Source: Larkinella humicola (GTDB lineage Bacteria > Bacteroidota > Bacteroidia > Cytophagales > Spirosomataceae). Taken from it: a stretch of 64,000 nt of DNA. The DNA lies in the NCBI RefSeq assembly GCF_008727875.1, contig NZ_VTWS01000001.1, positions 1 to 64,000 of the forward strand, in the 5' to 3' direction. This document shows, piece after piece, positions 1 to 64,000 of this stretch. Below the pieces are notes generated by a model, which saw nothing but the letters and a program-made list of their open reading frames with translations, was not told the origin of the DNA and searched no databases. How positions within the stretch are numbered: position 1 is the first letter of the stretch; the number at the start of each line of letters is the position of its first letter. A program made the position numbers and the translations under genes.

Positions 1-314
1 TGAAAGGCTCACCGAAGGCCTACCAGTGTGCCCCGGCCCGGTTGTCGGCCGAAACCCCATCGGATTTGCAGGTGACGGTGTTGGGCAACCCGGTTGCAGA
101 GCAGGTGGCGGTCGAAATCCGGGGGGCGGAAGGCCAGCCGCTCCGGTTGCAGTTAACGGATGCCAGCGGGCGGCTGATCAGTCAACGGCACGTTCCCAAA
201 GCCGGTTTGGTCGAGCGACACCAGTTCGATGTCAGCCAGCAAGCCCCCGGATTGCTGTTTCTGCGGGTCACCAATTCCACCCAGTCTACATTTCTCAAAC
301 TAATCCGACCCTAA
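1..314 (+). CDS. C-terminal part of a T9SS-secreted protein (partial)
   Basis: Only the 3' end lies in the window; the reading frame runs from base 3 to TAA at 312-314. It encodes the last residues of a Cys-ending module (ending KGSPKAYQC) followed by a type A T9SS sorting domain: LQVTVLGNPV, an LQLTDASGR strand, then GLLFLRV and a basic tail. Such domains direct proteins across the outer membrane by the Por/T9SS system and are cleaved at the surface. The two downstream genes have the same C-terminus, so this is the third member of a tandem paralogue array. Bases 1-129 are identical to 2946-3074. What lies N-terminal cannot be seen; by analogy it should be a propeller protein. Confidence 0.85.
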   Translation, partial: KGSPKAYQCAPARLSAETPSDLQVTVLGNPVAEQVAVEIRGAEGQPLRLQLTDASGRLISQRHVPKAGLVERHQFDVSQQAPGLLFLRVTNSTQSTFLKLIRP

Positions 315-400
315 AGCGTCGCTCCTGTTCATTCCGACTTGTAAAATCAACATGCCCGCCAACCGGGCCTCTATCCACGTTCAACCTCAATTTTTCTCTT

Positions 401-3259
401 ATGACAACTTTTACCCTAGCAAAAACAGAATACCGGATTCGGCTTTTCAGTCTATTCTTACTCCTGCTTACTACCGGTTTTGGAGAGATGCTCCAGGCGC
501 AACCGATCAAGGTATTTGACAAAACGTTTGGAGGGGCGGACCGGGATGATGGACAGGTGATGCTAAAAACCGCCGACGGAGGCTATCTGGTGGGAGGATA
601 TTCTGATTCAGAAGCTACTGCGGACTCGCCCAAAGAAGCACCACTCTGGGGAGACAGAGACTACTGGTTGATCAAGTTCGATGCCAGCCACAACAAACAG
701 TGGGAAAAAACCTATGGGGGCAGTGAAGGCGATTACTTGCGGACGATTGTGGCCACCCCGGACGGTTACCTGCTGGGCGGGGAATCCAGTTCACCCAATG
801 ACGGCAACAAGGAAAGCGAATCGTTTGGTAGTGATGATTTCTGGGTCGTAAAAATCGACTTTGCCGGCGAAAAACAATGGGATAAATCCTTTGGGGGAGA
901 TGAGGCTGACAACCTCTGGTCCATCGTGACCACCTCCGATGGAAAGTTTCTGCTCGCCGGATACTCCAATTCGGGCGATAATGGCACTAAAACCGCTGAA
1001 AAGAAGGGAGATGATGACGCCTTTGCCCCCGATTTCTGGGTCGTCAAGATAGACGCCGATGGGAACCAGCTATGGGATCAAACCTATGGCGGTGAGTATA
1101 GCGACCGCCTGAGAAAGATCGTGGCCACGGCTGATGGAAACTTTCTGTTGGCCGGCACTTCGTCATCCGATGCTTCTCCCCCGGAAGACTTGACGGGCAA
1201 AACCGAAAATGGCCAGGGAAATAGTGATTACTGGGTTGTCAAAATCAATGCAGATGGGGTTAAGCAATGGGATAAAACCTTCGGCGGAGATAATAGCGAT
1301 GACCTGTATGGTCTGGTGACAACCGCTGACGGGGGGTATGTTCTGGCGGGTTACTCCAATTCAAATACAAGTGGCGATAAATCCGAGGATTCAGAGGGGA
1401 GAACTGATTTCTGGGTTCTTAAAATTGATCCCACCAATGAGATCGACTGGCAGCGAACCGTGGGAGGACCGGATGATGACTATTGCTACGCACTGCTGGC
1501 CACCAGCGACGGAGGCTTTCTGCTCGGGGGCACCTGGGAATTTTACTATACCGTTGAAACGCCGACCCGGTATGATTACTGGGTTGTTAAACTCAACGCC
1601 GACGGGAACACTCAATGGGAAAAAAAGCTGGGAGGGGGTAGTAATAGCGACGATATGATCCAGGCGTTGCTGGAACCGACGGCGGGGAACTACCTGCTGG
1701 CCGGGTATTCCAATTCGGAAATCGGCGTCGACAAAACCGCGCCCAATTTGGGAAGTAGAGACCTTTGGCTGATTCTGCTCGAAGACCCCTGTGTTCCTCC
1801 GACGATTTCCATCACTTCCAACGTTTCTACCCAACCGGTTTTTCAGAACACCCCGGGCGTCGCCCTTTCCATCACCGGTTGCACTACTGGCACCCTCAGC
1901 TGGAACGGCCCCAACGGCACCACCGGAACCGGCACCACCATCTCCGTGCCCACCTCCGCCACCGGTACGCTCGTCTACTCGGCCACCTGTACCGCCGGCA
2001 GTTGCACCAGTTCCCCCGCGTCCACCACGATAACCGTTGCACCCCCACTCATTACCGGCTCCTTCGACGGTTTTGTCTACGGTGCTGACTGCGCCACCTT
2101 CCGCGGATGGGCCTGGGACCGCAACAAACCCAATACCGCCGTCTCCGTCGACATCCTCGACGGGCCCAACGTCATTGCCTCCCTCTCCGCCGATGTCTTC
2201 CGACAAGACCTGCAATCCGCCGGAAAGGGCAACGGACGACACGCCTTCTTCTTCACCATCCCTGACAATCTGAAAGATGGCTTGCCCCACAACCTCTCGG
2301 CCCGCGTTTCCGGCAGCAGCTTCATTCTGAAAGATTCGCCGAAAGCGCTGATCTGTCAGGGAACCGGATCGCCCGCCAACAAGGCCCCCGTCTCGCCCTC
2401 GCCCACCATCCTCATCGCGCCCCTGGTCGCCCAGGTCGGTGTGCCCTTCGCCGGAACGCTCGTTGCCTTCACCGATCCCGAAGCACAACCCCTCACCTAC
2501 GCGCTGGCCGGTTTACCCGATGGGTTGGCCATCAGCATGACCAGCCGGGTGATCTCGGGTACACCGACCCAAGCAGGCACGTTTGTGCTGACCTATTCGG
2601 CCAGCGATGGCGTGCTGACCAATTCGGTGAGCTTTCCGCTGACCGTTAACCCCGCTTCCACCACGACCGTGACGGGCAGCTTCGAGGGCTATCTCGACAA
2701 GCTCGACTGTGGCGGCATCCGCGGCTGGGTCTGGGACCGCAACAAACCCAACACCCCGCTGACGGTGGAATTCTATCTGGAAGGATCGGGAACGGTTTTA
2801 GGCAGTGCGCTGGCCAACATCTACCGCCAGGATCTGAAAGACGCGGGCAAGGGCAACGGGGCCCATGCCTACAACTTCAGCCCGCCGGGCAGTGTGACCA
2901 ACGGGACGCTGATCCGGGCGCGGGTGCTGGGCAGCACCTATGACCTGAAAGGCTCACCGAAGGCCTACCAGTGTGCCCCGGCCCGGTTGTCGGCCGAAAC
3001 CCCATCGGATTTGCAGGTGACGGTGTTGGGCAACCCGGTTGCAGAGCAGGTGGCGGTCGAAATCCGGGGGGCGGCAGGCCAGCCGCTCCGCTTGCAGTTA
3101 ACGGATGCCAGCGGGCGGTTGGTCAGTCAGCGGCACATTGAAGCGGCAAAACCGGTCGAGCAGCAACGCTTTTCGGTGCAGGGACAACCGGCAGGCTTGC
3201 TGTTTTTACAGGTCAGTAGTGGACTAAAAACGGTCAGTTTGAAAGTTTTGAAGCAGTAA
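401..3259 (+). CDS. T9SS-exported seven-repeat propeller-like protein
   Basis: 952 aa. The frame is open upstream to base 26, but ATG 401 is the sensible start because it is followed by a basic stretch and a hydrophobic signal peptide ending near LQAQ; upstream translation only reads through the previous gene in another frame. Residues about 35-460 hold seven repeats that begin with D/E-K-x-x-G-G and end with DYWVVKID-like strands, suggesting a seven-bladed beta-propeller. Then come an Ig-like segment with Cys pairs, a two-Cys module (SFDGFVYGADC, FRGWAWDRNKPNT), a cadherin-like He_PIG domain (GLPDGL, SGTP), a second copy of the two-Cys module, and a T9SS type A sorting domain. It is probably cell-surface or secreted. 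The ligand is unknown. No catalytic motif is visible. Confidence 0.85.
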   Translation: MTTFTLAKTEYRIRLFSLFLLLLTTGFGEMLQAQPIKVFDKTFGGADRDDGQVMLKTADGGYLVGGYSDSEATADSPKEAPLWGDRDYWLIKFDASHNKQWEKTYGGSEGDYLRTIVATPDGYLLGGESSSPNDGNKESESFGSDDFWVVKIDFAGEKQWDKSFGGDEADNLWSIVTTSDGKFLLAGYSNSGDNGTKTAEKKGDDDAFAPDFWVVKIDADGNQLWDQTYGGEYSDRLRKIVATADGNFLLAGTSSSDASPPEDLTGKTENGQGNSDYWVVKINADGVKQWDKTFGGDNSDDLYGLVTTADGGYVLAGYSNSNTSGDKSEDSEGRTDFWVLKIDPTNEIDWQRTVGGPDDDYCYALLATSDGGFLLGGTWEFYYTVETPTRYDYWVVKLNADGNTQWEKKLGGGSNSDDMIQALLEPTAGNYLLAGYSNSEIGVDKTAPNLGSRDLWLILLEDPCVPPTISITSNVSTQPVFQNTPGVALSITGCTTGTLSWNGPNGTTGTGTTISVPTSATGTLVYSATCTAGSCTSSPASTTITVAPPLITGSFDGFVYGADCATFRGWAWDRNKPNTAVSVDILDGPNVIASLSADVFRQDLQSAGKGNGRHAFFFTIPDNLKDGLPHNLSARVSGSSFILKDSPKALICQGTGSPANKAPVSPSPTILIAPLVAQVGVPFAGTLVAFTDPEAQPLTYALAGLPDGLAISMTSRVISGTPTQAGTFVLTYSASDGVLTNSVSFPLTVNPASTTTVTGSFEGYLDKLDCGGIRGWVWDRNKPNTPLTVEFYLEGSGTVLGSALANIYRQDLKDAGKGNGAHAYNFSPPGSVTNGTLIRARVLGSTYDLKGSPKAYQCAPARLSAETPSDLQVTVLGNPVAEQVAVEIRGAAGQPLRLQLTDASGRLVSQRHIEAAKPVEQQRFSVQGQPAGLLFLQVSSGLKTVSLKVLKQ

Positions 3260-3315
3260 AAAAGGGTAAACCATCAGAGCTACCAGTTTCCATTTATCTA
3301 ATCAACTATCGAATC

Positions 3316-6150
3316 ATGAAACCGCCTTTACGGACGCCATTTTTCGGCCGGTGGCTGCCGGTGTTGTTCCTCTTCGTGAGTACCTATCTGAGTGCGCAGG
3401 TTACCAAAGTTTTCGACAAAACCATCGGCGGAAACGATTATGAGGATGCACGATTCATTCTTCCAACCGAGGGCGGATTTTTGCTTGGCGGAAATTCCTT
3501 CTCGGGTATCGGTGGTGATAAATCAGGAGACAATCTGGGAGCATCTGATATCTGGATTGTAAAAGTCGATGCCAACGGGAACAAGCTCTGGGATAAAACG
3601 TACGGCGGAAGCGGTTATGATTATGTAAATACCATCGTTGCGACGCCCGATGGCGGTTTTCTGCTGGGAGGAGGATCCGAGTCCAGCAAAGGGAATGATA
3701 AATCGGAAGATGGCCGGGGTTACGGCGATTTCTGGGTCCTGAAGATCGACAAGAATGGGAATAAAAGCTGGGATAAAACCTTCGGTGGGGAACGGGAAGA
3801 GCAGGTAGCAGCGATAGCGGTTCTTCCGGAAAATAAAGGGTATCTGTTGGCCGGGGGCTCTGCTTCATCACCCAATCCGGATCGAACGGCACCTTTAAAA
3901 GGAGAAGGAGACTATTGGGTGGTCCGGATTGATCCAGATGGGAATAAACTCTGGGATAAAAGCTATGGCGGTTCTGCCTTTCAGAATGTGTCAGGAATCG
4001 TTCCAACAACGGATGGCAAATTCGTGCTGGTGGGCTATTCGTGGTCCAACGCGGGGGGCGACAAATCCGAAAACGTACGCGGATCAGGTGATGATTTTAG
4101 TGATTACTGGCTGGTCAAAATAGACGAAGACGGGACGAAGATCTGGGATAAAACCATTGGTGGTGATAAGGAGGATACGCCAGCTTCCGGGGTGGCTACG
4201 GCAGATGGCGGGGTGGTGATTACCGGGCTTTCCTTTTCCAATCAGGGTTTTGAAAAATCGGAGAACTCGTTCGGTTCATCCGACGTTTGGGTGGTCAGTT
4301 TAGATGCGGATGGGAACAAAAGATGGGATAAAACGATGGGCGGGGCGAGGCAGGAAAATTGTTTCAGTCTACTAAAAACAGCCGATGGCGGTTTTCTGGC
4401 AGGTGGAACGTCTCAGTCGAACCGAAATGCGATCAAGTCGGAAAATAGCCGGGGAGACTGGGATTATTGGGTGGTTAAATTAGGATCGGACGGCACCTGG
4501 ATCTGGGATAAAACCCTGGGTGGATCCGATGAAGAATTCCTGTTTGGCGCTTGCCAAAGCACCGGTGGCGATTTTTATCTGTTGGGACAATCCTATTCCA
4601 ACGCCAGTGGGGATAAAATGGAAAATTCGAAAGGACTTACCGATTTCTGGTTGGTCGCTTTAAAGGAGACGCCCTGTACGACTCCCACCGTGACGTATAC
4701 TTCCAATGCAAGTAGTTCTCCCATTTTACAAAATACGCCGGGTGTCATGATTACGGTGAATGGTTGTGAATCGGGGCAAATCGCCTGGACGGGTCCAGAC
4801 GGCACTCAGGGAACAGGCCCATTTATTCCCGTGTCGACCGCGGAAGTCATGCTGAGAACGTATTCCATTACCTGTACCAAAGGTAGTTGCCCGGCTACCA
4901 TTACCCCGGCTTTGGAGATCGTCAAATCATCGGTTACGGGCTCGTTCGACGGCTATGTCTATGGGGCCGATTGCAGTACGTTCCGGGGCTGGGCCTGGGA
5001 CGGTACCAAGCCTAACACGCCCGTTTCCGTCGAGATTCTGGATGGCCCCAATGTAATCGGGACACTGACAGCCGGCGAATTTCGGCAGGATCTGAAAACG
5101 GCGGGCAAAGGAAATGGTAACCATGCGTTCTCTTTTTCGATTCCGGAAAGTCTCATCGATAATAATCTGCACAATTTGTCGGCCCGCGTTCGGAATAGTA
5201 GCTTCATTCTGAAGGGTTCTCCCAAAGCATTGGTTTGTCGGCAGGGCCGGGATTCTGAAAATCGAAATAAGCCACCGGTCGCGCCCACGCCAACCATCCT
5301 GATTACGCCCGTAACTGCGCAGGTAAATGTCCCCTTCTCGGCTACGCTGGTGGCCTTTACGGATCCGGAAGGCGAAGACCTCATTTACGACTTGTATGAT
5401 TTGCCGGCCGGACTGGAGTTCGATCCCTTCGACCGGATCATCTATGGGACTCCAAAAGTCGCCGGAACGTTTGTACTGGCTTACGAAGCTTCGGATTTCA
5501 TCGAGCGGAATAGTGTTAGTTTTCCACTTACGGTTCTTCCGGCATCGACGAGCGCAGTAACGGGGAGTTTCGATGGCTATCTGGACAAGGTCGAGTGCGG
5601 CACCATCCGGGGCTGGGTCTGGGATCGGAACAAACCCAATACACCACTGACCGTGGAATTCTACACGGGTAATACAGTTTTGGGCAGCACAGTGGCCAAT
5701 ATCTACCGCGATGATCTGAAAAACGCGGGCAAGGGCAACGGCGCACATGCCTACAGTTTCACGGTTCCGGCCGAGTTGAAAGACAACACGTCGCGGCTGA
5801 TCTATGGTCGGGTGCAGGGCAGCACCTATGTGCTGAAGGATTCGGGCAAACCGCTGCATTGCCCCTCGCCGGTCCGGATGTCGGCCGAAACCGCTTCGCA
5901 GCTTCAGGTAACGGTGTTGGGCAATCCGGTTTCGGAACAGGTGGCAGTCGAAATCCGGGGGGCAGAGGGCCAGCCGCTCCAATTGCAACTGACGGATGCC
6001 AGCGGGCGGCTGGTTGGCCAGCGGCACATTGACGCGGCCCGGGTGGTTGAGCGGCAGCACTTACCGGTTCGTCAGCAACCGGCAGGGCTCCTGCTGTTAC
6101 GCGTAACCAGCGGATTAAAAAGCGTGGCGATCAAAGTGGTTAAGCACTAG
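3316..6150 (+). CDS. T9SS-exported seven-repeat propeller-like protein, paralogue
   Basis: 944 aa, 56 bases after its paralogue and in the same order of domains: signal peptide (residues 1-27, ending LSAQ), seven DKT-x-GG repeats (about 31-450), Ig-like segment, two-Cys module, He_PIG domain, second two-Cys module, T9SS sorting domain. The repeat spacing of about 60 residues and the strand pattern GGFLLGG and DFWVVKID fit a seven-bladed propeller. The protein is clearly diverged from its neighbour in the repeats but very similar in the last 200 residues, as expected if the 3' ends exchange sequence. Close spacing suggests co-transcription of the array. Function unknown; adhesion or glycan binding at the cell surface is only a guess. 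Confidence 0.85.
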   Translation: MKPPLRTPFFGRWLPVLFLFVSTYLSAQVTKVFDKTIGGNDYEDARFILPTEGGFLLGGNSFSGIGGDKSGDNLGASDIWIVKVDANGNKLWDKTYGGSGYDYVNTIVATPDGGFLLGGGSESSKGNDKSEDGRGYGDFWVLKIDKNGNKSWDKTFGGEREEQVAAIAVLPENKGYLLAGGSASSPNPDRTAPLKGEGDYWVVRIDPDGNKLWDKSYGGSAFQNVSGIVPTTDGKFVLVGYSWSNAGGDKSENVRGSGDDFSDYWLVKIDEDGTKIWDKTIGGDKEDTPASGVATADGGVVITGLSFSNQGFEKSENSFGSSDVWVVSLDADGNKRWDKTMGGARQENCFSLLKTADGGFLAGGTSQSNRNAIKSENSRGDWDYWVVKLGSDGTWIWDKTLGGSDEEFLFGACQSTGGDFYLLGQSYSNASGDKMENSKGLTDFWLVALKETPCTTPTVTYTSNASSSPILQNTPGVMITVNGCESGQIAWTGPDGTQGTGPFIPVSTAEVMLRTYSITCTKGSCPATITPALEIVKSSVTGSFDGYVYGADCSTFRGWAWDGTKPNTPVSVEILDGPNVIGTLTAGEFRQDLKTAGKGNGNHAFSFSIPESLIDNNLHNLSARVRNSSFILKGSPKALVCRQGRDSENRNKPPVAPTPTILITPVTAQVNVPFSATLVAFTDPEGEDLIYDLYDLPAGLEFDPFDRIIYGTPKVAGTFVLAYEASDFIERNSVSFPLTVLPASTSAVTGSFDGYLDKVECGTIRGWVWDRNKPNTPLTVEFYTGNTVLGSTVANIYRDDLKNAGKGNGAHAYSFTVPAELKDNTSRLIYGRVQGSTYVLKDSGKPLHCPSPVRMSAETASQLQVTVLGNPVSEQVAVEIRGAEGQPLQLQLTDASGRLVGQRHIDAARVVERQHLPVRQQPAGLLLLRVTSGLKSVAIKVVKH

Positions 6151-6165
6151 CAGCGAAACGAACCA

Positions 6166-6588
6166 TCACCCGATGCAACGACCGATCAGCCATTGTTTTC
6201 GCAGGGTCAGGATAAGTTGGTTATACTCTTTCAGCAATAAAGGTTTGGTCACAAACCCGTTTGCGCCTAGCTCCATAGCCCGCTGCTGGTCAACGGTTTG
6301 GTTGGAAGTCGTCAGGATGACAACCGGCAGGCTGTCATACTTTGGCTCCTTCCGAATCAACGCCAGGGCTTCCAGACCGCCCATAACGGGCATATTCAGA
6401 TCTAATAATACTAAAGCGGGCAGCACTTCGGCCGTTTCCAGCGCTTCCAGTAGTTCAACCCCGTTGGTTACTACGTTAATCCGGCACTCCGGGCTATGGT
6501 GGACAAAGACGTGCTGAATCAAAAACTGGTCGTCTTCATCATCATCGACCACAAAAATACAGGGGTTTTCACAAACAGGATATTTCAA
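6166..6588 (-). CDS. Single-domain response regulator (CheY-like)
   Basis: 140 aa receiver domain with no output domain. The acidic pocket is Asp15-Asp17, the phosphoacceptor is Asp63 in LLDLNMP, the switch Thr is at 93-94 (ILTTS) and the conserved Lys is Lys115 (VTKP). It belongs to the Bacteroidota family of stand-alone receivers that shuttle phosphate between sensor kinases. The start is TTG at 6588; a TAG lies in frame six bases upstream, so no longer form is possible and no ATG precedes the receiver core. It converges with the T9SS gene (16 bp gap) and is divergent from the next receiver gene. The partner kinase is not adjacent. Confidence 0.9.
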   Translation of the reverse strand: MKYPVCENPCIFVVDDDEDDQFLIQHVFVHHSPECRINVVTNGVELLEALETAEVLPALVLLDLNMPVMGGLEALALIRKEPKYDSLPVVILTTSNQTVDQQRAMELGANGFVTKPLLLKEYNQLILTLRKQWLIGRCIG

Positions 6589-6805
6589 TGTCTATCGGTT
6601 AAGTCTTGAGCAGCTACATAACCCCTTTCAGGGGGCAAAAAATTCCCGGCCAGGGCCAGAAATCGTTCAGGGTATAACCAGAATTCCAATGGAATGTTCC
6701 CTCAATAATCGTTCCGAAAAGACCGTATACTCGAACCGCGGGTTTTATCAAACAGTTGGGCAGCCCCTCAGTTATGTTCTGATAAAAACATACGAAAAGG
6801 AAAGC

Positions 6806-7243
6806 ATGGAAACAAAGGGGCCAATTGTATTAATCGATGATGACGAAGATGATCACGAAATTTTAGTACCAATCCTTCAGCAAATCGCCCCTCATAATCC
6901 GGTCGTGGTTTTTACCCGGGGACAAGACGCCATTGATTTTCTGCGCACCACGGACCAACGCCCTTTTCTGATCATCTCGGAAGTAAGCATGAACACCATG
7001 ACCGGCCTGGAGCTTCGGCGGCAGATCGAGCAGGACAATGGGCTGCGCAAGCGGGCTATCCCCTTTATCTTTTTCACCCACCCGGTCTACAAGCACCTCG
7101 TCGAAGAGGCTTACGATCTGACTATTCAGGGCTTTTTTGAAAAAAAGAGTAACATGACCGACATCACAACGCAACTGCAAGCCATCATCGACTACTGGTC
7201 AAACTGTCTGCACCCCAACCGGTTTGCCTCCCAGGACCTTTGA
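6806..7243 (+). CDS. Atypical receiver-domain protein with Glu at the phospho site
   Basis: 145 aa. The frame is open from 6689, but ATG 6806 gives a normal receiver start (PIVLIDDDEDD) and has a purine-rich stretch just upstream. The acidic pocket (Asp11-Asp13) and a Lys (about Lys113 in FFEKKSN) are present, and Thr91 is at the switch position. The phosphoacceptor position reads IISEVSMN, so Asp is replaced by Glu59. In other receivers Glu here often mimics the phosphorylated state, so this protein may act as a constitutive or phosphorylation-independent partner (inference). It is the divergent neighbour of a normal receiver. A strong terminator follows at 7327. Confidence 0.85.
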   Translation: METKGPIVLIDDDEDDHEILVPILQQIAPHNPVVVFTRGQDAIDFLRTTDQRPFLIISEVSMNTMTGLELRRQIEQDNGLRKRAIPFIFFTHPVYKHLVEEAYDLTIQGFFEKKSNMTDITTQLQAIIDYWSNCLHPNRFASQDL

Positions 7244-7326
7244 ACCGGGTTGAATACGAATTCAGTGATCACGTGTATTAGCGGTTTTTCGGGTCGATAA
7301 ACCCGCACCATCGCCCATCGAGGGTC

Positions 7327-7378
7327 AAATACCGGTCCGGTCCGCCTGTGAATGGCGCGACCGGACCGGTATTTTTTT
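7327..7378 (+). terminator. Rho-independent terminator
   Basis: A perfect 16-bp stem (7327-7342 with 7359-7374; core ACCGGTCCGGTC) encloses a 16-base loop and is followed by a run of T. It ends the receiver gene at 7243 and insulates the susC promoter region. The AAAT/ATTT base of the stem makes it potentially bidirectional. Confidence 0.8.
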
Positions 7379-7500
7379 ACAGAGCGATTTGCCAATCAGG
7401 AACGGTTGAAATAGAAAGTTGCAAATCAAACGACAAATTCTGCAAATTTTTTGTCAAAAAAATGCTTGATAATGATCGTATTTTGCTGCTAGAATGCGTA

Positions 7501-7520
7501 ATCTGAATGCATTTTCAGAT
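7501..7520. promoter_or_regulatory. Inverted repeat upstream of the susC leader region
   Basis: Perfect 7-bp arms ATCTGAA and TTCAGAT with a 6-base spacer lie 36 bases before the candidate leader ORF and just after an AT-rich stretch (7380-7486) that resembles a promoter: TTTG at 7450-7453 and TATTTTGC at 7479-7486, one base short of the Bacteroidota -7 consensus. It could be an operator or a short transcript hairpin. It is the only symmetric site seen in the gap apart from the terminator. Confidence 0.35.
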
Positions 7521-7555
7521 GCTGCACCGACTACGCACCCTTCAACCCTGTCCGT

Positions 7556-7672
7556 ATGAACCGCCATCCGTTTCGCCGTCTGAGCCTGCGCGCTTCGACG
7601 AGAATTCCAGCCGACTTACCCCGTTTGAGCCTTGCTGCGGTGCCCCGCCGGTCTGACCCCGCCGATTTGTAG
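7556..7672 (+). CDS. Candidate 38-aa leader peptide upstream of susC
   Basis: ATG to TAG gives 38 codons for a basic peptide (8 Arg, no Cys, PADL near residue 18 and again at the C-terminus; begins MNRHPFRRLSL). It ends 52 bases before the susC ATG, and a second stop (TGA) follows directly. The base composition is more GC-rich than the AT-rich DNA before it and similar to the coding DNA after it, which is the main argument that it is translated. No Shine-Dalgarno is present, as is usual here. It may be a regulatory upstream ORF or chance. No family is recognised. Confidence 0.35.
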   Translation: MNRHPFRRLSLRASTRIPADLPRLSLAAVPRRSDPADL

Positions 7673-7724
7673 TGAACCCATTACCTAGTTGACCTAATAC
7701 CTTAAACCAATCAACCCATCCAGT

Positions 7725-10700
7725 ATGAAGCGATCTATACGTTCTCTGATTTTGCAGTATGGCCGACCGATCGGTTGGCTGTGCCCCCTTCTCGGCCTTT
7801 GCCTGGCAACCGGGTCGGTTGTGGCCGCTCCGGCGGGGAATGGCCCGATGATCCTCCGGTCGTCAGCCGCGGAAGAAACCATCACCGGCGCTGTAACCGA
7901 CGAAACCGGCAAAGGACTCCCCGGTGTCAGCATTCAGGTGAAAGGCACCACGCGCGGCACCACAACCGACGCCGACGGAAAATACCGGGTTGCCGTCGAC
8001 AAAGGAGCCACACTCGTTTTTTCGTTTATCGGCTATACCCTGCAGGAAATCGTGGTGGGCACCCAATCCACCGTTAACGTGACCATGGCCCCCGACATGC
8101 AGGCCCTCAGCGAAGTCGTCGTGGTGGGGTATGGCACCCAGAAAAAAGTCAACCTGACGGGTTCGGTGGCCACAGTGTCGGCCAAAAGCATCGAAAGCCG
8201 ACCGGTTACCAACGTTTCGTCGTCCCTCGCGGGTCTGGCGCCCGGGGTCTTTGTGCGGCAGTCGTCCGGAAAACCGGGTGCCGACGGCGCCACCATCCGG
8301 ATTCGGGGAACCGGTACGCTCAACAACAGCGACGCGCTCGTCATCATCGACGGAGTGCAGGGCTCGATGGACGCCGTTAACCCGAATGACATCGAATCCA
8401 TGTCGATCCTGAAAGATGCGGCCTCTGCTTCCATCTACGGATCTTTGGCCGCCAACGGCGTTATTCTGATTACGACGAAAAAAGGATCGGCCAAGAAAAC
8501 GACCGTTACGTATACCGGTATCCTTTCGTCGGCCCGCCCGAGCAATGTCCCCGAATTCATTTCGGACTACGTTCGCTACATGCGGTTATTCAACGAAAGC
8601 AACCGGAACGTGGGCGTGGCAGAAGTCTATTCAGCCAACACGATCCAGACCTGGGAAAAAGCCAACCTGGACCCCAACGGCATCAGTGCGGGGGGCGTTC
8701 CCAACTATGTGGCCTATCCCAACACCGACTGGGCCAGTTGGGTGTTTCGGAATGAGATTGTCCAGAACCACAACATTGCCGTCAGTGGCGGGGGTGAAAA
8801 ATCGTTGTACAACATGTCGCTCGGCTACCTCGACAACCGGGGCGTGATGCAGAATACGGGCATCAAACGCTTCCAGCTTCGGGCCAACATCGAATCGAAA
8901 GTAGCGAAATTCCTCACCCTGGGGGCGCAAACATTTGCCTCGACGCAATCGGCCGGAAAAGCCAATACCGATCTGGCTTTTCAGTATTTGTGGCAAACCA
9001 ATCCCGGTATTTATCCCTACTACAACGGCAAATACGGTTTTCCGGTGGCCGTGGAGGAACCGACCACGGTTAATAACATCTTCTCCTACCTGGACGGCAC
9101 CGGCGGGCTCGACCGCACCACGCGGTTCAATACCACCCTGTATGGCATCATAACTCTGGCCAAAGGGCTTACGCTGGAGCCGAAAGTCAACTACCAGACG
9201 CGATTCAACGAAGGCAATTCCTATGCGCTGGCCGGACCCGCCGAACGCTGGGATTTTTCGACCAACACGCTGAAAGTGCAATTGACCCCCGCCGACCAGT
9301 TGACAACCGGCTATTCCTTCAACCGGGATTACCTGCTGACGCTGGACAACGTGCTGCGCTACAGCACGACGTTCGGGAGCGACCATGATTTTGGTGCTTT
9401 GGTGGGTTACAACCAGTTCAACTTCCGGTATTATGATTTCAATGCCTCGAAACGCGGTTTGATCGACTACTCTACGACCACGCTGGGCTCGGCGGGTGAA
9501 ACCTCGAACACGGCGGGTGGCCAGGAATATAACCGCGCGATGCGTTCATATTTCGGACGGGTCAACTACGCGTACCAGTCGAAATACCTGTTTGAAGCCA
9601 ATTTGCGGTACGACGGTTCGTCGCGTTTTGCGCCGGAAAGCCGCTGGGGTGTCTTCCCCTCGTTCTCGGCCGGCTGGCGGCTCTCGGAAGAACCGTTCCT
9701 GCGCGGGCTGAACGAAAAAATTCAGGGCCTGAAACTGCGGGCATCCTGGGGAAAACTCGGGAACAACGGCGCAAACAATAACGTCATCTATGCCGCTGGC
9801 GCATCGGGTGATTACGACTACCAGGCGGTTTATGGCAAAGTTCCTTATTCGTTCAATAATGTGGCAACCACGGGGCTGGTGCAGGCCAAATATGCCAATC
9901 CGCTGCTGCTCTGGGAGTCGACGAGCGTAACCGACATCGGTCTGGAAGGTGCCTTGTTCAAAGGCCGGATGAATTTCGAACTGGACTGGTACCACAAACT
10001 GACCGACGGTATTTTGACGACCCCGCCCATTTTCCTCACCGCCGGAACGAAAGGGGCTCCCACCCAGAACACGGCGGGTGTGCTCAACAAAGGGCTGGAG
10101 TTGACGCTGGGCTGGCGCGACAAAATTGGGGAAGTCGATTTTTCGGTGAGCGGCAACGTGGCGTATAACATCAACCGGGTGACGAATTACCGGGGTGCCC
10201 TGGCCGAAGGCTATACGACCGATGCGGCCGGTAATAAAGTCTATAGCTCCAACATCGGCCAGGTGTCGAGCGGGGGAGATACCCGCATTCTGGAAGGCCA
10301 CCCGATCAATGAGTATTACCTCCTAGACGTGTACAAAGGTGACGGCAGCCGGTCCAATTCCGACGGAACGGTCAACATCAACGGCGGCCCGACCGACGGC
10401 ATGATCCGGACACCGGAAGACCTGGCGTGGGTGCAGGCGATGATGGCCAAGGGGTATAAGTTCCAGCCGGTCGGCACGATCGGGAAAGGGCAATTGTACT
10501 ACGGAGACCTGATTTATGCCGATGTCAACGGCGACGGCACCTACGGAAACAATTTCGACAAGCGGTTTTCGGGCGTAAGCAGCACTCCCAAATTTATCAT
10601 GGGTCTTTCGCTCAGTGCGTCCTGGCGTGGGTTTGATTTTTCGATGCTTTGGGCCGGAAGTGCGGGCATGAAATACCTGTATAACCAGACGGGGGTCAAT

Positions 10701-11087
10701 GGAACGCGTACGACGCTAACCAATTCGATCGGCACCCGGATTGCCGACGACCACTATTACTACAACGACGCCAACCCGAGCGACCCGGCCAACAACATTG
10801 GTGGCAAATTTCCGCGCCTGAAATACAACTCGGATAGTCAGACGAATATTCCCAGCAGCTACTGGTTGTATGATGCCTCTTACATCAAGCTGAAAAACCT
10901 GCAGATCGGCTACACGATTCCGACGGCCTGGGGTGCTAAAATCGGGATGAGCCGCGCCCGGGTGTTTTTGTCGGGCGAGAATGTCTTCATGATCACCAAA
11001 TATCCGGGTCTCGATCCGGAAGTGGGAGCCAACGTCTCCTACCCGACCATGAAACAGTATGCCGTGGGCCTGAACGTAACGTTTTAA
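7725..11087 (+). CDS. SusC/RagA-type TonB-linked outer-membrane transporter
   Basis: 1120 aa. A signal peptide (hydrophobic region about 14-36) is followed by a CarboxypepD_reg-like beta-sandwich (about 52-125; GAVTDETGKGLPGVSI), a TonB-box-like stretch (about 129-141; SEVVVVGYGTQKK), a plug domain (about 142-255; VIIDGVQG, SILKDAASASIYGSLAANG) and a long beta-barrel ending in VTF. SusC proteins import oligosaccharides across the outer membrane with energy from TonB-ExbBD. The SusD gene follows after 18 bp and a GH16 enzyme after that, so the substrate is probably a beta-1,3 or mixed-linkage glucan oligosaccharide (inference). No sigma/anti-sigma or hybrid two-component regulator is adjacent. 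Confidence 0.95.
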   Translation: MKRSIRSLILQYGRPIGWLCPLLGLCLATGSVVAAPAGNGPMILRSSAAEETITGAVTDETGKGLPGVSIQVKGTTRGTTTDADGKYRVAVDKGATLVFSFIGYTLQEIVVGTQSTVNVTMAPDMQALSEVVVVGYGTQKKVNLTGSVATVSAKSIESRPVTNVSSSLAGLAPGVFVRQSSGKPGADGATIRIRGTGTLNNSDALVIIDGVQGSMDAVNPNDIESMSILKDAASASIYGSLAANGVILITTKKGSAKKTTVTYTGILSSARPSNVPEFISDYVRYMRLFNESNRNVGVAEVYSANTIQTWEKANLDPNGISAGGVPNYVAYPNTDWASWVFRNEIVQNHNIAVSGGGEKSLYNMSLGYLDNRGVMQNTGIKRFQLRANIESKVAKFLTLGAQTFASTQSAGKANTDLAFQYLWQTNPGIYPYYNGKYGFPVAVEEPTTVNNIFSYLDGTGGLDRTTRFNTTLYGIITLAKGLTLEPKVNYQTRFNEGNSYALAGPAERWDFSTNTLKVQLTPADQLTTGYSFNRDYLLTLDNVLRYSTTFGSDHDFGALVGYNQFNFRYYDFNASKRGLIDYSTTTLGSAGETSNTAGGQEYNRAMRSYFGRVNYAYQSKYLFEANLRYDGSSRFAPESRWGVFPSFSAGWRLSEEPFLRGLNEKIQGLKLRASWGKLGNNGANNNVIYAAGASGDYDYQAVYGKVPYSFNNVATTGLVQAKYANPLLLWESTSVTDIGLEGALFKGRMNFELDWYHKLTDGILTTPPIFLTAGTKGAPTQNTAGVLNKGLELTLGWRDKIGEVDFSVSGNVAYNINRVTNYRGALAEGYTTDAAGNKVYSSNIGQVSSGGDTRILEGHPINEYYLLDVYKGDGSRSNSDGTVNINGGPTDGMIRTPEDLAWVQAMMAKGYKFQPVGTIGKGQLYYGDLIYADVNGDGTYGNNFDKRFSGVSSTPKFIMGLSLSASWRGFDFSMLWAGSAGMKYLYNQTGVNGTRTTLTNSIGTRIADDHYYYNDANPSDPANNIGGKFPRLKYNSDSQTNIPSSYWLYDASYIKLKNLQIGYTIPTAWGAKIGMSRARVFLSGENVFMITKYPGLDPEVGANVSYPTMKQYAVGLNVTF

Positions 11088-11105
11088 TCGACACCCTCCA
11101 AGACT

Positions 11106-12893
11106 ATGAACTTCCTTCGATTGATAAAAACTATTGGCAAAACGGGTATCAACAAAGCAGGCCTGGGCCTGATGGTGGTGCTCAGCCTCGGCAGTTGCGA
11201 AAACGACCTGCTGGACACGACTCCCTACGGCTCGATCAGCTCGGCCAACATGTGGGTGAGCGATAACCTGACCGACCTCGGCGTCACCGGGGTGTATAAT
11301 GCCCTGCGGCTGGGTATTCAGACCGGTGGGGCTTCCGACCGGGAGTTGTACCAGATGGACGGCATGGGATTTACCTCCTCGAGCCGCGGGGGCAACGACA
11401 TGATCAACGCCACCTCGACCACGTCGAGCGGGCGGTTTTTGAACACCTGGAAAGAACTCTACGAAGGTGTCCACCGGGCCAACGACGCCATTACCAACAT
11501 TGCGGCCAAGTCGCCCTCGGCGGCCGACAAGAAGGCGCGGCTGATTGCGGAGTGTAAATTCCTGCGGGCTTATTTCTACCTCCGCCTGAACCAGCTCTAT
11601 AAGGGCGTTCCGGTGTACCTTGAACCCGTTACCGTTCCCGAGATGAACCGCCCCCGCGAAACGGAAGAGAAGGTCTGGGAAGTAGTGATTCAGGATTTGA
11701 CTGATGCCATCAACGAACCGAACCTGCCAGCCAAATACGCGGCCAAGGCGGCTAATTACGGACACGTGACGAAGGGCGCGGCCTATGCGCTACGGGGAAA
11801 AGCGTACCTCTACCAGAAAAAATACGCCGAAGCCGCGGCTGATTTTGCCAAAGTGAAAGACGCCGGGTACAAACTCTTTGCCGACTACAGCAAATTGTTC
11901 AAGGAAGTCAACGAGCAGTCCGACGAAATGATTTTCTCGATCCAGAATACAGGCGTCGACACCTACGGTTCCACCACCCAGTGGTATTGCGGAACGCGTT
12001 CGTCGTTCGGTTCGTGCTGGAACAACTACTACGTTTCGACTTCCGTGGTGGACCTGTACGAAAACAAGGACGGTTCCAAATTCAACTGGGACGCCATCAT
12101 TCCGGGTTTCAGCAGCATGCCCGCCGATAAACGCGAAGTGTTCTTTTACCGGAATGGCCTGACCGCAGCCGAAATCACCACCGGCACCAATAAGGGCCTC
12201 AACATGGCCCTGTATCTGCCGAATGGCAACGAGGAGCGGATTGCGAAAGCCTACCAGAACCGCGACCCCCGCCTGCTCAGCAACGTGATTGTGCCTTACG
12301 CGACGTATCTGGGCCGCCCGCAGAACGGTGCCGATCAGGTGTATACCAACCGCTGGCCGTCGCGGAGCGAAACCCCACCGGTGCTCGACTTATTCACTGA
12401 TTCGCGGAGCCAGTTCTTTTACCTGCACCGCAAATTCGTGTACGAAGGCTCGACCGAATTGCTCAACCGCCAGTTTGGTCCGATCGACTTTCCGCTCATC
12501 CGCTACGCCGATGTGCTGCTGATGTGGGCCGAAGCGCTCAACGAGCAGAACAAACCGGCGGAAGCCGTGGCACTGGTGAACGAAGTACGCGCCCGCGCCG
12601 GGGTTGGTTTGCTGAATTCCTCGGCAGCCACGACGGTAGCCGGACAAGCCGATCTGCGCGAACGGATCCGCAACGAACGCCGGGTTGAGTTTGTCAACGA
12701 AGGCGTCAACTACTTTGACGAACTCCGCTGGGGATCGCTGAAAGACAAGGTGTTTACGCCGGGCAGCGGGGTGAACCAGATCTGGGGCAGCATCACCATT
12801 CCCTATACCTGGAAAGACAACATCACCGTCTGGCCGATTCCGCAAACGGAAATTGAAATGAATCCCAAACTGATCCAGAATCCCGGCTGGTAA
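11106..12893 (+). CDS. SusD/RagB-type glycan-binding lipoprotein
   Basis: 595 aa. A lipobox LSLGSC places the lipidated Cys at 31, followed by the typical start NDLLDTTPYG. The body has the SusD tetratricopeptide-like helices (CKFLRAYFYLRLNQLY near 155 and ALRGKAYLYQKKYAEAAADF near 230) and the C-terminal block with ADVLLMWAEALNEQ, NERRVEFVNEG and YFDELRW, ending in IPQTEIEMNPKL. SusD caps the SusC barrel as a lid and binds the glycan at the cell surface. It is 18 bp after susC and 8 bp before the GH16 gene, so the three form one operon. Confidence 0.95.
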   Translation: MNFLRLIKTIGKTGINKAGLGLMVVLSLGSCENDLLDTTPYGSISSANMWVSDNLTDLGVTGVYNALRLGIQTGGASDRELYQMDGMGFTSSSRGGNDMINATSTTSSGRFLNTWKELYEGVHRANDAITNIAAKSPSAADKKARLIAECKFLRAYFYLRLNQLYKGVPVYLEPVTVPEMNRPRETEEKVWEVVIQDLTDAINEPNLPAKYAAKAANYGHVTKGAAYALRGKAYLYQKKYAEAAADFAKVKDAGYKLFADYSKLFKEVNEQSDEMIFSIQNTGVDTYGSTTQWYCGTRSSFGSCWNNYYVSTSVVDLYENKDGSKFNWDAIIPGFSSMPADKREVFFYRNGLTAAEITTGTNKGLNMALYLPNGNEERIAKAYQNRDPRLLSNVIVPYATYLGRPQNGADQVYTNRWPSRSETPPVLDLFTDSRSQFFYLHRKFVYEGSTELLNRQFGPIDFPLIRYADVLLMWAEALNEQNKPAEAVALVNEVRARAGVGLLNSSAATTVAGQADLRERIRNERRVEFVNEGVNYFDELRWGSLKDKVFTPGSGVNQIWGSITIPYTWKDNITVWPIPQTEIEMNPKLIQNPGW

Positions 12894-12901
12894 ACGATAC
12901 C

Positions 12902-13693
12902 GTGAAAAAAATCATCCTTTTCGCTTTCCTCGGGTGGTCTTGTGCGAATCCTGGCACAAGACCACTGGTTTCCGGTACGGCCATTGAAGACAGCCCACTG
13001 GCCAAAACGTTTCTGAACGACGGCTACCAGGCGGTTTGGCGGGACGAATTCGACGGTACGTCACTGGACCTCACCAAATGGGAATACCGTCAGTTGGGCG
13101 TGGTGCGCAACCTGGGGCGGGTGGCGAAAGAAACCGTCCGGCTCGATGGCAAGGGCAACCTGCTAATCGAGTTGCAGAAAGTTGGGAATGAGTACAGAAT
13201 CGGCCAGTTGGGTACGGAGAAATTCTACAAAACGAAGTACGGTTATTTTGAATGCCGCGCCCGGATGAACCACGAGCCGGGACCGCACGTGGCTTTCTGG
13301 CTGCAAACCCCGACGATGGGCAAAGTCATTGGCGATCCGGTGAACTCCGGCGTCGAAATCGATATTTTTGAATACCACCGCAAAGAACCTGCAACGATCC
13401 ACCACAACCTGCACTGGGACGGTTACGGCAGCGATCACAAAACGGCGGGCAAAAAAATAACCGTGCCCGCGATCGAGACCGGCTTCCATACCTTCGGTCT
13501 CCTCTGGACGGAGAAAGAATACGTTTTTTACGTGGATAACCGGGAAACTTGGCGCACCGCCACCGCCGTTTCCCAAACGGACGAATACCTGCTCCTGAGC
13601 CTGGAACTCACCGGCTGGGGTGGTGACCCCGCGCTGGCCACGCTCCCCGACGATGTGGCCTACGATTACGTACGGGTTTACCAGAAAAAATAA
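12902..13693 (+). CDS. GH16 beta-glucanase, lipoprotein
   Basis: 263 aa, GTG start 8 bases after the susD stop. A short signal sequence ends in a lipobox with Cys14 (FLGWSC). The domain is a complete glycoside hydrolase family 16 jelly roll: VWRDEFDGTSLDLTKW at about 45-60, a strand YGYFECRARM, and the catalytic motif ExDxxE as Glu152-Ile-Asp154-Ile-Phe-Glu157 (nucleophile Glu152, acid/base Glu157). The family cleaves beta-1,3 or beta-1,4 links in laminarin, lichenan, agar or similar glucans and galactans; the exact substrate cannot be read here. As a surface or periplasmic lipoprotein in a SusCD operon it should cut the polymer taken up by the neighbours. Confidence 0.9.
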   Translation: MKKIILFAFLGWSCANPGTRPLVSGTAIEDSPLAKTFLNDGYQAVWRDEFDGTSLDLTKWEYRQLGVVRNLGRVAKETVRLDGKGNLLIELQKVGNEYRIGQLGTEKFYKTKYGYFECRARMNHEPGPHVAFWLQTPTMGKVIGDPVNSGVEIDIFEYHRKEPATIHHNLHWDGYGSDHKTAGKKITVPAIETGFHTFGLLWTEKEYVFYVDNRETWRTATAVSQTDEYLLLSLELTGWGGDPALATLPDDVAYDYVRVYQKK

Positions 13694-13758
13694 CCGGGGG
13701 GGTTCGGTGTTGCAATCCGGCCCCTTATTGAAGTTGATTAGGATGACATAGGAAAAGA

Positions 13759-13850
13759 ATAATGAATGTAAAATGATGAATGCTAAATGTAAAAATTGTT
13801 CTCAATCCAGCATTTTTACATTTTACATTCATCATTTTACATTCATTATT
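13759..13850. repeat. Long inverted repeat (39-bp arms) after the SusCD operon
   Basis: Arms 13759-13797 and 13812-13850 match as inverted copies with two mismatches around a 14-base spacer. Each arm is itself built of short direct units (ATGAATGTAAAATG and variants), and the element is much richer in A/T than its flanks. It could serve as a transcription terminator for the operon, but its length and internal repetition look more like a dispersed REP or MITE-like element. The rest of the 13694-14008 gap shows nothing else recognisable. Confidence 0.8.
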
Positions 13851-14008
13851 TCCTTTCTTTTTATTTTGAAGGAAAATAACATCATAAACAGGTTCATCAC
13901 CTCTTTCCCAAAAGTAGCAGTTATCGACTCATTTGTGACAGCCTTTTCTGCCGTTGATGCCGACCTTTGATTCATTCAAACAGAAACAAAAATCAAACAT
14001 CATACGCC

Positions 14009-14413
14009 ATGAAAACGCTCATCAAATCCCTGCTCGTTGCCTTTACCCTGACCGCCGTAACCGTCTCGGCTTCCGTGGCTGACACCAACAAGCCCGCTGG
14101 AAAACCCAAAACCGCAGCCGCCTTCAAAAGCAGTATGTATAAGACAATAGAAGGCAAAATCCAGATTGCCCTGCAAAAAGAAACCGGCGGAACGGTGTTT
14201 GTTCGATTGACCAACAGCGCGGGCAAGGAGTTCTTTGTGAAACAGTTTGGCAAACGCCAGGAAGCGGCCCGGGTGCGTCTGGATGTCAGTGCATTGCCCG
14301 ACGGTGTCTATCAGGTCGCCATCAGCAACGGGGTCGAAACCACCACGCAGGAATTAACGCTGGCCACAACCCCGCAGCCCCAGGTGGCTCCCCGACTCGT
14401 CGCTATCAACTAA
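14009..14413 (+). CDS. Small secreted protein of unknown function
   Basis: 134 aa. ATG 14009 is chosen over the open frame from 13967 because it gives a clean signal peptide (MKTLIKSLLVAFTLTAVTVSASVA). The mature part has a beta-sandwich pattern: KIQIALQKE, GTVFVRLTNSAGKEF, VRLDVSALPDGVYQVAISNG. The strand order and the LPDGVYQV turn resemble the fold of T9SS sorting domains and DUF3244-type secreted proteins, but the Pro/Gln-rich tail lacks the final basic strand, so it is probably periplasmic. It stands alone and has its own terminator. Confidence 0.7.
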   Translation: MKTLIKSLLVAFTLTAVTVSASVADTNKPAGKPKTAAAFKSSMYKTIEGKIQIALQKETGGTVFVRLTNSAGKEFFVKQFGKRQEAARVRLDVSALPDGVYQVAISNGVETTTQELTLATTPQPQVAPRLVAIN

Positions 14414-14439
14414 AAATGAACCCTACCTCCATAGACGTG

Positions 14440-14470
14440 AAAAGCCGGCTCCGATTGGGTCGGCTTTTTT
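14440..14470 (+). terminator. Rho-independent terminator
   Basis: Stem AAAAGCCG (14440-14447) pairs with CGGCTTTT (14461-14468) and is followed by further T. It ends the small secreted-protein gene at 14413 and separates it from the convergent gene at 14501. Confidence 0.7.
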
Positions 14471-14500
14471 ATAATGCACTTGACCTCATTTCACGTTCAC

Positions 14501-15049
14501 TTATCTACGAGGCATCGAAGGGAGCTGACGCGGAGAAAGCAAAATTCCATACCGGGTTTCCGTTTGAGGTTTCAGCCGGTTATACACTTCATAGTGGGCT
14601 TGCTGAATTTTATACAACTCCACCGACTCGGGAGGACAGGAATAGGTGTATCCGAAAACAAAATGGGGATAAATAAACCAGCAATGATCTCCGGGCCTCG
14701 TATTTTCAGGCAATTGCCATTTGCCTGCGGTACTTTTTATGTTAGTAACAATGATCGTTTCATACGCTTCCCGCAGATTTCCCTCCACCCGGATGCTGTC
14801 TATTTTTCCCTGGCTATTGACCCGGAAATGAAAGAGCGCTGATTCGGCTTTGCAATCATCCATTTTATCGCGAACCGTATGGCCCAGATAATTCGACAAA
14901 TTCATCAAATGGGGCTGTTGCACATAGAACAGTGCTTGTCGCACATCCATTGGATTAAATGTTGGCTTCCACGAAGTAGACTGAGCCAAGGCCGGAAATC
15001 CTACACGTAGTAAACTGAACAGCAAGGCGATACGAAGAAGAACATACAT
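14501..15049 (-). CDS. Secreted hypothetical protein, TonB-C-like segment
   Basis: 182 aa with a signal peptide ending near ALAQ (residues 1-23). The middle part (LFHFRVNSQGKIDSIRVEGN) has the strand-turn-strand pattern of TonB C-terminal or energy-transducer-like domains, though most of that domain is not evident. Four Cys residues in the mature part may form disulfides. The gene is convergent with the small secreted protein and divergent from the histidine kinase. No function can be assigned. Confidence 0.65.
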   Translation of the reverse strand: MYVLLRIALLFSLLRVGFPALAQSTSWKPTFNPMDVRQALFYVQQPHLMNLSNYLGHTVRDKMDDCKAESALFHFRVNSQGKIDSIRVEGNLREAYETIIVTNIKSTAGKWQLPENTRPGDHCWFIYPHFVFGYTYSCPPESVELYKIQQAHYEVYNRLKPQTETRYGILLSPRQLPSMPRR

Positions 15050-15212
15050 AGTGTTAGCAGGTGAAGCATTCCGACGATCTTCCTTTTTAAAACAAATCGG
15101 GGGTCAGGCTGGTTAGGTGCAAAAGATACATCCTAAACTCCTTCATTGATCAATTCATTCATCCGAAAACCGTATTCGTCCTGCCCAACCGCTACCAGAC
15201 TGTTAATTACTG

Positions 15213-16574
15213 ATGCAACCGACTTTTTCGCCTGAAGAAATCAACCGAATAAATGCGTTAAAAGCGTATCATATCCTTGATTCACTGCCCGATAGTGATT
15301 ACGATGCCATTACCGACCTGGCTTCCCAAATCTGTCAAACACCCATTTCACTGATTAGCCTGATCGATGACAAAAGGCAGTGGTTTAAATCCAACCACGG
15401 ACTCGATGTACGGGAAACTCCGCGCGAACTGGCGTTTTGTACCCACGCCCTGCAAAATCCTCTGGAAACCTTCATCGTAACCGATTCCAGAAAAGACGAC
15501 CGCTTCGCGGGCAATCCTCTGGTTACCGGTGAACCGCACGTCATTTTTTACGCGGGAGTCCCCCTTGTGGAATCAAACGGTTTTGCCCTCGGTTCGCTGT
15601 GCGTCATCGATCACGAACCGAAAGTGCTGGATGAACACCAACTGAGCGCGTTGAAAATTCTGGCGAAACAGGTGGTGAACCTGCTGGAGTTGAGAAAAGC
15701 AAACCATGAACTGAGGAGAAACGAAGAGCGTTTTCAATTGATGGTCAGCAAGCTGGAGGAACAGGTCTACGAACGCACCCGGGAACTGGAAGAGGTCAAC
15801 AAAGAACTGGCGGCTTCCAATAAGGAGCTGCTGAAATCCAACGAGCGATTGCTCCAATCGAACAATAGTTTGCAGGAGTTTGCGTATGTGGCGTCTCATG
15901 ACCTGAAAGAACCGCTGCGCAAAATCCAGTCGTTCAGCAGCATGCTATCGGATCAATACGGTTCGGTGCTGGAACCTTCGGGTCTGGACATATTGAACCG
16001 CATGAAAATGGCGGGCGAACGGATGTCTACGCTGATTACGGATCTGCTCAACCTCTCCCGCCTGTCAACCCAGCGGGAGGTCGATATTCCCGTTTCGCTC
16101 ACGGCGCTGGTAAATCTGGTGGTGACGGACCTGGATGGCGTTATCTCGGAACTGGGCGCGCAAATCGAACTTGACCCGCTTCCGGTGGTGCTCGGCGATT
16201 CCCGTCAACTCCGGCAGCTCTTCCAGAACCTGCTCAGCAATGCGCTCAAATTTCACAAGCCTTCAGCCTCCCCGCAAATCCAGATCAAAGCCCACTGGAT
16301 TGCCGGGGAAAATCTGCCGGATGGCGTTCAGACGCGCGGAAAAGCAATCGCGTACCATTGTATCGATGTCATCGACAATGGCATTGGTTTTGATGTCCAG
16401 TATGCGGAGCGAATTTTTCAGGTTTTCCAGCGCCTTCATGGCCGGAAAGAGTATGCCGGTACCGGAATCGGCCTGGCTATTTGTGATAAGGTGATCAAAA
16501 ACCACGGCGGAGCCATTGTGGCCACCAGTCAGGTGGGTCAGGGAGCCACGTTCAGCGTTTTTCTGCCCGTTTGA
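15213..16574 (+). CDS. Soluble GAF-domain sensor histidine kinase
   Basis: 453 aa, no membrane segment. Residues about 15-165 form a GAF domain ([33 protein letters not shown]). About 165-220 is a coiled coil rich in Glu, Lys and Asn. The HisKA domain has the phospho-acceptor His229 in SHDLKEPLR, and the HATPase_c domain has the N box (LLSNALKFH), G1 (DNGIGFD) and G2 (GTGIGLA). It should sense a cytoplasmic small molecule or light-type signal through GAF and phosphorylate a receiver. No response regulator is adjacent; the stand-alone receiver at 6166 is a possible target (inference). Confidence 0.9.
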
Positions 16575-16635
16575 GTTTCCCACCAAGGGGCATGCTGCGA
16601 CCGGCCGAATCGTCACCAGGCTTCATCCGACCCCA

Positions 16636-17040
16636 TTACAGACTCACTTTCAGCCATTTCAAGGTTTGCATCCCCCCGTAGGCCACCAGCAGACCAAGGA
16701 ATGACCCAACACCCCCCCAACCAATGTCGGCCCAGCTAAAGTGCCGGTGTGGCATCGCGATCTGTCCCGCTTCCGCAATGGCCGCAATACCGGTGAGGCC
16801 CACCAGGGTTGCCAACCACCAAACCGATGACTTCCGTAGACGAAAGAGCCAGACACCCGTGATCAGCCCTAAAAAGACGAAAGGAACCGCCGTGCGTAAA
16901 TCGCCATTGGCCCGGGCGTCGGTCCAGTTCGCGATCCAGTCCGGCACAAACCAGACCAGCGCCATATCCGGATTCGGAACCCAACTCAAGTAAAACACCA
17001 GGGCAATGCCAAGCGCAACCAATAGAAAGACAAGCCGCAT
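16636..17040 (-). CDS. VanZ-like membrane protein
   Basis: 134 aa with four hydrophobic segments (about 3-20, 46-64, 72-90, 104-122). The VanZ-like pattern is visible: SWVP after helix 1, an acidic/aromatic loop, the block EAGQIAMPHRHFSWADIGW before the last helix, then a Gly-rich helix. The family takes its name from a teicoplanin-resistance accessory protein; in Bacteroidota most copies have no known role. Convergent with the histidine kinase, with a palindromic repeat upstream. Confidence 0.75.
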   Translation of the reverse strand: MRLVFLLVALGIALVFYLSWVPNPDMALVWFVPDWIANWTDARANGDLRTAVPFVFLGLITGVWLFRLRKSSVWWLATLVGLTGIAAIAEAGQIAMPHRHFSWADIGWGGVGSFLGLLVAYGGMQTLKWLKVSL

Positions 17041-17148
17041 ACGTTCAAATGAAATTTACGCTGAATGTAGGCGGTATATTTTACTTTTCCATTCCCGGTA
17101 AATCGCGAATTGATCCAGTCAAAGAAAAGGCTGGTAAAGTACCATCGG

Positions 17149-17256
17149 TTTTGGATGGGAACGCGGATTGAACGGATCGAGCGGATTTACACCGATTAAA
17201 CTATAAATCCGTTTTTTGATCCGTTTCAGCCGTCCAATCCGCGTTCCCATCCAAAA
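17149..17256. repeat. Intergenic inverted repeat with 22-bp perfect outer arms
   Basis: Outer arms 17149-17170 and 17235-17256 are perfect inverted copies (core GGATGGGAACGCGGATTG). The inner part continues the pairing imperfectly (AACGGATC...CGGATTTA with TAAATCCG...GATCCGTT), giving a stem of about 40 bp. It sits between the 5' end of the VanZ-like gene and the 3' end of the cupredoxin gene, both on the minus strand, so it could terminate the latter. The CGGAT-rich composition differs from the other palindromes in the window. Confidence 0.8.
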
Positions 17257-17265
17257 TCAGTGAGC

Positions 17266-20133
17266 TTACTCTTCCAGCGCCTTCGCCAGCACCTGCTGAA
17301 TTTCGTGATTCTCGTGCGAGTGTTCCATTTTCCCCAACCGCTCATTCAGTTCTTTCAGCACTTTTTTCGAGTCATTCGATCCAATGGCCCCAATGCGTTG
17401 AACCGCATACGGCATGATTTTCGGAAGTTTGGCTTTCTCGGCCATCTGCAACAGCCGTTTGGCATCCACAACGGCCAGCGGTTCGGCGGCATACCACACC
17501 ATCAGCGGCAGGTTAGGGTCGTCTTTGTCTTCGGTTTTCTGAACCAGCGCTTCCAGCACGTCCCACCGCTGAGCCGGTTCCAGACGCAGCATCGCCGAGG
17601 TCAGGTAAAGCCGTACCAGAGCCGAATTGTCATTCTGGGCCAGGGCCGCAAAGCGTTTCAGGGTTTCCGGCGCAACGGTTTTGTCCTCCGCCAGCAGTTG
17701 AATCGCCCAGCTTCGGACGTATTCGCTCTCGTTGGCAAGCAGGTCTGCCAGCTCTTTTTCGGTCAGCCCCTTCGTCACGTGCAACGCCCACAGCGCCCGG
17801 AGTTTCCGGGTGGCATCGGGATTTTTAACCAGTATTTCCTTCAGGGCTTTGTGAACCTTCTTGTTGGGGCCGCGCTCCTGCAAAATCGTACGGGCCTGTC
17901 TGACATACCACTCGTTCGGATTAAGCTGCTGATTCACCAGCTCCAGATCCGACGCTTTCGACAGATCGACCTGCACCCACTTGTCATTTTCGTGGGTAAT
18001 CTTGAAAATCCGGCCCATCGTTTTGTTGTGCACATCCGGGTTTGAACTGTGGCACTGGTTTTTATCGTACCAGTCGATGGCAAAAACCGATCCGCTGGGG
18101 TCGTATTTCATATTGAGCCACTGCGACCACGAATCGTTCATGGCCAGAAAATCCGGTTTGTGTTTCACCGAATAGCCCGATCCCGACCGGGTCGGATGAT
18201 CCTGGTTTAGCCGGGCTCCGTTGATGTTGTTCATAAAAATATCGTTGCGGTATTCCTGCGGCCAGCTATGGCCGAGGTAGATCATGGCCCCGGCGTGGGC
18301 GTGTCCCCCTCCCGCTGCCGCCGACCGGAAATTGCCGGCATGAGGACCCCGTTTGCCCAGCCAGTGGACGTGATCGGCGTGGGTTTTGATGTCGTCGTAG
18401 GTATACGGGTTGAAATGTTTGCCGGCCTGCCGGAAATACCGCCCGCCCTGAATCATGTGATACATGTGCGGAATGACGCAGGCGGTGATGAAGGCATGTC
18501 CGTAGTCGTTGAAGTCGATGCCCCAGGGGTTGCTGGTGCCTTCGGCAAACAGTTCAAACTGGTGGTTGGTCGGATGATACCGCCACACCCCGGCGTTCAG
18601 TTTGGTCCGCTCCGAATCCGGTGCGCCCGGTTTTCCAACGTTCGAATGCGTAAAGACGCCGTGGTTGCCATACAGCCAGCCATCGGGTCCCCAGCGCAGG
18701 CTGTTGAGGGTTTCGTGGGTATCCTGCGTGCCCCAGCCGTCGAGCAGCTTCTGGGCCGGGCCGGTTGGTTTATCGGTTTTGAAATCCGCCGGAATGAACA
18801 GCAGATAGGGAGCTGCCCCCAGCCACACGCCCCCCATGCCCACTTCCATCCCGCTGACGAGGTTCAGCCCCTCGGCAAAAACTTTTTTCTTATCCAGCGT
18901 TCCATCGCCGTTGGTGTCTTCAAAAATCAGAATGCGGTCCCGACCCTGGCCTTCGGGTGCCGGAACCGGATACGTGTGTGATTCGACCACCCAAAGCCGA
19001 CCCCGCCAGTCGATGGTGAAACAGATTGGTTTGATGATGTCGGGTTCGGCGGCTGCCAGCGTAATCTTGAATCCTTTCGGCAGGGTCATCACCTTAGCGG
19101 CTTCCGTACCGGAAAGGCCGGCGTGAAGGACAGGATCGAGGGGCGGCAGAATGATGATGTCCTTCTGATCCAGCTCGTTCGGAAAGGTGGGGCGGGTGGG
19201 ATAAAACAGAAACGAATCAAAATTGATGTGCGCCCACTTGTCGTTCGGAATGTACGGAATCTGGGAAATACCGGTTTCGTTGTCGATGATCCGAATGAAA
19301 ATATCCTGGTTCAGATACGGTTGCAGATCCACGACGGCGGGTTGGAGTGTGGCCCGACCCTGTCCGGTAATGTGGTAAATAATCTTATTGGTTCCCGCCT
19401 GAACGAGTTCGACGCGCGTATCCTGCAACGCCCCGCCCGACACCCGGAAAGCCGCAAACGGCTGGGTTACTTTAAACGGTACGGAAGTCAGCGTCCCGGT
19501 TTGTTTGTAGTTCGCCGTTCCCCCGCTGCTCAGGAAATATTTCCCTTCAAAACCGATGTTCATTTCCTTTTCATGCACCGGCGACGGATCGGCGTTCACG
19601 AGCGGGTTGGCAAAGGCGTCGCCGGTGGCCGTCCAGTCTTTCAGCGTTCCGGTTTCGAAGTTCAGGTTGAGCGGCTGGCCGTCTTTCATCGGCACCTGCC
19701 CGGCAATGGTGGCGTCCGAAATCACGCCCTCCACCACCTCGATGGCCCCCACCATCCCGGCGGCCCGGTGGCCCGGAACGGAACAATAATACGTATCATT
19801 CTGACCAGCCGTAAATACGATGCTGGTGCTGGATCCTTTTTCGAGGATCGTCTTGCTTTTCAATTTGAGTTTTTCCAGCGCAATGTCGTGCGTCATGGTC
19901 TCCCCGTTGGTGATCGTAATGCGCACCCGGTCGCCTTTGTTGGCCCGTAAGGTGGGATTTCGCGCGCCGTTCTTACTGAAAAAACCGGTCATATTCGCTT
20001 CCAGCGCATAATCGCGGTCAATCTTCGTGGTGTCCTGATTGGATCGGGTGGGAGAGATTTTTGCCAGAGGATCCGTTTGGGTGGTGGCAAGGATGGCGAA
20101 AACAAACGGAATGAGCAAAAGGAGTTTGTACAT
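17266..20133 (-). CDS. Cupredoxin / PVC-type dehydrogenase / HEAT fusion protein
   Basis: 955 aa with an N-terminal signal peptide. Residues about 40-135 form a type 1 copper (plastocyanin/azurin-like) domain with likely ligands His82, Cys117, His122 and Met127. Residues about 155-320 resemble a carbohydrate-binding-like beta-sandwich. About 330-720 is the propeller found in PVC-type putative membrane-bound dehydrogenases (LPKGFKITLAAAEPDI, WRGRLWVVESHTYP, NSLRWGPDGWLYGNHG, SNPWGIDFNDYGHAF). The C-terminus (about 740-950) has HEAT-like helices. The family often ends in a c-type cytochrome with CxxCH; none is present here, so electrons would have to leave by the copper domain or another carrier (inference). 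The substrate is probably a sugar or alcohol, not determined. Confidence 0.85.
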   Translation of the reverse strand: MYKLLLLIPFVFAILATTQTDPLAKISPTRSNQDTTKIDRDYALEANMTGFFSKNGARNPTLRANKGDRVRITITNGETMTHDIALEKLKLKSKTILEKGSSTSIVFTAGQNDTYYCSVPGHRAAGMVGAIEVVEGVISDATIAGQVPMKDGQPLNLNFETGTLKDWTATGDAFANPLVNADPSPVHEKEMNIGFEGKYFLSSGGTANYKQTGTLTSVPFKVTQPFAAFRVSGGALQDTRVELVQAGTNKIIYHITGQGRATLQPAVVDLQPYLNQDIFIRIIDNETGISQIPYIPNDKWAHINFDSFLFYPTRPTFPNELDQKDIIILPPLDPVLHAGLSGTEAAKVMTLPKGFKITLAAAEPDIIKPICFTIDWRGRLWVVESHTYPVPAPEGQGRDRILIFEDTNGDGTLDKKKVFAEGLNLVSGMEVGMGGVWLGAAPYLLFIPADFKTDKPTGPAQKLLDGWGTQDTHETLNSLRWGPDGWLYGNHGVFTHSNVGKPGAPDSERTKLNAGVWRYHPTNHQFELFAEGTSNPWGIDFNDYGHAFITACVIPHMYHMIQGGRYFRQAGKHFNPYTYDDIKTHADHVHWLGKRGPHAGNFRSAAAGGGHAHAGAMIYLGHSWPQEYRNDIFMNNINGARLNQDHPTRSGSGYSVKHKPDFLAMNDSWSQWLNMKYDPSGSVFAIDWYDKNQCHSSNPDVHNKTMGRIFKITHENDKWVQVDLSKASDLELVNQQLNPNEWYVRQARTILQERGPNKKVHKALKEILVKNPDATRKLRALWALHVTKGLTEKELADLLANESEYVRSWAIQLLAEDKTVAPETLKRFAALAQNDNSALVRLYLTSAMLRLEPAQRWDVLEALVQKTEDKDDPNLPLMVWYAAEPLAVVDAKRLLQMAEKAKLPKIMPYAVQRIGAIGSNDSKKVLKELNERLGKMEHSHENHEIQQVLAKALEE

Positions 20134-20212
20134 GGGAACAATTCATAAAGGTCTAGGAATCTATACGTTAAAATTAGGAGAAAATTCAATGTCTCCAACG
20201 TTCCGGCTATCC

Positions 20213-20220
20213 CAAATTTA
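20213..20220 (-). promoter_or_regulatory. Candidate -7 promoter box (TAAATTTG)
   Basis: On the minus strand this is a perfect match to the Bacteroidota -7 consensus TAnnTTTG, 79 bases before the start codon of the cupredoxin fusion gene. A -33 element at the usual spacing is not clear. Confidence 0.4.
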
Positions 20221-20294
20221 GGCCCGTTGAAACAGCATTAGCACTCAACTTTGTCAGAGCTTTCGCTTGTTTGCCCCTCAATTCCCTTATTGAT

Positions 20295-20514
20295 TTAAAC
20301 AAAATAACCGCTGGATTTAGGTTGTGGCTTATCAGCCCACGGCTTTAGCTGTGCGTAAATTGAAGTGAAACCAAATCATTACGAAACCGTTTTAACGGTT
20401 TTGCCATACCACGAAACCGTTAAAACGGTTCTGGTAGCAGGGATTACTTTTCGCTTTAACCACAGCTTTAGCTGTGGGCTGATGAACATTTACTTCGGCG
20501 GTTGTTTTATTTAA
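20295..20514. repeat. 220-bp imperfect palindrome with nested hairpins (MITE/REP-like)
   Basis: The ends match as inverted copies over 19 bp (16 of 19). Inside are paired ATCAGCCCAC segments (20331-20340 and its inverse near 20474-20483), each next to a near-palindrome around TTTAGCTGTG, and in the centre two self-complementary units (AAACCGTTTTAACGGT near 20384 and AAACCGTTAAAACGGT near 20414) that are also inverted copies of each other. No protein is encoded. It occupies the divergent gap 20134-20789, which otherwise shows only a candidate promoter. It looks like a non-autonomous mobile or REP-type element. Confidence 0.8.
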
Positions 20515-20789
20515 CGTGAACTATGAGATTATTGACCCCGGAGTGCTCAGAATACGCATTTGCTCGTATAATTACGTGCCGCTGGCACTCAAACTACGGT
20601 TAGGCAGGGGCATCATCTCATCGTTCGCGTTTATGTGAATCAATTAAGGGATTAAAAGCGAACGTCCTGATTATGTATGGTGAAGACACTACAGCAAGGA
20701 TGAAAAAACATATAGAAATAAGCTTACTTTCGTTCATCAGTAAAAGGTATGGCAACGGCATTTTCTTCACAATATAATCTGTACGGGAT

Positions 20790-21473
20790 ATGAAATGGTC
20801 ATTTGTTATTCAGCAAAAAATAAAGGCAGCTTTTCTTCTGACCGGCATTATGGTATTGATTGTGTTGAGCACGTTTCTTTCCCGCAGCAACATCAACGAC
20901 ATCGATAAATCCTTCTCTTCCATCTACCAGGATCGGCTGATTCCGGCAGTCGATATGGTTTATTTAATCGAAAATCTGTATACCAAACGACTTTTGGTAG
21001 AAAAGCACCTCACGTCAACAACAACCTCCACCCCGGCCGAAATCAAAGCCTTTCTTAAAACCAAAAACCAGTCGATCGATTCACTCATCCGGAATTATGA
21101 AAAGACCTTTCTGATTACGGAAGAAGCTAAAAGTCTACACGCGTTTAAAAACCGGGTTGCTGAATATGCGCTGCTCGAAAACCGCATCCTTCGCCTGAGT
21201 CAATCCGGAAATAAAGAAGCGGGAAGTGTGGTATTCAACGGCAAAGGTTCCCGAACATTTCAACAGGCCATTTTGTGTCTCAATGAATTAACCAACATTC
21301 AATACACCGAGGGTCAGAGCCTGATGAACGAATCAAAAACAGAATCCTCACAATTCAACCTGATCTCATCCCTCCAGATTGCCATCGCTATTGTCATCGG
21401 CTTGCTGATACTGGGCCTGATTCATAATTCTAAAATCATTCACCAGGACCGACAACCGTTTCATTTAAACTAG
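20790..21473 (+). CDS. Stand-alone four-helix-bundle sensory protein (4HB_MCP type)
   Basis: 227 aa. A transmembrane helix at about 10-28 and another at about 194-215 flank a periplasmic helical region of about 165 residues, the layout of the four-helix-bundle sensor of chemoreceptors and some kinases. The protein stops about 12 residues after the second helix: there is no HAMP, kinase or methyl-accepting domain. The following DNA (21474-21646) shows no continuation in any frame that would indicate a frameshift. It may act with a separate transducer or be a remnant that lost its output domain. Confidence 0.7.
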   Translation: MKWSFVIQQKIKAAFLLTGIMVLIVLSTFLSRSNINDIDKSFSSIYQDRLIPAVDMVYLIENLYTKRLLVEKHLTSTTTSTPAEIKAFLKTKNQSIDSLIRNYEKTFLITEEAKSLHAFKNRVAEYALLENRILRLSQSGNKEAGSVVFNGKGSRTFQQAILCLNELTNIQYTEGQSLMNESKTESSQFNLISSLQIAIAIVIGLLILGLIHNSKIIHQDRQPFHLN

Positions 21474-21646
21474 CCCCTAATCGATTTTATATACAAACAA
21501 CAACACCTGTGTATAAAAAAATTAACCTGGCCCTGAAGACCACATATCTTTTCAAAAAAAGTAACTTACCTGACAAAATCACCTCGAACAAATCCTGCGA
21601 ACGAAAGTTGTGATCAATGTAGAGGAACGCATTTTTTTCTGTCACA

Positions 21647-22396
21647 ATGATCAAATTGGGGTTTTATGTTTTGGGAGCCGTACTGTTACTGGCTTGCGGA
21701 GGAGATCATACGTCATCCGGTACACCGTCAACTGCTTCTTCCGAAACACCTCTCGCCAAGACCAAAACCGCCCAAAACCCGACGAATCCAGCGCGACAAT
21801 TGGCGCTTTATCTCAACAAACTCCAATTTTACAATGGCCAGCGGGCGAGCCAGTTCGAGGCTCATCACTATTGCAGTACGCTCAGTGAAGACCTGACCCA
21901 ATGCGTCATTTTTGACGGTGCCGGAACGAATGCCAAATTGATGGGGGTGGAATACGTCATTTCGGAGCGCCTGTTTAAAACCCTGCCGGACGATGAAAAA
22001 AAACTCTGGCACAGCTACCGTTACGACGTGAAAAGCGGGATGCTGGTGGCCCCCGGTTTAAGTCCGAAGGCCGAACACAATCTGATGAGTGCGCTGGTTA
22101 CGCAGTATGGGAAAACCTGGCAACTCTGGCACACCGATCAGGACCCGACACTCCCCTTCGGTGGCCCGGCGCTGGTGATGGACTTTACGAGAGATGGCCA
22201 GATCGACCCCAGCCTGTTGCAAACCCGCGACAGACGGTTGAATGTTTCGTCGGCCGAAAAGCGGCAATTGCGGTCTGACATCCTGGGCCGCCCACCCGTT
22301 TCCGGAGCCGACGCCTGGCAAAATGGCCCCCGCATCCAGCTTCCGGCGCTCACCCGCCGAAATTATCCCCATCTTCAAAAAGATACCCTCCGGTAA
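21647..22396 (+). CDS. OBAP/DUF1264-family lipoprotein
   Basis: 249 aa. The N-terminus has a lipobox (VLLLACGG, Cys17) and a Ser/Thr-rich linker. The rest matches the oil-body-associated protein family (DUF1264): FEAHHYCSTLSEDLTQCVIF near 75, LMGVEYVISERLFKTLP near 100, YGKTWQLWHTDQDPTLPFG near 155. The family was named in plant oil bodies, but bacterial members are common and uncharacterised; here it is an outer-membrane or periplasmic lipoprotein. It is followed 95 bp later by the ROK gene on the same strand. Confidence 0.8.
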   Translation: MIKLGFYVLGAVLLLACGGDHTSSGTPSTASSETPLAKTKTAQNPTNPARQLALYLNKLQFYNGQRASQFEAHHYCSTLSEDLTQCVIFDGAGTNAKLMGVEYVISERLFKTLPDDEKKLWHSYRYDVKSGMLVAPGLSPKAEHNLMSALVTQYGKTWQLWHTDQDPTLPFGGPALVMDFTRDGQIDPSLLQTRDRRLNVSSAEKRQLRSDILGRPPVSGADAWQNGPRIQLPALTRRNYPHLQKDTLR

Positions 22397-22491
22397 TTTT
22401 TTTCTTCTTTACTTTGCCGCGTGACTGTGCTTCGGGCACATCGCCTGATCATCTATTCCTACGCATGGCGGATTGAGTTCCGCTCCACAGA

Positions 22492-23385
22492 ATGAATCTT
22501 GGCATTGAAATTGGCGGTACCAAACTGCAACTCGTAGCGGGTGAAGCAGCCATCCTTCGGCACCATTTCCGGTTTACGGTCGATAAGTCCCGCGGGGCCG
22601 CCGGCATTTTAGCCCACATCGACGACACCCTCCGGCAACTTCCCGAACCCATTCAAACCATTGGCGTCGGGTTCGGCGGACCGGTCGATACCCAAACCGG
22701 CCGGATCGCGACTTCCCACCAGATTGAAGGCTGGGCCGGTTTTGGCCTGGGCGAGTGGCTGCGGCAACGGACGTCGGCCCAGCGGATTCGGGTGGAAAAC
22801 GACGCCAATGTGGCGGCTCTGGGCGAGGCCCTACACGGCGCCGGACGCACCTTCCGACAGGTTTTTTACGTGACACTCGGCAGTGGCGTTGGAGGTGGCC
22901 TGGTGATCGACGGGCAAATTTACCACGGAATGCCGCCCGGCGAAACCGAAATCGGCCACCTTCGGCTCGATAAAGCCGGGACTACGCTGGAGTCGGTCTG
23001 TTCCGGCTGGGCCGTCGACCGCGAAATCCGCGAAGCGCAGACCAACCTGCCCCCGGACTCGATTCTAAAGCAGGTGGTTGGCGCGGCCCAAACCGGTGAA
23101 GCCCGGTTTTTACGGGAAGCATTCGACCGGGGCGACCCGACGGCCCAGCGAATCGTCGGACGACTGGCCGACGATCTGGCGTTTGGGCTCTCACACGCCG
23201 TGCATCTCTTGCATCCGGACGTCATCGTGCTGGGGGGCGGCCTGTCGCTGACCGGCGAACCCCTGCGTTCGGCGGTTGAAAGACGATTGCCAGCCTACCT
23301 GATGGGCGCTTTTCAACCCGGCCCGGCGATCCGGCTGGCAGAACTGGGCGAAAATACCGTGCCAATTGGCGCATTGAGTTTATAA
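22492..23385 (+). CDS. ROK-family sugar kinase
   Basis: 297 aa. The N-terminal phosphate loop LGIEIGGTKLQL, the GVGFGGPVD strand, ENDANVAALGEA (with the catalytic Asp), the phosphate-2 segment LGSGVGGGLVIDG and the GGGLSLTG adenosine region are all present, as in glucokinase-type ROK proteins. The ROK zinc site normally reads GHx...CxCGxxGC; here the His remains (EIGHLRL) but the Cys cluster is reduced to one Cys (ESVCSGW), so zinc is probably not bound. The SIS-isomerase gene follows directly, suggesting one operon for phosphorylation and isomerisation of a sugar. Confidence 0.85.
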   Translation: MNLGIEIGGTKLQLVAGEAAILRHHFRFTVDKSRGAAGILAHIDDTLRQLPEPIQTIGVGFGGPVDTQTGRIATSHQIEGWAGFGLGEWLRQRTSAQRIRVENDANVAALGEALHGAGRTFRQVFYVTLGSGVGGGLVIDGQIYHGMPPGETEIGHLRLDKAGTTLESVCSGWAVDREIREAQTNLPPDSILKQVVGAAQTGEARFLREAFDRGDPTAQRIVGRLADDLAFGLSHAVHLLHPDVIVLGGGLSLTGEPLRSAVERRLPAYLMGAFQPGPAIRLAELGENTVPIGALSL

Positions 23386-23442
23386 ATGAACAACCGGACG
23401 TTCGGTTCAACAACCCTCTACTACTTCAATCTTATACTTGGT

Positions 23443-24003
23443 ATGCAAACGTATTTTGAACAGTATCTTGTTCACCATCAGGCGGCTATCGACTCCATTC
23501 CGGTCGAGCGAGTGGAACGCATTGTTAAACTGCTGAAAACCTGCTGGGAGGAAGACCGCCAGTTTTTCGTTTTTGGCAACGGCGGCAGCGCGGCCAATGC
23601 TTCCCATTTCATTACGGATCTGGGAAAAGGCGCTTCCGACCGGCTTGGCAAGCGGTTTCGCTGCCTGTCGCTGAACGACAATACCGCCTGGATCACGGCC
23701 CTCGGCAACGATTATTCCTACGATGACGTGTTTGTGGGGCAGTTGCAAAACTACGCCCGGCCCGGCGATCTGGTGCTGACGATGAGTGTCAGCGGCAGTT
23801 CGCCCAATCTGGTGAAAGCCGTTCAGTGGGCCAATGAACACGAACTCACAACGGTGGCCCTCGTCGGCGGCAAACGCGGCACCCTCGCCGACCTCGCCCA
23901 CGAAGTGATCGCCATTGACTCGGTTCATTACGGTCGCGTGGAAGACGCCCACATGACAATCTGCCACATGCTGTGTTACGCCTTTATGGAGAATAGCATT
24001 TAA
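23443..24003 (+). CDS. SIS-domain phosphosugar isomerase, GmhA-like
   Basis: 186 aa from ATG 23443, the start that gives a family-length protein. Another ATG at 23386 directly abuts the ROK stop and would add 19 residues of atypical sequence. The sugar isomerase fold shows FVFGNGGSAANASHF (phosphate and sugar binding), LTMSVSGSSPNLVKA and a C-terminal helix with EDAHMTICHMLCYAF. GmhA converts sedoheptulose 7-phosphate to D-glycero-D-manno-heptose 7-phosphate for heptose synthesis; other SIS proteins act on amino-sugar phosphates. No other heptose gene is nearby, so the exact substrate is unknown. Confidence 0.8.
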   Translation: MQTYFEQYLVHHQAAIDSIPVERVERIVKLLKTCWEEDRQFFVFGNGGSAANASHFITDLGKGASDRLGKRFRCLSLNDNTAWITALGNDYSYDDVFVGQLQNYARPGDLVLTMSVSGSSPNLVKAVQWANEHELTTVALVGGKRGTLADLAHEVIAIDSVHYGRVEDAHMTICHMLCYAFMENSI

Positions 24004-24014
24004 GTTTGACGTTA

Positions 24015-24107
24015 TTTCGCGGAGTTGAGCGGAGAAAAAGAGAGGTAAGCGGAGATATTTTATTAAACTCTGCTAAACTCCCTTTTACTCCGCTCAACTC
24101 CGCGAAA
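24015..24107. repeat. Inverted repeat between convergent genes
   Basis: Perfect 20-bp outer arms (24015-24034 and 24088-24107; core CGCGGAGTTGAGCGGAG) with imperfect pairing continuing inward (GGAGAAAAAGAG with CTCCCTTTTACTCC). It fills the gap between the SIS gene and the convergent Mo-enzyme gene and could terminate both. Confidence 0.8.
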
Positions 24108-24116
24108 CAATTCTTT

Positions 24117-24827
24117 TTAACTATACCGATCATTCCGCCACGGGTAAGCCGTGTTGGAGTATCCGCGTTCTTCCCAGAAACCCAGGCGGTTCCCGGCCAG
24201 AAACTCGATGCGTTTGATCCATTTGGAGCCTTTCCAGGCGTAAAGCTGGGGCGTAATCATGCGAACCGGCCCGCCGTGTTCAAGGGGAAGCGGCTCACCC
24301 TCAACGGTATGAACCAGCAGGACGTCGGATTTGAGGGCTTCTTCCAATGCCATATTGGTTGAGTATCCATCGAAACCGTAGCACATGACGTGCGTGGCGG
24401 TTTCTTTCGGCATCACCAGCGCAGCCAGATCCGCAAACCGGACGCCCACCCACGGCACATCCAGCTTCGACCAGGTCGTTACGCAGTGAAAATCACTCAC
24501 ATCCTCCGTTTGGGGCAGTGCCATGAAATCCGCCCATTTCAGCCGAACCGGCTGTTCGACCTCCCCGTCGATGGCCAACTGCCACTTGTCCAGCGGAATG
24601 TTAGGGTGGTGGCCCAGGTCAAGAACCGGCCATTTTTTCGTAACCGTTTGGCTTTTTGGTATCTTCGGCATTCCGTGGCGGTTCGGCGGACCAGAGCCCA
24701 GGGGTTTTTCGTCGGTCATTGACGGGGTGTTCTGAATGGCTTCCTCAAACCGGCGTTTTAGCTTCATGCGGGCGTCGATGATGCGGTCGAGTTTATCAGC
24801 ATTCGGGGCAGTTTCGTTCGGCTCCAT
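24117..24827 (-). CDS. Sulfite-oxidase-fold molybdopterin oxidoreductase
   Basis: 236 aa. The core matches the oxidoreductase molybdopterin-binding (SUOX/YedY) domain: LAIDGEVEQPVRLKWADFMA, then FHCVTTWSKLDVPWVGVR with Cys115 as the probable Mo ligand, and the C-terminal GGPVRMITPQLYAWKGSKW. There is no Tat or Sec signal, so it is a cytoplasmic variant, unlike periplasmic YedY (MsrP). No haem partner gene is next to it. The substrate is unknown. Confidence 0.8.
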   Translation of the reverse strand: MEPNETAPNADKLDRIIDARMKLKRRFEEAIQNTPSMTDEKPLGSGPPNRHGMPKIPKSQTVTKKWPVLDLGHHPNIPLDKWQLAIDGEVEQPVRLKWADFMALPQTEDVSDFHCVTTWSKLDVPWVGVRFADLAALVMPKETATHVMCYGFDGYSTNMALEEALKSDVLLVHTVEGEPLPLEHGGPVRMITPQLYAWKGSKWIKRIEFLAGNRLGFWEERGYSNTAYPWRNDRYS

Positions 24828-24892
24828 GCGTTTTTAGTTTGATGAATAACGGCCCGTAAGCCTATTGATAATACAAAAAAGCAAAACCCATC

Positions 24893-25768
24893 ATGGAACC
24901 GTTAAGCCGCCGACAACACGGTTTTTTGCTGCTGATTCTGGTCCCGCTTCTGGCAACGATCGCGTCGCACGTCGTTTTTTACCGGCATTTTCCGTGGCAG
25001 CCGGCGTATCGTTTTCCGACGGCTTACTTTCTGACGGTTGCCACGGTCATGCTCTCGTGCTGGTCGGTCAATGTAGTCATTTTCCGGCATTTCGACCGCC
25101 GTTTGCCGTTTTCCTACAACCCTACGCAACGCATCGGGCGGCAATTTGCGGTGGGCGGTTTAGCTACGTTGCTGACGTTTTCGGTTGTTTTCCCCTGCGC
25201 CATCCGGCTGTATTCCGGTTTCTGGCCCAATTCGGTTCAACTCACGTCCGGTATTTTTGTCTGCATCACCATCGCCACGCTGATCAACGGCGGCTACGTC
25301 GGCTTGTATCTGCTCCAGGCCTTTCGGCTCGAAAAACAGTCGGCGACGGAAGCCATCAACCGCAAAGTAAACCACCTGCAACCGCCGGTTCGACCGGTTT
25401 TGGATGCAGCCCTTTTGATCGACGCCGGTTCCCGCCAGTTCCGGTTGCGCCCCGACGAAATCGCCTATTTCTTCTCGACCCAGGGCGTGGTTCTGCTGGT
25501 TAAAACCGACGGGCAGCAACTGACCACGAATTACAACTCCTTTTCCCGGCTGGAAAGTTTGCTCCCTGAAGGCTATTTTTTCCAGTTAAACCGCCAGTTC
25601 ATCGTCTCGCTGGCGGCCATTCGAACGGTGCAGGACGACAGCAACCGCAAGCTCCGGGTGACGCTGACCCCGGCTTTGCACCGGAACCAGCCCGAAGAAA
25701 CCGTGACGGTCAGCCGGTACCGGAACGCGGAGTTTAAGAAGTGGCTGCAACAGGTGGCCGTTGGCTGA
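24893..25768 (+). CDS. Membrane-anchored LytTR-type DNA-binding protein
   Basis: 291 aa. Four hydrophobic segments fill residues about 10-155. The C-terminal 100 residues are a LytTR DNA-binding domain (LRPDEIAYFFSTQGVVLLV, EGYFFQLNRQFIVSLAAI, VTVSRYRNAEFKKWLQ). It lacks a receiver, so it must sense directly through its membrane part, as in other membrane LytTR regulators. The membrane-protein gene 111 bp downstream on the same strand is a possible target or partner. Confidence 0.8.
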   Translation: MEPLSRRQHGFLLLILVPLLATIASHVVFYRHFPWQPAYRFPTAYFLTVATVMLSCWSVNVVIFRHFDRRLPFSYNPTQRIGRQFAVGGLATLLTFSVVFPCAIRLYSGFWPNSVQLTSGIFVCITIATLINGGYVGLYLLQAFRLEKQSATEAINRKVNHLQPPVRPVLDAALLIDAGSRQFRLRPDEIAYFFSTQGVVLLVKTDGQQLTTNYNSFSRLESLLPEGYFFQLNRQFIVSLAAIRTVQDDSNRKLRVTLTPALHRNQPEETVTVSRYRNAEFKKWLQQVAVG

Positions 25769-25879
25769 CCCTTCATCACCGTTTTCCGTACCATTCGTTG
25801 AATCGGGCCCGAAAACCGTTCCAAAAACCGTTTTTGCGGCCTTGCTTTACAGCATCAAACCAAAAAGCTGTAAACAACG

Positions 25880-26620
25880 ATGGTACGCAATCTTTCACAC
25901 CTCTCCGAAAACCCGCCCCTCTGGCTGAGCCTCTGTTTCGGCGGAATTCTGATTATCACCTTAGCGATTTTTTATACCGCCCTTCGCAAAGCCGCCCCAA
26001 CCAAAGCGGGTTTCATTCTAACGGGAATGATACTCTGGCTGACGGTTTTGCTGGTGCTGGCCCAACGTCAGTTTTTCCTGAACATCGACGCCGTGCCGCC
26101 CCGGTTCCTGCTGACAATTGGCCCACCGCTGCTGCTCATCCTGGGATTGTTTCTCACAAAACCCGGACGCGCTTTTCTGGATCAGTTACCGCTTCCAACG
26201 CTGACGCTCCTGAACACAATCCGGATTCCGGTGGAACTGACGTTGTACGGTTTATTCGTTTATCAGCAAATTCCGGAAGTCATGACGTTCGAGGGCCGGA
26301 ATTTCGATATTCTGGCAGGCATCACCGCGCCATTGGCCGGTTACTGGGCTTCGAAGAACCGACCAGCCAACCACCGGAAGCTGCTGCTCTGGAATATTCT
26401 GGCGCTGGTATTGCTGATCACTATTGTGTTTCATGCCATCGTCTCGGCACCCCTTCCCTTTCAGCAACTGGCCTTCAATCAACCCAACGTTGGTGTACTG
26501 AAAGTTCCGTTTGTCGGATTGCCCGGTCTGGTGGTTCCGGTGGTTTTGCTCGGTCATCTGGTTTCAATCCGGCAATTGATCCGAAAATTGAAGAACGCTC
26601 CAGCTAGCATTGCCGTTTGA
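25880..26620 (+). CDS. Hypothetical multi-pass membrane protein
   Basis: 246 aa with seven hydrophobic segments (about 15-33, 45-62, 72-90, 108-130, 145-160, 170-190, 210-232) and few charged residues between them. No family is recognised. It follows the LytTR membrane regulator in the same direction, which may control it (inference). Convergent with the YfhO-like gene, with a shared terminator-like hairpin. Confidence 0.65.
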   Translation: MVRNLSHLSENPPLWLSLCFGGILIITLAIFYTALRKAAPTKAGFILTGMILWLTVLLVLAQRQFFLNIDAVPPRFLLTIGPPLLLILGLFLTKPGRAFLDQLPLPTLTLLNTIRIPVELTLYGLFVYQQIPEVMTFEGRNFDILAGITAPLAGYWASKNRPANHRKLLLWNILALVLLITIVFHAIVSAPLPFQQLAFNQPNVGVLKVPFVGLPGLVVPVVLLGHLVSIRQLIRKLKNAPASIAV

Positions 26621-26662
26621 ACCAACCAAAGATGCCGGTAGGTAGGACCATTTTTGATCGGA

Positions 26663-26699
26663 AGAAACCGGCCTTTCTCCGAATTTATACCGGTTTTTT
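26663..26699 (+). terminator. Terminator-like hairpin
   Basis: AAGAAACCGG (26662-26671) pairs with CCGGTTTTTT (26690-26699), with one G-T wobble, and ends in T. It follows the membrane-protein gene and overlaps the last codons of the convergent YfhO-like gene. Confidence 0.45.
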
Positions 26700-29219
26700 C
26701 CGATTTTCGATAAAAACCGCCGTTCCGATAAACGCGATGATCAACAACGAACACACCAGATCGACCACCTTGCCGACACGGATCGAAACCGGATCGAATT
26801 TGAAAACGATCGTGTGTTTTCCGGCCGGAACGCGCATCGCCCGCAACACGTAATTCGCCCGCAGGTGCGGCACTTCCTTGCCGTCGATGGTGGCTTTCCA
26901 CTCGTCGCGAACGTTGTAATAGATTTCGGAGAAAACCGCCAATTGCTCGCTGGTCGCGTTGCTTTCATAGATCAGTTCATTCGGTTTGTAACTGGTCAGG
27001 CGAATCGAATTGGCCGCCGAATCGGGCTGGATTTTTAAGCCCGTCAACTGTTCGGCAAACCGCTGATCGACCACGGCGGCTTTCGCGGTATTCAGGCTGT
27101 CGAGCGCTTTCATTTCCTCATTGGCATTCGGCACCAGCCGATAAGTCTCCACAAACCAGGCATTACCCAGCGCCCCCGGATTCCGTTGCGCCACCGGTGG
27201 CCCCGGCGCCTGCTGGGGGTTCGCGGTTTGAAGCTGCGTAATGAAATACTTCGTATTCAGCATGTTGATGACGTTCATCGCATTGGGCGCCGTTTGGGGT
27301 TCCCGCAAATTCCGGTAAAGCTGAAACTCCGCTAACTCCTGGTACCGGCGCAGTTTGGCCGCGTGATACCCTCCCAGCGACTTGTGGAAATACGACGCTT
27401 TGGCGTCGCTCATGAAGCTGGCGGTCAGGTCGAGCACCCGGAAGTCGAGGGCTTTGTCGGCCAGAATCTGCTCGTCGGCGGCCGTTGGCGAAATCGTCTC
27501 CTGAATCGCCTGTTTGCTCACAAAATCATCGTTGTTGAAATACCGCTTGTCGACGTTGAACAAATCAAAAATCATCAGCGCCAGCAAAACCGGGTAGAAA
27601 ACCAGCGGTTTGATGCGATCCCGAACGAACAGCCAGATCAGCCCGCCGACCAGCAAAATCAGAATGGCCGACCGGAACGCGTCGGAACGCAACATGCCGA
27701 TGCGGTCGTCGATCATCGCGGCAATAACCTGTTCGGCCAGCGGTTTACTTTGCAGACCCTGCTCCAGATTGTTCAGCATCATCTCGTCGTTGCTGCCCCG
27801 GAAGCTTTGAAAAACCGTGGGTGCCAGGGCCATCAGCAGCGAGAAACCGGCGGTTGCGCCCAAACTGATCAGCAACGGGCGGTTGAGTTGAGCCGGTGAA
27901 TATTTTTTATCGACAATCTCTTTCAGGGCCAGAATGCCGAGCAGCACCAGCGGCAACTGCGCCAGCGTGAGCGTCATCGTGACCGCACGAAACTTGTTGA
28001 AAGCCGGGAAATAGTCGAAAAAGGCGTAATTGAACGCCGGAAAGTTTTTGCCCCAGGCCCAGGCAATGTACAGAAAAGCGATGCCGAGCGCCCACCATTT
28101 CAGCCGACCGGGAACGATCAGCAAACCGAGTACGAACAGGAAAATGACAATGGCTCCCGCATAGGCCGGACCGCTCTGGCTATACAGATTTCCGTGATAC
28201 ATCGGCAATTGCTGCACAAACTGTTGGGCATTGCCCGGATCGACGCCGATGCCGGTCATTTTTTTGTAGGTCTCCGAGTCCGTCGTGAGCGAACTGACGG
28301 AAGGGCCACCGGCGTAATTGGGAATGAGCAGCGTAAAGGTTTCGCCAATGCCGTAGCTGTACTGAAACGCGTAGTCTTTCCCCAAACCGTCTTCGGGGGT
28401 CGTAGCCGCAGCGGCTGGCGCACCGGGTTCTGCTTTGGGTGTTATGGTCAGTTCGGATTTTCCACGCGTCGTAACGGTCACGTAATCAGCGGCATTCCAG
28501 AGCCGGGTGGTATGCGTCCCAACGGCGAGAACAGCCGCAACACCCAGTGCCGACAACGCCAGCAGGAGTTGGCGGACACGCCCTTCCCGGATGGCGACCA
28601 CGCTCTCGATCAGGACATAGATGATGATGCCAAAGGCGAGATAATACGTGATCTGTACGTGGTTGGCGTAGAGTTCAAGACCCAGAAACAAAGCCGCCAG
28701 CGCGGCTCCGGCGAGGTATCGACCCCGCAAGGCCAGGATAACGCCCCCCAGAATACCCGGCGCGTAGGCCAGAGCCAGAATTTTTGAAACGTGACCTGCT
28801 TCCAGACTCAATAAGGTGTAGGAGGCAAAACTATACGCAATGGCTCCCAGGGCCGACAGCCAGACGTTGACGCCCAACGCCAACATGAGCACAAAACCGC
28901 CCACCATCATCAGCCAGATGTAGTTGGCCGGGTCGGGAAGCAGCAAATTGATGTATTGACCGAGTTTGTGGGTAAGGCTGGTGGGATAGTCCCCGGAAAT
29001 CATGTAGGCGGGCATTCCGCCGAACATGCTGTTGGTCCACCACGCCCATTCGCCGGTTTGTTTGTGGTACTCGACCACTTCGCGACCAGCCGCAACGGAC
29101 TGAATGATATCGTGTTGATTCAATCGTTTGCCCTTCAAAACGGGCGAGCAATACAGCACAGCCAGAACTGCAAACCCAATGACGGCAACTAAATGAGGAA
29201 GAAAGCGTTTAAAATTCAT
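26685..29219 (-). CDS. YfhO-family multi-pass membrane protein
   Basis: 844 aa with about 12-13 hydrophobic segments in the first 530 residues, then a soluble C-terminal domain and a final helix. The start (RLNQHDIIQSVAAGREV, WWTNSMFGGMPAY) and the C-terminal part (YKPNELIYESNATSEQLAVFSEIYY, WKATIDGKEV, VPAGKHTIVFKFDP) are typical of YfhO proteins, GT-C-like membrane proteins linked in other bacteria to glycosylation of lipoteichoic acid or other surface polymers. The acceptor in a Gram-negative cell is unknown. The gene ends close to the convergent membrane protein. Confidence 0.85.
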   Translation of the reverse strand: MNFKRFLPHLVAVIGFAVLAVLYCSPVLKGKRLNQHDIIQSVAAGREVVEYHKQTGEWAWWTNSMFGGMPAYMISGDYPTSLTHKLGQYINLLLPDPANYIWLMMVGGFVLMLALGVNVWLSALGAIAYSFASYTLLSLEAGHVSKILALAYAPGILGGVILALRGRYLAGAALAALFLGLELYANHVQITYYLAFGIIIYVLIESVVAIREGRVRQLLLALSALGVAAVLAVGTHTTRLWNAADYVTVTTRGKSELTITPKAEPGAPAAAATTPEDGLGKDYAFQYSYGIGETFTLLIPNYAGGPSVSSLTTDSETYKKMTGIGVDPGNAQQFVQQLPMYHGNLYSQSGPAYAGAIVIFLFVLGLLIVPGRLKWWALGIAFLYIAWAWGKNFPAFNYAFFDYFPAFNKFRAVTMTLTLAQLPLVLLGILALKEIVDKKYSPAQLNRPLLISLGATAGFSLLMALAPTVFQSFRGSNDEMMLNNLEQGLQSKPLAEQVIAAMIDDRIGMLRSDAFRSAILILLVGGLIWLFVRDRIKPLVFYPVLLALMIFDLFNVDKRYFNNDDFVSKQAIQETISPTAADEQILADKALDFRVLDLTASFMSDAKASYFHKSLGGYHAAKLRRYQELAEFQLYRNLREPQTAPNAMNVINMLNTKYFITQLQTANPQQAPGPPVAQRNPGALGNAWFVETYRLVPNANEEMKALDSLNTAKAAVVDQRFAEQLTGLKIQPDSAANSIRLTSYKPNELIYESNATSEQLAVFSEIYYNVRDEWKATIDGKEVPHLRANYVLRAMRVPAGKHTIVFKFDPVSIRVGKVVDLVCSLLIIAFIGTAVFIENRKKPV

Positions 29220-29306
29220 ACAATCGTTAGGAATACGAAGCGCAGCGCAGCGATGAAATAACGAGTAAAGAAACGCTTTTTTCCAACACGGCGGAAACTC
29301 CGTCCG

Positions 29307-30215
29307 TCACTTTTTCAGTTCTTTGAGGTCCGCCAGGGTGCCTTTGATGCGGTTTACGATTCGGCTGTCGTCCAACGCACTGTTGCCATCCGGGCTGATC
29401 ATCTTGCTCCGGAATTCAATCAGATAATTCGTATTCTTCTTGTCGAACAACGCTTTCAGGGCGACGTTGTCGAACTTTCCGGGTTTGAGTGTCACCGGAA
29501 ACACCACGGGCGTAACGGCCTGCTCTTTGATGAGGATGGGTTCCGGCTGGCTTCCTTCCGCAACCACATCGCCGTCGATGCTGACAATGTAGTGGGTATC
29601 TTTAAAATTCAGAGGGAATTTGTTCCGGTTTCCAATCGCCACCTTTGCAGCCAGATCGGTCTGCTTCAGGCTAATTTTACCAAAATCGATAGCCGTTACC
29701 TTGATGGTTGGAAGGTAAAGCGTCGGTAGCTTTTTCTCGGTTTTGACCGAAAACGTCCGCTGTCCCAAAACCGGCACGTCCAGATCGAAGGTTGACCGAA
29801 TGGTGTAAACCGTACTATCGGCGTTTTGCTGGTCCAATTGCTTCAGAACGTTCATAAACCGCTTGTAAAGCAGCTTGACCGGCAGCGTAACCAGGGTACT
29901 GTCGCCAGCCTCCAGTTCAACGGTTTTGCGGTAGCTGTCTTTCATGACCAAGGCTGTGTCGATATACACTTCATAATCGACGCGCTTTGCCTTGAAACCG
30001 ACCGGCAACGGATTGTCGATCAGGAGCTTCATGTTCATCGTAAGCTGGTCGTCGTCAATGTCGGTAATCAGAAAAGAGGCCAGTTCCAGCCGGGGGGTCA
30101 ACACGGTTCCGTGGGGTTCATCGGCGGCCCGTTTCTGCTGACGCTGGTACCAGATATAAGCGCCGATGAAGCCGATCAGCAGCAGGCCCAGCGCAATCAA
30201 TCCTCCTTTTTTCAT
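29307..30215 (-). CDS. LEA14-like (WHy-domain) protein with N-terminal anchor
   Basis: 302 aa. One transmembrane helix near the N-terminus (about 5-23) leads into two LEA type 2 beta-sandwich domains (about 45-160: LASFLITDIDDDQLTMNMKLLIDNPLPVGFK; and about 170-290: IKVTAIDFGKISLKQTDLAAKVAIGN). The NPLP/GN-x-FP strand pattern is the WHy signature. Such proteins are linked to desiccation or stress in plants and have no clear role in bacteria. It precedes yfhO on the same strand with an 87-bp gap. Confidence 0.75.
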   Translation of the reverse strand: MKKGGLIALGLLLIGFIGAYIWYQRQQKRAADEPHGTVLTPRLELASFLITDIDDDQLTMNMKLLIDNPLPVGFKAKRVDYEVYIDTALVMKDSYRKTVELEAGDSTLVTLPVKLLYKRFMNVLKQLDQQNADSTVYTIRSTFDLDVPVLGQRTFSVKTEKKLPTLYLPTIKVTAIDFGKISLKQTDLAAKVAIGNRNKFPLNFKDTHYIVSIDGDVVAEGSQPEPILIKEQAVTPVVFPVTLKPGKFDNVALKALFDKKNTNYLIEFRSKMISPDGNSALDDSRIVNRIKGTLADLKELKK

Positions 30216-30315
30216 CGTGTTGAGTTACTTGTCGGGTACTAAACCGTCTTACTATGAGACTGTTTACCAAGTATTCACTATTTTTAGGGAAGCAGAAATT
30301 TAGAAAACAGCCTTG

Positions 30316-30876
30316 ATGACGGTTTTACAACAAAGACGGTATACATTCAAAGAATACGAGGAGTTTGAAAAAGAAGTCGATGCTCGCTATGAATACAGGG
30401 ATGGCGAGATATTCAAGCTAACAGAAACGACCAAACGGCAGAATACAATTGTGCTATCGTTTTCGAGTCTTCTGCATCCTGTTGCCCGAAAAAACGGCTG
30501 CGCAGTATTTATCAATAGTATCAAGCTAAAACTAAAAACCGGCGAAAAATACGTTTATCCGGACGTGATCTACACCTGCGAACCGGCCGATCTGGCCGAT
30601 GACTCAGAAACCGTTGTGCAGTCGCCCAGTTTGTTGATCGAAGTATTTTCCGAGTCTTCACACCGGTTTGACATCCAGGATAAACGACTTGAGTATTTCA
30701 AAATACCGTCACTCCAGTATTATTTGCTGGTGTCTCAAAAGCACTACGGCGTTGAACTGTATGAACGCTCCGCCGATTTCTGGAAATACACGATTTATGA
30801 CGGTCTGGATGCCAAAATCGAGTTGGAGAAATTGGGGGTTACAATGTCGCTGGCGGAGATCTACGAAGGTATCTGA
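30316..30876 (+). CDS. Uma2-family (DUF820) putative nuclease
   Basis: 186 aa from ATG 30316 (a TTG directly before it gives a one-residue longer form). The PD-(D/E)xK-like core shows Asp83 in VYPDVIY, Glu109 in SLLIEVFS and the following DKRLEYFKIPSLQYYLLV block, all typical of Uma2 proteins, which are abundant in cyanobacteria and Bacteroidota and often grouped with restriction-type nucleases without a proven activity. It ends 6 bp before the convergent mutS2 stop. No methylase or toxin partner is near. Confidence 0.85.
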   Translation: MTVLQQRRYTFKEYEEFEKEVDARYEYRDGEIFKLTETTKRQNTIVLSFSSLLHPVARKNGCAVFINSIKLKLKTGEKYVYPDVIYTCEPADLADDSETVVQSPSLLIEVFSESSHRFDIQDKRLEYFKIPSLQYYLLVSQKHYGVELYERSADFWKYTIYDGLDAKIELEKLGVTMSLAEIYEGI

Positions 30877-30882
30877 CTTGCA

Positions 30883-33306
30883 TCATTTCATCTTCACCAC
30901 CGTCACCCCGGCCCCGCCCCGGTCGGCGTGTTCGTCCTGCATGGACGTCACCTGCGGGAAGGTTCGCAGGTGATTCCGCACCAGCGTCCGCAAAATACCG
31001 TCGCCTTTGCCGTGCACGATCCGGAGTTCGGCGTAGCCCAGCATCAGGCCGTTGTTGATAAAATTATCCAGTTCCACCATCGCTTCCTCGCCCCGCTGCC
31101 CCCGGATGTCAAGGTTGAAACTGAAGTTCATCATCTTCTCGTTCAGGTCGATCCCCTGCATTTTGGGCCGGGCGGTTTCCCCAACGGCTTCGCGGTAGAC
31201 TTTGCGGCTGACTTTCTCCAGCCGGTTGAGTTTGATGGTTGATTTTAGGTCGCCGATCCGGATTTCGACGTCTTTTCCGCGCAACGCCAGCACCTCGCCA
31301 ATCGTCGACTGCCCTTTGATCTGCACGAAACTGCCCACGGCGATGGCCCCCGATTCGGGCAAAAACTCCTCCGGTTCGACCTTTTCCGGTTTCTTACGAA
31401 CGTCCTCCACCAGCGTTTCCGGCTTCAGTTCTTTTTTGTCAAACTGCTCCAGTTCCTGCCGAACCAGCCGCGTCATGTCCCGCTCGGCCTTGTTTTCCTT
31501 GATTTCCCGAATGGTATTTTCAATCCGCTGATTGGCCTCGGCCACCAGTGCTTTGGCTTTTTGCTTGGCTTCGTTCAGCAGCCGTTTCTGGTCGTTGTCG
31601 AGCCGGGTTTTCAGCGCGTTGGTTTCGGCCAGTTGCTGGGCCAGTTTGCGCTGATTGATCCCGACTTCCATGTTTTTTTCGGCAAACACCCGCTTCTCGA
31701 TGTCCAGCTCTTTCAGCAGTTTTTCGAGGTTCACCTGTTGCGAGCCCAGCTTTTCCTTGGCCCGGTCGATCAGCGGTTTGGGCAGTCCGATTTTCGAGGC
31801 AATTTCAAACGCAAACGAACTGCCCGGTCGGCCAATTTCAAGTTCATACAGCGGTTCGAGGTGTTCGCCGTCAAACCGCATCGCGCCGTTGACCAGCCCC
31901 GTCGTTTTGTCGGCAAAGAGTTTCAGGTTGGTGTAGTGCGTGTTCACAACGCCATACGCGCCCGATTTAGTCAGTTCTTCCAGAATGGCTTCGGCAATGG
32001 CCCCGCCTAGCCCGGGTTCGGTTCCGGTGCCAAACTCATCGATGAGAAACAGCGTTTTGCGGTTCGCAAAGGTCACAAACGCCTTCATGCTGGTCAGGTG
32101 CGAGCTGTAGGTACTGAGGTCATTTTCCAGCGATTGCTCGTCGCCAATGTCGATGAACAGGTTCTGGAAAATACCCGCCGTGGAGCCTTCGATCACCGGA
32201 ATGAGCAAACCGCTCTGAATCATGTATTGCAGCAAGCCAATCGTCTTGAGTGCCACCGACTTCCCCCCCGCGTTGGGTCCCGAAATAATCAGAATCCGCT
32301 GGCCCGAATCGAGCAGTAGGTTCAACGGAACCACTTTTTTACCCTGCTTCTGAAACGACAGATGCAGCAGCGGGTGCCGCGCCTGAAGCCAGTCGACCAG
32401 CGGCTGGTTGACGAGTTTCGGCATACCAGCGTCGATTTGCAGGGCAAATTTGGCTTTGGCCCGGATGAAGTCGATCAATCCCAGAAAGGTAGTAGCCCGC
32501 TGTAATTCAGGCAGGTAGGGACGAAGCAGGGCGGTCAGCTCGCGCAGGATGCGGGCCACTTCGCGCCGTTCTTCGTACTCCATCTCGCGGATTTCGTTGT
32601 TGGCATCGAAGACCTCCGCCGGTTCGATAAAAACCGTCTGCCCGGTGGCCGATTCATCATGGATGAAGCCCTTCAACCGCCGTTTGTGTTCGGCCGAAAT
32701 CGGAATCACGACGCGGCCGTTTCGGATCGTCATCGAAATATCATCCGGCATCCAGCCCTGCTGGCGGGCGCTTCGCATAATTCCATCCAGCTTTTTGCGC
32801 AAGCCTGCCTGTTCGCTGATGATCCGACGGCGAATGGTGGCGAGTTCCGGTGAGGCATTATCGCGGACGTGGCCCCGGTCGTCGATGACGCGCTCAATGG
32901 CTTCGGTCAGTTTTTTGTCCACCGTAATGGCGTCGGCGAGTTCGTTCAGATACGGGTAGACTTCTTTTTCTTTTCCGGCCAGAAACCGCAGGCAAAGTTG
33001 AATGGTCCGAAGTGTCAGTTTCAGGTCAAAAAACTCCTCTTCGGTGAGCATCATGCCCTCGATCCGGACTTTGGCGAGTTGCGGGCGAATGTCGAGGTAG
33101 TTGGACGACGGAAATTCCGGCTCATACTGCACGATGGTCTTGAACTCGGCCACCTGCCGGAGCATCTTGTCGATTAGTTGGAAATTGTCGGAAAACCGGA
33201 TTTTATCAACATACGACTGCCCCAGTGGGCTAATACAAGCCTGCCGCAGCAAGTCGCGGATTTTATCGAAACCTAATTTTTGTTCAAATGAATCGGGATA
33301 GAGCAT
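30883..33306 (-). CDS. mutS2: MutS2 endonuclease / Smr protein
   Basis: 807 aa from ATG 33306; the open frame extends 39 codons upstream, but MLYPDSFEQKLGFDKIRDLL is the usual MutS2 start. It has the core and lever regions, the ABC ATPase (Walker A GPNAGGKS near 345, Walker B LFLIDEFGTGTEP), a long coiled-coil clamp rich in Lys/Glu (about 500-640) and a C-terminal Smr nuclease domain (LDIRGQRGEEAM, RIVHGKGDGILR). MutS2 lacks the mismatch-binding domain of MutS; it suppresses homologous recombination or rescues collided ribosomes in other bacteria. A TAGTTTTG box lies upstream. Divergent from the HMG-CoA lyase gene. Confidence 0.95.
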   Translation of the reverse strand: MLYPDSFEQKLGFDKIRDLLRQACISPLGQSYVDKIRFSDNFQLIDKMLRQVAEFKTIVQYEPEFPSSNYLDIRPQLAKVRIEGMMLTEEEFFDLKLTLRTIQLCLRFLAGKEKEVYPYLNELADAITVDKKLTEAIERVIDDRGHVRDNASPELATIRRRIISEQAGLRKKLDGIMRSARQQGWMPDDISMTIRNGRVVIPISAEHKRRLKGFIHDESATGQTVFIEPAEVFDANNEIREMEYEERREVARILRELTALLRPYLPELQRATTFLGLIDFIRAKAKFALQIDAGMPKLVNQPLVDWLQARHPLLHLSFQKQGKKVVPLNLLLDSGQRILIISGPNAGGKSVALKTIGLLQYMIQSGLLIPVIEGSTAGIFQNLFIDIGDEQSLENDLSTYSSHLTSMKAFVTFANRKTLFLIDEFGTGTEPGLGGAIAEAILEELTKSGAYGVVNTHYTNLKLFADKTTGLVNGAMRFDGEHLEPLYELEIGRPGSSFAFEIASKIGLPKPLIDRAKEKLGSQQVNLEKLLKELDIEKRVFAEKNMEVGINQRKLAQQLAETNALKTRLDNDQKRLLNEAKQKAKALVAEANQRIENTIREIKENKAERDMTRLVRQELEQFDKKELKPETLVEDVRKKPEKVEPEEFLPESGAIAVGSFVQIKGQSTIGEVLALRGKDVEIRIGDLKSTIKLNRLEKVSRKVYREAVGETARPKMQGIDLNEKMMNFSFNLDIRGQRGEEAMVELDNFINNGLMLGYAELRIVHGKGDGILRTLVRNHLRTFPQVTSMQDEHADRGGAGVTVVKMK

Positions 33307-33410
33307 TTGTTGTTCTTCTGATTGGTATGTACCTGCAGCCGGAGCGTCGGGGTACGTGAAATAACACCGGCGACGGAAAAGCAGTTCGATTCTTTTTTTC
33401 GTAAAAACCG

Positions 33411-33418
33411 CAAAACTA
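33411..33418 (-). promoter_or_regulatory. Candidate -7 promoter box (TAGTTTTG)
   Basis: On the minus strand it matches TAnnTTTG and is followed by CGG, as in the other boxes in this window. It lies 104 bases before the chosen mutS2 ATG, which gives a long leader and supports either that start or one slightly upstream. Confidence 0.4.
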
Positions 33419-33485
33419 CACATTGAATGGGAATTACCGGTTCAGAACCGGCTACCTTTCGTTCAATTACCGCATCTTGACAACC

Positions 33486-34367
33486 ATGAATCCGTTTAAA
33501 TTGATCGAATGTCCCCGCGATGCCATGCAGGGCCTTCCCGGTTTTATTCCGACAACCGACAAAATCCGGTATCTGAACGCACTGCTGCGGGTGGGATTCG
33601 ACACGCTCGATTTTGGCAGTTTTGTGTCCCCCAAAGCCATTCCGCAGCTACGCGACACGGCGGAGGTGCTGGCTGGTCTGGACCTGAGTGAAACCAAAAC
33701 GAAGTTACTCGCCATCATCGCCAACGTACGCGGGGCGGAGCAGGCGGTTTCGTTTCCCGACATTCAGTACCTCGGTTTTCCGCTGTCGGTCTCCGAAACG
33801 TTTCAACTCCGCAACACCAACAAAACCATCGAACAGGCGTTTGCGGAGGTTGACGCCATTCAGCACCTGTGCGTTGCCCACCAAAAGCAGTTGGTCGTTT
33901 ATCTGTCGATGGGTTTTGGCAATCCGTACGGCGACCCGTACAATCCCGAGCTGATTGGACAATTTACAGAACGGCTGATTCAGATCGGCATCGAAATCAT
34001 TGCACCTTCCGATACCGTCGGTTCGTCGACACCCGAAAGCATCGAGACCTTGTTCCGGTATTTGCTGGCCACGTTTCCGGCCATTGAGTTCGGCGCCCAC
34101 CTGCACGCCCGGCCGGAGCAGGTCACCGAAAAAGTGAAGGCGGCTTTGCGGGCGGGGGTTCGGCGCATCGACGGGGCCTTGCACGGACTGGGCGGCTGCC
34201 CGATGGCTGCGGATGACCTGACCGGCAACGTACCGACGGAACACATTGTCTATTTGCTTGAAAAAGAAGGGATTGCAACCGAAATAGATCAAAACCGCCT
34301 GGCTGAAGCCCTGGTTTTATCCTCCGAAATTCTCAATACCCACGAACCGCCGGGCGGCCCCGTTTAG
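33486..34367 (+). CDS. Hydroxymethylglutaryl-CoA lyase
   Basis: 293 aa from ATG 33486 (MNPFKLIECPRDAMQG); the frame is open to TTG 33423 but the added residues do not fit the family. The TIM-barrel HMGL-like domain shows LIECPRDAMQG at the start of strand 1, DFGSFVSPKAIPQ, APSDTVGSSTPE, EFGAHLHARP with the metal-binding HxH, and the flexible-loop Cys in GLGGCPMA. It cleaves HMG-CoA to acetoacetate and acetyl-CoA in leucine breakdown. No other leucine-pathway gene is adjacent. Confidence 0.9.
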   Translation: MNPFKLIECPRDAMQGLPGFIPTTDKIRYLNALLRVGFDTLDFGSFVSPKAIPQLRDTAEVLAGLDLSETKTKLLAIIANVRGAEQAVSFPDIQYLGFPLSVSETFQLRNTNKTIEQAFAEVDAIQHLCVAHQKQLVVYLSMGFGNPYGDPYNPELIGQFTERLIQIGIEIIAPSDTVGSSTPESIETLFRYLLATFPAIEFGAHLHARPEQVTEKVKAALRAGVRRIDGALHGLGGCPMAADDLTGNVPTEHIVYLLEKEGIATEIDQNRLAEALVLSSEILNTHEPPGGPV

Positions 34368-34379
34368 TCCGTAGATACG

Positions 34380-34904
34380 TTAAAGAAAAACCGCCTGCAC
34401 CTCGTCCTTGACGGCTTTGAGACCGGCCGCCGTAGGCTGAACGTCTTTCTGAATCATGTTGTCGAAAATCTTTTTGGACAGATCCAGGGCGGGCGATTCG
34501 GGCGAAACCTGCCCGGCGGCTTCGTTGATGAGCATAATCACCTCATTCATGGCGTTCTGCACCTCTTCCCAAACGGCCTGGCTCATGTAGATTTGTTGGG
34601 AGACGTTGTGATTGTATTCTTCCCGGATTTCGCGCAGCAGCAATTGTTGCAGATCCAGCGCCACCGGGGCCTCAGCGCTCAGCCGCAACAGCAGGTTGGC
34701 GGGGGTGATGCGTTCCAGAAACAGGGCCATCCGTTCGTAAGCCTGCAACCGCAGGGGCGTAACCTCGCTGGCATACCGGTTTTTTTGCTCAACGCGTTGC
34801 TTTTCGGCTTCGCGTTCGAGCATCAGTTTGACGGTTACATACATTCCGTACAAAACCAGACCGGCCGGAACCAGTAATTTTACTAAATCAGGGATAAAAT
34901 CCAT
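34380..34904 (-). CDS. Membrane-anchored hypothetical protein
   Basis: 174 aa. A short periplasmic N-terminus, one helix (about 8-28) and a cytoplasmic, mostly helical domain with many charged residues (LEREAEKQRVEQKNR, YERMALFLERITPANLLLRL, IREEYNHNVSQQIYMSQAVW). The pattern recurs in Bacteroidota conserved proteins of unknown function. It converges with the HMG-CoA lyase gene (12-bp gap). No role can be stated. Confidence 0.65.
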   Translation of the reverse strand: MDFIPDLVKLLVPAGLVLYGMYVTVKLMLEREAEKQRVEQKNRYASEVTPLRLQAYERMALFLERITPANLLLRLSAEAPVALDLQQLLLREIREEYNHNVSQQIYMSQAVWEEVQNAMNEVIMLINEAAGQVSPESPALDLSKKIFDNMIQKDVQPTAAGLKAVKDEVQAVFL

Positions 34905-35078
34905 ACGTAATTTTCAAGCGTCGTTGATCGACTTTCTGTTATTCACCACCGAAGCCTGTTCCGCCGGGAGCGGTGCCAGGCCAGTAGCCTAAGCCTCACA
35001 CTGAAAACTGGCAATGGGTGGCTATATTGTGGGGTAAAGTTTGTAAATTTCAGTCAGCAAACGGAATTTTTACTTAGT

Positions 35079-35405
35079 ATGTTTATTGAAAGTATCAAAA
35101 ATCCGGTTCGTTTGACGCCACAGGCCATTGATCAGATTCAGGAGACGTTCCGGGCCAACAAAATCCCGGACACCTATGGTTTGCGGGTTGGCATTCGGGG
35201 CGGAGGCTGTGGGTCATCGTGGGTGCTGGGTTTCGACCAGCCCGGTCAGGCGGATGAGGTATTCGACATTGATACCATTCGGGTGATTATCGACAAAAAA
35301 CACCTGCTTTACGTGCTCGGAGTTGAAGTCGGGTACGAGAACACGGAAGACGAACGCGGTTTCACCATTCAGAAACCAGAACCGACGGTAGCCGAGCCAC
35401 AGTAA
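35079..35405 (+). CDS. HesB/IscA-family Fe-S protein lacking the C-terminal Cys pair
   Basis: 108 aa. The A-type carrier fold is clear: VRLTPQAIDQI at the N-terminus, YGLRVGIRGGGCGSSWVLGF with Cys44, IRVIIDKKHLLYVLGVEVGY in the middle. IscA/SufA carriers bind clusters with three Cys, the last two in a C-terminal CGCG motif; here that part reads DERGFTIQKP with no Cys. The protein keeps only Cys44, so cluster transfer must use other ligands or partners, or it has another role. The kinase gene follows after 31 bp. Confidence 0.85.
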   Translation: MFIESIKNPVRLTPQAIDQIQETFRANKIPDTYGLRVGIRGGGCGSSWVLGFDQPGQADEVFDIDTIRVIIDKKHLLYVLGVEVGYENTEDERGFTIQKPEPTVAEPQ

Positions 35406-35436
35406 TTGATGTCGGGAACAGGCCAGAAATTTTGGC

Positions 35437-38400
35437 ATGATTTTGGGGTTATATCAGGCAGGGAAAGCCTTTTCATCCATTTTTGTTGTGAGTATACTCA
35501 ACAAGCATATCTTCCTGATTCTATCGATTCTGGCACTCGGGTTGTCAGTTTTCTTCTATTCAGTGCTGGAAAGGGGCGCAATCAGTGCGGCCCACGAACA
35601 GTATTTACAGACGACCCAGCAACGAATCAAAACTGAACTCAGCACCAGTTCGGAAGAACTCCAGGCCGTCGGCGAACTGCTCCGGGAGAAACCCACCCCC
35701 ACCTTTGCCGGTTTGAGTCGGGAAACGAAATACCCGTATTACATCTTCCGCAACAAGCAACTCCTTTATTGGTCAGACCACCGCTTTATCCCTGATTATC
35801 AACAGCTAAAGAGTATCCTATACCCCAGGTTGATGTCATTTCCGCAGGGCAAATACCTCGTCAACCGGCAGTTTATCAGGCAGGGTACGGATTCGCTGGA
35901 GGTGTTTTCGCTCGTCAATGTCTACCGGCATTACCAGACAGATAATAGTTACCTGCGTTCGGGCTATAATCCGGACCTGTTTTCGCTCGTACCCCGGGAA
36001 ATTTCGGTAGAGAAGAGCAGCATTTACGAAAGCATGTATGACCAGACGCCGGTGTTTCTGTTTTCGGTCATTCCTCCGCAAATGGAGGGCTATCAGAACC
36101 AGACCTCCCCAGTCAACACGGTTATTCTGGCTATCCTGTCGGTTTTTTTCATGGGTATCTACCTTGTTCGCCGAACCTTGAATTTGCGTCGAAGCCGGCA
36201 TTACGGGGCGGGTTTCGTGATTCTGGCCCTCTATCTGGTCGTTCTTCGGGCGGTTATGCTGTATTTCGGCGTTCCTTTTTTGTTCTTCGAAACTGATCTG
36301 TTCAATCCCGGCTATTTCAGTTCGTCGGTCGTGGCCCCTTCCCTGGGCGATCAATTGCTGAACTGCATCGTGATGGTGATTCTGGCCCTGTATCTGGCCA
36401 GCACATTTTACCGCACCCGCTCCTACTACTGGCTTCTGCGCCAGTCGGATGGGTTAAAAGCAGTGGTTTCTATCGTCTCCGTCGTTCTCAGCTATAGCGT
36501 ATTTTACGGTTGTTTCCACGAACTGAATACCATCTACGAGAAGTCCGGTTTCACGCTCGATATTACCCTCAGCCTCTCTTTTACCAGCCTGAAGATGGCT
36601 TGTCTGCTGGTTTTTGTCGGCATATCAACGGTTTTCTTCCTGCTTCAGCACGTTTTTTCCAGCCTGTTCATCCGCCTGAATTTGACCCTTTGGCGGGGTC
36701 TGCTCTGGTTTCTGATGGGCACCATTCTGTCGGTCTTGCTTTTCTGGCAAGGCTCTACGCCGATGCCCTGGATTTTAGCGATTCAGGGGGTTTACTTTAT
36801 GGTGTTGTATGTAAGTCGTTTTCCGCGCGCGCTGTATTCATTCCGGTATAAAACCACCCTTTATCTGTTTTTTACGGCTTTTGTCTGTGCAGCCTTAGCA
36901 ACGTATGTCGTTTACAACCAGGGCCTTAAAAAAGATCTCATTAAAAAACGGGAATTTGGCAAACAGTTGCTGGTCGAAAATGATGCGTTTGGTGAGTTTC
37001 TGCTCAACAAATCACGAACCGCCATTACGCAGGACGCTGAGATTCGGCGGGTGATGACCAGCGACACCCTGCTGCTGCGCGAACGCATCCAGCAGCGGGT
37101 CAAGAATGTTCACCTGGATAAGTATTTTGAACGGTATTCGATCGATGTTCTGGTATTCAACTCGGGCAATCCATTCCCGGGTAATCCGCAGGCAGAAACC
37201 AATTACCGGAATTATGCCGAGCGTTTCCGGCAGGATCACTACCGAACCCAATACCCCGGTATCTATTTCATCAACGACGTCAGCAATAACTTTATCAAGC
37301 AATACGTCCAGTTTTTTGACTTCAAACTGGGTGAAAACCGGGTGGGGCATGTCGTACTCGATCTGAAATTAACCCGAAATCAGCCCGGACGACTGGATCC
37401 CAGCCTGTTGACTGACAAAAAATTCATTCAGGCGCCCGAAACACAAATTTACAATTATGCCATTTACAGCCCCGGAAAGCGAATGCTCTACAATTCCGGG
37501 GAATACAACTACGACCGGAAGCTGCCGGCATCCCTGCTGAGTGACGCTGTTTTGTTCGACCAGGGCGTATCACACGAAAACTATAAACACGTCGGATTGC
37601 GGGACGAAAGTGGCCGGATTGTGGTCATCTCATCCCGAGACTACCCGATTCGCAACCTCTTTTCCAATTTTTCCTTTCTGTATCTGGTTCTGATTCTGTA
37701 TATCCTGATTCTGATCCTGATCTATTCCATCCGGTTTGGCTTCTCCCGGTTTTACATTAATTACTCAACTAAAACGCAGCTCTACCTCAACGCAGCTTTC
37801 TTTCTGCCGCTGGTGCTCGTTGTTGCCATTACGTTTGGCGTCATCAGTTCCAATTATGATGCGTATCAGCAAACCACGTACCTGACCAATGCCAAGAACA
37901 TCAGCTCCAATTTCCGGGGCGACTGGACCAGTTTTTTGCAGGGAACGACCAGCAAGGCGTATCTCGAAGAAGAACTGAAGAAAATCACGCAGGATGACGA
38001 TATCGACATCAGCATTTTCGACAAAAGTGGAACCCTCTTCTGTTCGACGCAACCACTGGTCTACGAAAGCGGTCATTTGTCGAAACGGATTAACCCGGAA
38101 GCCTACACCCATTTGGCTGAGGGGAAAGAAAATCAGGTTTTACTGACCGAGTCGCTGGGAACGAAGCAATACCGCACGGCGTATGCCAGCATCAAATCCT
38201 ACGACGGCGAGTTGCTGGGCATGCTAGGCGTATCGCATTTCAATTCCGAACCCGAACTCGAACACCAGATGATCGATGTCGTTTCCACGGCACTGAGCGT
38301 GTTTACGGGTCTGTTCATGATCTTCCTGCTCGTTTCTTACTGGGCTTCCAACGTCTTGACCAAACCGCTCAAAATCATTACGCAGAAAATCCGCAAAACC

Positions 38401-39243
38401 AACCTCGACCGGTTCAACGAGCCGCTGGACTGGAAATCGGACGACGAAATTGGTCTGCTGATTGGCGAATACAACCGGATGCTGGTGAAACTGGAAGAGA
38501 AAAAGCAGGCGCTGTCGCAAAGCGAAAAACAGTCGGCCTGGCGGGAAATGGCCAAGCAGGTTGCCCATGAAATCAAGAATCCGCTGACGCCGATGAAGCT
38601 AACGCTGCAGCACCTGCAACGCACGCTGCAATCCGACAGTCCGACGGCCCGGCGGGTGTTGCAACGGACGCTGGAGACGCTGCTCGATCAGATCGACAAC
38701 CTGAGTGACATTGCCACGTCGTTCTCCGACTTTGCCAAAATGCCGTTGCCCAAAAATGAGTTGTTTGAAATCACCTCCGTGATCAATAAAGCCGCCGACC
38801 TGTATGCCGACGATGGCAAAATCACGCTGATTCGGGACATCTCCCCGTATCCGGTGATGGTTATGGGTGATCGGCAATTGATTGGCAGAATTCTTACCAA
38901 TTTGATTATCAACAGTGTGCAATCCGTTTCAGCCGACCGGAAGCCGGTTATCAAACTACGGCTAACGGTTACCGACGATCACATCAACATTGAAATCAGT
39001 GACAACGGGGCAGGGGTTCCCGAAGCCATTCGCAGTAAAATTTTCCTGCCCAACTTCAGCACCAAAGAGGGCGGCTCCGGCCTGGGGCTGGCCATTGCCA
39101 AACGCGGGATCGAACACGCCGGCGGCAGCATCTGGTTTGAAACCGCAACCGGGGAAGGAACTACCTTTTTTATCAGTTTACCCCACATTCCGCCCATCGG
39201 CACGGGGAGTGGGCTGAAAGGCGAAAGCATCGGACTCAATTAG
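35437..39243 (+). CDS. Large multi-pass NtrY-like sensor histidine kinase
   Basis: 1268 aa. An N-terminal helix (about 20-43), a 150-residue extracytoplasmic region, a block of about eight hydrophobic helices (about 225-490), a second sensor region, a helix pair near 745-800, another extracytoplasmic segment and a helix near 950-970. Then come HAMP (LTKPLKIITQKIRKTN), a DHp with His1044 in AHEIKNPLTPMKL (the NtrY form) and HATPase_c (IINSVQS, DNGAGVPE, GSGLGLAI). It should be autophosphorylated in response to an envelope signal; no NtrX-type regulator is adjacent. The start ATG 35437 lies 31 bp after the HesB stop, so the two may be co-transcribed. Confidence 0.85.
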   Translation: MILGLYQAGKAFSSIFVVSILNKHIFLILSILALGLSVFFYSVLERGAISAAHEQYLQTTQQRIKTELSTSSEELQAVGELLREKPTPTFAGLSRETKYPYYIFRNKQLLYWSDHRFIPDYQQLKSILYPRLMSFPQGKYLVNRQFIRQGTDSLEVFSLVNVYRHYQTDNSYLRSGYNPDLFSLVPREISVEKSSIYESMYDQTPVFLFSVIPPQMEGYQNQTSPVNTVILAILSVFFMGIYLVRRTLNLRRSRHYGAGFVILALYLVVLRAVMLYFGVPFLFFETDLFNPGYFSSSVVAPSLGDQLLNCIVMVILALYLASTFYRTRSYYWLLRQSDGLKAVVSIVSVVLSYSVFYGCFHELNTIYEKSGFTLDITLSLSFTSLKMACLLVFVGISTVFFLLQHVFSSLFIRLNLTLWRGLLWFLMGTILSVLLFWQGSTPMPWILAIQGVYFMVLYVSRFPRALYSFRYKTTLYLFFTAFVCAALATYVVYNQGLKKDLIKKREFGKQLLVENDAFGEFLLNKSRTAITQDAEIRRVMTSDTLLLRERIQQRVKNVHLDKYFERYSIDVLVFNSGNPFPGNPQAETNYRNYAERFRQDHYRTQYPGIYFINDVSNNFIKQYVQFFDFKLGENRVGHVVLDLKLTRNQPGRLDPSLLTDKKFIQAPETQIYNYAIYSPGKRMLYNSGEYNYDRKLPASLLSDAVLFDQGVSHENYKHVGLRDESGRIVVISSRDYPIRNLFSNFSFLYLVLILYILILILIYSIRFGFSRFYINYSTKTQLYLNAAFFLPLVLVVAITFGVISSNYDAYQQTTYLTNAKNISSNFRGDWTSFLQGTTSKAYLEEELKKITQDDDIDISIFDKSGTLFCSTQPLVYESGHLSKRINPEAYTHLAEGKENQVLLTESLGTKQYRTAYASIKSYDGELLGMLGVSHFNSEPELEHQMIDVVSTALSVFTGLFMIFLLVSYWASNVLTKPLKIITQKIRKTNLDRFNEPLDWKSDDEIGLLIGEYNRMLVKLEEKKQALSQSEKQSAWREMAKQVAHEIKNPLTPMKLTLQHLQRTLQSDSPTARRVLQRTLETLLDQIDNLSDIATSFSDFAKMPLPKNELFEITSVINKAADLYADDGKITLIRDISPYPVMVMGDRQLIGRILTNLIINSVQSVSADRKPVIKLRLTVTDDHINIEISDNGAGVPEAIRSKIFLPNFSTKEGGSGLGLAIAKRGIEHAGGSIWFETATGEGTTFFISLPHIPPIGTGSGLKGESIGLN

Positions 39244-39248
39244 CAACG

Positions 39249-39282
39249 CTGAAGGCAAAGCGAAAAACCGCCTTTAGTTTTT
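39249..39282 (+). terminator. Terminator-like hairpin after the large kinase gene
   Basis: CTGAAGGC (39249-39256) pairs with GCCTTTAG (39270-39277), one G-T wobble, then five T. It overlaps the end of the convergent HNH gene. Confidence 0.45.
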
Positions 39283-39885
39283 CTCACTCGGAACGTCGTC
39301 GTCAATCGTAACATGCTTCCAGTTCTCACCCGAACGGATCCGGTTCAGTTGGGTATGGGTGATACCAAACTGCTTGGCGATCATTTTCAGGCGGTTCTTC
39401 TCATTCTTCAATAACTTTTTGATCATCTTCACCTTCGACTCGGTCAGTTTGTAATTCCGGGTCCGGCGCGGGATTTCGCGGTTCAGGATGTTCGGGCTGG
39501 TGCGGTTATGCTCAATCATTTCCTCTTTCGTTACCCACTTCAGGTTCTGAAAGTGATTGTTTTTCTTGTCGTGATCGAGGTGAATAACGTACTTCTGCTC
39601 CGGGCTTTCGCGGTTCAGAAACAGTTCGGCAATCAGCTTGTGAAAATACCGGTTGATCGTTTTGCCGCCGGTACGGATGTTGAGTGAACGATACCCCTGA
39701 ATGATTGATCCATTGATGAGCGTACCCTCCTTCGTATCGTTTTGAAAACTCTTCAGTCGGCCATAATTCGAAACTTCATAGCGGGGCGGGTTTTCAACAC
39801 CTTCAAAGTTGATTGCCACCCATTTCTCGTTCCAGTAGTTGCTGGTCCTTTTCTCAGGCATGTTTAGGCTAATTCGGTTAGTCAT
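39274..39885 (-). CDS. NUMOD4-HNH endonuclease
   Basis: 203 aa from ATG 39885 (TTG 39909 and ATG 39861 are alternatives). Residues about 20-55 match NUMOD4 (WVAINFEG, YEVSNYGRLKSF). The HNH_3 nuclease core follows (VIHLDHDKKNNHFQNLKWVT), and the C-terminus has a helix-turn-helix (KMIAKQFGITHTQLNRIRSG) that should recognise DNA. The layout is that of phage or intron homing endonucleases, but this gene is free-standing, not inside an intron or another gene. It lies beside an AT-rich gap and may be a selfish element that has moved in. Confidence 0.85.
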   Translation of the reverse strand: MTNRISLNMPEKRTSNYWNEKWVAINFEGVENPPRYEVSNYGRLKSFQNDTKEGTLINGSIIQGYRSLNIRTGGKTINRYFHKLIAELFLNRESPEQKYVIHLDHDKKNNHFQNLKWVTKEEMIEHNRTSPNILNREIPRRTRNYKLTESKVKMIKKLLKNEKNRLKMIAKQFGITHTQLNRIRSGENWKHVTIDDDVPSEKN

Positions 39886-40025
39886 CAGGTATGTTTGTTG
39901 AATGAACAATTAACAAAATAAACGTGAAAGTAAGCTATGAAATATCGTTAAAAGTGCCAATGATTCATTGAAATGGATAATATGCAAACAATTTAGGCAA
40001 ACTTAATTGTTCCCACAAATCCTAT

Positions 40026-40059
40026 TTTGTTTAACTTATTTCATTTTTTGTTAAACAAA
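40026..40059. promoter_or_regulatory. 10-bp inverted repeat in the AT-rich gap upstream of the HNH gene
   Basis: TTTGTTTAAC (40026-40035) and GTTAAACAAA (40050-40059) are perfect inverted copies 14 bases apart, about 140 bases upstream of the HNH start. The whole gap 39886-40219 is markedly AT-rich compared with its flanks and encodes nothing recognisable. The site could be an operator or a transcript hairpin. Confidence 0.4.
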
Positions 40060-40219
40060 GATAAGTGTATTTTTTTCCAAAGCAAGCCGATCATAAAAGT
40101 AAAAATAGAGATGGAGACGCCGGAATGGTATATACGCAATAGACCCGGATTAGGATTTGAAATAGAAACTAAACCGCCCTTCGGATAGTTTTCAGGGAAG
40201 AGTTGAATAAAAAAATGGG

Positions 40220-40585
40220 ATGATGAAAAGCAAAACGTTAGTCGTTGGGGCTTCCGAAAACCCGGAACGCTATGCCAACAAGGCCGCCAATCGGCTGGTG
40301 CAGCAGGGCTATGCCGTCGAATTACTTGGGCTGCGGTCGGGAACGGTTCGGGGCAATCCCATTCAAACCGGGCAGCCGGAATTGAACGATATTGATACCG
40401 TTACCCTTTACGTTTCAGCCAGAAACCAAACGGGCCTCTACGAATACATCAAAAAGTTGAACCCCCGGCGGGTGATTTTTAATCCGGGAACGGAGAACCC
40501 GTCTTTTGAGAAAGACCTGCAACAGCAGGGCATCGAACCCATCGAAGCCTGTACGCTGGTGATGCTGGCCACAGGGCAATATTAA
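40220..40585 (+). CDS. CoA-binding-domain protein
   Basis: 121 aa (ATG 40220 or 40223). A single Rossmann-type CoA_binding_2 domain: TLVVGASENPERYANKAANRL, the loop GNPIQTG, VTLYVSARNQTGLYEYI, RRVIFNPGTENPSFE. These small proteins bind CoA or related nucleotides and have no settled function. The stop codon lies inside the left arm of the 40581 repeat. It is convergent with fabH. Confidence 0.8.
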   Translation: MMKSKTLVVGASENPERYANKAANRLVQQGYAVELLGLRSGTVRGNPIQTGQPELNDIDTVTLYVSARNQTGLYEYIKKLNPRRVIFNPGTENPSFEKDLQQQGIEPIEACTLVMLATGQY

Positions 40586-40647
40586 GAGTTAAGAGTTAAG
40601 AGTTAAAAGTTGGCTGACGCACTCACTCTTAACTCTTAACTCTTAAT
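40581..40647. repeat. Inverted repeat of AAGAGTTA units between convergent genes
   Basis: The left arm 40581-40603 and right arm 40625-40647 are perfect 23-bp inverted copies built of the direct unit TAAGAGT repeated about three times. The left arm includes the TAA of the CoA-binding gene. The right arm ends 6 bases before the fabH stop. It can terminate both genes; the repeated unit structure suggests a slippage-prone or mobile origin. Confidence 0.85.
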
Positions 40648-40653
40648 TCCTTG

Positions 40654-41655
40654 TCACCACTTTATCAGCGCGGAGGCCCAGGTGAAACCGCTGCCGAAAG
40701 CCGCCAGACAAACCACGTCGCCGGGTTGAATGCGGCCCTGTTCCCAGGCTTCGGTCAGGGCAATGGGGATGGATGCGGCTGTGGTGTTTCCATACCGCTG
40801 AATGTTGTTGTACACTTTCTCGGCGGGCAACTTCAGTTGCTGGCGAACGTAATCCGAAATGCGGATATTGGCTTGGTGGGGCACCAGCAACGCAATGTCT
40901 TCAGCGCTGTAACCGTTCGCTTTCAGTGCTTCATTAATCACTTCCGCAAACCGCACCGTGGCGTGTTTGAAAACCGCGTTGCCGTTCATGACGACATCAA
41001 AACCGCCTTCGTCGACCATCTCTTTGGTGGCCGAGCGCGACGGACGGCTGCTGCCCGGATCGCGAACGTAGAGGTCTTCGGCATAACGCCCATCCGCGTG
41101 CAGGTGGGTCGACAGAACCCGGTGTTCCGGGTCTTCGGTGGCCTGCAAAACGGCAGCTCCGGCGCCATCCCCGAAGATGACGGCCACACCCCGGCCCTGG
41201 TTGCTTTTGTTGATCCAGGTCGATTGAATTTCGGAACCCACCACCAGCACCTTTTTGTACATGCCGGTTTTGATGAACTGATCGGCAATGGACAGGGCAT
41301 ACACAAAACCCGAACACTGGTTGCGGATGTCGATGACGCCGATGCCCTCCAACCCCAATTCACGCTGCATCAGGAAACCCGAGCCGGGGAAGAAATAATC
41401 AGGCGTAATCGTCGCAAAAACAATCAACTCAATGTCAGCCGTTTGCAGGCCCGCCCGGTCGATGGCCATGCGGGAAGCAGCCGCAGCCATGCTGGCGTTG
41501 GTGTCTTTTCCGTAGGTGAAATACCGCCGTTGCTCAATCCCGGTGCGCTCCCGAATCCATTCGTCCGACGTATCCATGTACTGCGTCAGATCCTGGTTCG
41601 TGACAAGGTTTTCGGGGACGTAAAACCCCAGACCGGTGATGGTGGAATAAGTCAT
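40654..41655 (-). CDS. fabH: 3-oxoacyl-ACP synthase III (KAS III)
   Basis: 333 aa. The thiolase-fold signature is complete: YVPENLVTNQDL near the N-terminus, the catalytic Cys in IRNQCSGFVYAL, the His in VPHQANIRI and the Asn in RYGNTTAASIPIAL. It condenses acetyl-CoA or another acyl-CoA with malonyl-ACP to start fatty-acid synthesis. The gene is last in a minus-strand cluster after purS and pssA, so it may share their transcript, though the three act in different pathways. Some Bacteroidota carry several KAS III copies for branched-chain or other starter units. Confidence 0.92.
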   Translation of the reverse strand: MTYSTITGLGFYVPENLVTNQDLTQYMDTSDEWIRERTGIEQRRYFTYGKDTNASMAAAASRMAIDRAGLQTADIELIVFATITPDYFFPGSGFLMQRELGLEGIGVIDIRNQCSGFVYALSIADQFIKTGMYKKVLVVGSEIQSTWINKSNQGRGVAVIFGDGAGAAVLQATEDPEHRVLSTHLHADGRYAEDLYVRDPGSSRPSRSATKEMVDEGGFDVVMNGNAVFKHATVRFAEVINEALKANGYSAEDIALLVPHQANIRISDYVRQQLKLPAEKVYNNIQRYGNTTAASIPIALTEAWEQGRIQPGDVVCLAAFGSGFTWASALIKW

Positions 41656-41676
41656 GAGAAGGGTAAGAGAGGCTGA

Positions 41677-41928
41677 CTACACGCCCTGAATCGAAAACGT
41701 GTATTCTTCCATAATCAGGTTGGCGAGCAGTTGGCGGCAGGCCGTATCGACGGTTTCCTTCGCTTTTTCCTCCGACTCCGCTTCGACTTCCAGGCGGATG
41801 TGTTTGCCAATCCGGACGTCTCCCACCGAATCGATGTGGAGGTTGTGCAGTCCCAGTTTTACGGCTTTGCCCTGTGGATCCAGAATTTCCTTCTGGGGCA
41901 TTATGTCAATTTCAGCAACGTATTTCAT
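41677..41928 (-). CDS. purS: Phosphoribosylformylglycinamidine synthase subunit PurS
   Basis: 83 aa from ATG 41928 (MKYVAEIDIMPQKEILDPQG). The open frame continues 23 codons upstream into the end of pssA but those residues do not fit. The pattern KEILDPQGKAVKLGLHNL then VGDVRIGKHIRLEVEA is typical of PurS, the small subunit that bridges PurQ and PurL in step four of purine synthesis. The purQ and purL genes are not in the window. Confidence 0.9.
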   Translation of the reverse strand: MKYVAEIDIMPQKEILDPQGKAVKLGLHNLHIDSVGDVRIGKHIRLEVEAESEEKAKETVDTACRQLLANLIMEEYTFSIQGV

Positions 41929-41977
41929 GTTTGAAGCAGATAAGCAGTGCGGGAATTTAGGGGTAAAATTCAATCCG

Positions 41978-42685
41978 TCACGGCTTGTTTTTAGCAAAGT
42001 ATGAGATCAAAATGTATAAAGCGATCACCAGCGGTACGGCTGCGAAGTGCAAAAATAACAACAGAAACGCTGATCCGATCAGAAAACTGAATTTTATGCG
42101 GTTTTCACGCCAGCCGAAGGATTTGAATTTGAACGCCAGCAAGGGCAATTCGGCCACCATCATGAACGAGAAAACAATTAGCAAAAACAGCGTGATGGGG
42201 TTTTGCCACAGAAAAGCAAACTGCGGCTGGTAGTGGGCCATGAGCGGAAAAGCCGCAATGAAGATGGTGTTGGCCGGAACCGGCAGGCCAATAAACTGGT
42301 CAGACTGGCGGGTGTCGATGTTGAAATTGGCGAGTCGCAAGGCAGCTAAAACCGCAATGGTGAAGGCCAGATACGACCAGTTTCCCAGTCCCAGCGACCA
42401 CAGGGCCTGATAAACCAGCGTGGCCGGCAAAACACCGAAGGTCACGACGTCGGCCAGCGAATCCAGTTCTTTCCCAAACGGCCCCGACGCATGAACCAGC
42501 CGGGCCACAAAACCGTCGCCAAAATCGAGCACACCGGCCAGCAGAATGAGCCAGGCCGCCGTGTCGGAATGGCCACGCAGGGTCATCACCAAACCGATGC
42601 AACCGCACAGCAGGTTGCCGCAGGTCATGGCATTGGGCAGGTGGCGGAGCAATTTCGTAATGGATGTGATGGCTAAGTGAAACAC
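41978..42685 (-). CDS. pssA: CDP-diacylglycerol-serine O-phosphatidyltransferase
   Basis: 235 aa. The CDP-alcohol phosphotransferase motif is intact: Asp54, Asp57-Gly58, Ala61-Arg62, Gly71, Asp75 and Asp79. About six hydrophobic segments follow the usual pattern. The enzyme makes phosphatidylserine, the precursor of phosphatidylethanolamine, at the inner membrane. The start is GTG at 42685; other possible starts inside the first 20 residues cannot be excluded. It is 49 bp upstream of purS on the same strand. Confidence 0.9.
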   Translation of the reverse strand: MFHLAITSITKLLRHLPNAMTCGNLLCGCIGLVMTLRGHSDTAAWLILLAGVLDFGDGFVARLVHASGPFGKELDSLADVVTFGVLPATLVYQALWSLGLGNWSYLAFTIAVLAALRLANFNIDTRQSDQFIGLPVPANTIFIAAFPLMAHYQPQFAFLWQNPITLFLLIVFSFMMVAELPLLAFKFKSFGWRENRIKFSFLIGSAFLLLFLHFAAVPLVIALYILISYFAKNKP

Positions 42686-42786
42686 GCTCGTCCGAAAACG
42701 ATGGTGTAAAGCTACACGAGAGAGTTGTCAACTCAAATTTTGGCCGAAAGAAAAACGAATCGGTGTGTGCGGTTTTCAGAAACCGG

Positions 42787-43776
42787 TCACATCGACATCT
42801 TGCTGATGCCTTCCTGTCGGCTGTTCTGGTAAAACGAAATCTGGAGGATCAGCCGGTGGGCAATCTGCTGCAGGGCCTCTTCGGTGAGAAATCCCTGGTG
42901 GGCCGTCAGCAACACCCGCGGGTGCGTCCGCAAGCGGTTGAGCAGGTCGTCGGTGATGGGCTGGGCGGAAAAATCCCGGTGAAACCACTTCTTCTCATTC
43001 ACATACACATCAGCCGCATACCCGGCCAACGCATTGGCATCCAATGCATCCAGAATCGCTGCGGTATCGACCAGTCCACCCCGGCTGGAGTTGACCACCA
43101 TGGCCGTCGGTTTCAGTTGCGACAGGGCCGGTGCGTTCAGAAGCTGCCGGGTTTGGGCGTTCAGGGGGCAATGCAGCGAGATCACATCGGATTCGGCCAG
43201 GAGCATTGGCAACGCAACGTAACGGACGCCCGCGTTGAGAAGAGGCTGATGAGGTTTGATATCGAACGCGAGCACCCGACAGCCAAACCCCAGCATGATC
43301 TGGCAAAAAGCCTGGCCAATATGCCCCGTGCCGATTACCCCAACGGTTTTTCCGTGTAAATCCTGGCCCGTTAGCCCATTGATCGAAAAATTGCCTTGCT
43401 GAACCCGTTCGTGCGCCTGCGGAATGTGCCGAACCAGGCCCATCAGCAGCGCAACGGCGTGTTCGGCAACGGAATAGGGCGAATAGCCCGGCACGTGTAA
43501 AACCGTGATGCCCAGTTCGTCAGCGGCTTCCAGATCGACGTTGTCCAGCCCCACGCAACGCATGGCAACCAACTGAATACCCAGCGATCGGAGCGATTCC
43601 AGAACCGGTTTGCTCAAATCATCTTCCACGAAGGCACAAACCGCTTCGTAACCGCTGGCCAGGTGACTGGTTTGTTCGGTCAGAATTTCGTCGATAAACG
43701 TGATGGTATGGTGCGCCTGGTACCGGATAAACCAGTCCCGTTCGTAAGCGGCTGTACTGAAAAAGGCAATTTTCAT
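42787..43776 (-). CDS. D-2-hydroxyacid dehydrogenase (D-lactate dehydrogenase-like)
   Basis: 329 aa. The N-terminal MKIAFFSTAAYERDWF, the Rossmann loop VGVIGTGHIGQAF, the substrate Arg in NSSRGGLVDTAA, the Glu and the catalytic His in LLTAHQGFLTEEAL show an NAD-dependent D-isomer-specific dehydrogenase. The close resemblance to D-lactate dehydrogenase (GYSPYSVAEHAVALLM) supports pyruvate/D-lactate interconversion. A TACTTTTG promoter box lies 17 bases upstream of the ATG, leaving a very short leader. A fermentation or redox-balance role is inferred. Confidence 0.88.
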   Translation of the reverse strand: MKIAFFSTAAYERDWFIRYQAHHTITFIDEILTEQTSHLASGYEAVCAFVEDDLSKPVLESLRSLGIQLVAMRCVGLDNVDLEAADELGITVLHVPGYSPYSVAEHAVALLMGLVRHIPQAHERVQQGNFSINGLTGQDLHGKTVGVIGTGHIGQAFCQIMLGFGCRVLAFDIKPHQPLLNAGVRYVALPMLLAESDVISLHCPLNAQTRQLLNAPALSQLKPTAMVVNSSRGGLVDTAAILDALDANALAGYAADVYVNEKKWFHRDFSAQPITDDLLNRLRTHPRVLLTAHQGFLTEEALQQIAHRLILQISFYQNSRQEGISKMSM

Positions 43777-43793
43777 AGCTCGTGGATTTTACG

Positions 43794-43801
43794 CAAAAGT
43801 A
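43794..43801 (-). promoter_or_regulatory. Candidate -7 promoter box (TACTTTTG)
   Basis: Perfect TAnnTTTG on the minus strand, followed by CGT, 17 bases before the ATG of the dehydrogenase gene. Transcription would start about 10 bases before the coding region. Confidence 0.5.
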
Positions 43802-43915
43802 CGGCAATCAGAGCCGTTCCTCCATGACTTTCCTCACTTCGACGAATGACCCTGATTGCCACAATTCCGGTTAAGAAAGTCGTTTGCTTAGTCCAACTAC
43901 CGAACGGGCCACGAT

Positions 43916-44767
43916 TTATTCCGACAAAGCCGCAAAATCCTCGTCCGACAACACAATCCGGTCGGCGGCCAGATTCTCGTTCAGGTGATCGAGTGAGCTG
44001 GTCCCGGGAATCAGAAGGATGTTGGACGAGCGTTTCAGTAACCACGCCAGGGCGATTTGCGCCGTTGTGGCCTCGTGTTTTTCCGCGATTTCCCGAATTT
44101 TGGCGGCCAGTTTCTTCGGCCCGGATGCCAGCGGATACCAGGGAATAAACGCCATGCCGCGTTGAATGGTGTAATCCAGAACGGCTTCCCACTTCCGGTT
44201 TCCGAGGTTATACAGGTTTTGGACCGATACGATCGGCAGCACTTTTTCGGCGCGTTCGATCTCCTTAATGCCGACTTCCGACAAACCGACATGGCGAATT
44301 TTCCCCGCCTGAACGGCTTCCACGACCGGCCCGAGGGTTTCTTCAACCGGGATGTCGGGGTCAAACCGGTGAAGTTGCCAGAGGTCGATGCGCTCCAGTT
44401 TCAGCCGCTGCAGGCTGCCGTCAATCGCCTGCCGGATGTGATCCGGGTCGCCGTTGGTCACCCACTGATTGGGGCCGGTTCGGTCAAAACCGCCTTTGGT
44501 GGCAATGATCAGTCCTTGTCGATACGGATGCAGGGCATCGGCAATCAGTTTTTCATTGGTATGCGGGCCGTACGAATCCGCCGTATCGATAAAATTCACG
44601 CCCGACTCCACGGCTTTTTGCAAAACCGCCTTTGCCGTTTCCCGGTTCGGCGCATCACCCCACACCCCAAAACCGGTCAGTTGCATGCCGCCGTAGCCCA
44701 AGCGGTTGATTTCCAGATCGCCCCCCAGTTTGAAAGTTAATGCTGCTTGTTCTGTTGTATTGCTCAT
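43916..44767 (-). CDS. Aldo/keto reductase
   Basis: 283 aa from ATG 44767; the frame runs 11 codons further up but the start MSNTTEQAALTFKL fits better. The (beta/alpha)8 barrel shows the Asp of the tetrad in NFIDTADSYGP, Tyr in the same segment, Lys in IIATKGGF and His in LWQLHRFDP, with the NADPH-binding block IPGTSSLDHLNENLAA. It reduces aldehydes or ketones; the substrate is unknown. Upstream of the 2-hydroxyacid dehydrogenase on the same strand, 115 bp apart from its promoter. Confidence 0.9.
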   Translation of the reverse strand: MSNTTEQAALTFKLGGDLEINRLGYGGMQLTGFGVWGDAPNRETAKAVLQKAVESGVNFIDTADSYGPHTNEKLIADALHPYRQGLIIATKGGFDRTGPNQWVTNGDPDHIRQAIDGSLQRLKLERIDLWQLHRFDPDIPVEETLGPVVEAVQAGKIRHVGLSEVGIKEIERAEKVLPIVSVQNLYNLGNRKWEAVLDYTIQRGMAFIPWYPLASGPKKLAAKIREIAEKHEATTAQIALAWLLKRSSNILLIPGTSSLDHLNENLAADRIVLSDEDFAALSE

Positions 44768-44917
44768 GGTATGGTTTGTTGATTCATTCCACCACAACAC
44801 AAGATCAATCCGGTTCTCGTTCCAATTCAGGGCGAAAAATTAGTCTGTGACCTTTCCAACCAAACGACAAAACCGGGAGTCCGTCTATCTGATATGACCT
44901 CCATTTTCCCCGATCCG

Positions 44918-45607
44918 ATGAAAAATACCCTACTCTTAACCCCGTTTCTCTTTGCATTCCTCACCGGTTGCCTAACAGACCCTTCGGTTAAACCCGATCC
45001 AGTCACCGTGTGCCCACCACCGGCCGTGATCCTTAGCCGTGACAGCATTGCGAGTGGAAGTTACCTCGGTCTGACGATCAACGATGAGGCTGAGAAAGCG
45101 TATGCCGGGCTTCAAACCCTCCGGCAAACCGCGGGCGTCACCTTTTTAAACGTCGTCAGCAATAACACGTCGGACCTTGCGCAGTTGCGTGAACGCCTTC
45201 CTCTCTACCATTACATTTTGCTGGACCAGAACCAGGGAACCGACTCCGGTGTTCAGATCACCATCGAAGCCGATCAGGTTAAAAGCATTTATCTGAACAG
45301 TGGCCGACAGCTCTCGCAGTGGCCTGCGAACTTACAAGCGGCCTCTTCCATCCGGCTCGGAGACGCCACGGGCTCGCTGTATACCAAACTTGTCAAAATC
45401 AGAGCGGTGCGTGCGTATGCCAATAAATTTGAGCGCATCTCACTTCTAACAAAAAATCTCGCTGCGGCTTATGATCCAGCCATGCGCCAATCGCCACAGT
45501 GGTATTTCACCTATAATCCCGGCGCTGGCCTGATGGACGAAGTTCAGGTACATTTCAAAGACGGTAAGATCAGCTACATTTCCACCATTCGCTACAAAAT
45601 GGATTGA
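44918..45607 (+). CDS. Lipoprotein of unknown function
   Basis: 229 aa from ATG 44918 (MKNTLLLTPFLFAFLTGC), Cys18 in the lipobox LTGC. The upstream ATG 44894 is possible but would make an atypical signal sequence. The mature part has two beta-rich halves (ITIEADQVKSIYLNSG near 125 and VQVHFKDGKISYISTIRYK at the end). No family is recognised. A strong terminator follows at once and also serves the convergent hydrolase gene. Confidence 0.7.
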   Translation: MKNTLLLTPFLFAFLTGCLTDPSVKPDPVTVCPPPAVILSRDSIASGSYLGLTINDEAEKAYAGLQTLRQTAGVTFLNVVSNNTSDLAQLRERLPLYHYILLDQNQGTDSGVQITIEADQVKSIYLNSGRQLSQWPANLQAASSIRLGDATGSLYTKLVKIRAVRAYANKFERISLLTKNLAAAYDPAMRQSPQWYFTYNPGAGLMDEVQVHFKDGKISYISTIRYKMD

Positions 45608-45624
45608 AAGGCAGTTTTGTGGTT

Positions 45625-45675
45625 AAAGTCAGCCTCCTGATCGAAAAATACGCTCTCGATCAGGAGGCTGACTTT
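45625..45675. terminator. Bidirectional terminator between convergent genes
   Basis: A perfect 19-bp stem (45625-45643 and 45657-45675; core GTCAGCCTCCTGATCG) with a 13-base loop, flanked by AAA/TTT so that either strand gives a T tail. It separates the lipoprotein gene from the convergent hydrolase gene, whose stop begins at the next base. Confidence 0.85.
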
Positions 45676-46671
45676 TTACCTTACAAATTTCAGCACTTCG
45701 GCCACAAACCGGTCGGTTTCCGATATAAACGGCTCGTGGTAGGATTGGTCGAAGGTGACAAACGTCGGTGCGGTTTTCGTCAGCAAATCCCGGGTTTCGT
45801 AGCCAATTTCGATGGGAACCACACCATCTTTTTTGCCCCAGAACAGGGCCACCGGAATCTGGATATTTTTCAGAAACGCGCTCCGGTCATATCCCCGAAT
45901 GGTGGTTTCACCGTATTCTGCATACGCTTTCGGATGCGAAAACTGGGCCAGAGCGGTGTTGGGTGAGGCAAATAAATAATTGATGACAAACTTCTTATCG
46001 TCGTAAATCGAAACCGGATTACCGTCCAGGTCGAGCATTCGTTTGTAGAGTTCGGGCCACTCGTAGGTTCCCAGATTCTCGGCGGTTACGGGCCGTGCCT
46101 GAACGTACTGCTCGATGGCGGTATTGTTCTGCTGGCGGGCTGCACGCAACACCCACTCCCGCATCTGTACCAGCCAGCGGTAGGTCGAAAACGTGCCATT
46201 GACGGCGATCAACCCGCTGACCAGCTTCTGGTTGTCATTGGTCGTCAGAAATTGCCACGCCAGTTCAACGCCGAAACTATGCGCCACCAGATAAATTTGG
46301 GTGTTGGGATATTGCTCTTTCAAAAGCTTCACGACGTAATACGCATCTTCGCCGAACTGCTCATACGTCAACGTTTTCACATCCACTTTTCCCGACGACG
46401 ACCCGGCAATCCGCTGGTCCCAATACGCCACGGCCACGTCGTTTTCCAGCCCTTTGAGGTAATGCCGGTAACACATGGCGCAGTCGCCGGGACCGCCGTG
46501 CAGAAACAGCACCAGTTTGTTCGACGCCAGGTTGCCCCGCACCCAGATGGGCATATCCGCGCCTTTGTGCCGTAAATAAAGTATCCGGTCGGTCGTCGTT
46601 GCGTCGTCTTTTTCGCAGGCAACGAGCAAAACCGCCAGCCATAGAATCAGGTATGTATAGATCGTTTTCAT
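45676..46671 (-). CDS. Alpha/beta hydrolase lipoprotein (prolyl-aminopeptidase-like)
   Basis: 331 aa from ATG 46671. A lipobox places the lipid on Cys19 (VLLVACEK). The S33-type alpha/beta hydrolase fold shows the oxyanion loop LFLHGGPGD, the YWDQRIAGSS strand, the nucleophile elbow VAHSFG, the Asp in ALFWGKKDGVVP and a late His (DQSYHEPF). Such proteins cleave N-terminal prolyl or other small ester/amide substrates; the family is too wide to say more. Its start overlaps the stop of the outer-membrane gene upstream by four bases (ATGA type), so the two are translated from one transcript. Confidence 0.85.
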   Translation of the reverse strand: MKTIYTYLILWLAVLLVACEKDDATTTDRILYLRHKGADMPIWVRGNLASNKLVLFLHGGPGDCAMCYRHYLKGLENDVAVAYWDQRIAGSSSGKVDVKTLTYEQFGEDAYYVVKLLKEQYPNTQIYLVAHSFGVELAWQFLTTNDNQKLVSGLIAVNGTFSTYRWLVQMREWVLRAARQQNNTAIEQYVQARPVTAENLGTYEWPELYKRMLDLDGNPVSIYDDKKFVINYLFASPNTALAQFSHPKAYAEYGETTIRGYDRSAFLKNIQIPVALFWGKKDGVVPIEIGYETRDLLTKTAPTFVTFDQSYHEPFISETDRFVAEVLKFVR

Positions 46672-47252
46672 TTGTTTTTCAGCGGTTTGCGAATACCACA
46701 TTCGATTCCAAAGCGCATCAGGCTTGACGCGTTGTAGGGCCGTTGCTGCATCAGGTTTAACTTAGCATACCAGGCGAGGGAGCGGTTTTTCCGGATCGAC
46801 AGATCACGCCCGAAACCCACCGAAACCGTCGGCAGATAAGCCCCGCGACCAGCCATTTTGACCCGCCGAAAGCCGCCGTTTTCATCGACTTCGAAGGTTT
46901 TTCCCGCCAGAAAATACCGTAAATACGCGTTGGAAAGCCCGACTTCAAAGGTGCCACCCCGCCGACCCGTCCGCTGGTAGGCCAGTTCAGGCGAGAGAAT
47001 GACGCCCATGTGGTTGTCGGGGTGATTGTACACCGCCAGTCCGGGTGTCAACAGAAATTCTTTCCGCGCCGAATTGCGGGCTTTGGTGCGGGAAATGAGC
47101 GGGTATTCGTAGGCCACTTTCAGCCCGTAATGAGTGACGGTTTCGCCGAAATAAGCCACCCGCAGTTGCTGGGCGCTGGCTTCCGGATCGGCCAGGGCGA
47201 CGAAAACCGCCAGAAGCAGGAGCCCGATCCTGGAGTAACGTTTCATGTTCAT
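46668..47252 (-). CDS. Putative outer-membrane beta-barrel protein
   Basis: 194 aa (ATG 47252 or 47246). A signal peptide ends at EASAQQ; the remainder alternates aromatic and polar residues in strands (LKVAYEYPLI, MGVILSPELAYQ, AWYAKLNLMQQ), as in small barrels of the outer membrane. The strands are long enough for eight to ten. No family is identified. Translationally coupled to the hydrolase lipoprotein. Confidence 0.65.
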   Translation of the reverse strand: MNMKRYSRIGLLLLAVFVALADPEASAQQLRVAYFGETVTHYGLKVAYEYPLISRTKARNSARKEFLLTPGLAVYNHPDNHMGVILSPELAYQRTGRRGGTFEVGLSNAYLRYFLAGKTFEVDENGGFRRVKMAGRGAYLPTVSVGFGRDLSIRKNRSLAWYAKLNLMQQRPYNASSLMRFGIECGIRKPLKNK

Positions 47253-47362
47253 GGTATGGTGTTGTTTATCAAGCCATAAAGGTCGTTGATCGGAGGCAGA
47301 TGGAAGGTGTCAGAAGATGCGAAAAAACGATCAGAAGGCGACAGAAAACGCCAAACGAGCCC

Positions 47363-47370
47363 TACCTTTG
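47363..47370 (+). promoter_or_regulatory. Candidate -7 promoter box (TACCTTTG)
   Basis: Perfect TAnnTTTG, 29 bases before the flavin-reductase ATG, followed by ACGG. No -33 TTG is clear at the usual distance. Confidence 0.45.
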
Positions 47371-47398
47371 ACGGGCTATTTTAAAAACCAGACCGATT

Positions 47399-48043
47399 AT
47401 GCACCTGACCAAAGCAGACCTTGAAACCACTGAGCGAATCAAACGTCTGAATATCATCAACTCCGTCACCGGCATCAAACCGGCCAACCTCATCGGATCG
47501 GTTTCGAACGAAGGGCAATCCAATCTGGCCATTTTTAGTTCGGTGATTCATTTGGGGAGCAATCCCGCCCTGCTGGGGTTCATCCTGCGGCCCGACCGGG
47601 AAGCGGGGCAGCATACCTACGAAAACATTCTGGAAACCGGTTTTTATACCATCAACCACGTTCATGAATCGTTTGCGGAACAGGCTCATTACACCTCCGC
47701 AAAGTTCAAACGGGACGAGTCGGAATTTGACAAATGCCGCTTCACGGAAGAATACCTTTCCGGTTTTAAAGCGCCTTTTGTAAAAGAAAGCAAGTTGAAA
47801 CTGGGCCTGAAGTTTTTGCAGGGCATTCCGATTGAAGCCAACAACACGATGCTCATCATCGGCGAAATCGAACAGTTGATCGTGCCGGACGAAGCCGTCG
47901 ATGTGCAGGGACATATTGACCTGAGCCACGTAGACGATGTGGGCATTTCGGGGCTAAACAGCTATTACAAACTGGCCAAGTTCGCCCAGTTTCCGTATGC
48001 CCGCCCGCAGAACTTACCCAATTTTTCCGGAGAAAATGATTAG
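47399..48043 (+). CDS. Flavin-reductase-like FMN-binding protein
   Basis: 214 aa. The split-barrel flavin reductase domain is visible: VTGIKPANLIGSVSNEGQSN (FMN phosphate site), FSSVIHLGSNPALLGFI, the ENILETGFYTINHV strand and the dimer region with HIDLSHVDDVGISGLNSYY. Such proteins reduce or hold FMN for a partner oxygenase or act as flavoredoxins. It is followed with no gap by the DUF2256 gene (stop TAG 48041-48043, ATG 48044). Confidence 0.85.
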   Translation: MHLTKADLETTERIKRLNIINSVTGIKPANLIGSVSNEGQSNLAIFSSVIHLGSNPALLGFILRPDREAGQHTYENILETGFYTINHVHESFAEQAHYTSAKFKRDESEFDKCRFTEEYLSGFKAPFVKESKLKLGLKFLQGIPIEANNTMLIIGEIEQLIVPDEAVDVQGHIDLSHVDDVGISGLNSYYKLAKFAQFPYARPQNLPNFSGEND

Positions 48044-48184
48044 ATGAAAAAGCAGGATTTACCCACAAAACTCTGCCCGGTTTGTGGAAAACCGTTTAGC
48101 TGGCGAAAAAAATGGGAAACCGTCTGGAGCGAGGTGAAATATTGCAGTGAACGATGTCGGCGAAACAAAAATACCGGTTTGTAA
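48044..48184 (+). CDS. DUF2256 small zinc-ribbon-like protein
   Basis: 46 aa, starting at the base after the flavin-reductase stop. It reads [20 protein letters not shown]..., with CPVC (Cys11, Cys14) and later YCSERCRR (Cys34, Cys38), the two Cys pairs and basic tail of DUF2256. The Cys pairs should bind zinc. DUF2256 proteins are often found next to cryptochrome/photolyase-type or flavoprotein genes in other bacteria; here the flavin protein just upstream fits that pattern (inference). The contiguity shows one operon. Confidence 0.85.
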
Positions 48185-48196
48185 GACGCTGCTCCT

Positions 48197-48841
48197 TCAG
48201 CCGTTCCAAACTACACCGGCGGTATTGGCCCGGTTTCTTCGCGATAGCCACCACTCCACAAAAACCAGATTCGGGATCCAGCACAGCCAGGCGACAATCG
48301 GATACGCCATTGAAAACGGCAGGTGAAAAACCGCCAGCTCGACGGGTAAAATGATTCGGAGTGTCACCGCCGACAGGGTGGCCGCGTAACTGCGGAACAT
48401 CCACTCCTGGTGGCTGCGAATCTGGCCCTGGCGGATGGCCCGGTAGGCCCGGAACGTCGTGTAAAACCAGGCCGTAGCCAGACCGGCAAAACCCACAGCC
48501 GCCACCCAGCCCGTGCTGGCAAACCAGGCTGCGCAGAATGCGGCCACGCTCGCTACCAGGATGCTGAACACGTAGAGTTTCCCCAGTCGCCGGTGTAACC
48601 CGACCCGGCGCTGGCGGAGTTGGCGGGAGAATTGAAACGGCCCCAGACTCAGCGCAACAGCACCCAGACCAACGTGGGTGAAGAAGACCGTTCGCCAGAA
48701 CAGGTTGCCCAACGGCTTGTTGGTGAGAAAACCGGGTTGGTAGCCCGGCAGAAAATAGGCCAGGGCATAGAGTGCCACCCCGAAAATCAGGAAATACCCT
48801 AACCCGGTGGCAACCTTGCTGAAGAGCGTTTTCAGAAGCAT
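48197..48841 (-). CDS. DUF2306 membrane protein
   Basis: 214 aa with about six hydrophobic segments (about 10-32, 50-68, 92-110, 115-130, 148-170, 175-195). The DUF2306 signature is present: FFTHVGLGAVALSLGPFQF, HRRLGKLYVFSI and a conserved SHQEWMFRSYAATLSA block. The His residues could bind haem or a metal, as proposed for related membrane proteins, but nothing is proven. Convergent with the DUF2256 gene (12-bp gap). Confidence 0.8.
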   Translation of the reverse strand: MLLKTLFSKVATGLGYFLIFGVALYALAYFLPGYQPGFLTNKPLGNLFWRTVFFTHVGLGAVALSLGPFQFSRQLRQRRVGLHRRLGKLYVFSILVASVAAFCAAWFASTGWVAAVGFAGLATAWFYTTFRAYRAIRQGQIRSHQEWMFRSYAATLSAVTLRIILPVELAVFHLPFSMAYPIVAWLCWIPNLVFVEWWLSRRNRANTAGVVWNG

Positions 48842-48891
48842 TGTGTTTTCTTAAATTACGGGTGGCAGGTTCAAATTTGTCGGGTTGTGCT

Positions 48892-49005
48892 GGTTCAGAT
48901 TTGCAATCTGAACCCACTCTGTCGCGGATTTGCAATCCGCAGTAAGTATGGATGCTGCGGATTGCAAATCCGCGACAGAGTGGGTCGAGATTGCAAATCT
49001 CGACC
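48892..49005. repeat. Four tandem hairpins with TGC/GCA loops (inverted-pair array)
   Basis: Four short hairpins lie in a row: GGTTCAGATT-TGC-AATCTGAACC (48892-48914), GCGGATT-TGC-AATCCGC (48924-48940), GCGGATT-GCA-AATCCGC (48957-48973) and GGTCGAGATT-GCA-AATCTCGACC (48983-49005). The inner two also form a perfect 31-bp outer inverted repeat (48912-48942 with 48955-48985). The outer two differ from each other at two positions on each side of the loop, but each change is matched by its partner base so that both stems stay perfect. The array lies between two minus-strand genes. Confidence 0.85.
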
Positions 49006-49010
49006 AGCGA

Positions 49011-49412
49011 TCACCCCCCCATGTGCGAATCGTTGTTGATGTACTCGAATTTATGGTTCCAGACCAACGCAATCTGCGTAGCGCGCTGGCGGGTTAGCTC
49101 GGCATTGGTTCCCTCAAAATGTTCCGTAAGCGTTTCTGAAAATAGCTTCAGCCACCGCTCAAAATGGTCGAGCGTCAGCGTATGTTGCTGATTGATGAGC
49201 AGATGGGGCCGAAACGGATGACCGTGGTAGGCGTCGTTGCCCAGAATGATGTTTTCCCAGAACGCGTACATTTTGGGTAAATGCTTCGCCCAGTCGACGT
49301 GGGCGACATCGGTAAAAATGGGGCCGATGAAGTCGTCGGCCTGTACTTTTTCATAAAATGAATCCACCAAAAACCGGATGGCTTCCGGTGAATCCAGCGT
49401 GCGTTTGCTCAT
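49011..49412 (-). CDS. Group III truncated haemoglobin
   Basis: 133 aa from ATG 49412 (a TTG gives one more residue). The 2-on-2 globin pattern is present: FLVDSFYEKVQADDFIGPIF, WAKHLPKMYAFWENIILG, then GHPFRPHLLI with the probable proximal His, and LFSETLTEHFEG in the C-terminal helices. Such proteins bind O2 or NO; roles in NO detoxification or respiration have been proposed. The ArsC/Spx-like gene is 22 bp upstream on the same strand, so they are probably co-transcribed. Confidence 0.88.
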   Translation of the reverse strand: MSKRTLDSPEAIRFLVDSFYEKVQADDFIGPIFTDVAHVDWAKHLPKMYAFWENIILGNDAYHGHPFRPHLLINQQHTLTLDHFERWLKLFSETLTEHFEGTNAELTRQRATQIALVWNHKFEYINNDSHMGG

Positions 49413-49434
49413 CAACTCCCGGTTTTATACGTTA

Positions 49435-49782
49435 CTACGTTGAGAACACATTTTCGTAGACTTCCGGTTTAAACCCGAGTGCAATAATCTGATTTTCTGC
49501 TTCGATCAGCGGTCGGCGAATCACCGACGGCTTGTCGATCATCAGCGTGATGGCGTCTTCCATCCGGGTTGGTTTTTCGGCCTCGGGCAGCTTTTTCCAG
49601 GTTGTTCCGGCGCGGTTCACCAGTTCTTCCCAGGGCTTCTGCGTCAGCCACTGTTCAATCGTTTTCCGGTCGATGCCCTGTTTTTTGTAGTCGTGAAACT
49701 GGTACGCAATGCCGTGTTCAGCCAGCCAGACACGGGCTTTTTTCACGGTATCGCAATTCGGAATGGCGTAGAGGGTGTACAT
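49435..49782 (-). CDS. ArsC/Spx-family thioredoxin-fold protein (YffB-like)
   Basis: 115 aa. The short ArsC fold starts with LYAIPNCDTVKKARVWLAEHG, a single active-site Cys at residue 10 as in YffB (not the CxxC of Spx), then YKKQGIDRKTIEQW and KPSVIRRPLIEAENQIIALGF. YffB-type proteins have no proven arsenate reductase activity and may use glutathione-like thiols. A TACTTTTG box is 20 bases before the ATG. Upstream of the truncated haemoglobin gene. Confidence 0.85.
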   Translation of the reverse strand: MYTLYAIPNCDTVKKARVWLAEHGIAYQFHDYKKQGIDRKTIEQWLTQKPWEELVNRAGTTWKKLPEAEKPTRMEDAITLMIDKPSVIRRPLIEAENQIIALGFKPEVYENVFST

Positions 49783-49802
49783 GAATGGCGTTTATTGAGC
49801 CG

Positions 49803-49810
49803 CAAAAGTA
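49803..49810 (-). promoter_or_regulatory. Candidate -7 promoter box (TACTTTTG)
   Basis: Minus-strand TAnnTTTG followed by CGG, 20 bases before the ATG of the ArsC/Spx-like gene. Same core and almost the same distance as the box before the 2-hydroxyacid dehydrogenase. Confidence 0.5.
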
Positions 49811-49931
49811 GCGAATTTGCGGGTTGGAATCAGCGGTTTTGGAGAGTAGTTTGGCGGGGCGTTCCCCTTTCAGTAAAAGCTCATCGAACCACCGCGACGG
49901 GACTTTCCCGCACAGAAACGAACCCTTTGCC

Positions 49932-52787
49932 ATGAAATGTATTCCGGTTTCTTATCACCATTCGGCGGTGATATTTTTTTTTAGTATCTTCTTTTGCCAG
50001 ATATCCTTTGCGGTTCCAACCGATGTAAAGCCCGTTCATCTTCGGACGGAATACAAACTGAATCCGGTTGTGGATGCAACGACTCCCCGTTTAAGCTGGG
50101 AGCTGACGTCGGCAATCCGGGGTCAGCTCCAAACCGCCTACCAGATTATGGTGGCTTCGTCGCCGGTGTTCTTAGCCGCCGACAAAGCCGACCTCTGGAA
50201 CTCCGCCAAACAACCGGGCCGCGCCACCAACCAGATCGAGTATGCCGGAAAACCGCTCTCCGCCCGGACGGTTTGTTACTGGAAAGTTCGGAGTTGGGAC
50301 AAAAACGGCCAGCCGGGTCCGTGGAGTGCCCCCGCCCGCTGGGAAATGGGTTTGCTCGATCCTTCCGACTGGAAAGCGGAATGGATCGGGAATGATCTGA
50401 CAGCTCTGGGCAAAGGGAAGGTGTATCATTTACCACCAGCCCCGTTTTTCCGGAAAGAAACGACCCTGAAAGCGCCTGTTAAACGGGCCCGCTTATACGT
50501 CACCTCATTGGGTTTATACGAATTCCAGATCAACGGAAAACGGGTTGGGAACGATTACTTTATACCAGGCTGGACGGATTACAACAAGCGGGTTTATTAC
50601 CAGACGTATGACGTCACAGCCAATTTAAAAGCGGGCAAAAATGCACTCGGCGCTATTGTTTCAGAAGGTTGGTATGCCGGGTATCTGGGCTACGCGTTGC
50701 TGATTGGCAACCCCGTCGTGAAAAATTTCTACGGCGATGTGCCCCTGCTGAAAGCACAGCTCGAAGTGGAATATACCAATGGACAAAAAGAAACGATTGC
50801 AACGGATCAAACCTGGAAAACGAACCACGGCCCGATCCTGGAAGCAGACATTTTAAATGGAGAAACCTACAACGCCAATCTGGAATTTGAGAACTGGAGC
50901 CAAAGCGGTTTTGCCGATGCGAACTGGAAGAACAGCACCGTTTATCCAGACAAACCGGAGCGGAAACTAGAGACCTATCCCGGCAATCCAATTCAGGTTT
51001 TTCAGGAATTAAAATCAAAAACCGTCACTCCAAAATCAGGGGGACGCTACCTTTTTGACCTGGGGCAAAATTTTGCCGGCGTGGTGCGGCTGCACGTCAA
51101 AGGAAACAAAGGCGATACGATTCGCTTAAAATTTGGCGAAATGTTATTTCCGAATGGGGAAATCATGACGGAAAATTTACGGAAAGCACGCGCAACCGAT
51201 ACGTACATTTTAAAGGGCCGAAAAGACGGTGAAACGTGGACGCCTAAATTCACGTACCACGGTTTTCAATACGTTGAAGCGACCGGTTTTAAAACCGCTC
51301 CCAGCCTGGATGCCATCACGGGAATCGTGCTGAGTTCGGCCACTCCGCAGGCCGGTTCGTTTGAAACGGATAGCCCATTGATCAACAAGCTCTACCAAAA
51401 CATCGTCTGGACGCAGCGTTCGAATTATTTTGATATTCCGACGGATTGCCCGCAGCGCGATGAACGACTGGCCTGGACGGGCGATGCGCAGGCCTACATC
51501 AAATCTGCCACCTTCAACAACGATATTGCGGCCTTTTTCACCAAGTGGCTGGTGGATTTAAACGACGCCCAGCGGGCCAATCAGGCGTATCCCTTGTATG
51601 CCCCCGCGCCCAGTGTTCGGAAAACCGATACGTATTCGCCCGGCTGGTCCGAAGCAGGTATTGTTTGCCCCTATATCATTTATAAGACCTACGGCGATAC
51701 CCGCGTGATCCGCAAGTTCTGGCCCAATATGGTCGCTTACCTCCAGTTTATGGAAGCAAAGAGCAACGGCGAATACGTTTATAAAGAGCGTAGTTTTGAA
51801 GACATTGCCCCTAAAGGCGGATACGGTGACTGGCTTTCCGTCGGCAAAAAAACACCGCCCGATTTGCTGGCCTCGCTGTATTATGGCTATGTGGCTTCGT
51901 TGATGGCCGAAATGGCCAAAGCGATTGGCAAATCCGACGAAGCCGCTCATTTTGAAGGTATTTTTACGAAAATCAAACAAGCTTTTTTGAAACATTATAC
52001 GGATTCAACCGGCAAGTTTAAAACGAACAGTGCCGCGTATGGCGATGGTGAAGGCTACGTAGATGGTACGATGGGTTTTGACGGTCATACGCAAACGGCG
52101 TATGCCAACGCCATTTACATGCACATGCTGACGCCGGAACACGATCAGAAAGCCGGGGACTGGCTGATGGAACTGATCAAAGCAAATGACAATAAACTCG
52201 CAACCGGTTTTTTAGGGTTAAAACCTTTGCTGCCCGCACTTTCCAGTACGGGAAACTCACAGGAAGCTTACCGATTGCTATTGAGTACCGAATATCCGTC
52301 CTGGGGTTTTGAAGTGGTCAACGGGGCCAATACGATCTGGGAACGCTGGAACAGCTACATCAAAGGCAAAGGATTTGAAAATAATTCCGGAATGAATTCA
52401 TTTAATCACTATGCTTTTGGCTCCGTCAACGAATGGTTATTTGGCCATGCGGCCGGTATCAAAGTGGGCGAAGCCGGGTATAAAACGATTATGATTCGGC
52501 CGGAAATTGCCAGCGAGGGCATCCGTTCCGTGAAAGCGACGTACCATTCCATCAGCGGCCTCATCGAAAGCGCCTGGAGAAAAACCGGTTCAACCCTTAC
52601 CCTGCAAATGACGATTCCCGTGAACACCACGGCAACGGTTTTTATCCCGACTACCAATCCCGCCACGGTTTTAGAATCGTCGAAATCGCTGAAAACGAAT
52701 CCGGCGATCACCGTGAAGGAATTTAAAGACGGGTATTTACAACTTGAAATCGGCTCCGGCCCGTATCATTTCAAGTCCCAAAATTAA
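49932..52787 (+). CDS. GH78 alpha-L-rhamnosidase, secreted
   Basis: 951 aa from ATG 49932; the frame extends 36 codons up but the chosen start gives a signal peptide (hydrophobic about 11-27, ending ISFAVP). The order is the usual one for Bac_rhamnosid proteins: an N-terminal fibronectin-like domain (LRTEYKLNPVVDATTPRLSW, YWKVRSWDKNGQPGPWS), two beta-sandwich domains, then the (alpha/alpha)6 barrel with DCPQRDERLAWTGDAQ (general-acid region) and the late WERWNSY with the catalytic Glu, and a C-terminal beta domain. It removes terminal rhamnose from plant glycosides or polysaccharides in the periplasm. The hydrolase at 52831 follows closely. Confidence 0.93.
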   Translation: MKCIPVSYHHSAVIFFFSIFFCQISFAVPTDVKPVHLRTEYKLNPVVDATTPRLSWELTSAIRGQLQTAYQIMVASSPVFLAADKADLWNSAKQPGRATNQIEYAGKPLSARTVCYWKVRSWDKNGQPGPWSAPARWEMGLLDPSDWKAEWIGNDLTALGKGKVYHLPPAPFFRKETTLKAPVKRARLYVTSLGLYEFQINGKRVGNDYFIPGWTDYNKRVYYQTYDVTANLKAGKNALGAIVSEGWYAGYLGYALLIGNPVVKNFYGDVPLLKAQLEVEYTNGQKETIATDQTWKTNHGPILEADILNGETYNANLEFENWSQSGFADANWKNSTVYPDKPERKLETYPGNPIQVFQELKSKTVTPKSGGRYLFDLGQNFAGVVRLHVKGNKGDTIRLKFGEMLFPNGEIMTENLRKARATDTYILKGRKDGETWTPKFTYHGFQYVEATGFKTAPSLDAITGIVLSSATPQAGSFETDSPLINKLYQNIVWTQRSNYFDIPTDCPQRDERLAWTGDAQAYIKSATFNNDIAAFFTKWLVDLNDAQRANQAYPLYAPAPSVRKTDTYSPGWSEAGIVCPYIIYKTYGDTRVIRKFWPNMVAYLQFMEAKSNGEYVYKERSFEDIAPKGGYGDWLSVGKKTPPDLLASLYYGYVASLMAEMAKAIGKSDEAAHFEGIFTKIKQAFLKHYTDSTGKFKTNSAAYGDGEGYVDGTMGFDGHTQTAYANAIYMHMLTPEHDQKAGDWLMELIKANDNKLATGFLGLKPLLPALSSTGNSQEAYRLLLSTEYPSWGFEVVNGANTIWERWNSYIKGKGFENNSGMNSFNHYAFGSVNEWLFGHAAGIKVGEAGYKTIMIRPEIASEGIRSVKATYHSISGLIESAWRKTGSTLTLQMTIPVNTTATVFIPTTNPATVLESSKSLKTNPAITVKEFKDGYLQLEIGSGPYHFKSQN

Positions 52788-52830
52788 GTGCTCCAATGAA
52801 CAACCCAATCTCTCTAAACCAACTCCCACC

Positions 52831-54114
52831 TTGAAAAACCTGCTCCTCGTTCTGTTTCTGGGCGTCAGCCTTCTGACCCACGCTCAGCCAACCACCGATG
52901 CCTTTCTGCCCGGTGACCTTCTGCCCGACGCCCCCGAGCTGGCCCCGCGCGGCCCCCACGCCGTTGGTGTTCGAACCTTGAAACTCATTCACACGGCGCA
53001 GGTCGATGTGCTGCATACCAAAGAAGGCAAAAGTCCGCTGTATGACCGGCCCTTGACGGTGGAAGTCTGGTATCCCGCCAAAATACCGGCGGGAAAATCG
53101 CAACTCGTCACCTACGAAGACGCGCTGGGCCGCGCCAACGATCCCAAACGCCCGCTGGTGCCGTTTACGTTTGGCGGCCGGTCCTTGCGTGAAGCCGATC
53201 CCGATCCGGCCGGGGGTGCCTATCCGCTGGTTATTGTGTCGCACGGGTATCCGGGTTCGCGGCTGTTGCTGACGTATCTGACGGAAAATCTGGCGTCAAA
53301 AGGCTACGTCGTGGTCGCCATTGGCCACACCGAATCGACCTATCAGGATCTGGCCGGTTTTCAGAGTACCCTGCTCAACCGCTCGCTCGACGACCTGTTT
53401 GTGCTGAACGAAATGGCGCGGCTGGGTGCCAAAAATTCCAACAGTTTTCTGAGCGGTTTGGTCAATACCGACAATACCGCCCTAATCGGCTATTCGATGG
53501 GGGGCTACGGCGCGCTCAATGTGATGGGCGCCGGGTATAGCGCGCAGGCGGTTAAGTTCTTCGGTCAGTTGGCGGGGGGCAGCACGGCCCTGCAAACCCG
53601 CACCCTGAGCGATCCTGGCTACAAAGCCTCGATTGACCCGCGTATCAAAGCTACGGTGGCGTTTGCGCCCTGGGGCATGGAGCGGGGCGTTTGGGATGCC
53701 GAAGGGCTGGCGGGTCTGACCGGGCCGACGTTGTTTGTGGCTGGCAGCAAAGACGACGTTTCGGGGTACGAAAAAGGCATTAAGGCCATTTACGACGGAG
53801 CCGTCAACGCCGACCGGTATTTGCTGACCTACGTCAACGCCCGGCACAACGTGGCTCCTAACCCACCCCCGGCCGCCACGCTGAAACCCGGCCAGCCACT
53901 CGACGATTACCAGCATTTTTCGGAACCGGCCTGGAACGAACGCCGGATCAACAACATCAACCAGCATTTTGTCACCGCCTTTCTGGGCATTCACCTCAAG
54001 AAACTCGACTACGCCAAGTACCTCGATCTGCCGGAAACCGCCACGACCGAACCGTGGGCGGGTTTTAAACCCCGGACGTCGGTGGGGCTGGAAATGCGGC
54101 ATGCCAAGCCGTAG
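52831..54114 (+). CDS. Secreted alpha/beta hydrolase (dienelactone/PET-hydrolase-like)
   Basis: 427 aa from TTG 52831, which starts a good signal peptide ((M)KNLLLVLFLGVSLLTHAQ). The longer frame from TTG 52744 overlaps the end of the rhamnosidase gene and adds no sensible sequence; no ATG is in frame before the signal. The hydrolase shows the oxyanion segment VIVSHGYPGSR, the elbow IGYSMGGYG, an Asp in AGSKDDVSG and the His in NARHNVAP. It may cut esters on plant glycosides, which fits its place 43 bp after a rhamnosidase (inference). Confidence 0.8.
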   Translation: MKNLLLVLFLGVSLLTHAQPTTDAFLPGDLLPDAPELAPRGPHAVGVRTLKLIHTAQVDVLHTKEGKSPLYDRPLTVEVWYPAKIPAGKSQLVTYEDALGRANDPKRPLVPFTFGGRSLREADPDPAGGAYPLVIVSHGYPGSRLLLTYLTENLASKGYVVVAIGHTESTYQDLAGFQSTLLNRSLDDLFVLNEMARLGAKNSNSFLSGLVNTDNTALIGYSMGGYGALNVMGAGYSAQAVKFFGQLAGGSTALQTRTLSDPGYKASIDPRIKATVAFAPWGMERGVWDAEGLAGLTGPTLFVAGSKDDVSGYEKGIKAIYDGAVNADRYLLTYVNARHNVAPNPPPAATLKPGQPLDDYQHFSEPAWNERRINNINQHFVTAFLGIHLKKLDYAKYLDLPETATTEPWAGFKPRTSVGLEMRHAKP

Positions 54115-54199
54115 AGCAGTTGCAATCCACGATAGATTAGGGCTTTGAATGAATTATTTCGTACTTTCGATGGTTCTGAGATAGCTAATTCACGTGCTC

Positions 54200-56089
54200 A
54201 TGATTGAAAGACCCCTGACAGACTGGTTGCCTCTGACGATGAAAGAAGTCGAAAAAAGAGGCTGGGATGAAGTTGATATTGTGCTTGTTTCAGGGGATGC
54301 TTACGTAGACCATCCGGCGTTTGGAACCGCCGTGATTGGCCGCATCATGGAAAGTGAAGGCTTTCGGGTCGCCATTATTGCCCAGCCCAACTGGAAAGAC
54401 GACCTGCGCGATTTCCGGAAGTTTGGCAAGCCCAAATACTTCTTTGGCGTGACGGCGGGTTGTATGGATTCGATGGTCAACCACTATACGGCCAACAAAC
54501 GCCTGCGCTCCAACGACTCCTACACGCCCGGCGGTGAAGCGGGTTTCCGGCCCGACTATGCCACCATTGTGTATACCAAAATTCTGAAAGAAATCTACCC
54601 CGATGTGCCGGTTTTGCTCGGCGGCATCGAGGCCTCTTTGCGTCGGGTAACCCATTACGACTACTGGCAGGACAAGCTGATGCCGTCGATTCTGGTGGAT
54701 GCCGGGGCCGACATGCTGGTGTATGGTATGGGCGAACAACCCCTCCGTGAAATCCTGAAACTGGCGCGGCAGGGCGTGCCGTTTTCGTCGATGCGGAACA
54801 TCAATCAGGTGGCTTTTCTGCACGATGCCAGCACCGAACTGCAAGAGTACAATGAGTGGAGTTCGGTTGAACTGGCGAGCCACGAGGTCTGTCTGGAAGA
54901 TAAAATCAAGTACGCAGCCAACTTCAAAATTGTGGAGGTGGAGTCGAACAAGTGGCAGGCCAACCGGATTCTCCAGAAAGTGGGCGACCAGGTTCTGGTG
55001 ATCAACCCGCCGTTCAAGACGATGGAGGAAGCCGAAATCGACCAGTCGTTCGATTTACCCTACACCCGCCTACCGCACCCGAAATACAAAAAACGGGGGC
55101 CGATTCCGTCCTACGAGATGATCAAGTTCTCGGTCAACATGCACCGGGGTTGTTTTGGCGGCTGTAGTTTCTGCACCATTTCGGCGCACCAGGGCAAGTT
55201 CGTTGCTTCCCGCAGTGAAAAGTCGGTCCTGAAAGAAGTCGAGGAAATTACGAAGCATCCCGAGTTCAAAGGCTACATCTCGGATTTGGGCGGGCCGTCG
55301 GCCAACATGTACAAGATGAAGGGCAAAGACGAGTCGATCTGCGCCCGGTGCCAGAGCCCGAGTTGCATTCACCCGGTGATTTGTTCGAACCTCGACACAT
55401 CACACAAGCCGATGACGGAATTGTATCGCAAAGTGGACGCCCACCCCGCCATCAAAAAGGCATTTGTAGGTTCGGGCGTACGCTACGATTTGCTGGTCGA
55501 TGATTTCAATAAAAACAATCAGGATGGCAACCACGACGAATACATGGAGCAACTGGTTACGCGCCACGTTTCGGGCCGGTTGAAGGTCGCGCCCGAGCAT
55601 ACGTCCGACGATACGCTGCGGGTGATGCGAAAACCGTCGTTCAAGTACTTCAGGCTCTTCAAGGAGAAATACGACAAGATTCAGGAAAAATTCAACCTCA
55701 AGCAACCGCTGATTCCGTACTTCATTTCGTCGCACCCCGGCTGTGAAGAACAGGATATGGCTAACCTGGCCGCCGAAACCAAAGACCTCGGCTTCCAACT
55801 CGAACAGGTTCAGGACTTTACGCCCACACCAATGACGGTGGCCGAAGTGATCTATTATTCCGGGGTTCATCCGTACACGCTGAAACCGGTGAAAACCGCG
55901 AAAACCCGTGAAGAAAAAAAGAACCAGAATAACTATTTCTTCTGGTACAAACCGGAATACAAAAACTGGATTCGCGACCGGCTGACCAAGCTCAACCGCC
56001 CGGATTTGCTCGAACGACTTTTGGGAAGCGCTAAAAAAGAAAGCACCAACAAGTATACCGGGAATTACAACGGCCGGAAGCGGAAGTAA
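54200..56089 (+). CDS. YgiQ-family radical SAM protein
   Basis: 629 aa from ATG 54200 (GTG 54194 is two codons upstream). The N-terminal B12-binding-like fold (VDIVLVSGDAYVDHPAFG, FFGVTAGCMDSMVNHYTANK) leads to the radical SAM core with the cluster Cys at 318, 322 and 325 (CFGGCSFC). Later blocks (KVAPEHTSDDTLRVMRKPSF, QLEQVQDFTPTPMT, YYSGVHPYTLKPV) are typical of YgiQ. The substrate and reaction are not known. It appears monocistronic. Confidence 0.93.
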   Translation: MIERPLTDWLPLTMKEVEKRGWDEVDIVLVSGDAYVDHPAFGTAVIGRIMESEGFRVAIIAQPNWKDDLRDFRKFGKPKYFFGVTAGCMDSMVNHYTANKRLRSNDSYTPGGEAGFRPDYATIVYTKILKEIYPDVPVLLGGIEASLRRVTHYDYWQDKLMPSILVDAGADMLVYGMGEQPLREILKLARQGVPFSSMRNINQVAFLHDASTELQEYNEWSSVELASHEVCLEDKIKYAANFKIVEVESNKWQANRILQKVGDQVLVINPPFKTMEEAEIDQSFDLPYTRLPHPKYKKRGPIPSYEMIKFSVNMHRGCFGGCSFCTISAHQGKFVASRSEKSVLKEVEEITKHPEFKGYISDLGGPSANMYKMKGKDESICARCQSPSCIHPVICSNLDTSHKPMTELYRKVDAHPAIKKAFVGSGVRYDLLVDDFNKNNQDGNHDEYMEQLVTRHVSGRLKVAPEHTSDDTLRVMRKPSFKYFRLFKEKYDKIQEKFNLKQPLIPYFISSHPGCEEQDMANLAAETKDLGFQLEQVQDFTPTPMTVAEVIYYSGVHPYTLKPVKTAKTREEKKNQNNYFFWYKPEYKNWIRDRLTKLNRPDLLERLLGSAKKESTNKYTGNYNGRKRK

Positions 56090-56187
56090 AGCGGTTGCCT
56101 GCTGCAGCCTATTCGTCAGGTAATCCCGAAAAACCGACCTAGCCTAAAGGCCATTTTTGCAGCAGTTTTATGAATTCGATCACCATT

Positions 56188-56353
56188 TTACCCCGAAGGG
56201 GTTTTCTGTCAATAGCTACGCAGGCCCAGTCAGTGGTATAAGCCCCGACAGGGGCGGCCTCAAACACCGAAATAGCCATTAGAACGCCCCGCCTGGGGCT
56301 GAAATGACGAAGAATAAGATGGTCTCTATTGACAGAAAACCCCTCCGGGGTAA
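56188..56353. repeat. Palindromic intergenic element with GC-rich internal hairpins
   Basis: Outer arms 56188-56215 and 56326-56353 are 28-bp inverted copies with one mismatch (core ACCCCGAAGGGGTTTTCTG). Inside are two small hairpins, GCCCC-GACA-GGGGC near 56242 and GCCCC-GCCT-GGGGC near 56286. A minus-strand reading frame of 74 codons lies across the element but looks like a by-product of the palindrome. It fills most of the 308-bp gap 56090-56397 between convergent genes and resembles REP/BIME-type elements. Confidence 0.8.
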
Positions 56354-56397
56354 GCCTGTCCATTGACTTTTCTGCTAAAGATCTTGTCTTAAATGAG

Positions 56398-57648
56398 TCA
56401 CCTCAAATCGACGCTATGGTCATTCGGAAAATCTTCGCCACTCCAGATGCGCTGTGAACTCCATTTGGCCGGCGCGTCGGCCCAGAACGGGTCGGAATCG
56501 GGCAAGCCGAGGGGCAGGAAAAGAGCGGTGCAAAGGTAGGGACTGCCCTGGTTGTTGTACACGTCGGCAATGTCCGGCTGTGACCCATACAGCCCGAGGG
56601 TTAACCAGCCGTTGCGATAAGTCGAAGGACTCTCCAGTGTTTTTGTCAAAACCGCCGTCAGGGCACCGCGAACCTGCGCCGGTTTCAGTTGTTCCGGCAG
56701 GGCTTTGCGCCAGGCCATGTCTGCCAGGTGATGAAAAGCCGCTCCCCGGTAAATGATCGAACGACCCGTCGCGGGAAAGGTGCCATCCGCGTTAATTAAT
56801 CGCTCCTGAATCACGGCATAGCGTTCATTGCGCTTCTTTATTTTCAGCGTCATGTCTTTGTATGACCCGTTTTTCCCGTTAATAATCCCGGAAATCGCAG
56901 CCAGATAGGGCTGCATGACGTAACTGTTGTAGTAGTCGAACGCAAAGTGCGTGCCGTCGGAATACATCCCATCCCCTACATACCACTGCTCCAGTTGTTG
57001 CAGGGCATAATCCACCCGCATGGGGTCCCATTCGTAGCCGTATTTACAAAAAAAGGCTTCGGTCATCGCCGAAAACAGCAGCCAGTTCGAGAAACCGGGG
57101 CGGTACCGGCGGGTCGTTTTAAATCCGTTGACCAGGCGGTTTCGGGTAGTCGCATCCAGGTTTTCCCAAAGCCAGGGTGCCCTTACGAACGCAAAAGCCA
57201 GAAAAGAGGCATCGACCAGTTGCTGGGCGGCCACATCGAACCGCATGTAATCGTTCTTCGTCGAATCCAGCGCGTTCGAAAGCCCTTGCAGCGTCCACTG
57301 CCGGTATTGATTTCGAAGGGCCACCTCTTCCGGTGTTCCGCCTTCCAGTTGCAGCCAGGGCGCCATGCCACTCAAGACCCGACCCAGCACTTCCAGATAC
57401 TGCACCTGAATCCGCTGCGCCTTGTTGTCGACCCGTTGGGAAGTGATCTGGGGCATCACGATGCGGAGGCTGTCGTGCGCCAGACTCCGCAAAACCGGGC
57501 GAACCATTTTGTCCATTTCGGCCAGCCAAAGCTGCCGGTCGGTGATCAACGGAGCTTTTTTGACAGCGTTTTTTTTTTGCGCAAAACCGGGATTGGCCAG
57601 CGTCGCCAGCAGCAGCAGGACGAAACAGGTAGCGGTGTTTCTTTTCAT
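56398..57648 (-). CDS. DUF2264 secreted protein
   Basis: 416 aa from ATG 57648, which gives a signal peptide (MKRNTATCFVLLLLATLANPGFAQ); the open frame goes 32 codons further up without sense. The rest matches DUF2264, an (alpha/alpha)-toroid family related to glycoside-processing enzymes: LEVLGRVLSGMAPWL, RFDVAAQQLVDASFLAFAF, SNWLLFSAMTEAFF, WYVGDGMYSDGTHFAFDYYN, GRSIIYRGAAFHHLADMAW. Together with the nearby GH78 gene it may act on plant or pectin-type glycans, but the activity is unknown. Confidence 0.85.
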   Translation of the reverse strand: MKRNTATCFVLLLLATLANPGFAQKKNAVKKAPLITDRQLWLAEMDKMVRPVLRSLAHDSLRIVMPQITSQRVDNKAQRIQVQYLEVLGRVLSGMAPWLQLEGGTPEEVALRNQYRQWTLQGLSNALDSTKNDYMRFDVAAQQLVDASFLAFAFVRAPWLWENLDATTRNRLVNGFKTTRRYRPGFSNWLLFSAMTEAFFCKYGYEWDPMRVDYALQQLEQWYVGDGMYSDGTHFAFDYYNSYVMQPYLAAISGIINGKNGSYKDMTLKIKKRNERYAVIQERLINADGTFPATGRSIIYRGAAFHHLADMAWRKALPEQLKPAQVRGALTAVLTKTLESPSTYRNGWLTLGLYGSQPDIADVYNNQGSPYLCTALFLPLGLPDSDPFWADAPAKWSSQRIWSGEDFPNDHSVDLR

Positions 57649-57740
57649 AGAGAGGGTGCTAAAGGAAGAATACCGGGATTGTGCAGGCCAGTAGGCTGGA
57701 AAGTTACAAATCCGGGCGTTGTAAGCACAAAGCGAAATAA

Positions 57741-57815
57741 ACAAAATAGAAATAAAAAAATAGACCTGTCAGGTTTTTGAAACCTGACAGGTCTATTTTT
57801 TTATTTCTATTTTGT
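57741..57815. repeat. Perfect 35-bp inverted repeat with five-base loop
   Basis: Arms 57741-57775 and 57781-57815 are perfect inverted copies (inner core GACCTGTCAGGTT, outer part A/T-rich). The hairpin lies 14 bp after the isocitrate dehydrogenase stop and can end that transcript, but 35 bp without a mismatch is far more than a terminator needs. The GACCTGTCAGGTT core recalls a repeat I believe is dispersed in many Bacteroidota genomes, which a genome search would confirm. Confidence 0.85.
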
Positions 57816-57829
57816 TGGTACCCTACCGA

Positions 57830-59050
57830 TTAACCCAGTTTCACTTTCAGATTCTGATCCAGTGCTTCCAGGAAATCTTCGGTATTGAGGTAGTGTTCAC
57901 CAGCGACGAGTTTGGTGCCGCTCGGGAACGCCGACAACGCCAGATCCTTCGTCATTTTCCCGCTTTCAACGGTTTCAACACACACTTCTTCCAGCGCCAG
58001 GCTGAAGTCGATCAGCGCCTGGTTGCCGTCCAGTTTACCCCGGAAAGCCAGACCACGCGTCCAGGCAAAAATCGAGGCAATCGGGTTGGTCGAAGTCGGG
58101 TTGCCTTTCTGGTGTTCGCGGTAGTGGCGCGTAACCGTCCCGTGAGCCGCTTCCGCTTCCATCGTTTTGCCGTCGGGCGTCACCAGTACAGACGTCATCA
58201 AACCGAGTGATCCGAAACCTTGGGCTACAGTATCCGACTGAACGTCACCGTCGTAGTTTTTACAGGCCCAGACAAAGTTCCCTTCCCACTTCAGGGCCGA
58301 TGCCACCATGTCGTCGATCAGGCGGTGTTCGTAGTGAACGCCTTTCGCCTTGAATTCGGCTTCGTAAATTTCCTGGAAAATATCCTTGAAACGACCGTCG
58401 TATTTTTTCAGGATCGTGTTTTTGGTCGACAGGTACAGCGGCCAGTTTTTCTGCAACGCCATGTTGAAACACGCATGGGCAAAACCCCGGATGGATTCGT
58501 CCACGTTGTACATGCCCATGGCCACACCCGGCCCCTGGAACTGGTACACTTCGTATTCCTGCACGGTGCCGTCTTCGCCTTCGAACTTCATCGTCAGCTT
58601 GCCTTTGCCCGGCACCAGAAAATCCGTCGCCCGGTATTGGTCACCGAAGGCATGACGACCGACGATGATCGGGGCCGTCCAGTTGGTGACCAGACGCGGC
58701 ACGTTTTTGATCACGATGGGTTCGCGGAAAACCGTACCGTCCAGAATGTTCCGGATGGTGCCGTTCGGCGATTTCCACATTTGTTTCAGATTGAATTCTT
58801 TGACACGGTCTTCGTCGGGCGTGATGGTGGCGCATTTGATACCGACACCGTATTCTTTGATGGCATTGGCGGCATCGATCGTTACCTGGTCGTTGGTCTC
58901 ATCGCGGTATTCTACGCCCAGATCGTAGTATTTAATGTCAACATCGATGTAGGGTAGGATGAGTTTGTCTTTGATAAACTTCCAGATAATTCGGGTCATT
59001 TCGTCACCATCCAGTTCGACAACCGGATTTGCCACTTTAATTTTCTCCAT
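57830..59050 (-). CDS. icd: NADP-dependent isocitrate dehydrogenase, eukaryote-like type
   Basis: 406 aa from ATG 59050 (TTG 59068 would add six residues). The sequence [55 protein letters not shown], and the NADP region [20 protein letters not shown] belong to the homodimeric NADP-IDH type common to eukaryotes and some bacteria, not the E. coli Icd type. It oxidises isocitrate to 2-oxoglutarate in the TCA cycle. A TACCTTTG box is 43 bases upstream, and a perfect palindrome follows the stop. Confidence 0.93.
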
Positions 59051-59093
59051 TTGTTTTCTATCAATCAAGTGAAACGATACAGGAAATCAGCCG

Positions 59094-59101
59094 CAAAGGT
59101 A
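59094..59101 (-). promoter_or_regulatory. Candidate -7 promoter box (TACCTTTG)
   Basis: Minus-strand TAnnTTTG followed by CGG, 43 bases before the isocitrate dehydrogenase ATG. A TTTC about 19 bases upstream is a weak -33 candidate. Confidence 0.45.
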
Positions 59102-59219
59102 ACAATTCTGCCAATACCGGGAAATGAAAGTTAACGAACAAAATAGAATGCACTTACGCGTTTATGCCGTATATTTAAACGCTTTACCGACTAATCTTCA
59201 AATAAAATTTGGCTATTCC

Positions 59220-60884
59220 ATGAAAAACTTTACAAAAATCATTTTTTTGCTTCTGGTGACGCCAACGTTACTTTTAGCACAATCGAAAAAAGCCAAGGCT
59301 CCCGACAAACTCGAGCGCCTGAAACAGGAAGCCGTCGCCGACATCGACAAGCGGAAAGACCAGGCGCAGCAGATCAATGACATGCTGTTCAGCTTTTCGG
59401 AACTGGGTTTTCAGGAAGAAGAAACCTTCAAATACCTGACGACCTTGCTCGAAAAAGAAGGATTTAAGGTACAGAAAGGCATTGCCAACATGCCAACGGC
59501 CTGGATTGCAACCTGGGGAAGCGGCAAACCCGTCATCGCCATTGGTTCCGACGTCGACTGCATTCCGAAAGCCAGCCAGAAACCGGGGGTGGCCTACCAC
59601 GATCCGCTGGTCGAAGGCGCACCGGGCCACGGTGAAGGCCACAACTCCGGTCAGGCCCTGAATATCGTAGCGGCTCTGGCCGTGAAGCAATTGATGGAGC
59701 GCGAGAAAATACCGGGTACGCTGATGCTCTGGCCGGGAGTAGCCGAAGAATTGGTCGGCGCCAAAGCCTTCTACGTCCGCGACGGTTATTTCAAGGATGT
59801 GGATGCCTGTATTTTTACGCACGTCGGCAACAACCTCGGCGTTTCGCACGGCGATGCGGGAAACAACGGACTGGTGTCGGTGAAATTTACGTTTGAAGGA
59901 CAGGCGGCCCACGCAGCTGGCGCACCCTGGCGGGGCAAAAGTGCGCTGGATGCCGTCGAACTGATGAACATCGGCTGGAATTTCCGGCGCGAACACCTCG
60001 AACTGACGCAACGGTCACATTACGTCATTTCCGACGGTGGTGACCAGCCCAACGTGGTGCCCTCGAAAGCCGCCGTCTGGTATTATTTCCGTGAGCGGTC
60101 GTACCCCAAAATCAAGAAACTTTACGAAACCGGTGTCAAAATTGCGGAAGGTGCGGCTTTGATGACGGATACGAAGTTTACCTACGAAATCCTGGGATCA
60201 GCTTGGCCGGGACACTTCAACAAACCGATTGCCGAAGCCATGGACGCCAACATCCGGAAAGTAGGACTGCCGGTTTGGTCCGAAGAAGACCAGATGCTGG
60301 CCAAAGCGTCGCAGAAAGAATTGCAGGCCCCAAAAGTGGAAGGGCTGGCGATGAAACTGGACAGCATGAAATCACCCTCGGCACCAACCGCCATGATGGG
60401 TGGTCAGGTGATGACATCCATGGGGGGCGGCTCCGACGACATTGCTGACATTTCGTGGTCGTTGCCGACGGTCGTACTGCGGTATCCGTCCAACATTCCG
60501 GGCTTGCCGGGTCACCACTGGTCGAATGCCATTTCAATGGCAACGCCGATTGCCCACAAGGGCGTGGTAGCCGGTGCCAAAGCCGAGGCCATGACGCTGC
60601 TGGACATGTTGCTAAAGCCCGAAATCATCAAAAATGCCTGGGACTATTATACCAAGGAGCAGACCAAGGAGATCAAATACACGCCCCTCATTTCGACGAA
60701 AGAATACCCGGCCGTGTATCTGAACAAGGAAATCATGACAAAATTCAAGCCGGAATTGAAGAAATATTACTACGATCCGACCAAATACAAAACCTATCTG
60801 GAGCAGTTGGGCATCAAGTACCCCACCCTGCGCGACGACCAGCGAGCGGAATTGATGAAGGAAAAAGAATCGAAAGGAAAGTAA
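59220..60884 (+). CDS. Secreted M20-type amidohydrolase (AbgB-like)
   Basis: 554 aa from ATG 59220, which starts a signal peptide (MKNFTKIIFLLLVTPTLLLAQ); the frame reaches 59124 but without a signal. The peptidase M20 fold shows VIAIGSDVDCIPKAS, GHGEGHNSGQALNI (metal site), LWPGVAEELVGAKAFYV, THVGNN, and the dimerisation domain around GQAAHAAGAPWRGKSALDAV. AbgB-like proteins cleave p-aminobenzoyl-glutamate or other N-acyl amino acids. The Crp-type regulator starts 6 bp after the stop, suggesting one operon. Confidence 0.88.
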   Translation: MKNFTKIIFLLLVTPTLLLAQSKKAKAPDKLERLKQEAVADIDKRKDQAQQINDMLFSFSELGFQEEETFKYLTTLLEKEGFKVQKGIANMPTAWIATWGSGKPVIAIGSDVDCIPKASQKPGVAYHDPLVEGAPGHGEGHNSGQALNIVAALAVKQLMEREKIPGTLMLWPGVAEELVGAKAFYVRDGYFKDVDACIFTHVGNNLGVSHGDAGNNGLVSVKFTFEGQAAHAAGAPWRGKSALDAVELMNIGWNFRREHLELTQRSHYVISDGGDQPNVVPSKAAVWYYFRERSYPKIKKLYETGVKIAEGAALMTDTKFTYEILGSAWPGHFNKPIAEAMDANIRKVGLPVWSEEDQMLAKASQKELQAPKVEGLAMKLDSMKSPSAPTAMMGGQVMTSMGGGSDDIADISWSLPTVVLRYPSNIPGLPGHHWSNAISMATPIAHKGVVAGAKAEAMTLLDMLLKPEIIKNAWDYYTKEQTKEIKYTPLISTKEYPAVYLNKEIMTKFKPELKKYYYDPTKYKTYLEQLGIKYPTLRDDQRAELMKEKESKGK

Positions 60885-60890
60885 CCGGCC

Positions 60891-61478
60891 ATGACGGAAA
60901 TCGATTTACTGGGGTATGCCCTGAACCAGTTTGCGGGAATGGACGAGGAAGCCTTTGCCTTGTCCATCCCCTATTGGCAAAAGAAACACTACCGGAAAGG
61001 CGAGTTTTACAATGAGTACAAGAATGTCTGCAAACACCTCGGTTTTATTCTGGACGGGGTTTTCAGGACGTATTATGTGAATGAAGAAACCGCTGAAGAA
61101 AAAAACGTTTTCTTCTTTACGCAGAACCAGATCGTCGTTTCCTACAAGAGTTTTGTCAACCAGACGCCCTGTAATTATTACACAGAGTCGATGGTCGATT
61201 CCACCATTCTGTACATTCACATCAACCACATCAACCAGCTCTACGCGCAATCCCAACCGTGGGAGCATTTCGGAAGGCTGGTGGCCGAGCGGGCGTTTAA
61301 CTTGGCCATGGACCGTGCCGAGGATTTCCTGTTTAAAACACCGGAACAACGGTACCTGGAATTGATTGAACAACACCCCGATCTCTACAACGCGATCCCG
61401 CTCTACCACATTTCTTCGTACCTCGGGATTCAGGGGCCGTCGCTGAGCCGCATCCGAAAAAGAATGGTCGGGCGTTGA
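60891..61478 (+). CDS. Crp/Fnr-family transcriptional regulator
   Basis: 195 aa, 6 bp after the amidohydrolase stop. Residues about 25-115 form the cyclic-nucleotide-binding-like beta-barrel (YRKGEFYNEYKNVCKHLGFILDG, FFFTQNQIVVSYKSF), but the Arg/Glu cAMP-contact motif is not evident. The C-terminus has a short helix-turn-helix (YHISSYLGIQGPSLSRIRKR). It is the Bacteroidota short Crp type, whose ligand is usually unknown. It may control the amidohydrolase with which it shares a transcript. Confidence 0.85.
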   Translation: MTEIDLLGYALNQFAGMDEEAFALSIPYWQKKHYRKGEFYNEYKNVCKHLGFILDGVFRTYYVNEETAEEKNVFFFTQNQIVVSYKSFVNQTPCNYYTESMVDSTILYIHINHINQLYAQSQPWEHFGRLVAERAFNLAMDRAEDFLFKTPEQRYLELIEQHPDLYNAIPLYHISSYLGIQGPSLSRIRKRMVGR

Positions 61479-61544
61479 CAACGAGGTAATTCCCCAATCA
61501 ACTTTTTAAATAAAGTGCGTATCAATCACTGATTAGGAATCGAT

Positions 61545-61781
61545 TCAGTGCGTATTGGAAATCAAGGCCCGGGCTTTTATGCGAGACACATGGGACGCAT
61601 CCGGGTCTGGAATAAAGTACTCGTGTTCGTCGACCCATTCCGCCGATTGCACAATGCCGGCCGTTATACCCAGCCCTGCTGCAATCAGGCCACCAAGCAG
61701 ACTCAAGATACCACTACCGGCGATGGAAGCCAGAACGAAGAAGAGGGCCAGGGCGGCCAGAGCAAGGGTTGGTTTTCTCAT
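61545..61781 (-). CDS. Small membrane protein, hypothetical
   Basis: 78 aa. Two hydrophobic segments (about 5-25 and 28-46, rich in Ala, Gly and Leu) are followed by a polar tail (AEWVDEHEYFIPDPDASHVSRIK). It begins MRKPTLALAALALFF. It is probably a real inner-membrane protein because the hydrophobic pattern and the acidic tail are coherent. Overlapping frames on the other strand (61555-61938) look like shadows. No family is recognised. Confidence 0.5.
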   Translation of the reverse strand: MRKPTLALAALALFFVLASIAGSGILSLLGGLIAAGLGITAGIVQSAEWVDEHEYFIPDPDASHVSRIKARALISNTH

Positions 61782-62023
61782 GGCAATAAGCAGGGTTGGT
61801 GGTGTGAATGCCCGTCATTCGGTTTTCTATAAGATTGGACGAAGAAAGTTGGAACAAGTCACGTGTTCCGGTAAAAAATTTGGGTTGTTTGCTCCGGAAA
61901 GTTTTTTCGCCCGCTTTCGCTTTCTTAACCTGGGTTAAAAATAGTAATCGCGATCCTGCCGAATTTTGTCCTGTTCAAATCGCTGAACGACAAACGAAAA
62001 CATACCTTCTAAACGATACGATC

Positions 62024-62812
62024 ATGAAAGCCAGTAAAACCAAAACCGTCCTGTTTGTTACCGGAGCCTTCGTCGCCAACAGTGGCTGGGATGAATGGAA
62101 AGCCTATTTCGAAAGCAAAGGCTATCAAACCCTCGCCCCGGCCTGGCCCTACAAAAACGGCACGGCAGCCGAGCTGAGAAACCGCCAGCCAAACGACACC
62201 GACCTGGCCGCCCTGACCCTGGGCGAACTCGTTGACCACTACGCGGCTATCGCCAAAAGCCTGCCCGAAAAACCGATCATCATCGGACACTCGCTGGGCG
62301 GTCTGATCACGCAGATTCTGGTGAGCCGCGATCTGGCGGCAGCCGCCGTCGCCATCCACTCCGTGCCGCCACAAGGCGTTTTTCCCTACGAATTTTCGTT
62401 TCTGAAAGCCGGCTGGAAAGCACTCGGGTTGTTTACCTCGCTCAAGAAAACCTACCTGATGTCTTTCAAAGACTGGCAGTATGCTTTCGTGAATAACATG
62501 CCGCTGGCCGAGCAACAAAAGGCATACGACGAAAACACGATTCCGGAATCGAAAACCGTTGCCCGCGGGGGGCTAACCAGTGCCGCCAAAGTGGATTTTG
62601 CCAAACCGCACGTTCCCCTCCTGCTCACCTCCGGCGAAATCGACAACATCATCCCGGCCCATTTGAACTACCGGAATTTCAAAGCGTATAAGCCTAACGG
62701 TTCAGTACTGGATTACAAGGAATTTCCAGGGCGTAACCACTACGTGCTGGGTCAACCGACCTGGAAGGAAGACGCCGATTATATTCTGGACTGGCTCACC
62801 AAACACGTCTGA
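62024..62812 (+). CDS. Alpha/beta hydrolase
   Basis: 262 aa from ATG 62024; the open frame reaches 61808 but the first 72 residues do not fit. The fold is a compact cytoplasmic alpha/beta hydrolase: VLFVTGAFVANSGWDEWKAY, the elbow IIGHSLGGLI (Ser nucleophile), an acidic residue in LLTSGEIDNIIP and the His in PGRNHYVLGQ. The substrate is unknown. A hairpin terminator follows at 62871. Confidence 0.85.
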   Translation: MKASKTKTVLFVTGAFVANSGWDEWKAYFESKGYQTLAPAWPYKNGTAAELRNRQPNDTDLAALTLGELVDHYAAIAKSLPEKPIIIGHSLGGLITQILVSRDLAAAAVAIHSVPPQGVFPYEFSFLKAGWKALGLFTSLKKTYLMSFKDWQYAFVNNMPLAEQQKAYDENTIPESKTVARGGLTSAAKVDFAKPHVPLLLTSGEIDNIIPAHLNYRNFKAYKPNGSVLDYKEFPGRNHYVLGQPTWKEDADYILDWLTKHV

Positions 62813-62870
62813 TCAGATTGTCTGATGCCCGCTGCCTATTCTCATCAAGTACCGAAGCCGTCTACATTGT

Positions 62871-62900
62871 TGTTGAACGATAGTTCGACAGACTTTTTTT
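62871..62900 (+). terminator. Rho-independent terminator
   Basis: TGTTGAAC (62871-62878) pairs with GTTCGACA (62883-62890), one G-T wobble, around a GATA tetraloop; seven T follow at 62894-62900. It ends the hydrolase gene. Confidence 0.65.
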
Positions 62901-63007
62901 AGGAATTTGTCAAATAAATCAGTTAATTCTATTGCGATACGATAGATGATAAGATAGTATTGCTGAATGGAACCCGTTTAGGAATTGAAAAAAGAAAAAT
63001 TTTCGGC

Positions 63008-63472
63008 ATGGAACAACTGGATGAAATTGACAAAAAACTGCTGCGGCTTTTGCAGGAAGACGCGAAACTAACCACCAAAGAACTAGCCTCCCAACTGGGC
63101 TTGACCCTCTCACCGGTTTACGAACGGATCAAACGGCTGGAAGGTCTCGGTTTTATCAAACAGTATGTGGCGGTTTTGGATAAAAACCTGCTGGGCCAGC
63201 CAATTACTACGTTTTGCCAGGTATCGATGCGGTATCACGACAAGGCTTTCATCAACAAGTTTGAAGAAGAAATCAAGAAGCTGGTTGAAGTCCAGGAGTG
63301 TTACCACATGGCCGGACAAGTCGACTTCCTGCTGAAAATCCACGTCGGCAGTTTAGACGAATACCACAATTTCGTAAAATACAAACTGTCTGAAATTGAG
63401 AACATTGGCACCCTGAACAGCACGTTTGTGCTGAAAGAAATCAAACGCAATCTGGGCTATCCGATTCACTGA
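63008..63472 (+). CDS. Lrp/AsnC-family transcriptional regulator
   Basis: 154 aa from ATG 63008; the longer frame from 62960 only adds non-fitting residues. The N-terminal winged helix-turn-helix (LDEIDKKLLRLLQEDAK, ELASQLGLTLSPVYERIKRL) is followed by the RAM ligand-binding domain (CQVSMRYHDKAFINKFEEEI, YHMAGQVDFLLKIHVGSLDEYHNF). It should respond to an amino acid and form dimers or octamers. The stop overlaps the convergent UPF0126 gene by seven bases. Its target is unknown. Confidence 0.92.
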   Translation: MEQLDEIDKKLLRLLQEDAKLTTKELASQLGLTLSPVYERIKRLEGLGFIKQYVAVLDKNLLGQPITTFCQVSMRYHDKAFINKFEEEIKKLVEVQECYHMAGQVDFLLKIHVGSLDEYHNFVKYKLSEIENIGTLNSTFVLKEIKRNLGYPIH

Positions 63473-64000
63473 TTGTCGATGCGGGGCAATGACCAGCCTT
63501 TCCGGATGGCCAGCAGACGAATCAGGGTAATGGATCCGGCGGAAAGCAGGAAATTAAGGGTTGGGTCGAGTTCCAGCGTATGGCCGATCAGGTAAATGAT
63601 GGCTCCGGCCAGGCAGGCGGTAGCGTAAATCTGCCGGTCGAAAATCAGGGGCAAATCATTCACCAGCGTATCCCGCAAAACGCCCCCGAAAAGTGCCGAA
63701 ATCATTCCCAGCAGAATGGCGGCCCAGTGGTTGACGTCCAGACTCAGGGCTTTTTGCATGCCGAAAATGGTGTAAATGCCGATGCCCAGCGTATCGAAGA
63801 ACAGCAGTGCGTTGCGAAGTTTTCCCAGCCACCACCGTCGGCCTAAAACCGCAACACCGACGCTGCCCATGATCACGATCAGGTAATTCGGGTCCCTGAT
63901 CCAGGCGATGGGGTAAGCTCCCATCACCACATCACGCAGGGTACCGCCACCGGTAGCCGTCAGGAAGCCAATAAAAAAGATACCGAATAAATCATGGTAC
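63466..64000 (-). CDS. UPF0126 / TRIC-type membrane protein (partial)
   Basis: The 5' end is beyond the window; about 178 residues are visible. Two copies of the UPF0126 repeat are recognisable: FGIFFIGFLTATGGGTLRD with its MGAYPIAWIRD follow-up, and LFFDTLGIGIYTIFGMQKAL with GGVLRDTLVNDLPLIF. There are about five to six transmembrane segments here, plus one or two beyond the edge. The family is related to the TRIC cation channels; the bacterial role is unknown. Confidence 0.85.
   Translation of the reverse strand, partial: YHDLFGIFFIGFLTATGGGTLRDVVMGAYPIAWIRDPNYLIVIMGSVGVAVLGRRWWLGKLRNALLFFDTLGIGIYTIFGMQKALSLDVNHWAAILLGMISALFGGVLRDTLVNDLPLIFDRQIYATACLAGAIIYLIGHTLELDPTLNFLLSAGSITLIRLLAIRKGWSLPRIDNQ

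Follow-up and report, generated by a model that had tools for sequence, protein, structure and literature searches.

A REPIN-like element of inverted two-hairpin units in Larkinella humicola and its probable link to a subclass 2.6 RAYT

The window analyzed here is a stretch of 64,000 nucleotides (positions 1 to 64,000 of contig NZ_VTWS01000001.1) from the Larkinella humicola genome, which is 7.86 Mb in 20 contigs. Between a bacterial-like globin gene and a gene for a DUF2306 membrane protein lies an element of two inverted 54-nt arms, 93% complementary and separated by a 12-nt spacer (48889-49008; Table 1). It is slightly longer than the 48892-49005 region described in an earlier note on this DNA and its outer ends are GCT and AGC. 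Each arm is composed of GCT, a 10-bp hairpin with a TGC loop, nine unpaired bases and a 7-bp hairpin, again with a TGC loop. The earlier note had reported four perfect hairpins with compensated differences between the first and the fourth, three-base loops that are TGC or its reverse complement and a 31-bp repeat of the inner pair, and all of these are borne out. The loops read TGC, TGC, GCA and GCA, the repeat is a perfect inverted one (48912-48942 with 48955-48985), and hairpins 1 and 4 differ in their stem letters (TTCAG/CTGAA vs. TCGAG/CTCGA) with pairing intact in both.

Table 1. Features of the element and its neighbors in the window; R1 is the covariance model described in the text.
Feature	Position	Strand	Basis or remark
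DUF2306 membrane protein gene (neighbor)	48197..48841	-	ORF; Pfam PF10067; same strand as globin gene
Left two-hairpin unit (REP-type repeat), foot outward	48889..48942	+	inverted repeat; R1 match 48885-48945 (+), E 2.5e-21 (training-set member)
Foot GCT, left unit	48889..48891	+	sequence; GCT before outer stem in 42/52 outer hairpins, other genomes
Hairpin 1, outer, 10-bp stem, loop TGC	48892..48914	+	GGTTCAGATT-TGC-AATCTGAACC; helix 1 covaries
Hairpin 2, inner, 7-bp stem, loop TGC	48924..48940	+	GCGGATT-TGC-AATCCGC
Spacer between arms, 12 nt	48943..48954	.	RAYT gene sits at the equivalent place in the C16 copy
Right two-hairpin unit, inverted	48955..49008	-	inverted repeat; R1 match 48952-49012 (-), E 1.3e-21 (training-set member)
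Hairpin 3, inner hairpin of right unit	48957..48973	-	GCGGATT-GCA-AATCCGC
Hairpin 4, outer hairpin of right unit	48983..49005	-	GGTCGAGATT-GCA-AATCTCGACC; compensated change vs. congener G004
Foot, right unit, read AGC on +	49006-49008		sequence
Bacterial-like globin gene (neighbor)	49011..49415	-	ORF; Pfam PF01152; stop codon 2 nt from element

The element is a real, non-random feature and chance is excluded. The motif GGATTNNNAATCC has two matches in the window where 0.10 are expected, a number that none of 100 shuffles reaches. Folding of the + strand as DNA gives -62.4 kcal/mol (z -16.3) and folding of the - strand as RNA gives -97.7 kcal/mol (z -18.8), both against 200 shuffles. In the DNA and RNA folds the lowest-energy form is a single long hairpin of arm against arm and not four small ones, so that the four hairpins are one of two possible shapes.

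The earlier note described a four-hairpin array, with a genome search for the GGATT-TGC-AATCC unit and a covariation analysis proposed as checks. There are 26 occurrences of the core GATTTGCAATC genome-wide, four of these in the window element, and none of the reversed control. A DNA search of the genome gave 28 rows, many of which are both strands of one place, and the consensus common to the copies is TGCTGGTCGnGATTTGCAATCnCGACCCACTCTGTCGCGGATTTGCAATCCGCA. A covariance model (R1) derived from 13 genomic units retrieves 25 units when the genome is searched at E <= 0.001, and these include the 13 used for training. The array is not unique, and the repeat unit is two hairpins rather than four. 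Among successive neighbors within 250 nt (n = 7), six pairs are + then -, with the feet outward, and one is - then -. Fifteen of the 25 units overlap no ATG-started ORF of at least 120 amino acids by more than 10 nt and ten do, for which reason the label 'extragenic' is not secure.

In the 13 aligned units, 96.4% of 221 pair cells are standard pairs (86.7% in shuffles) and 20 cells are double-changed against 4.9 in shuffles, which do not keep relatedness. Six pairs are altered on both sides, and with the partners slid by one to three columns no more than 47% of the cells pair. In stem 1 five pairs are altered on both sides, and in stem 2 five of the seven pairs are invariant. Copies with broken stems, which the earlier note had counted against its reading, do occur in part, as some copies are imperfect, interrupted or collapsed.

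Two further forms were seen among the copies. A G+C-rich insert of ~16 nt with the core GCCGGGCGACCCCG lies inside unit hairpins, around position 1501 onward, in loci of three congeners (L105, L108, L111, L113, L114, L116 and L118; G003, G004 and G007) and in loci L090, L091 and L093 of the own genome. This core has 18 exact places in six of the nine genus genomes; among the matches listed there are 15 distinct places, and hairpins of the GATTTGCAATC type account for 12 of them, another hairpin for at least one more. It looks like a nested micro-insert. In L101 (G003:C14:250387-250481) and L106 (G007:C1:1211019-1211113) three-hairpin forms are found, where two outer hairpins share one inner hairpin, and these are perhaps half-collapsed doublets.

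Seven Y1_Tnp matches are found in the genome and one of them (G000:C16:135189-135728) is a RAYT of 180 amino acids, the only match to itself in the genome at E <= 1e-10. This C16 protein is above the cut-off of the general Pfam Y1_Tnp profile and scores 99.4 bits as an NCBIfam REP-associated tyrosine transposase (REP_Tyr_transpos, NF047646; cut-off 80), against 35.3 bits as a TnpA-IS200 transposase, which is below the cut-off of 55. The gene is bracketed by a + unit (C16:135084-135144) and a - unit (135798-135858). This layout is that of the window element, inverted with the feet outward, with the gene in place of the 12-nt spacer. A sequence search of solved structures gave no matches and a fold comparison was therefore used instead. 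A confident structure prediction was obtained for the relative L174 (mean pLDDT 87.3). Among solved structures it is most similar to 4er8 (E 8.4e-9), in which a RAYT, taken here to be the E. coli protein, has a REP hairpin bound; the ISDra2 and IS608 transposases come next.

The C16 protein contains the motifs NHVH and FWQ and a C-terminal SS, with a HuH-Tyr distance of 82 (81-84 in 29 aligned relatives). Its Tyr motif is YLHDNP; Y.H.NP is found in all 29 aligned proteins and the exact YIH[QN]NP in 20 of them. For TnpA-REP subclass 2.6, Table 1 and the text of PMC6006769 give NH[LIV]H, WQ, a C-terminal SS, ~179 amino acids, a HuH-Tyr distance of ~82 and YIH[QN]NP. Judged by its sequence, the C16 RAYT appears to fit this subclass in length, in the HuH, WQ and SS motifs and in the HuH-Tyr distance, with a small departure in the Tyr motif (YLHDNP vs. 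the tabulated YIH[QN]NP). A 21-aa insertion between helix C and strand 4 and a 29-aa extension are further marks of the subclass, which corresponds to RAYT group 5 of Bertels et al. According to PMC6006769 its genes occur mostly in Bacteroidetes, and the structures on their flanks are atypical, lack GT[AG]G and have copies elsewhere in the genome.

The other six Y1_Tnp genes were considered as the cognate enzyme. Four are IS200-like with Y..Q..HH, which resembles the mark given for subclass 1.2 in PMC6006769, and two are truncated (L031 and L033); their flanks have other palindromes or repeat arrays and they were thus not taken as such. It can also be seen that these genes, IS200-like or truncated, each adjoin their own palindrome family (L027 1116-1417; L030 1903-2224; L031 1022-1282; L033 1274-1424).

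The association of units with RAYT genes extends to relatives and is seen in many other Bacteroidota. In a family search, 14 of 30 RAYT loci have units beside the gene (E < 1e-3). A set of 80 RAYT loci with proteins 55-71% identical includes Siphonobacter, Pontibacter, Rufibacter, Hymenobacter, Dyadobacter and Bacteroidales bins, as well as some bins labelled Chlorobiota and one labelled Rickettsiales, and on these loci R1 gives 192 matches at E <= 0.05. Positions were counted for the best 150 of the 192 matches, which leaves 145 non-overlapping units when five that overlap a better one are removed, and 138 of them lie at most 450 nt from the RAYT gene. Within these best 150 matches, units are near the gene in 61 of the 80 loci (both sides 40, upstream only 15, downstream only 6) and absent in 19, and the inverted + / - arrangement is found in 34. 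In a Siphonobacter locus (L176, 2001-2540) there is an in-frame stop in the RAYT reading frame with units still flanking it, possibly a decaying gene. Three equal-scoring RAYT matches in G066 were considered as movement of a whole RAYT and rejected, as the copies share 572 bp upstream and lie near contig ends, which suggests a larger duplication or an assembly effect.

From these loci, 72 matches of 60-61 nt were reduced to at most one per strand and locus, with identical ones dropped, resulting in 52 outer hairpins from 37 loci. The foot before the outer stem is GCT in 42, GTT in five, TGT in three and GCC in two, and the loop is TGC or TGT in 40. In a register that was picked for best pairing, which favors the result, 96.5% of the stem cells pair against 71% when shuffled (highest of 500 shuffles 74.8%). 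Double-changed cells number 130 against 36 in shuffles that, here too, do not keep relatedness (highest 54). On the inner side, 50 of the 52 have another stem (5 bp or longer and no more than 38 nt away) and on the outer side 13 do, with 4.8 expected; since R1 was made from 13 units of this genome its matches favor two hairpins, and the 50 inner hairpins are not independent.

Evidence less subject to this bias comes from the 19 R1-negative RAYT loci, of which 18 have a perfect hairpin of at least 7 bp within 300 nt of the gene and 10 have it on both sides. From shuffles 3.3 and 0.2 are expected, respectively, and distant stretches have such a hairpin in 6 of 31 cases. Five of these loci (L232, L234, L239, L243 and L247) show a strong hairpin with a weaker one 26-30 nt away, like the unit here, and an example of an R1-negative hairpin is CCCCTCGTTTGCAACGAGGGG in Paludibacter-type loci. 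Separately, hairpins of the form CCCCTCGTT-loop-AACGAGGGG were seen beside the RAYT gene in L231, L233, L234, L238-L241, L243 and L246, Paludibacter and other Bacteroidales-type bins among them; the layout is as here and the stem letters are different.

Co-occurrence was analyzed in 150 family genomes, an even sample from a larger group, with units at E <= 1e-6 and RAYT at E <= 1e-10. Units are present in 34 genomes, a RAYT match in 73 and both in 23 (Fisher p 0.018). Of the 16 genomes whose RAYT is at least 56% identical, 13 carry units (p 1.8e-7), a count that includes the own genome, and seven of the eight genomes with ten or more units have a RAYT. No RAYT match at E <= 1e-10 is found in 11 of the 34 unit-bearing genomes and no R1 unit at E <= 1e-6 in 50 of the 73 RAYT genomes; units of other sequence exist. 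Within the genus, units are found in five of nine genomes (E <= 0.001) and a RAYT match only in this genome (G000) and in G003, the latter with 45% identity.

Genomes of the genus differ at the window site and at the RAYT site, each of which can be full, single-hairpin or empty, by insertion or loss. At the globin-DUF2306 junction, compared over nine genus genomes, G000 and G004 have the full element. G007 and G003 have one imperfect hairpin joining the outer parts, as expected after a central deletion. G008 and G005 show no element at this junction, the flanks are different in G002 and G001, and the flanks found no match in G006. Hairpin 4 of G004 differs from that of G000 by a compensated G-C to A-T swap at one orthologous site (GGTCGAG/CTCGACC in G000, GATCGAG/CTCGATC in G004). 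The RAYT site holds the gene with its two ends in G000, a single GCTGGTCGCGATTTGCAATCGCGACCAGC in G004, and neither of these in G007. Extra bases lie beside the element at both polymorphic sites, so that no target rule can be read. Central deletion of an inverted dimer is described as giving a double-foot REP in section 12 of PMC6006769, and collapsed REPINs are described as single palindromes in PMC3116915; by analogy, the single double-foot hairpins seen here seem to agree with both descriptions.

Two observations were made next to these sites. Just outside the element, the 15 nt at 48865-48879 nearly repeat the beginning of hairpin 1 (87%), and the G007 deletion appears to end there. A RAYT-free site in G007 (L291, G007:C298, around locus position 1501) reads GACCGCTGGTCAATTC and contains GCTGGTC, the letters of the unit foot and the start of the stem, which perhaps reflects target choice by the foot, or chance.

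Based on these data, the window element is very probably a REPIN-like non-autonomous mobile element, made of two inverted REP-type units with the feet outward and moved as single-stranded DNA by a RAYT. The enzyme would be the one close RAYT of the genome, C16, an HUH/Y1 single-strand transposase of the TnpA-REP subclass 2.6 type. When the DNA is single-stranded, for example as the lagging-strand template, each unit may fold into a foot and two hairpins. We infer that the C16 RAYT would then bind hairpin and foot, cut and rejoin via its tyrosine, and move or copy the doublet, with GCT in the role of GTAG. Such an enzyme would read the hairpin shape, the foot and the loop more than the stem letters, which may be why the stems are kept paired. 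RAYTs that have been tested (PMC8266576) use the palindrome together with the 5' tetranucleotide, and the foot contributes to the choice of the cleavage site; the inverse strand is left unprocessed in the cases mentioned there, and loop positions matter in some systems.

The earlier note had suggested selection on the stem shape rather than on the exact sequence. Pairing is indeed kept well beyond this site, in the genome units as in the outer hairpins of relatives, and this part of the suggestion stands; the context, however, points to mobile DNA, and compensated changes could also be given without selection by templated repair or by exchange between copies. The brackets round the RAYT gene and the presence or absence at orthologous sites argue for mobile DNA and not a small RNA; most likely, the window element is a small mobile element that hitch-hikes, and not an RNA. 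It is improbable that the primary reason for the element is a transcribed RNA structure under selection, either a small RNA or a 3' structure that stabilizes or terminates the globin transcript. Although the RNA fold is very stable on the coding strand of both neighbors, and the element lies between two same-strand genes 2 nt past a stop codon, there is no Rfam match (Rfam 15) at the gathering score in window positions 40000-58000 and none of the 13 terminator-like sites listed for 48000-50000 falls in the element. Moreover, the same junction occurs without the element in two congeners (G008 and G005), and the copies are at unrelated places and cluster at RAYT genes. An effect of the RNA structure as a secondary role is compatible with a REPIN-like element, and an additional effect on the globin mRNA is possible, though this explanation does not need it.

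Long inverted repeats invite templated repair. Another option is that the stems are kept perfect by palindrome-templated mutation and exchange between copies, and not by selection on shape, the element being an inert relic; the units that persist in genomes without a detected RAYT fit such an origin. Yet templated repair would not keep the foot and the loops, and these are conserved across the outer hairpins, which makes this origin very improbable. Still harder to believe is a miniature element of a DDE transposon with terminal inverted repeats, or a pair of operator sites of a regulator, as the inverted arms, short spacer and dispersed copies would allow, since the gene in the bracketed copy is an HUH/Y1 transposase and neither a second sub-terminal hairpin nor stem covariation is expected of such repeats or operators.

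The preferred reading, a REPIN-like element moved by a RAYT, can be compared with known systems. Sub-terminal hairpins are a feature of the IS200/IS605 family. Its members IS608 and ISDra2 resemble the present system in these hairpins (PMC6006769) and, as the fold comparison suggests, in the Y1 HUH transposase fold; here, in contrast, each end carries two hairpins and is an inverted copy of the other, and the C16 protein scores as a RAYT and not as an IS200 transposase. The REPINs of Pseudomonas and enterobacteria, as described in PMC3116915, are likewise inverted REP doublets with a short spacer and a RAYT association, where one long hairpin or separate hairpins are possible, compensatory changes are common and collapsed single palindromes occur. 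They differ in having one hairpin per arm instead of two, the foot GTAG instead of GCT and hundreds of units instead of ~25. The canonical REP, with GT[AG]G at the foot of one hairpin, is not what is found here, where the foot is GCT and each unit has two hairpins. There is also a close likeness to the subclass 2.6 REPtrons, whose genes are also flanked by hairpins without GT[AG]G that have copies elsewhere in the genome (PMC6006769). The main text of that source calls these structures atypical and gives no anatomy, whereas the unit found here is regular, has two hairpins and a GCT foot, and is placed in inverted orientation on the two sides of the gene.

A literature search that did not extend to Bertels et al. 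2017 or to supplementary files found no paper describing this repeat; Additional file 2 of PMC6006769 may contain the motif. What is added here to subclass 2.6 is a regular anatomy, with two hairpins per unit, a GCT foot, inversion round the gene and strong covariation. A REPIN-like element that belongs to a RAYT is an ordinary kind of feature; the form seen here is unusual and has been little described.

One can also ask whether the subclass 2.6 RAYTs use a substrate of their own, the GCT-footed two-hairpin end, such that the gene with its two inverted ends would here be a still-moving transposon and the window element its miniature derivative. We regard this as a tentative and rather unlikely extension. 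If true, a still-moving RAYT transposon, unlike the domesticated and vertically inherited RAYTs, would be a living form of the proposed ancestral state of REPINs, and, should the gene-bearing form still be mobile, the transition from an autonomous single-strand transposon to a RAYT with its REPIN would have a living example. Among RAYTs, it is subclass 2.6 whose repeats required identification by eye and have been called atypical. The regular unit (GCT foot, covarying outer hairpin, linker of ~6-13 nt and inner hairpin, inverted round the gene) provides a concrete substrate to test, and a model of the R1 type finds its copies genome-wide. For readers of genomes there is also a caution, that compensated intergenic hairpins in Bacteroidota may be transposase substrates and not RNAs.
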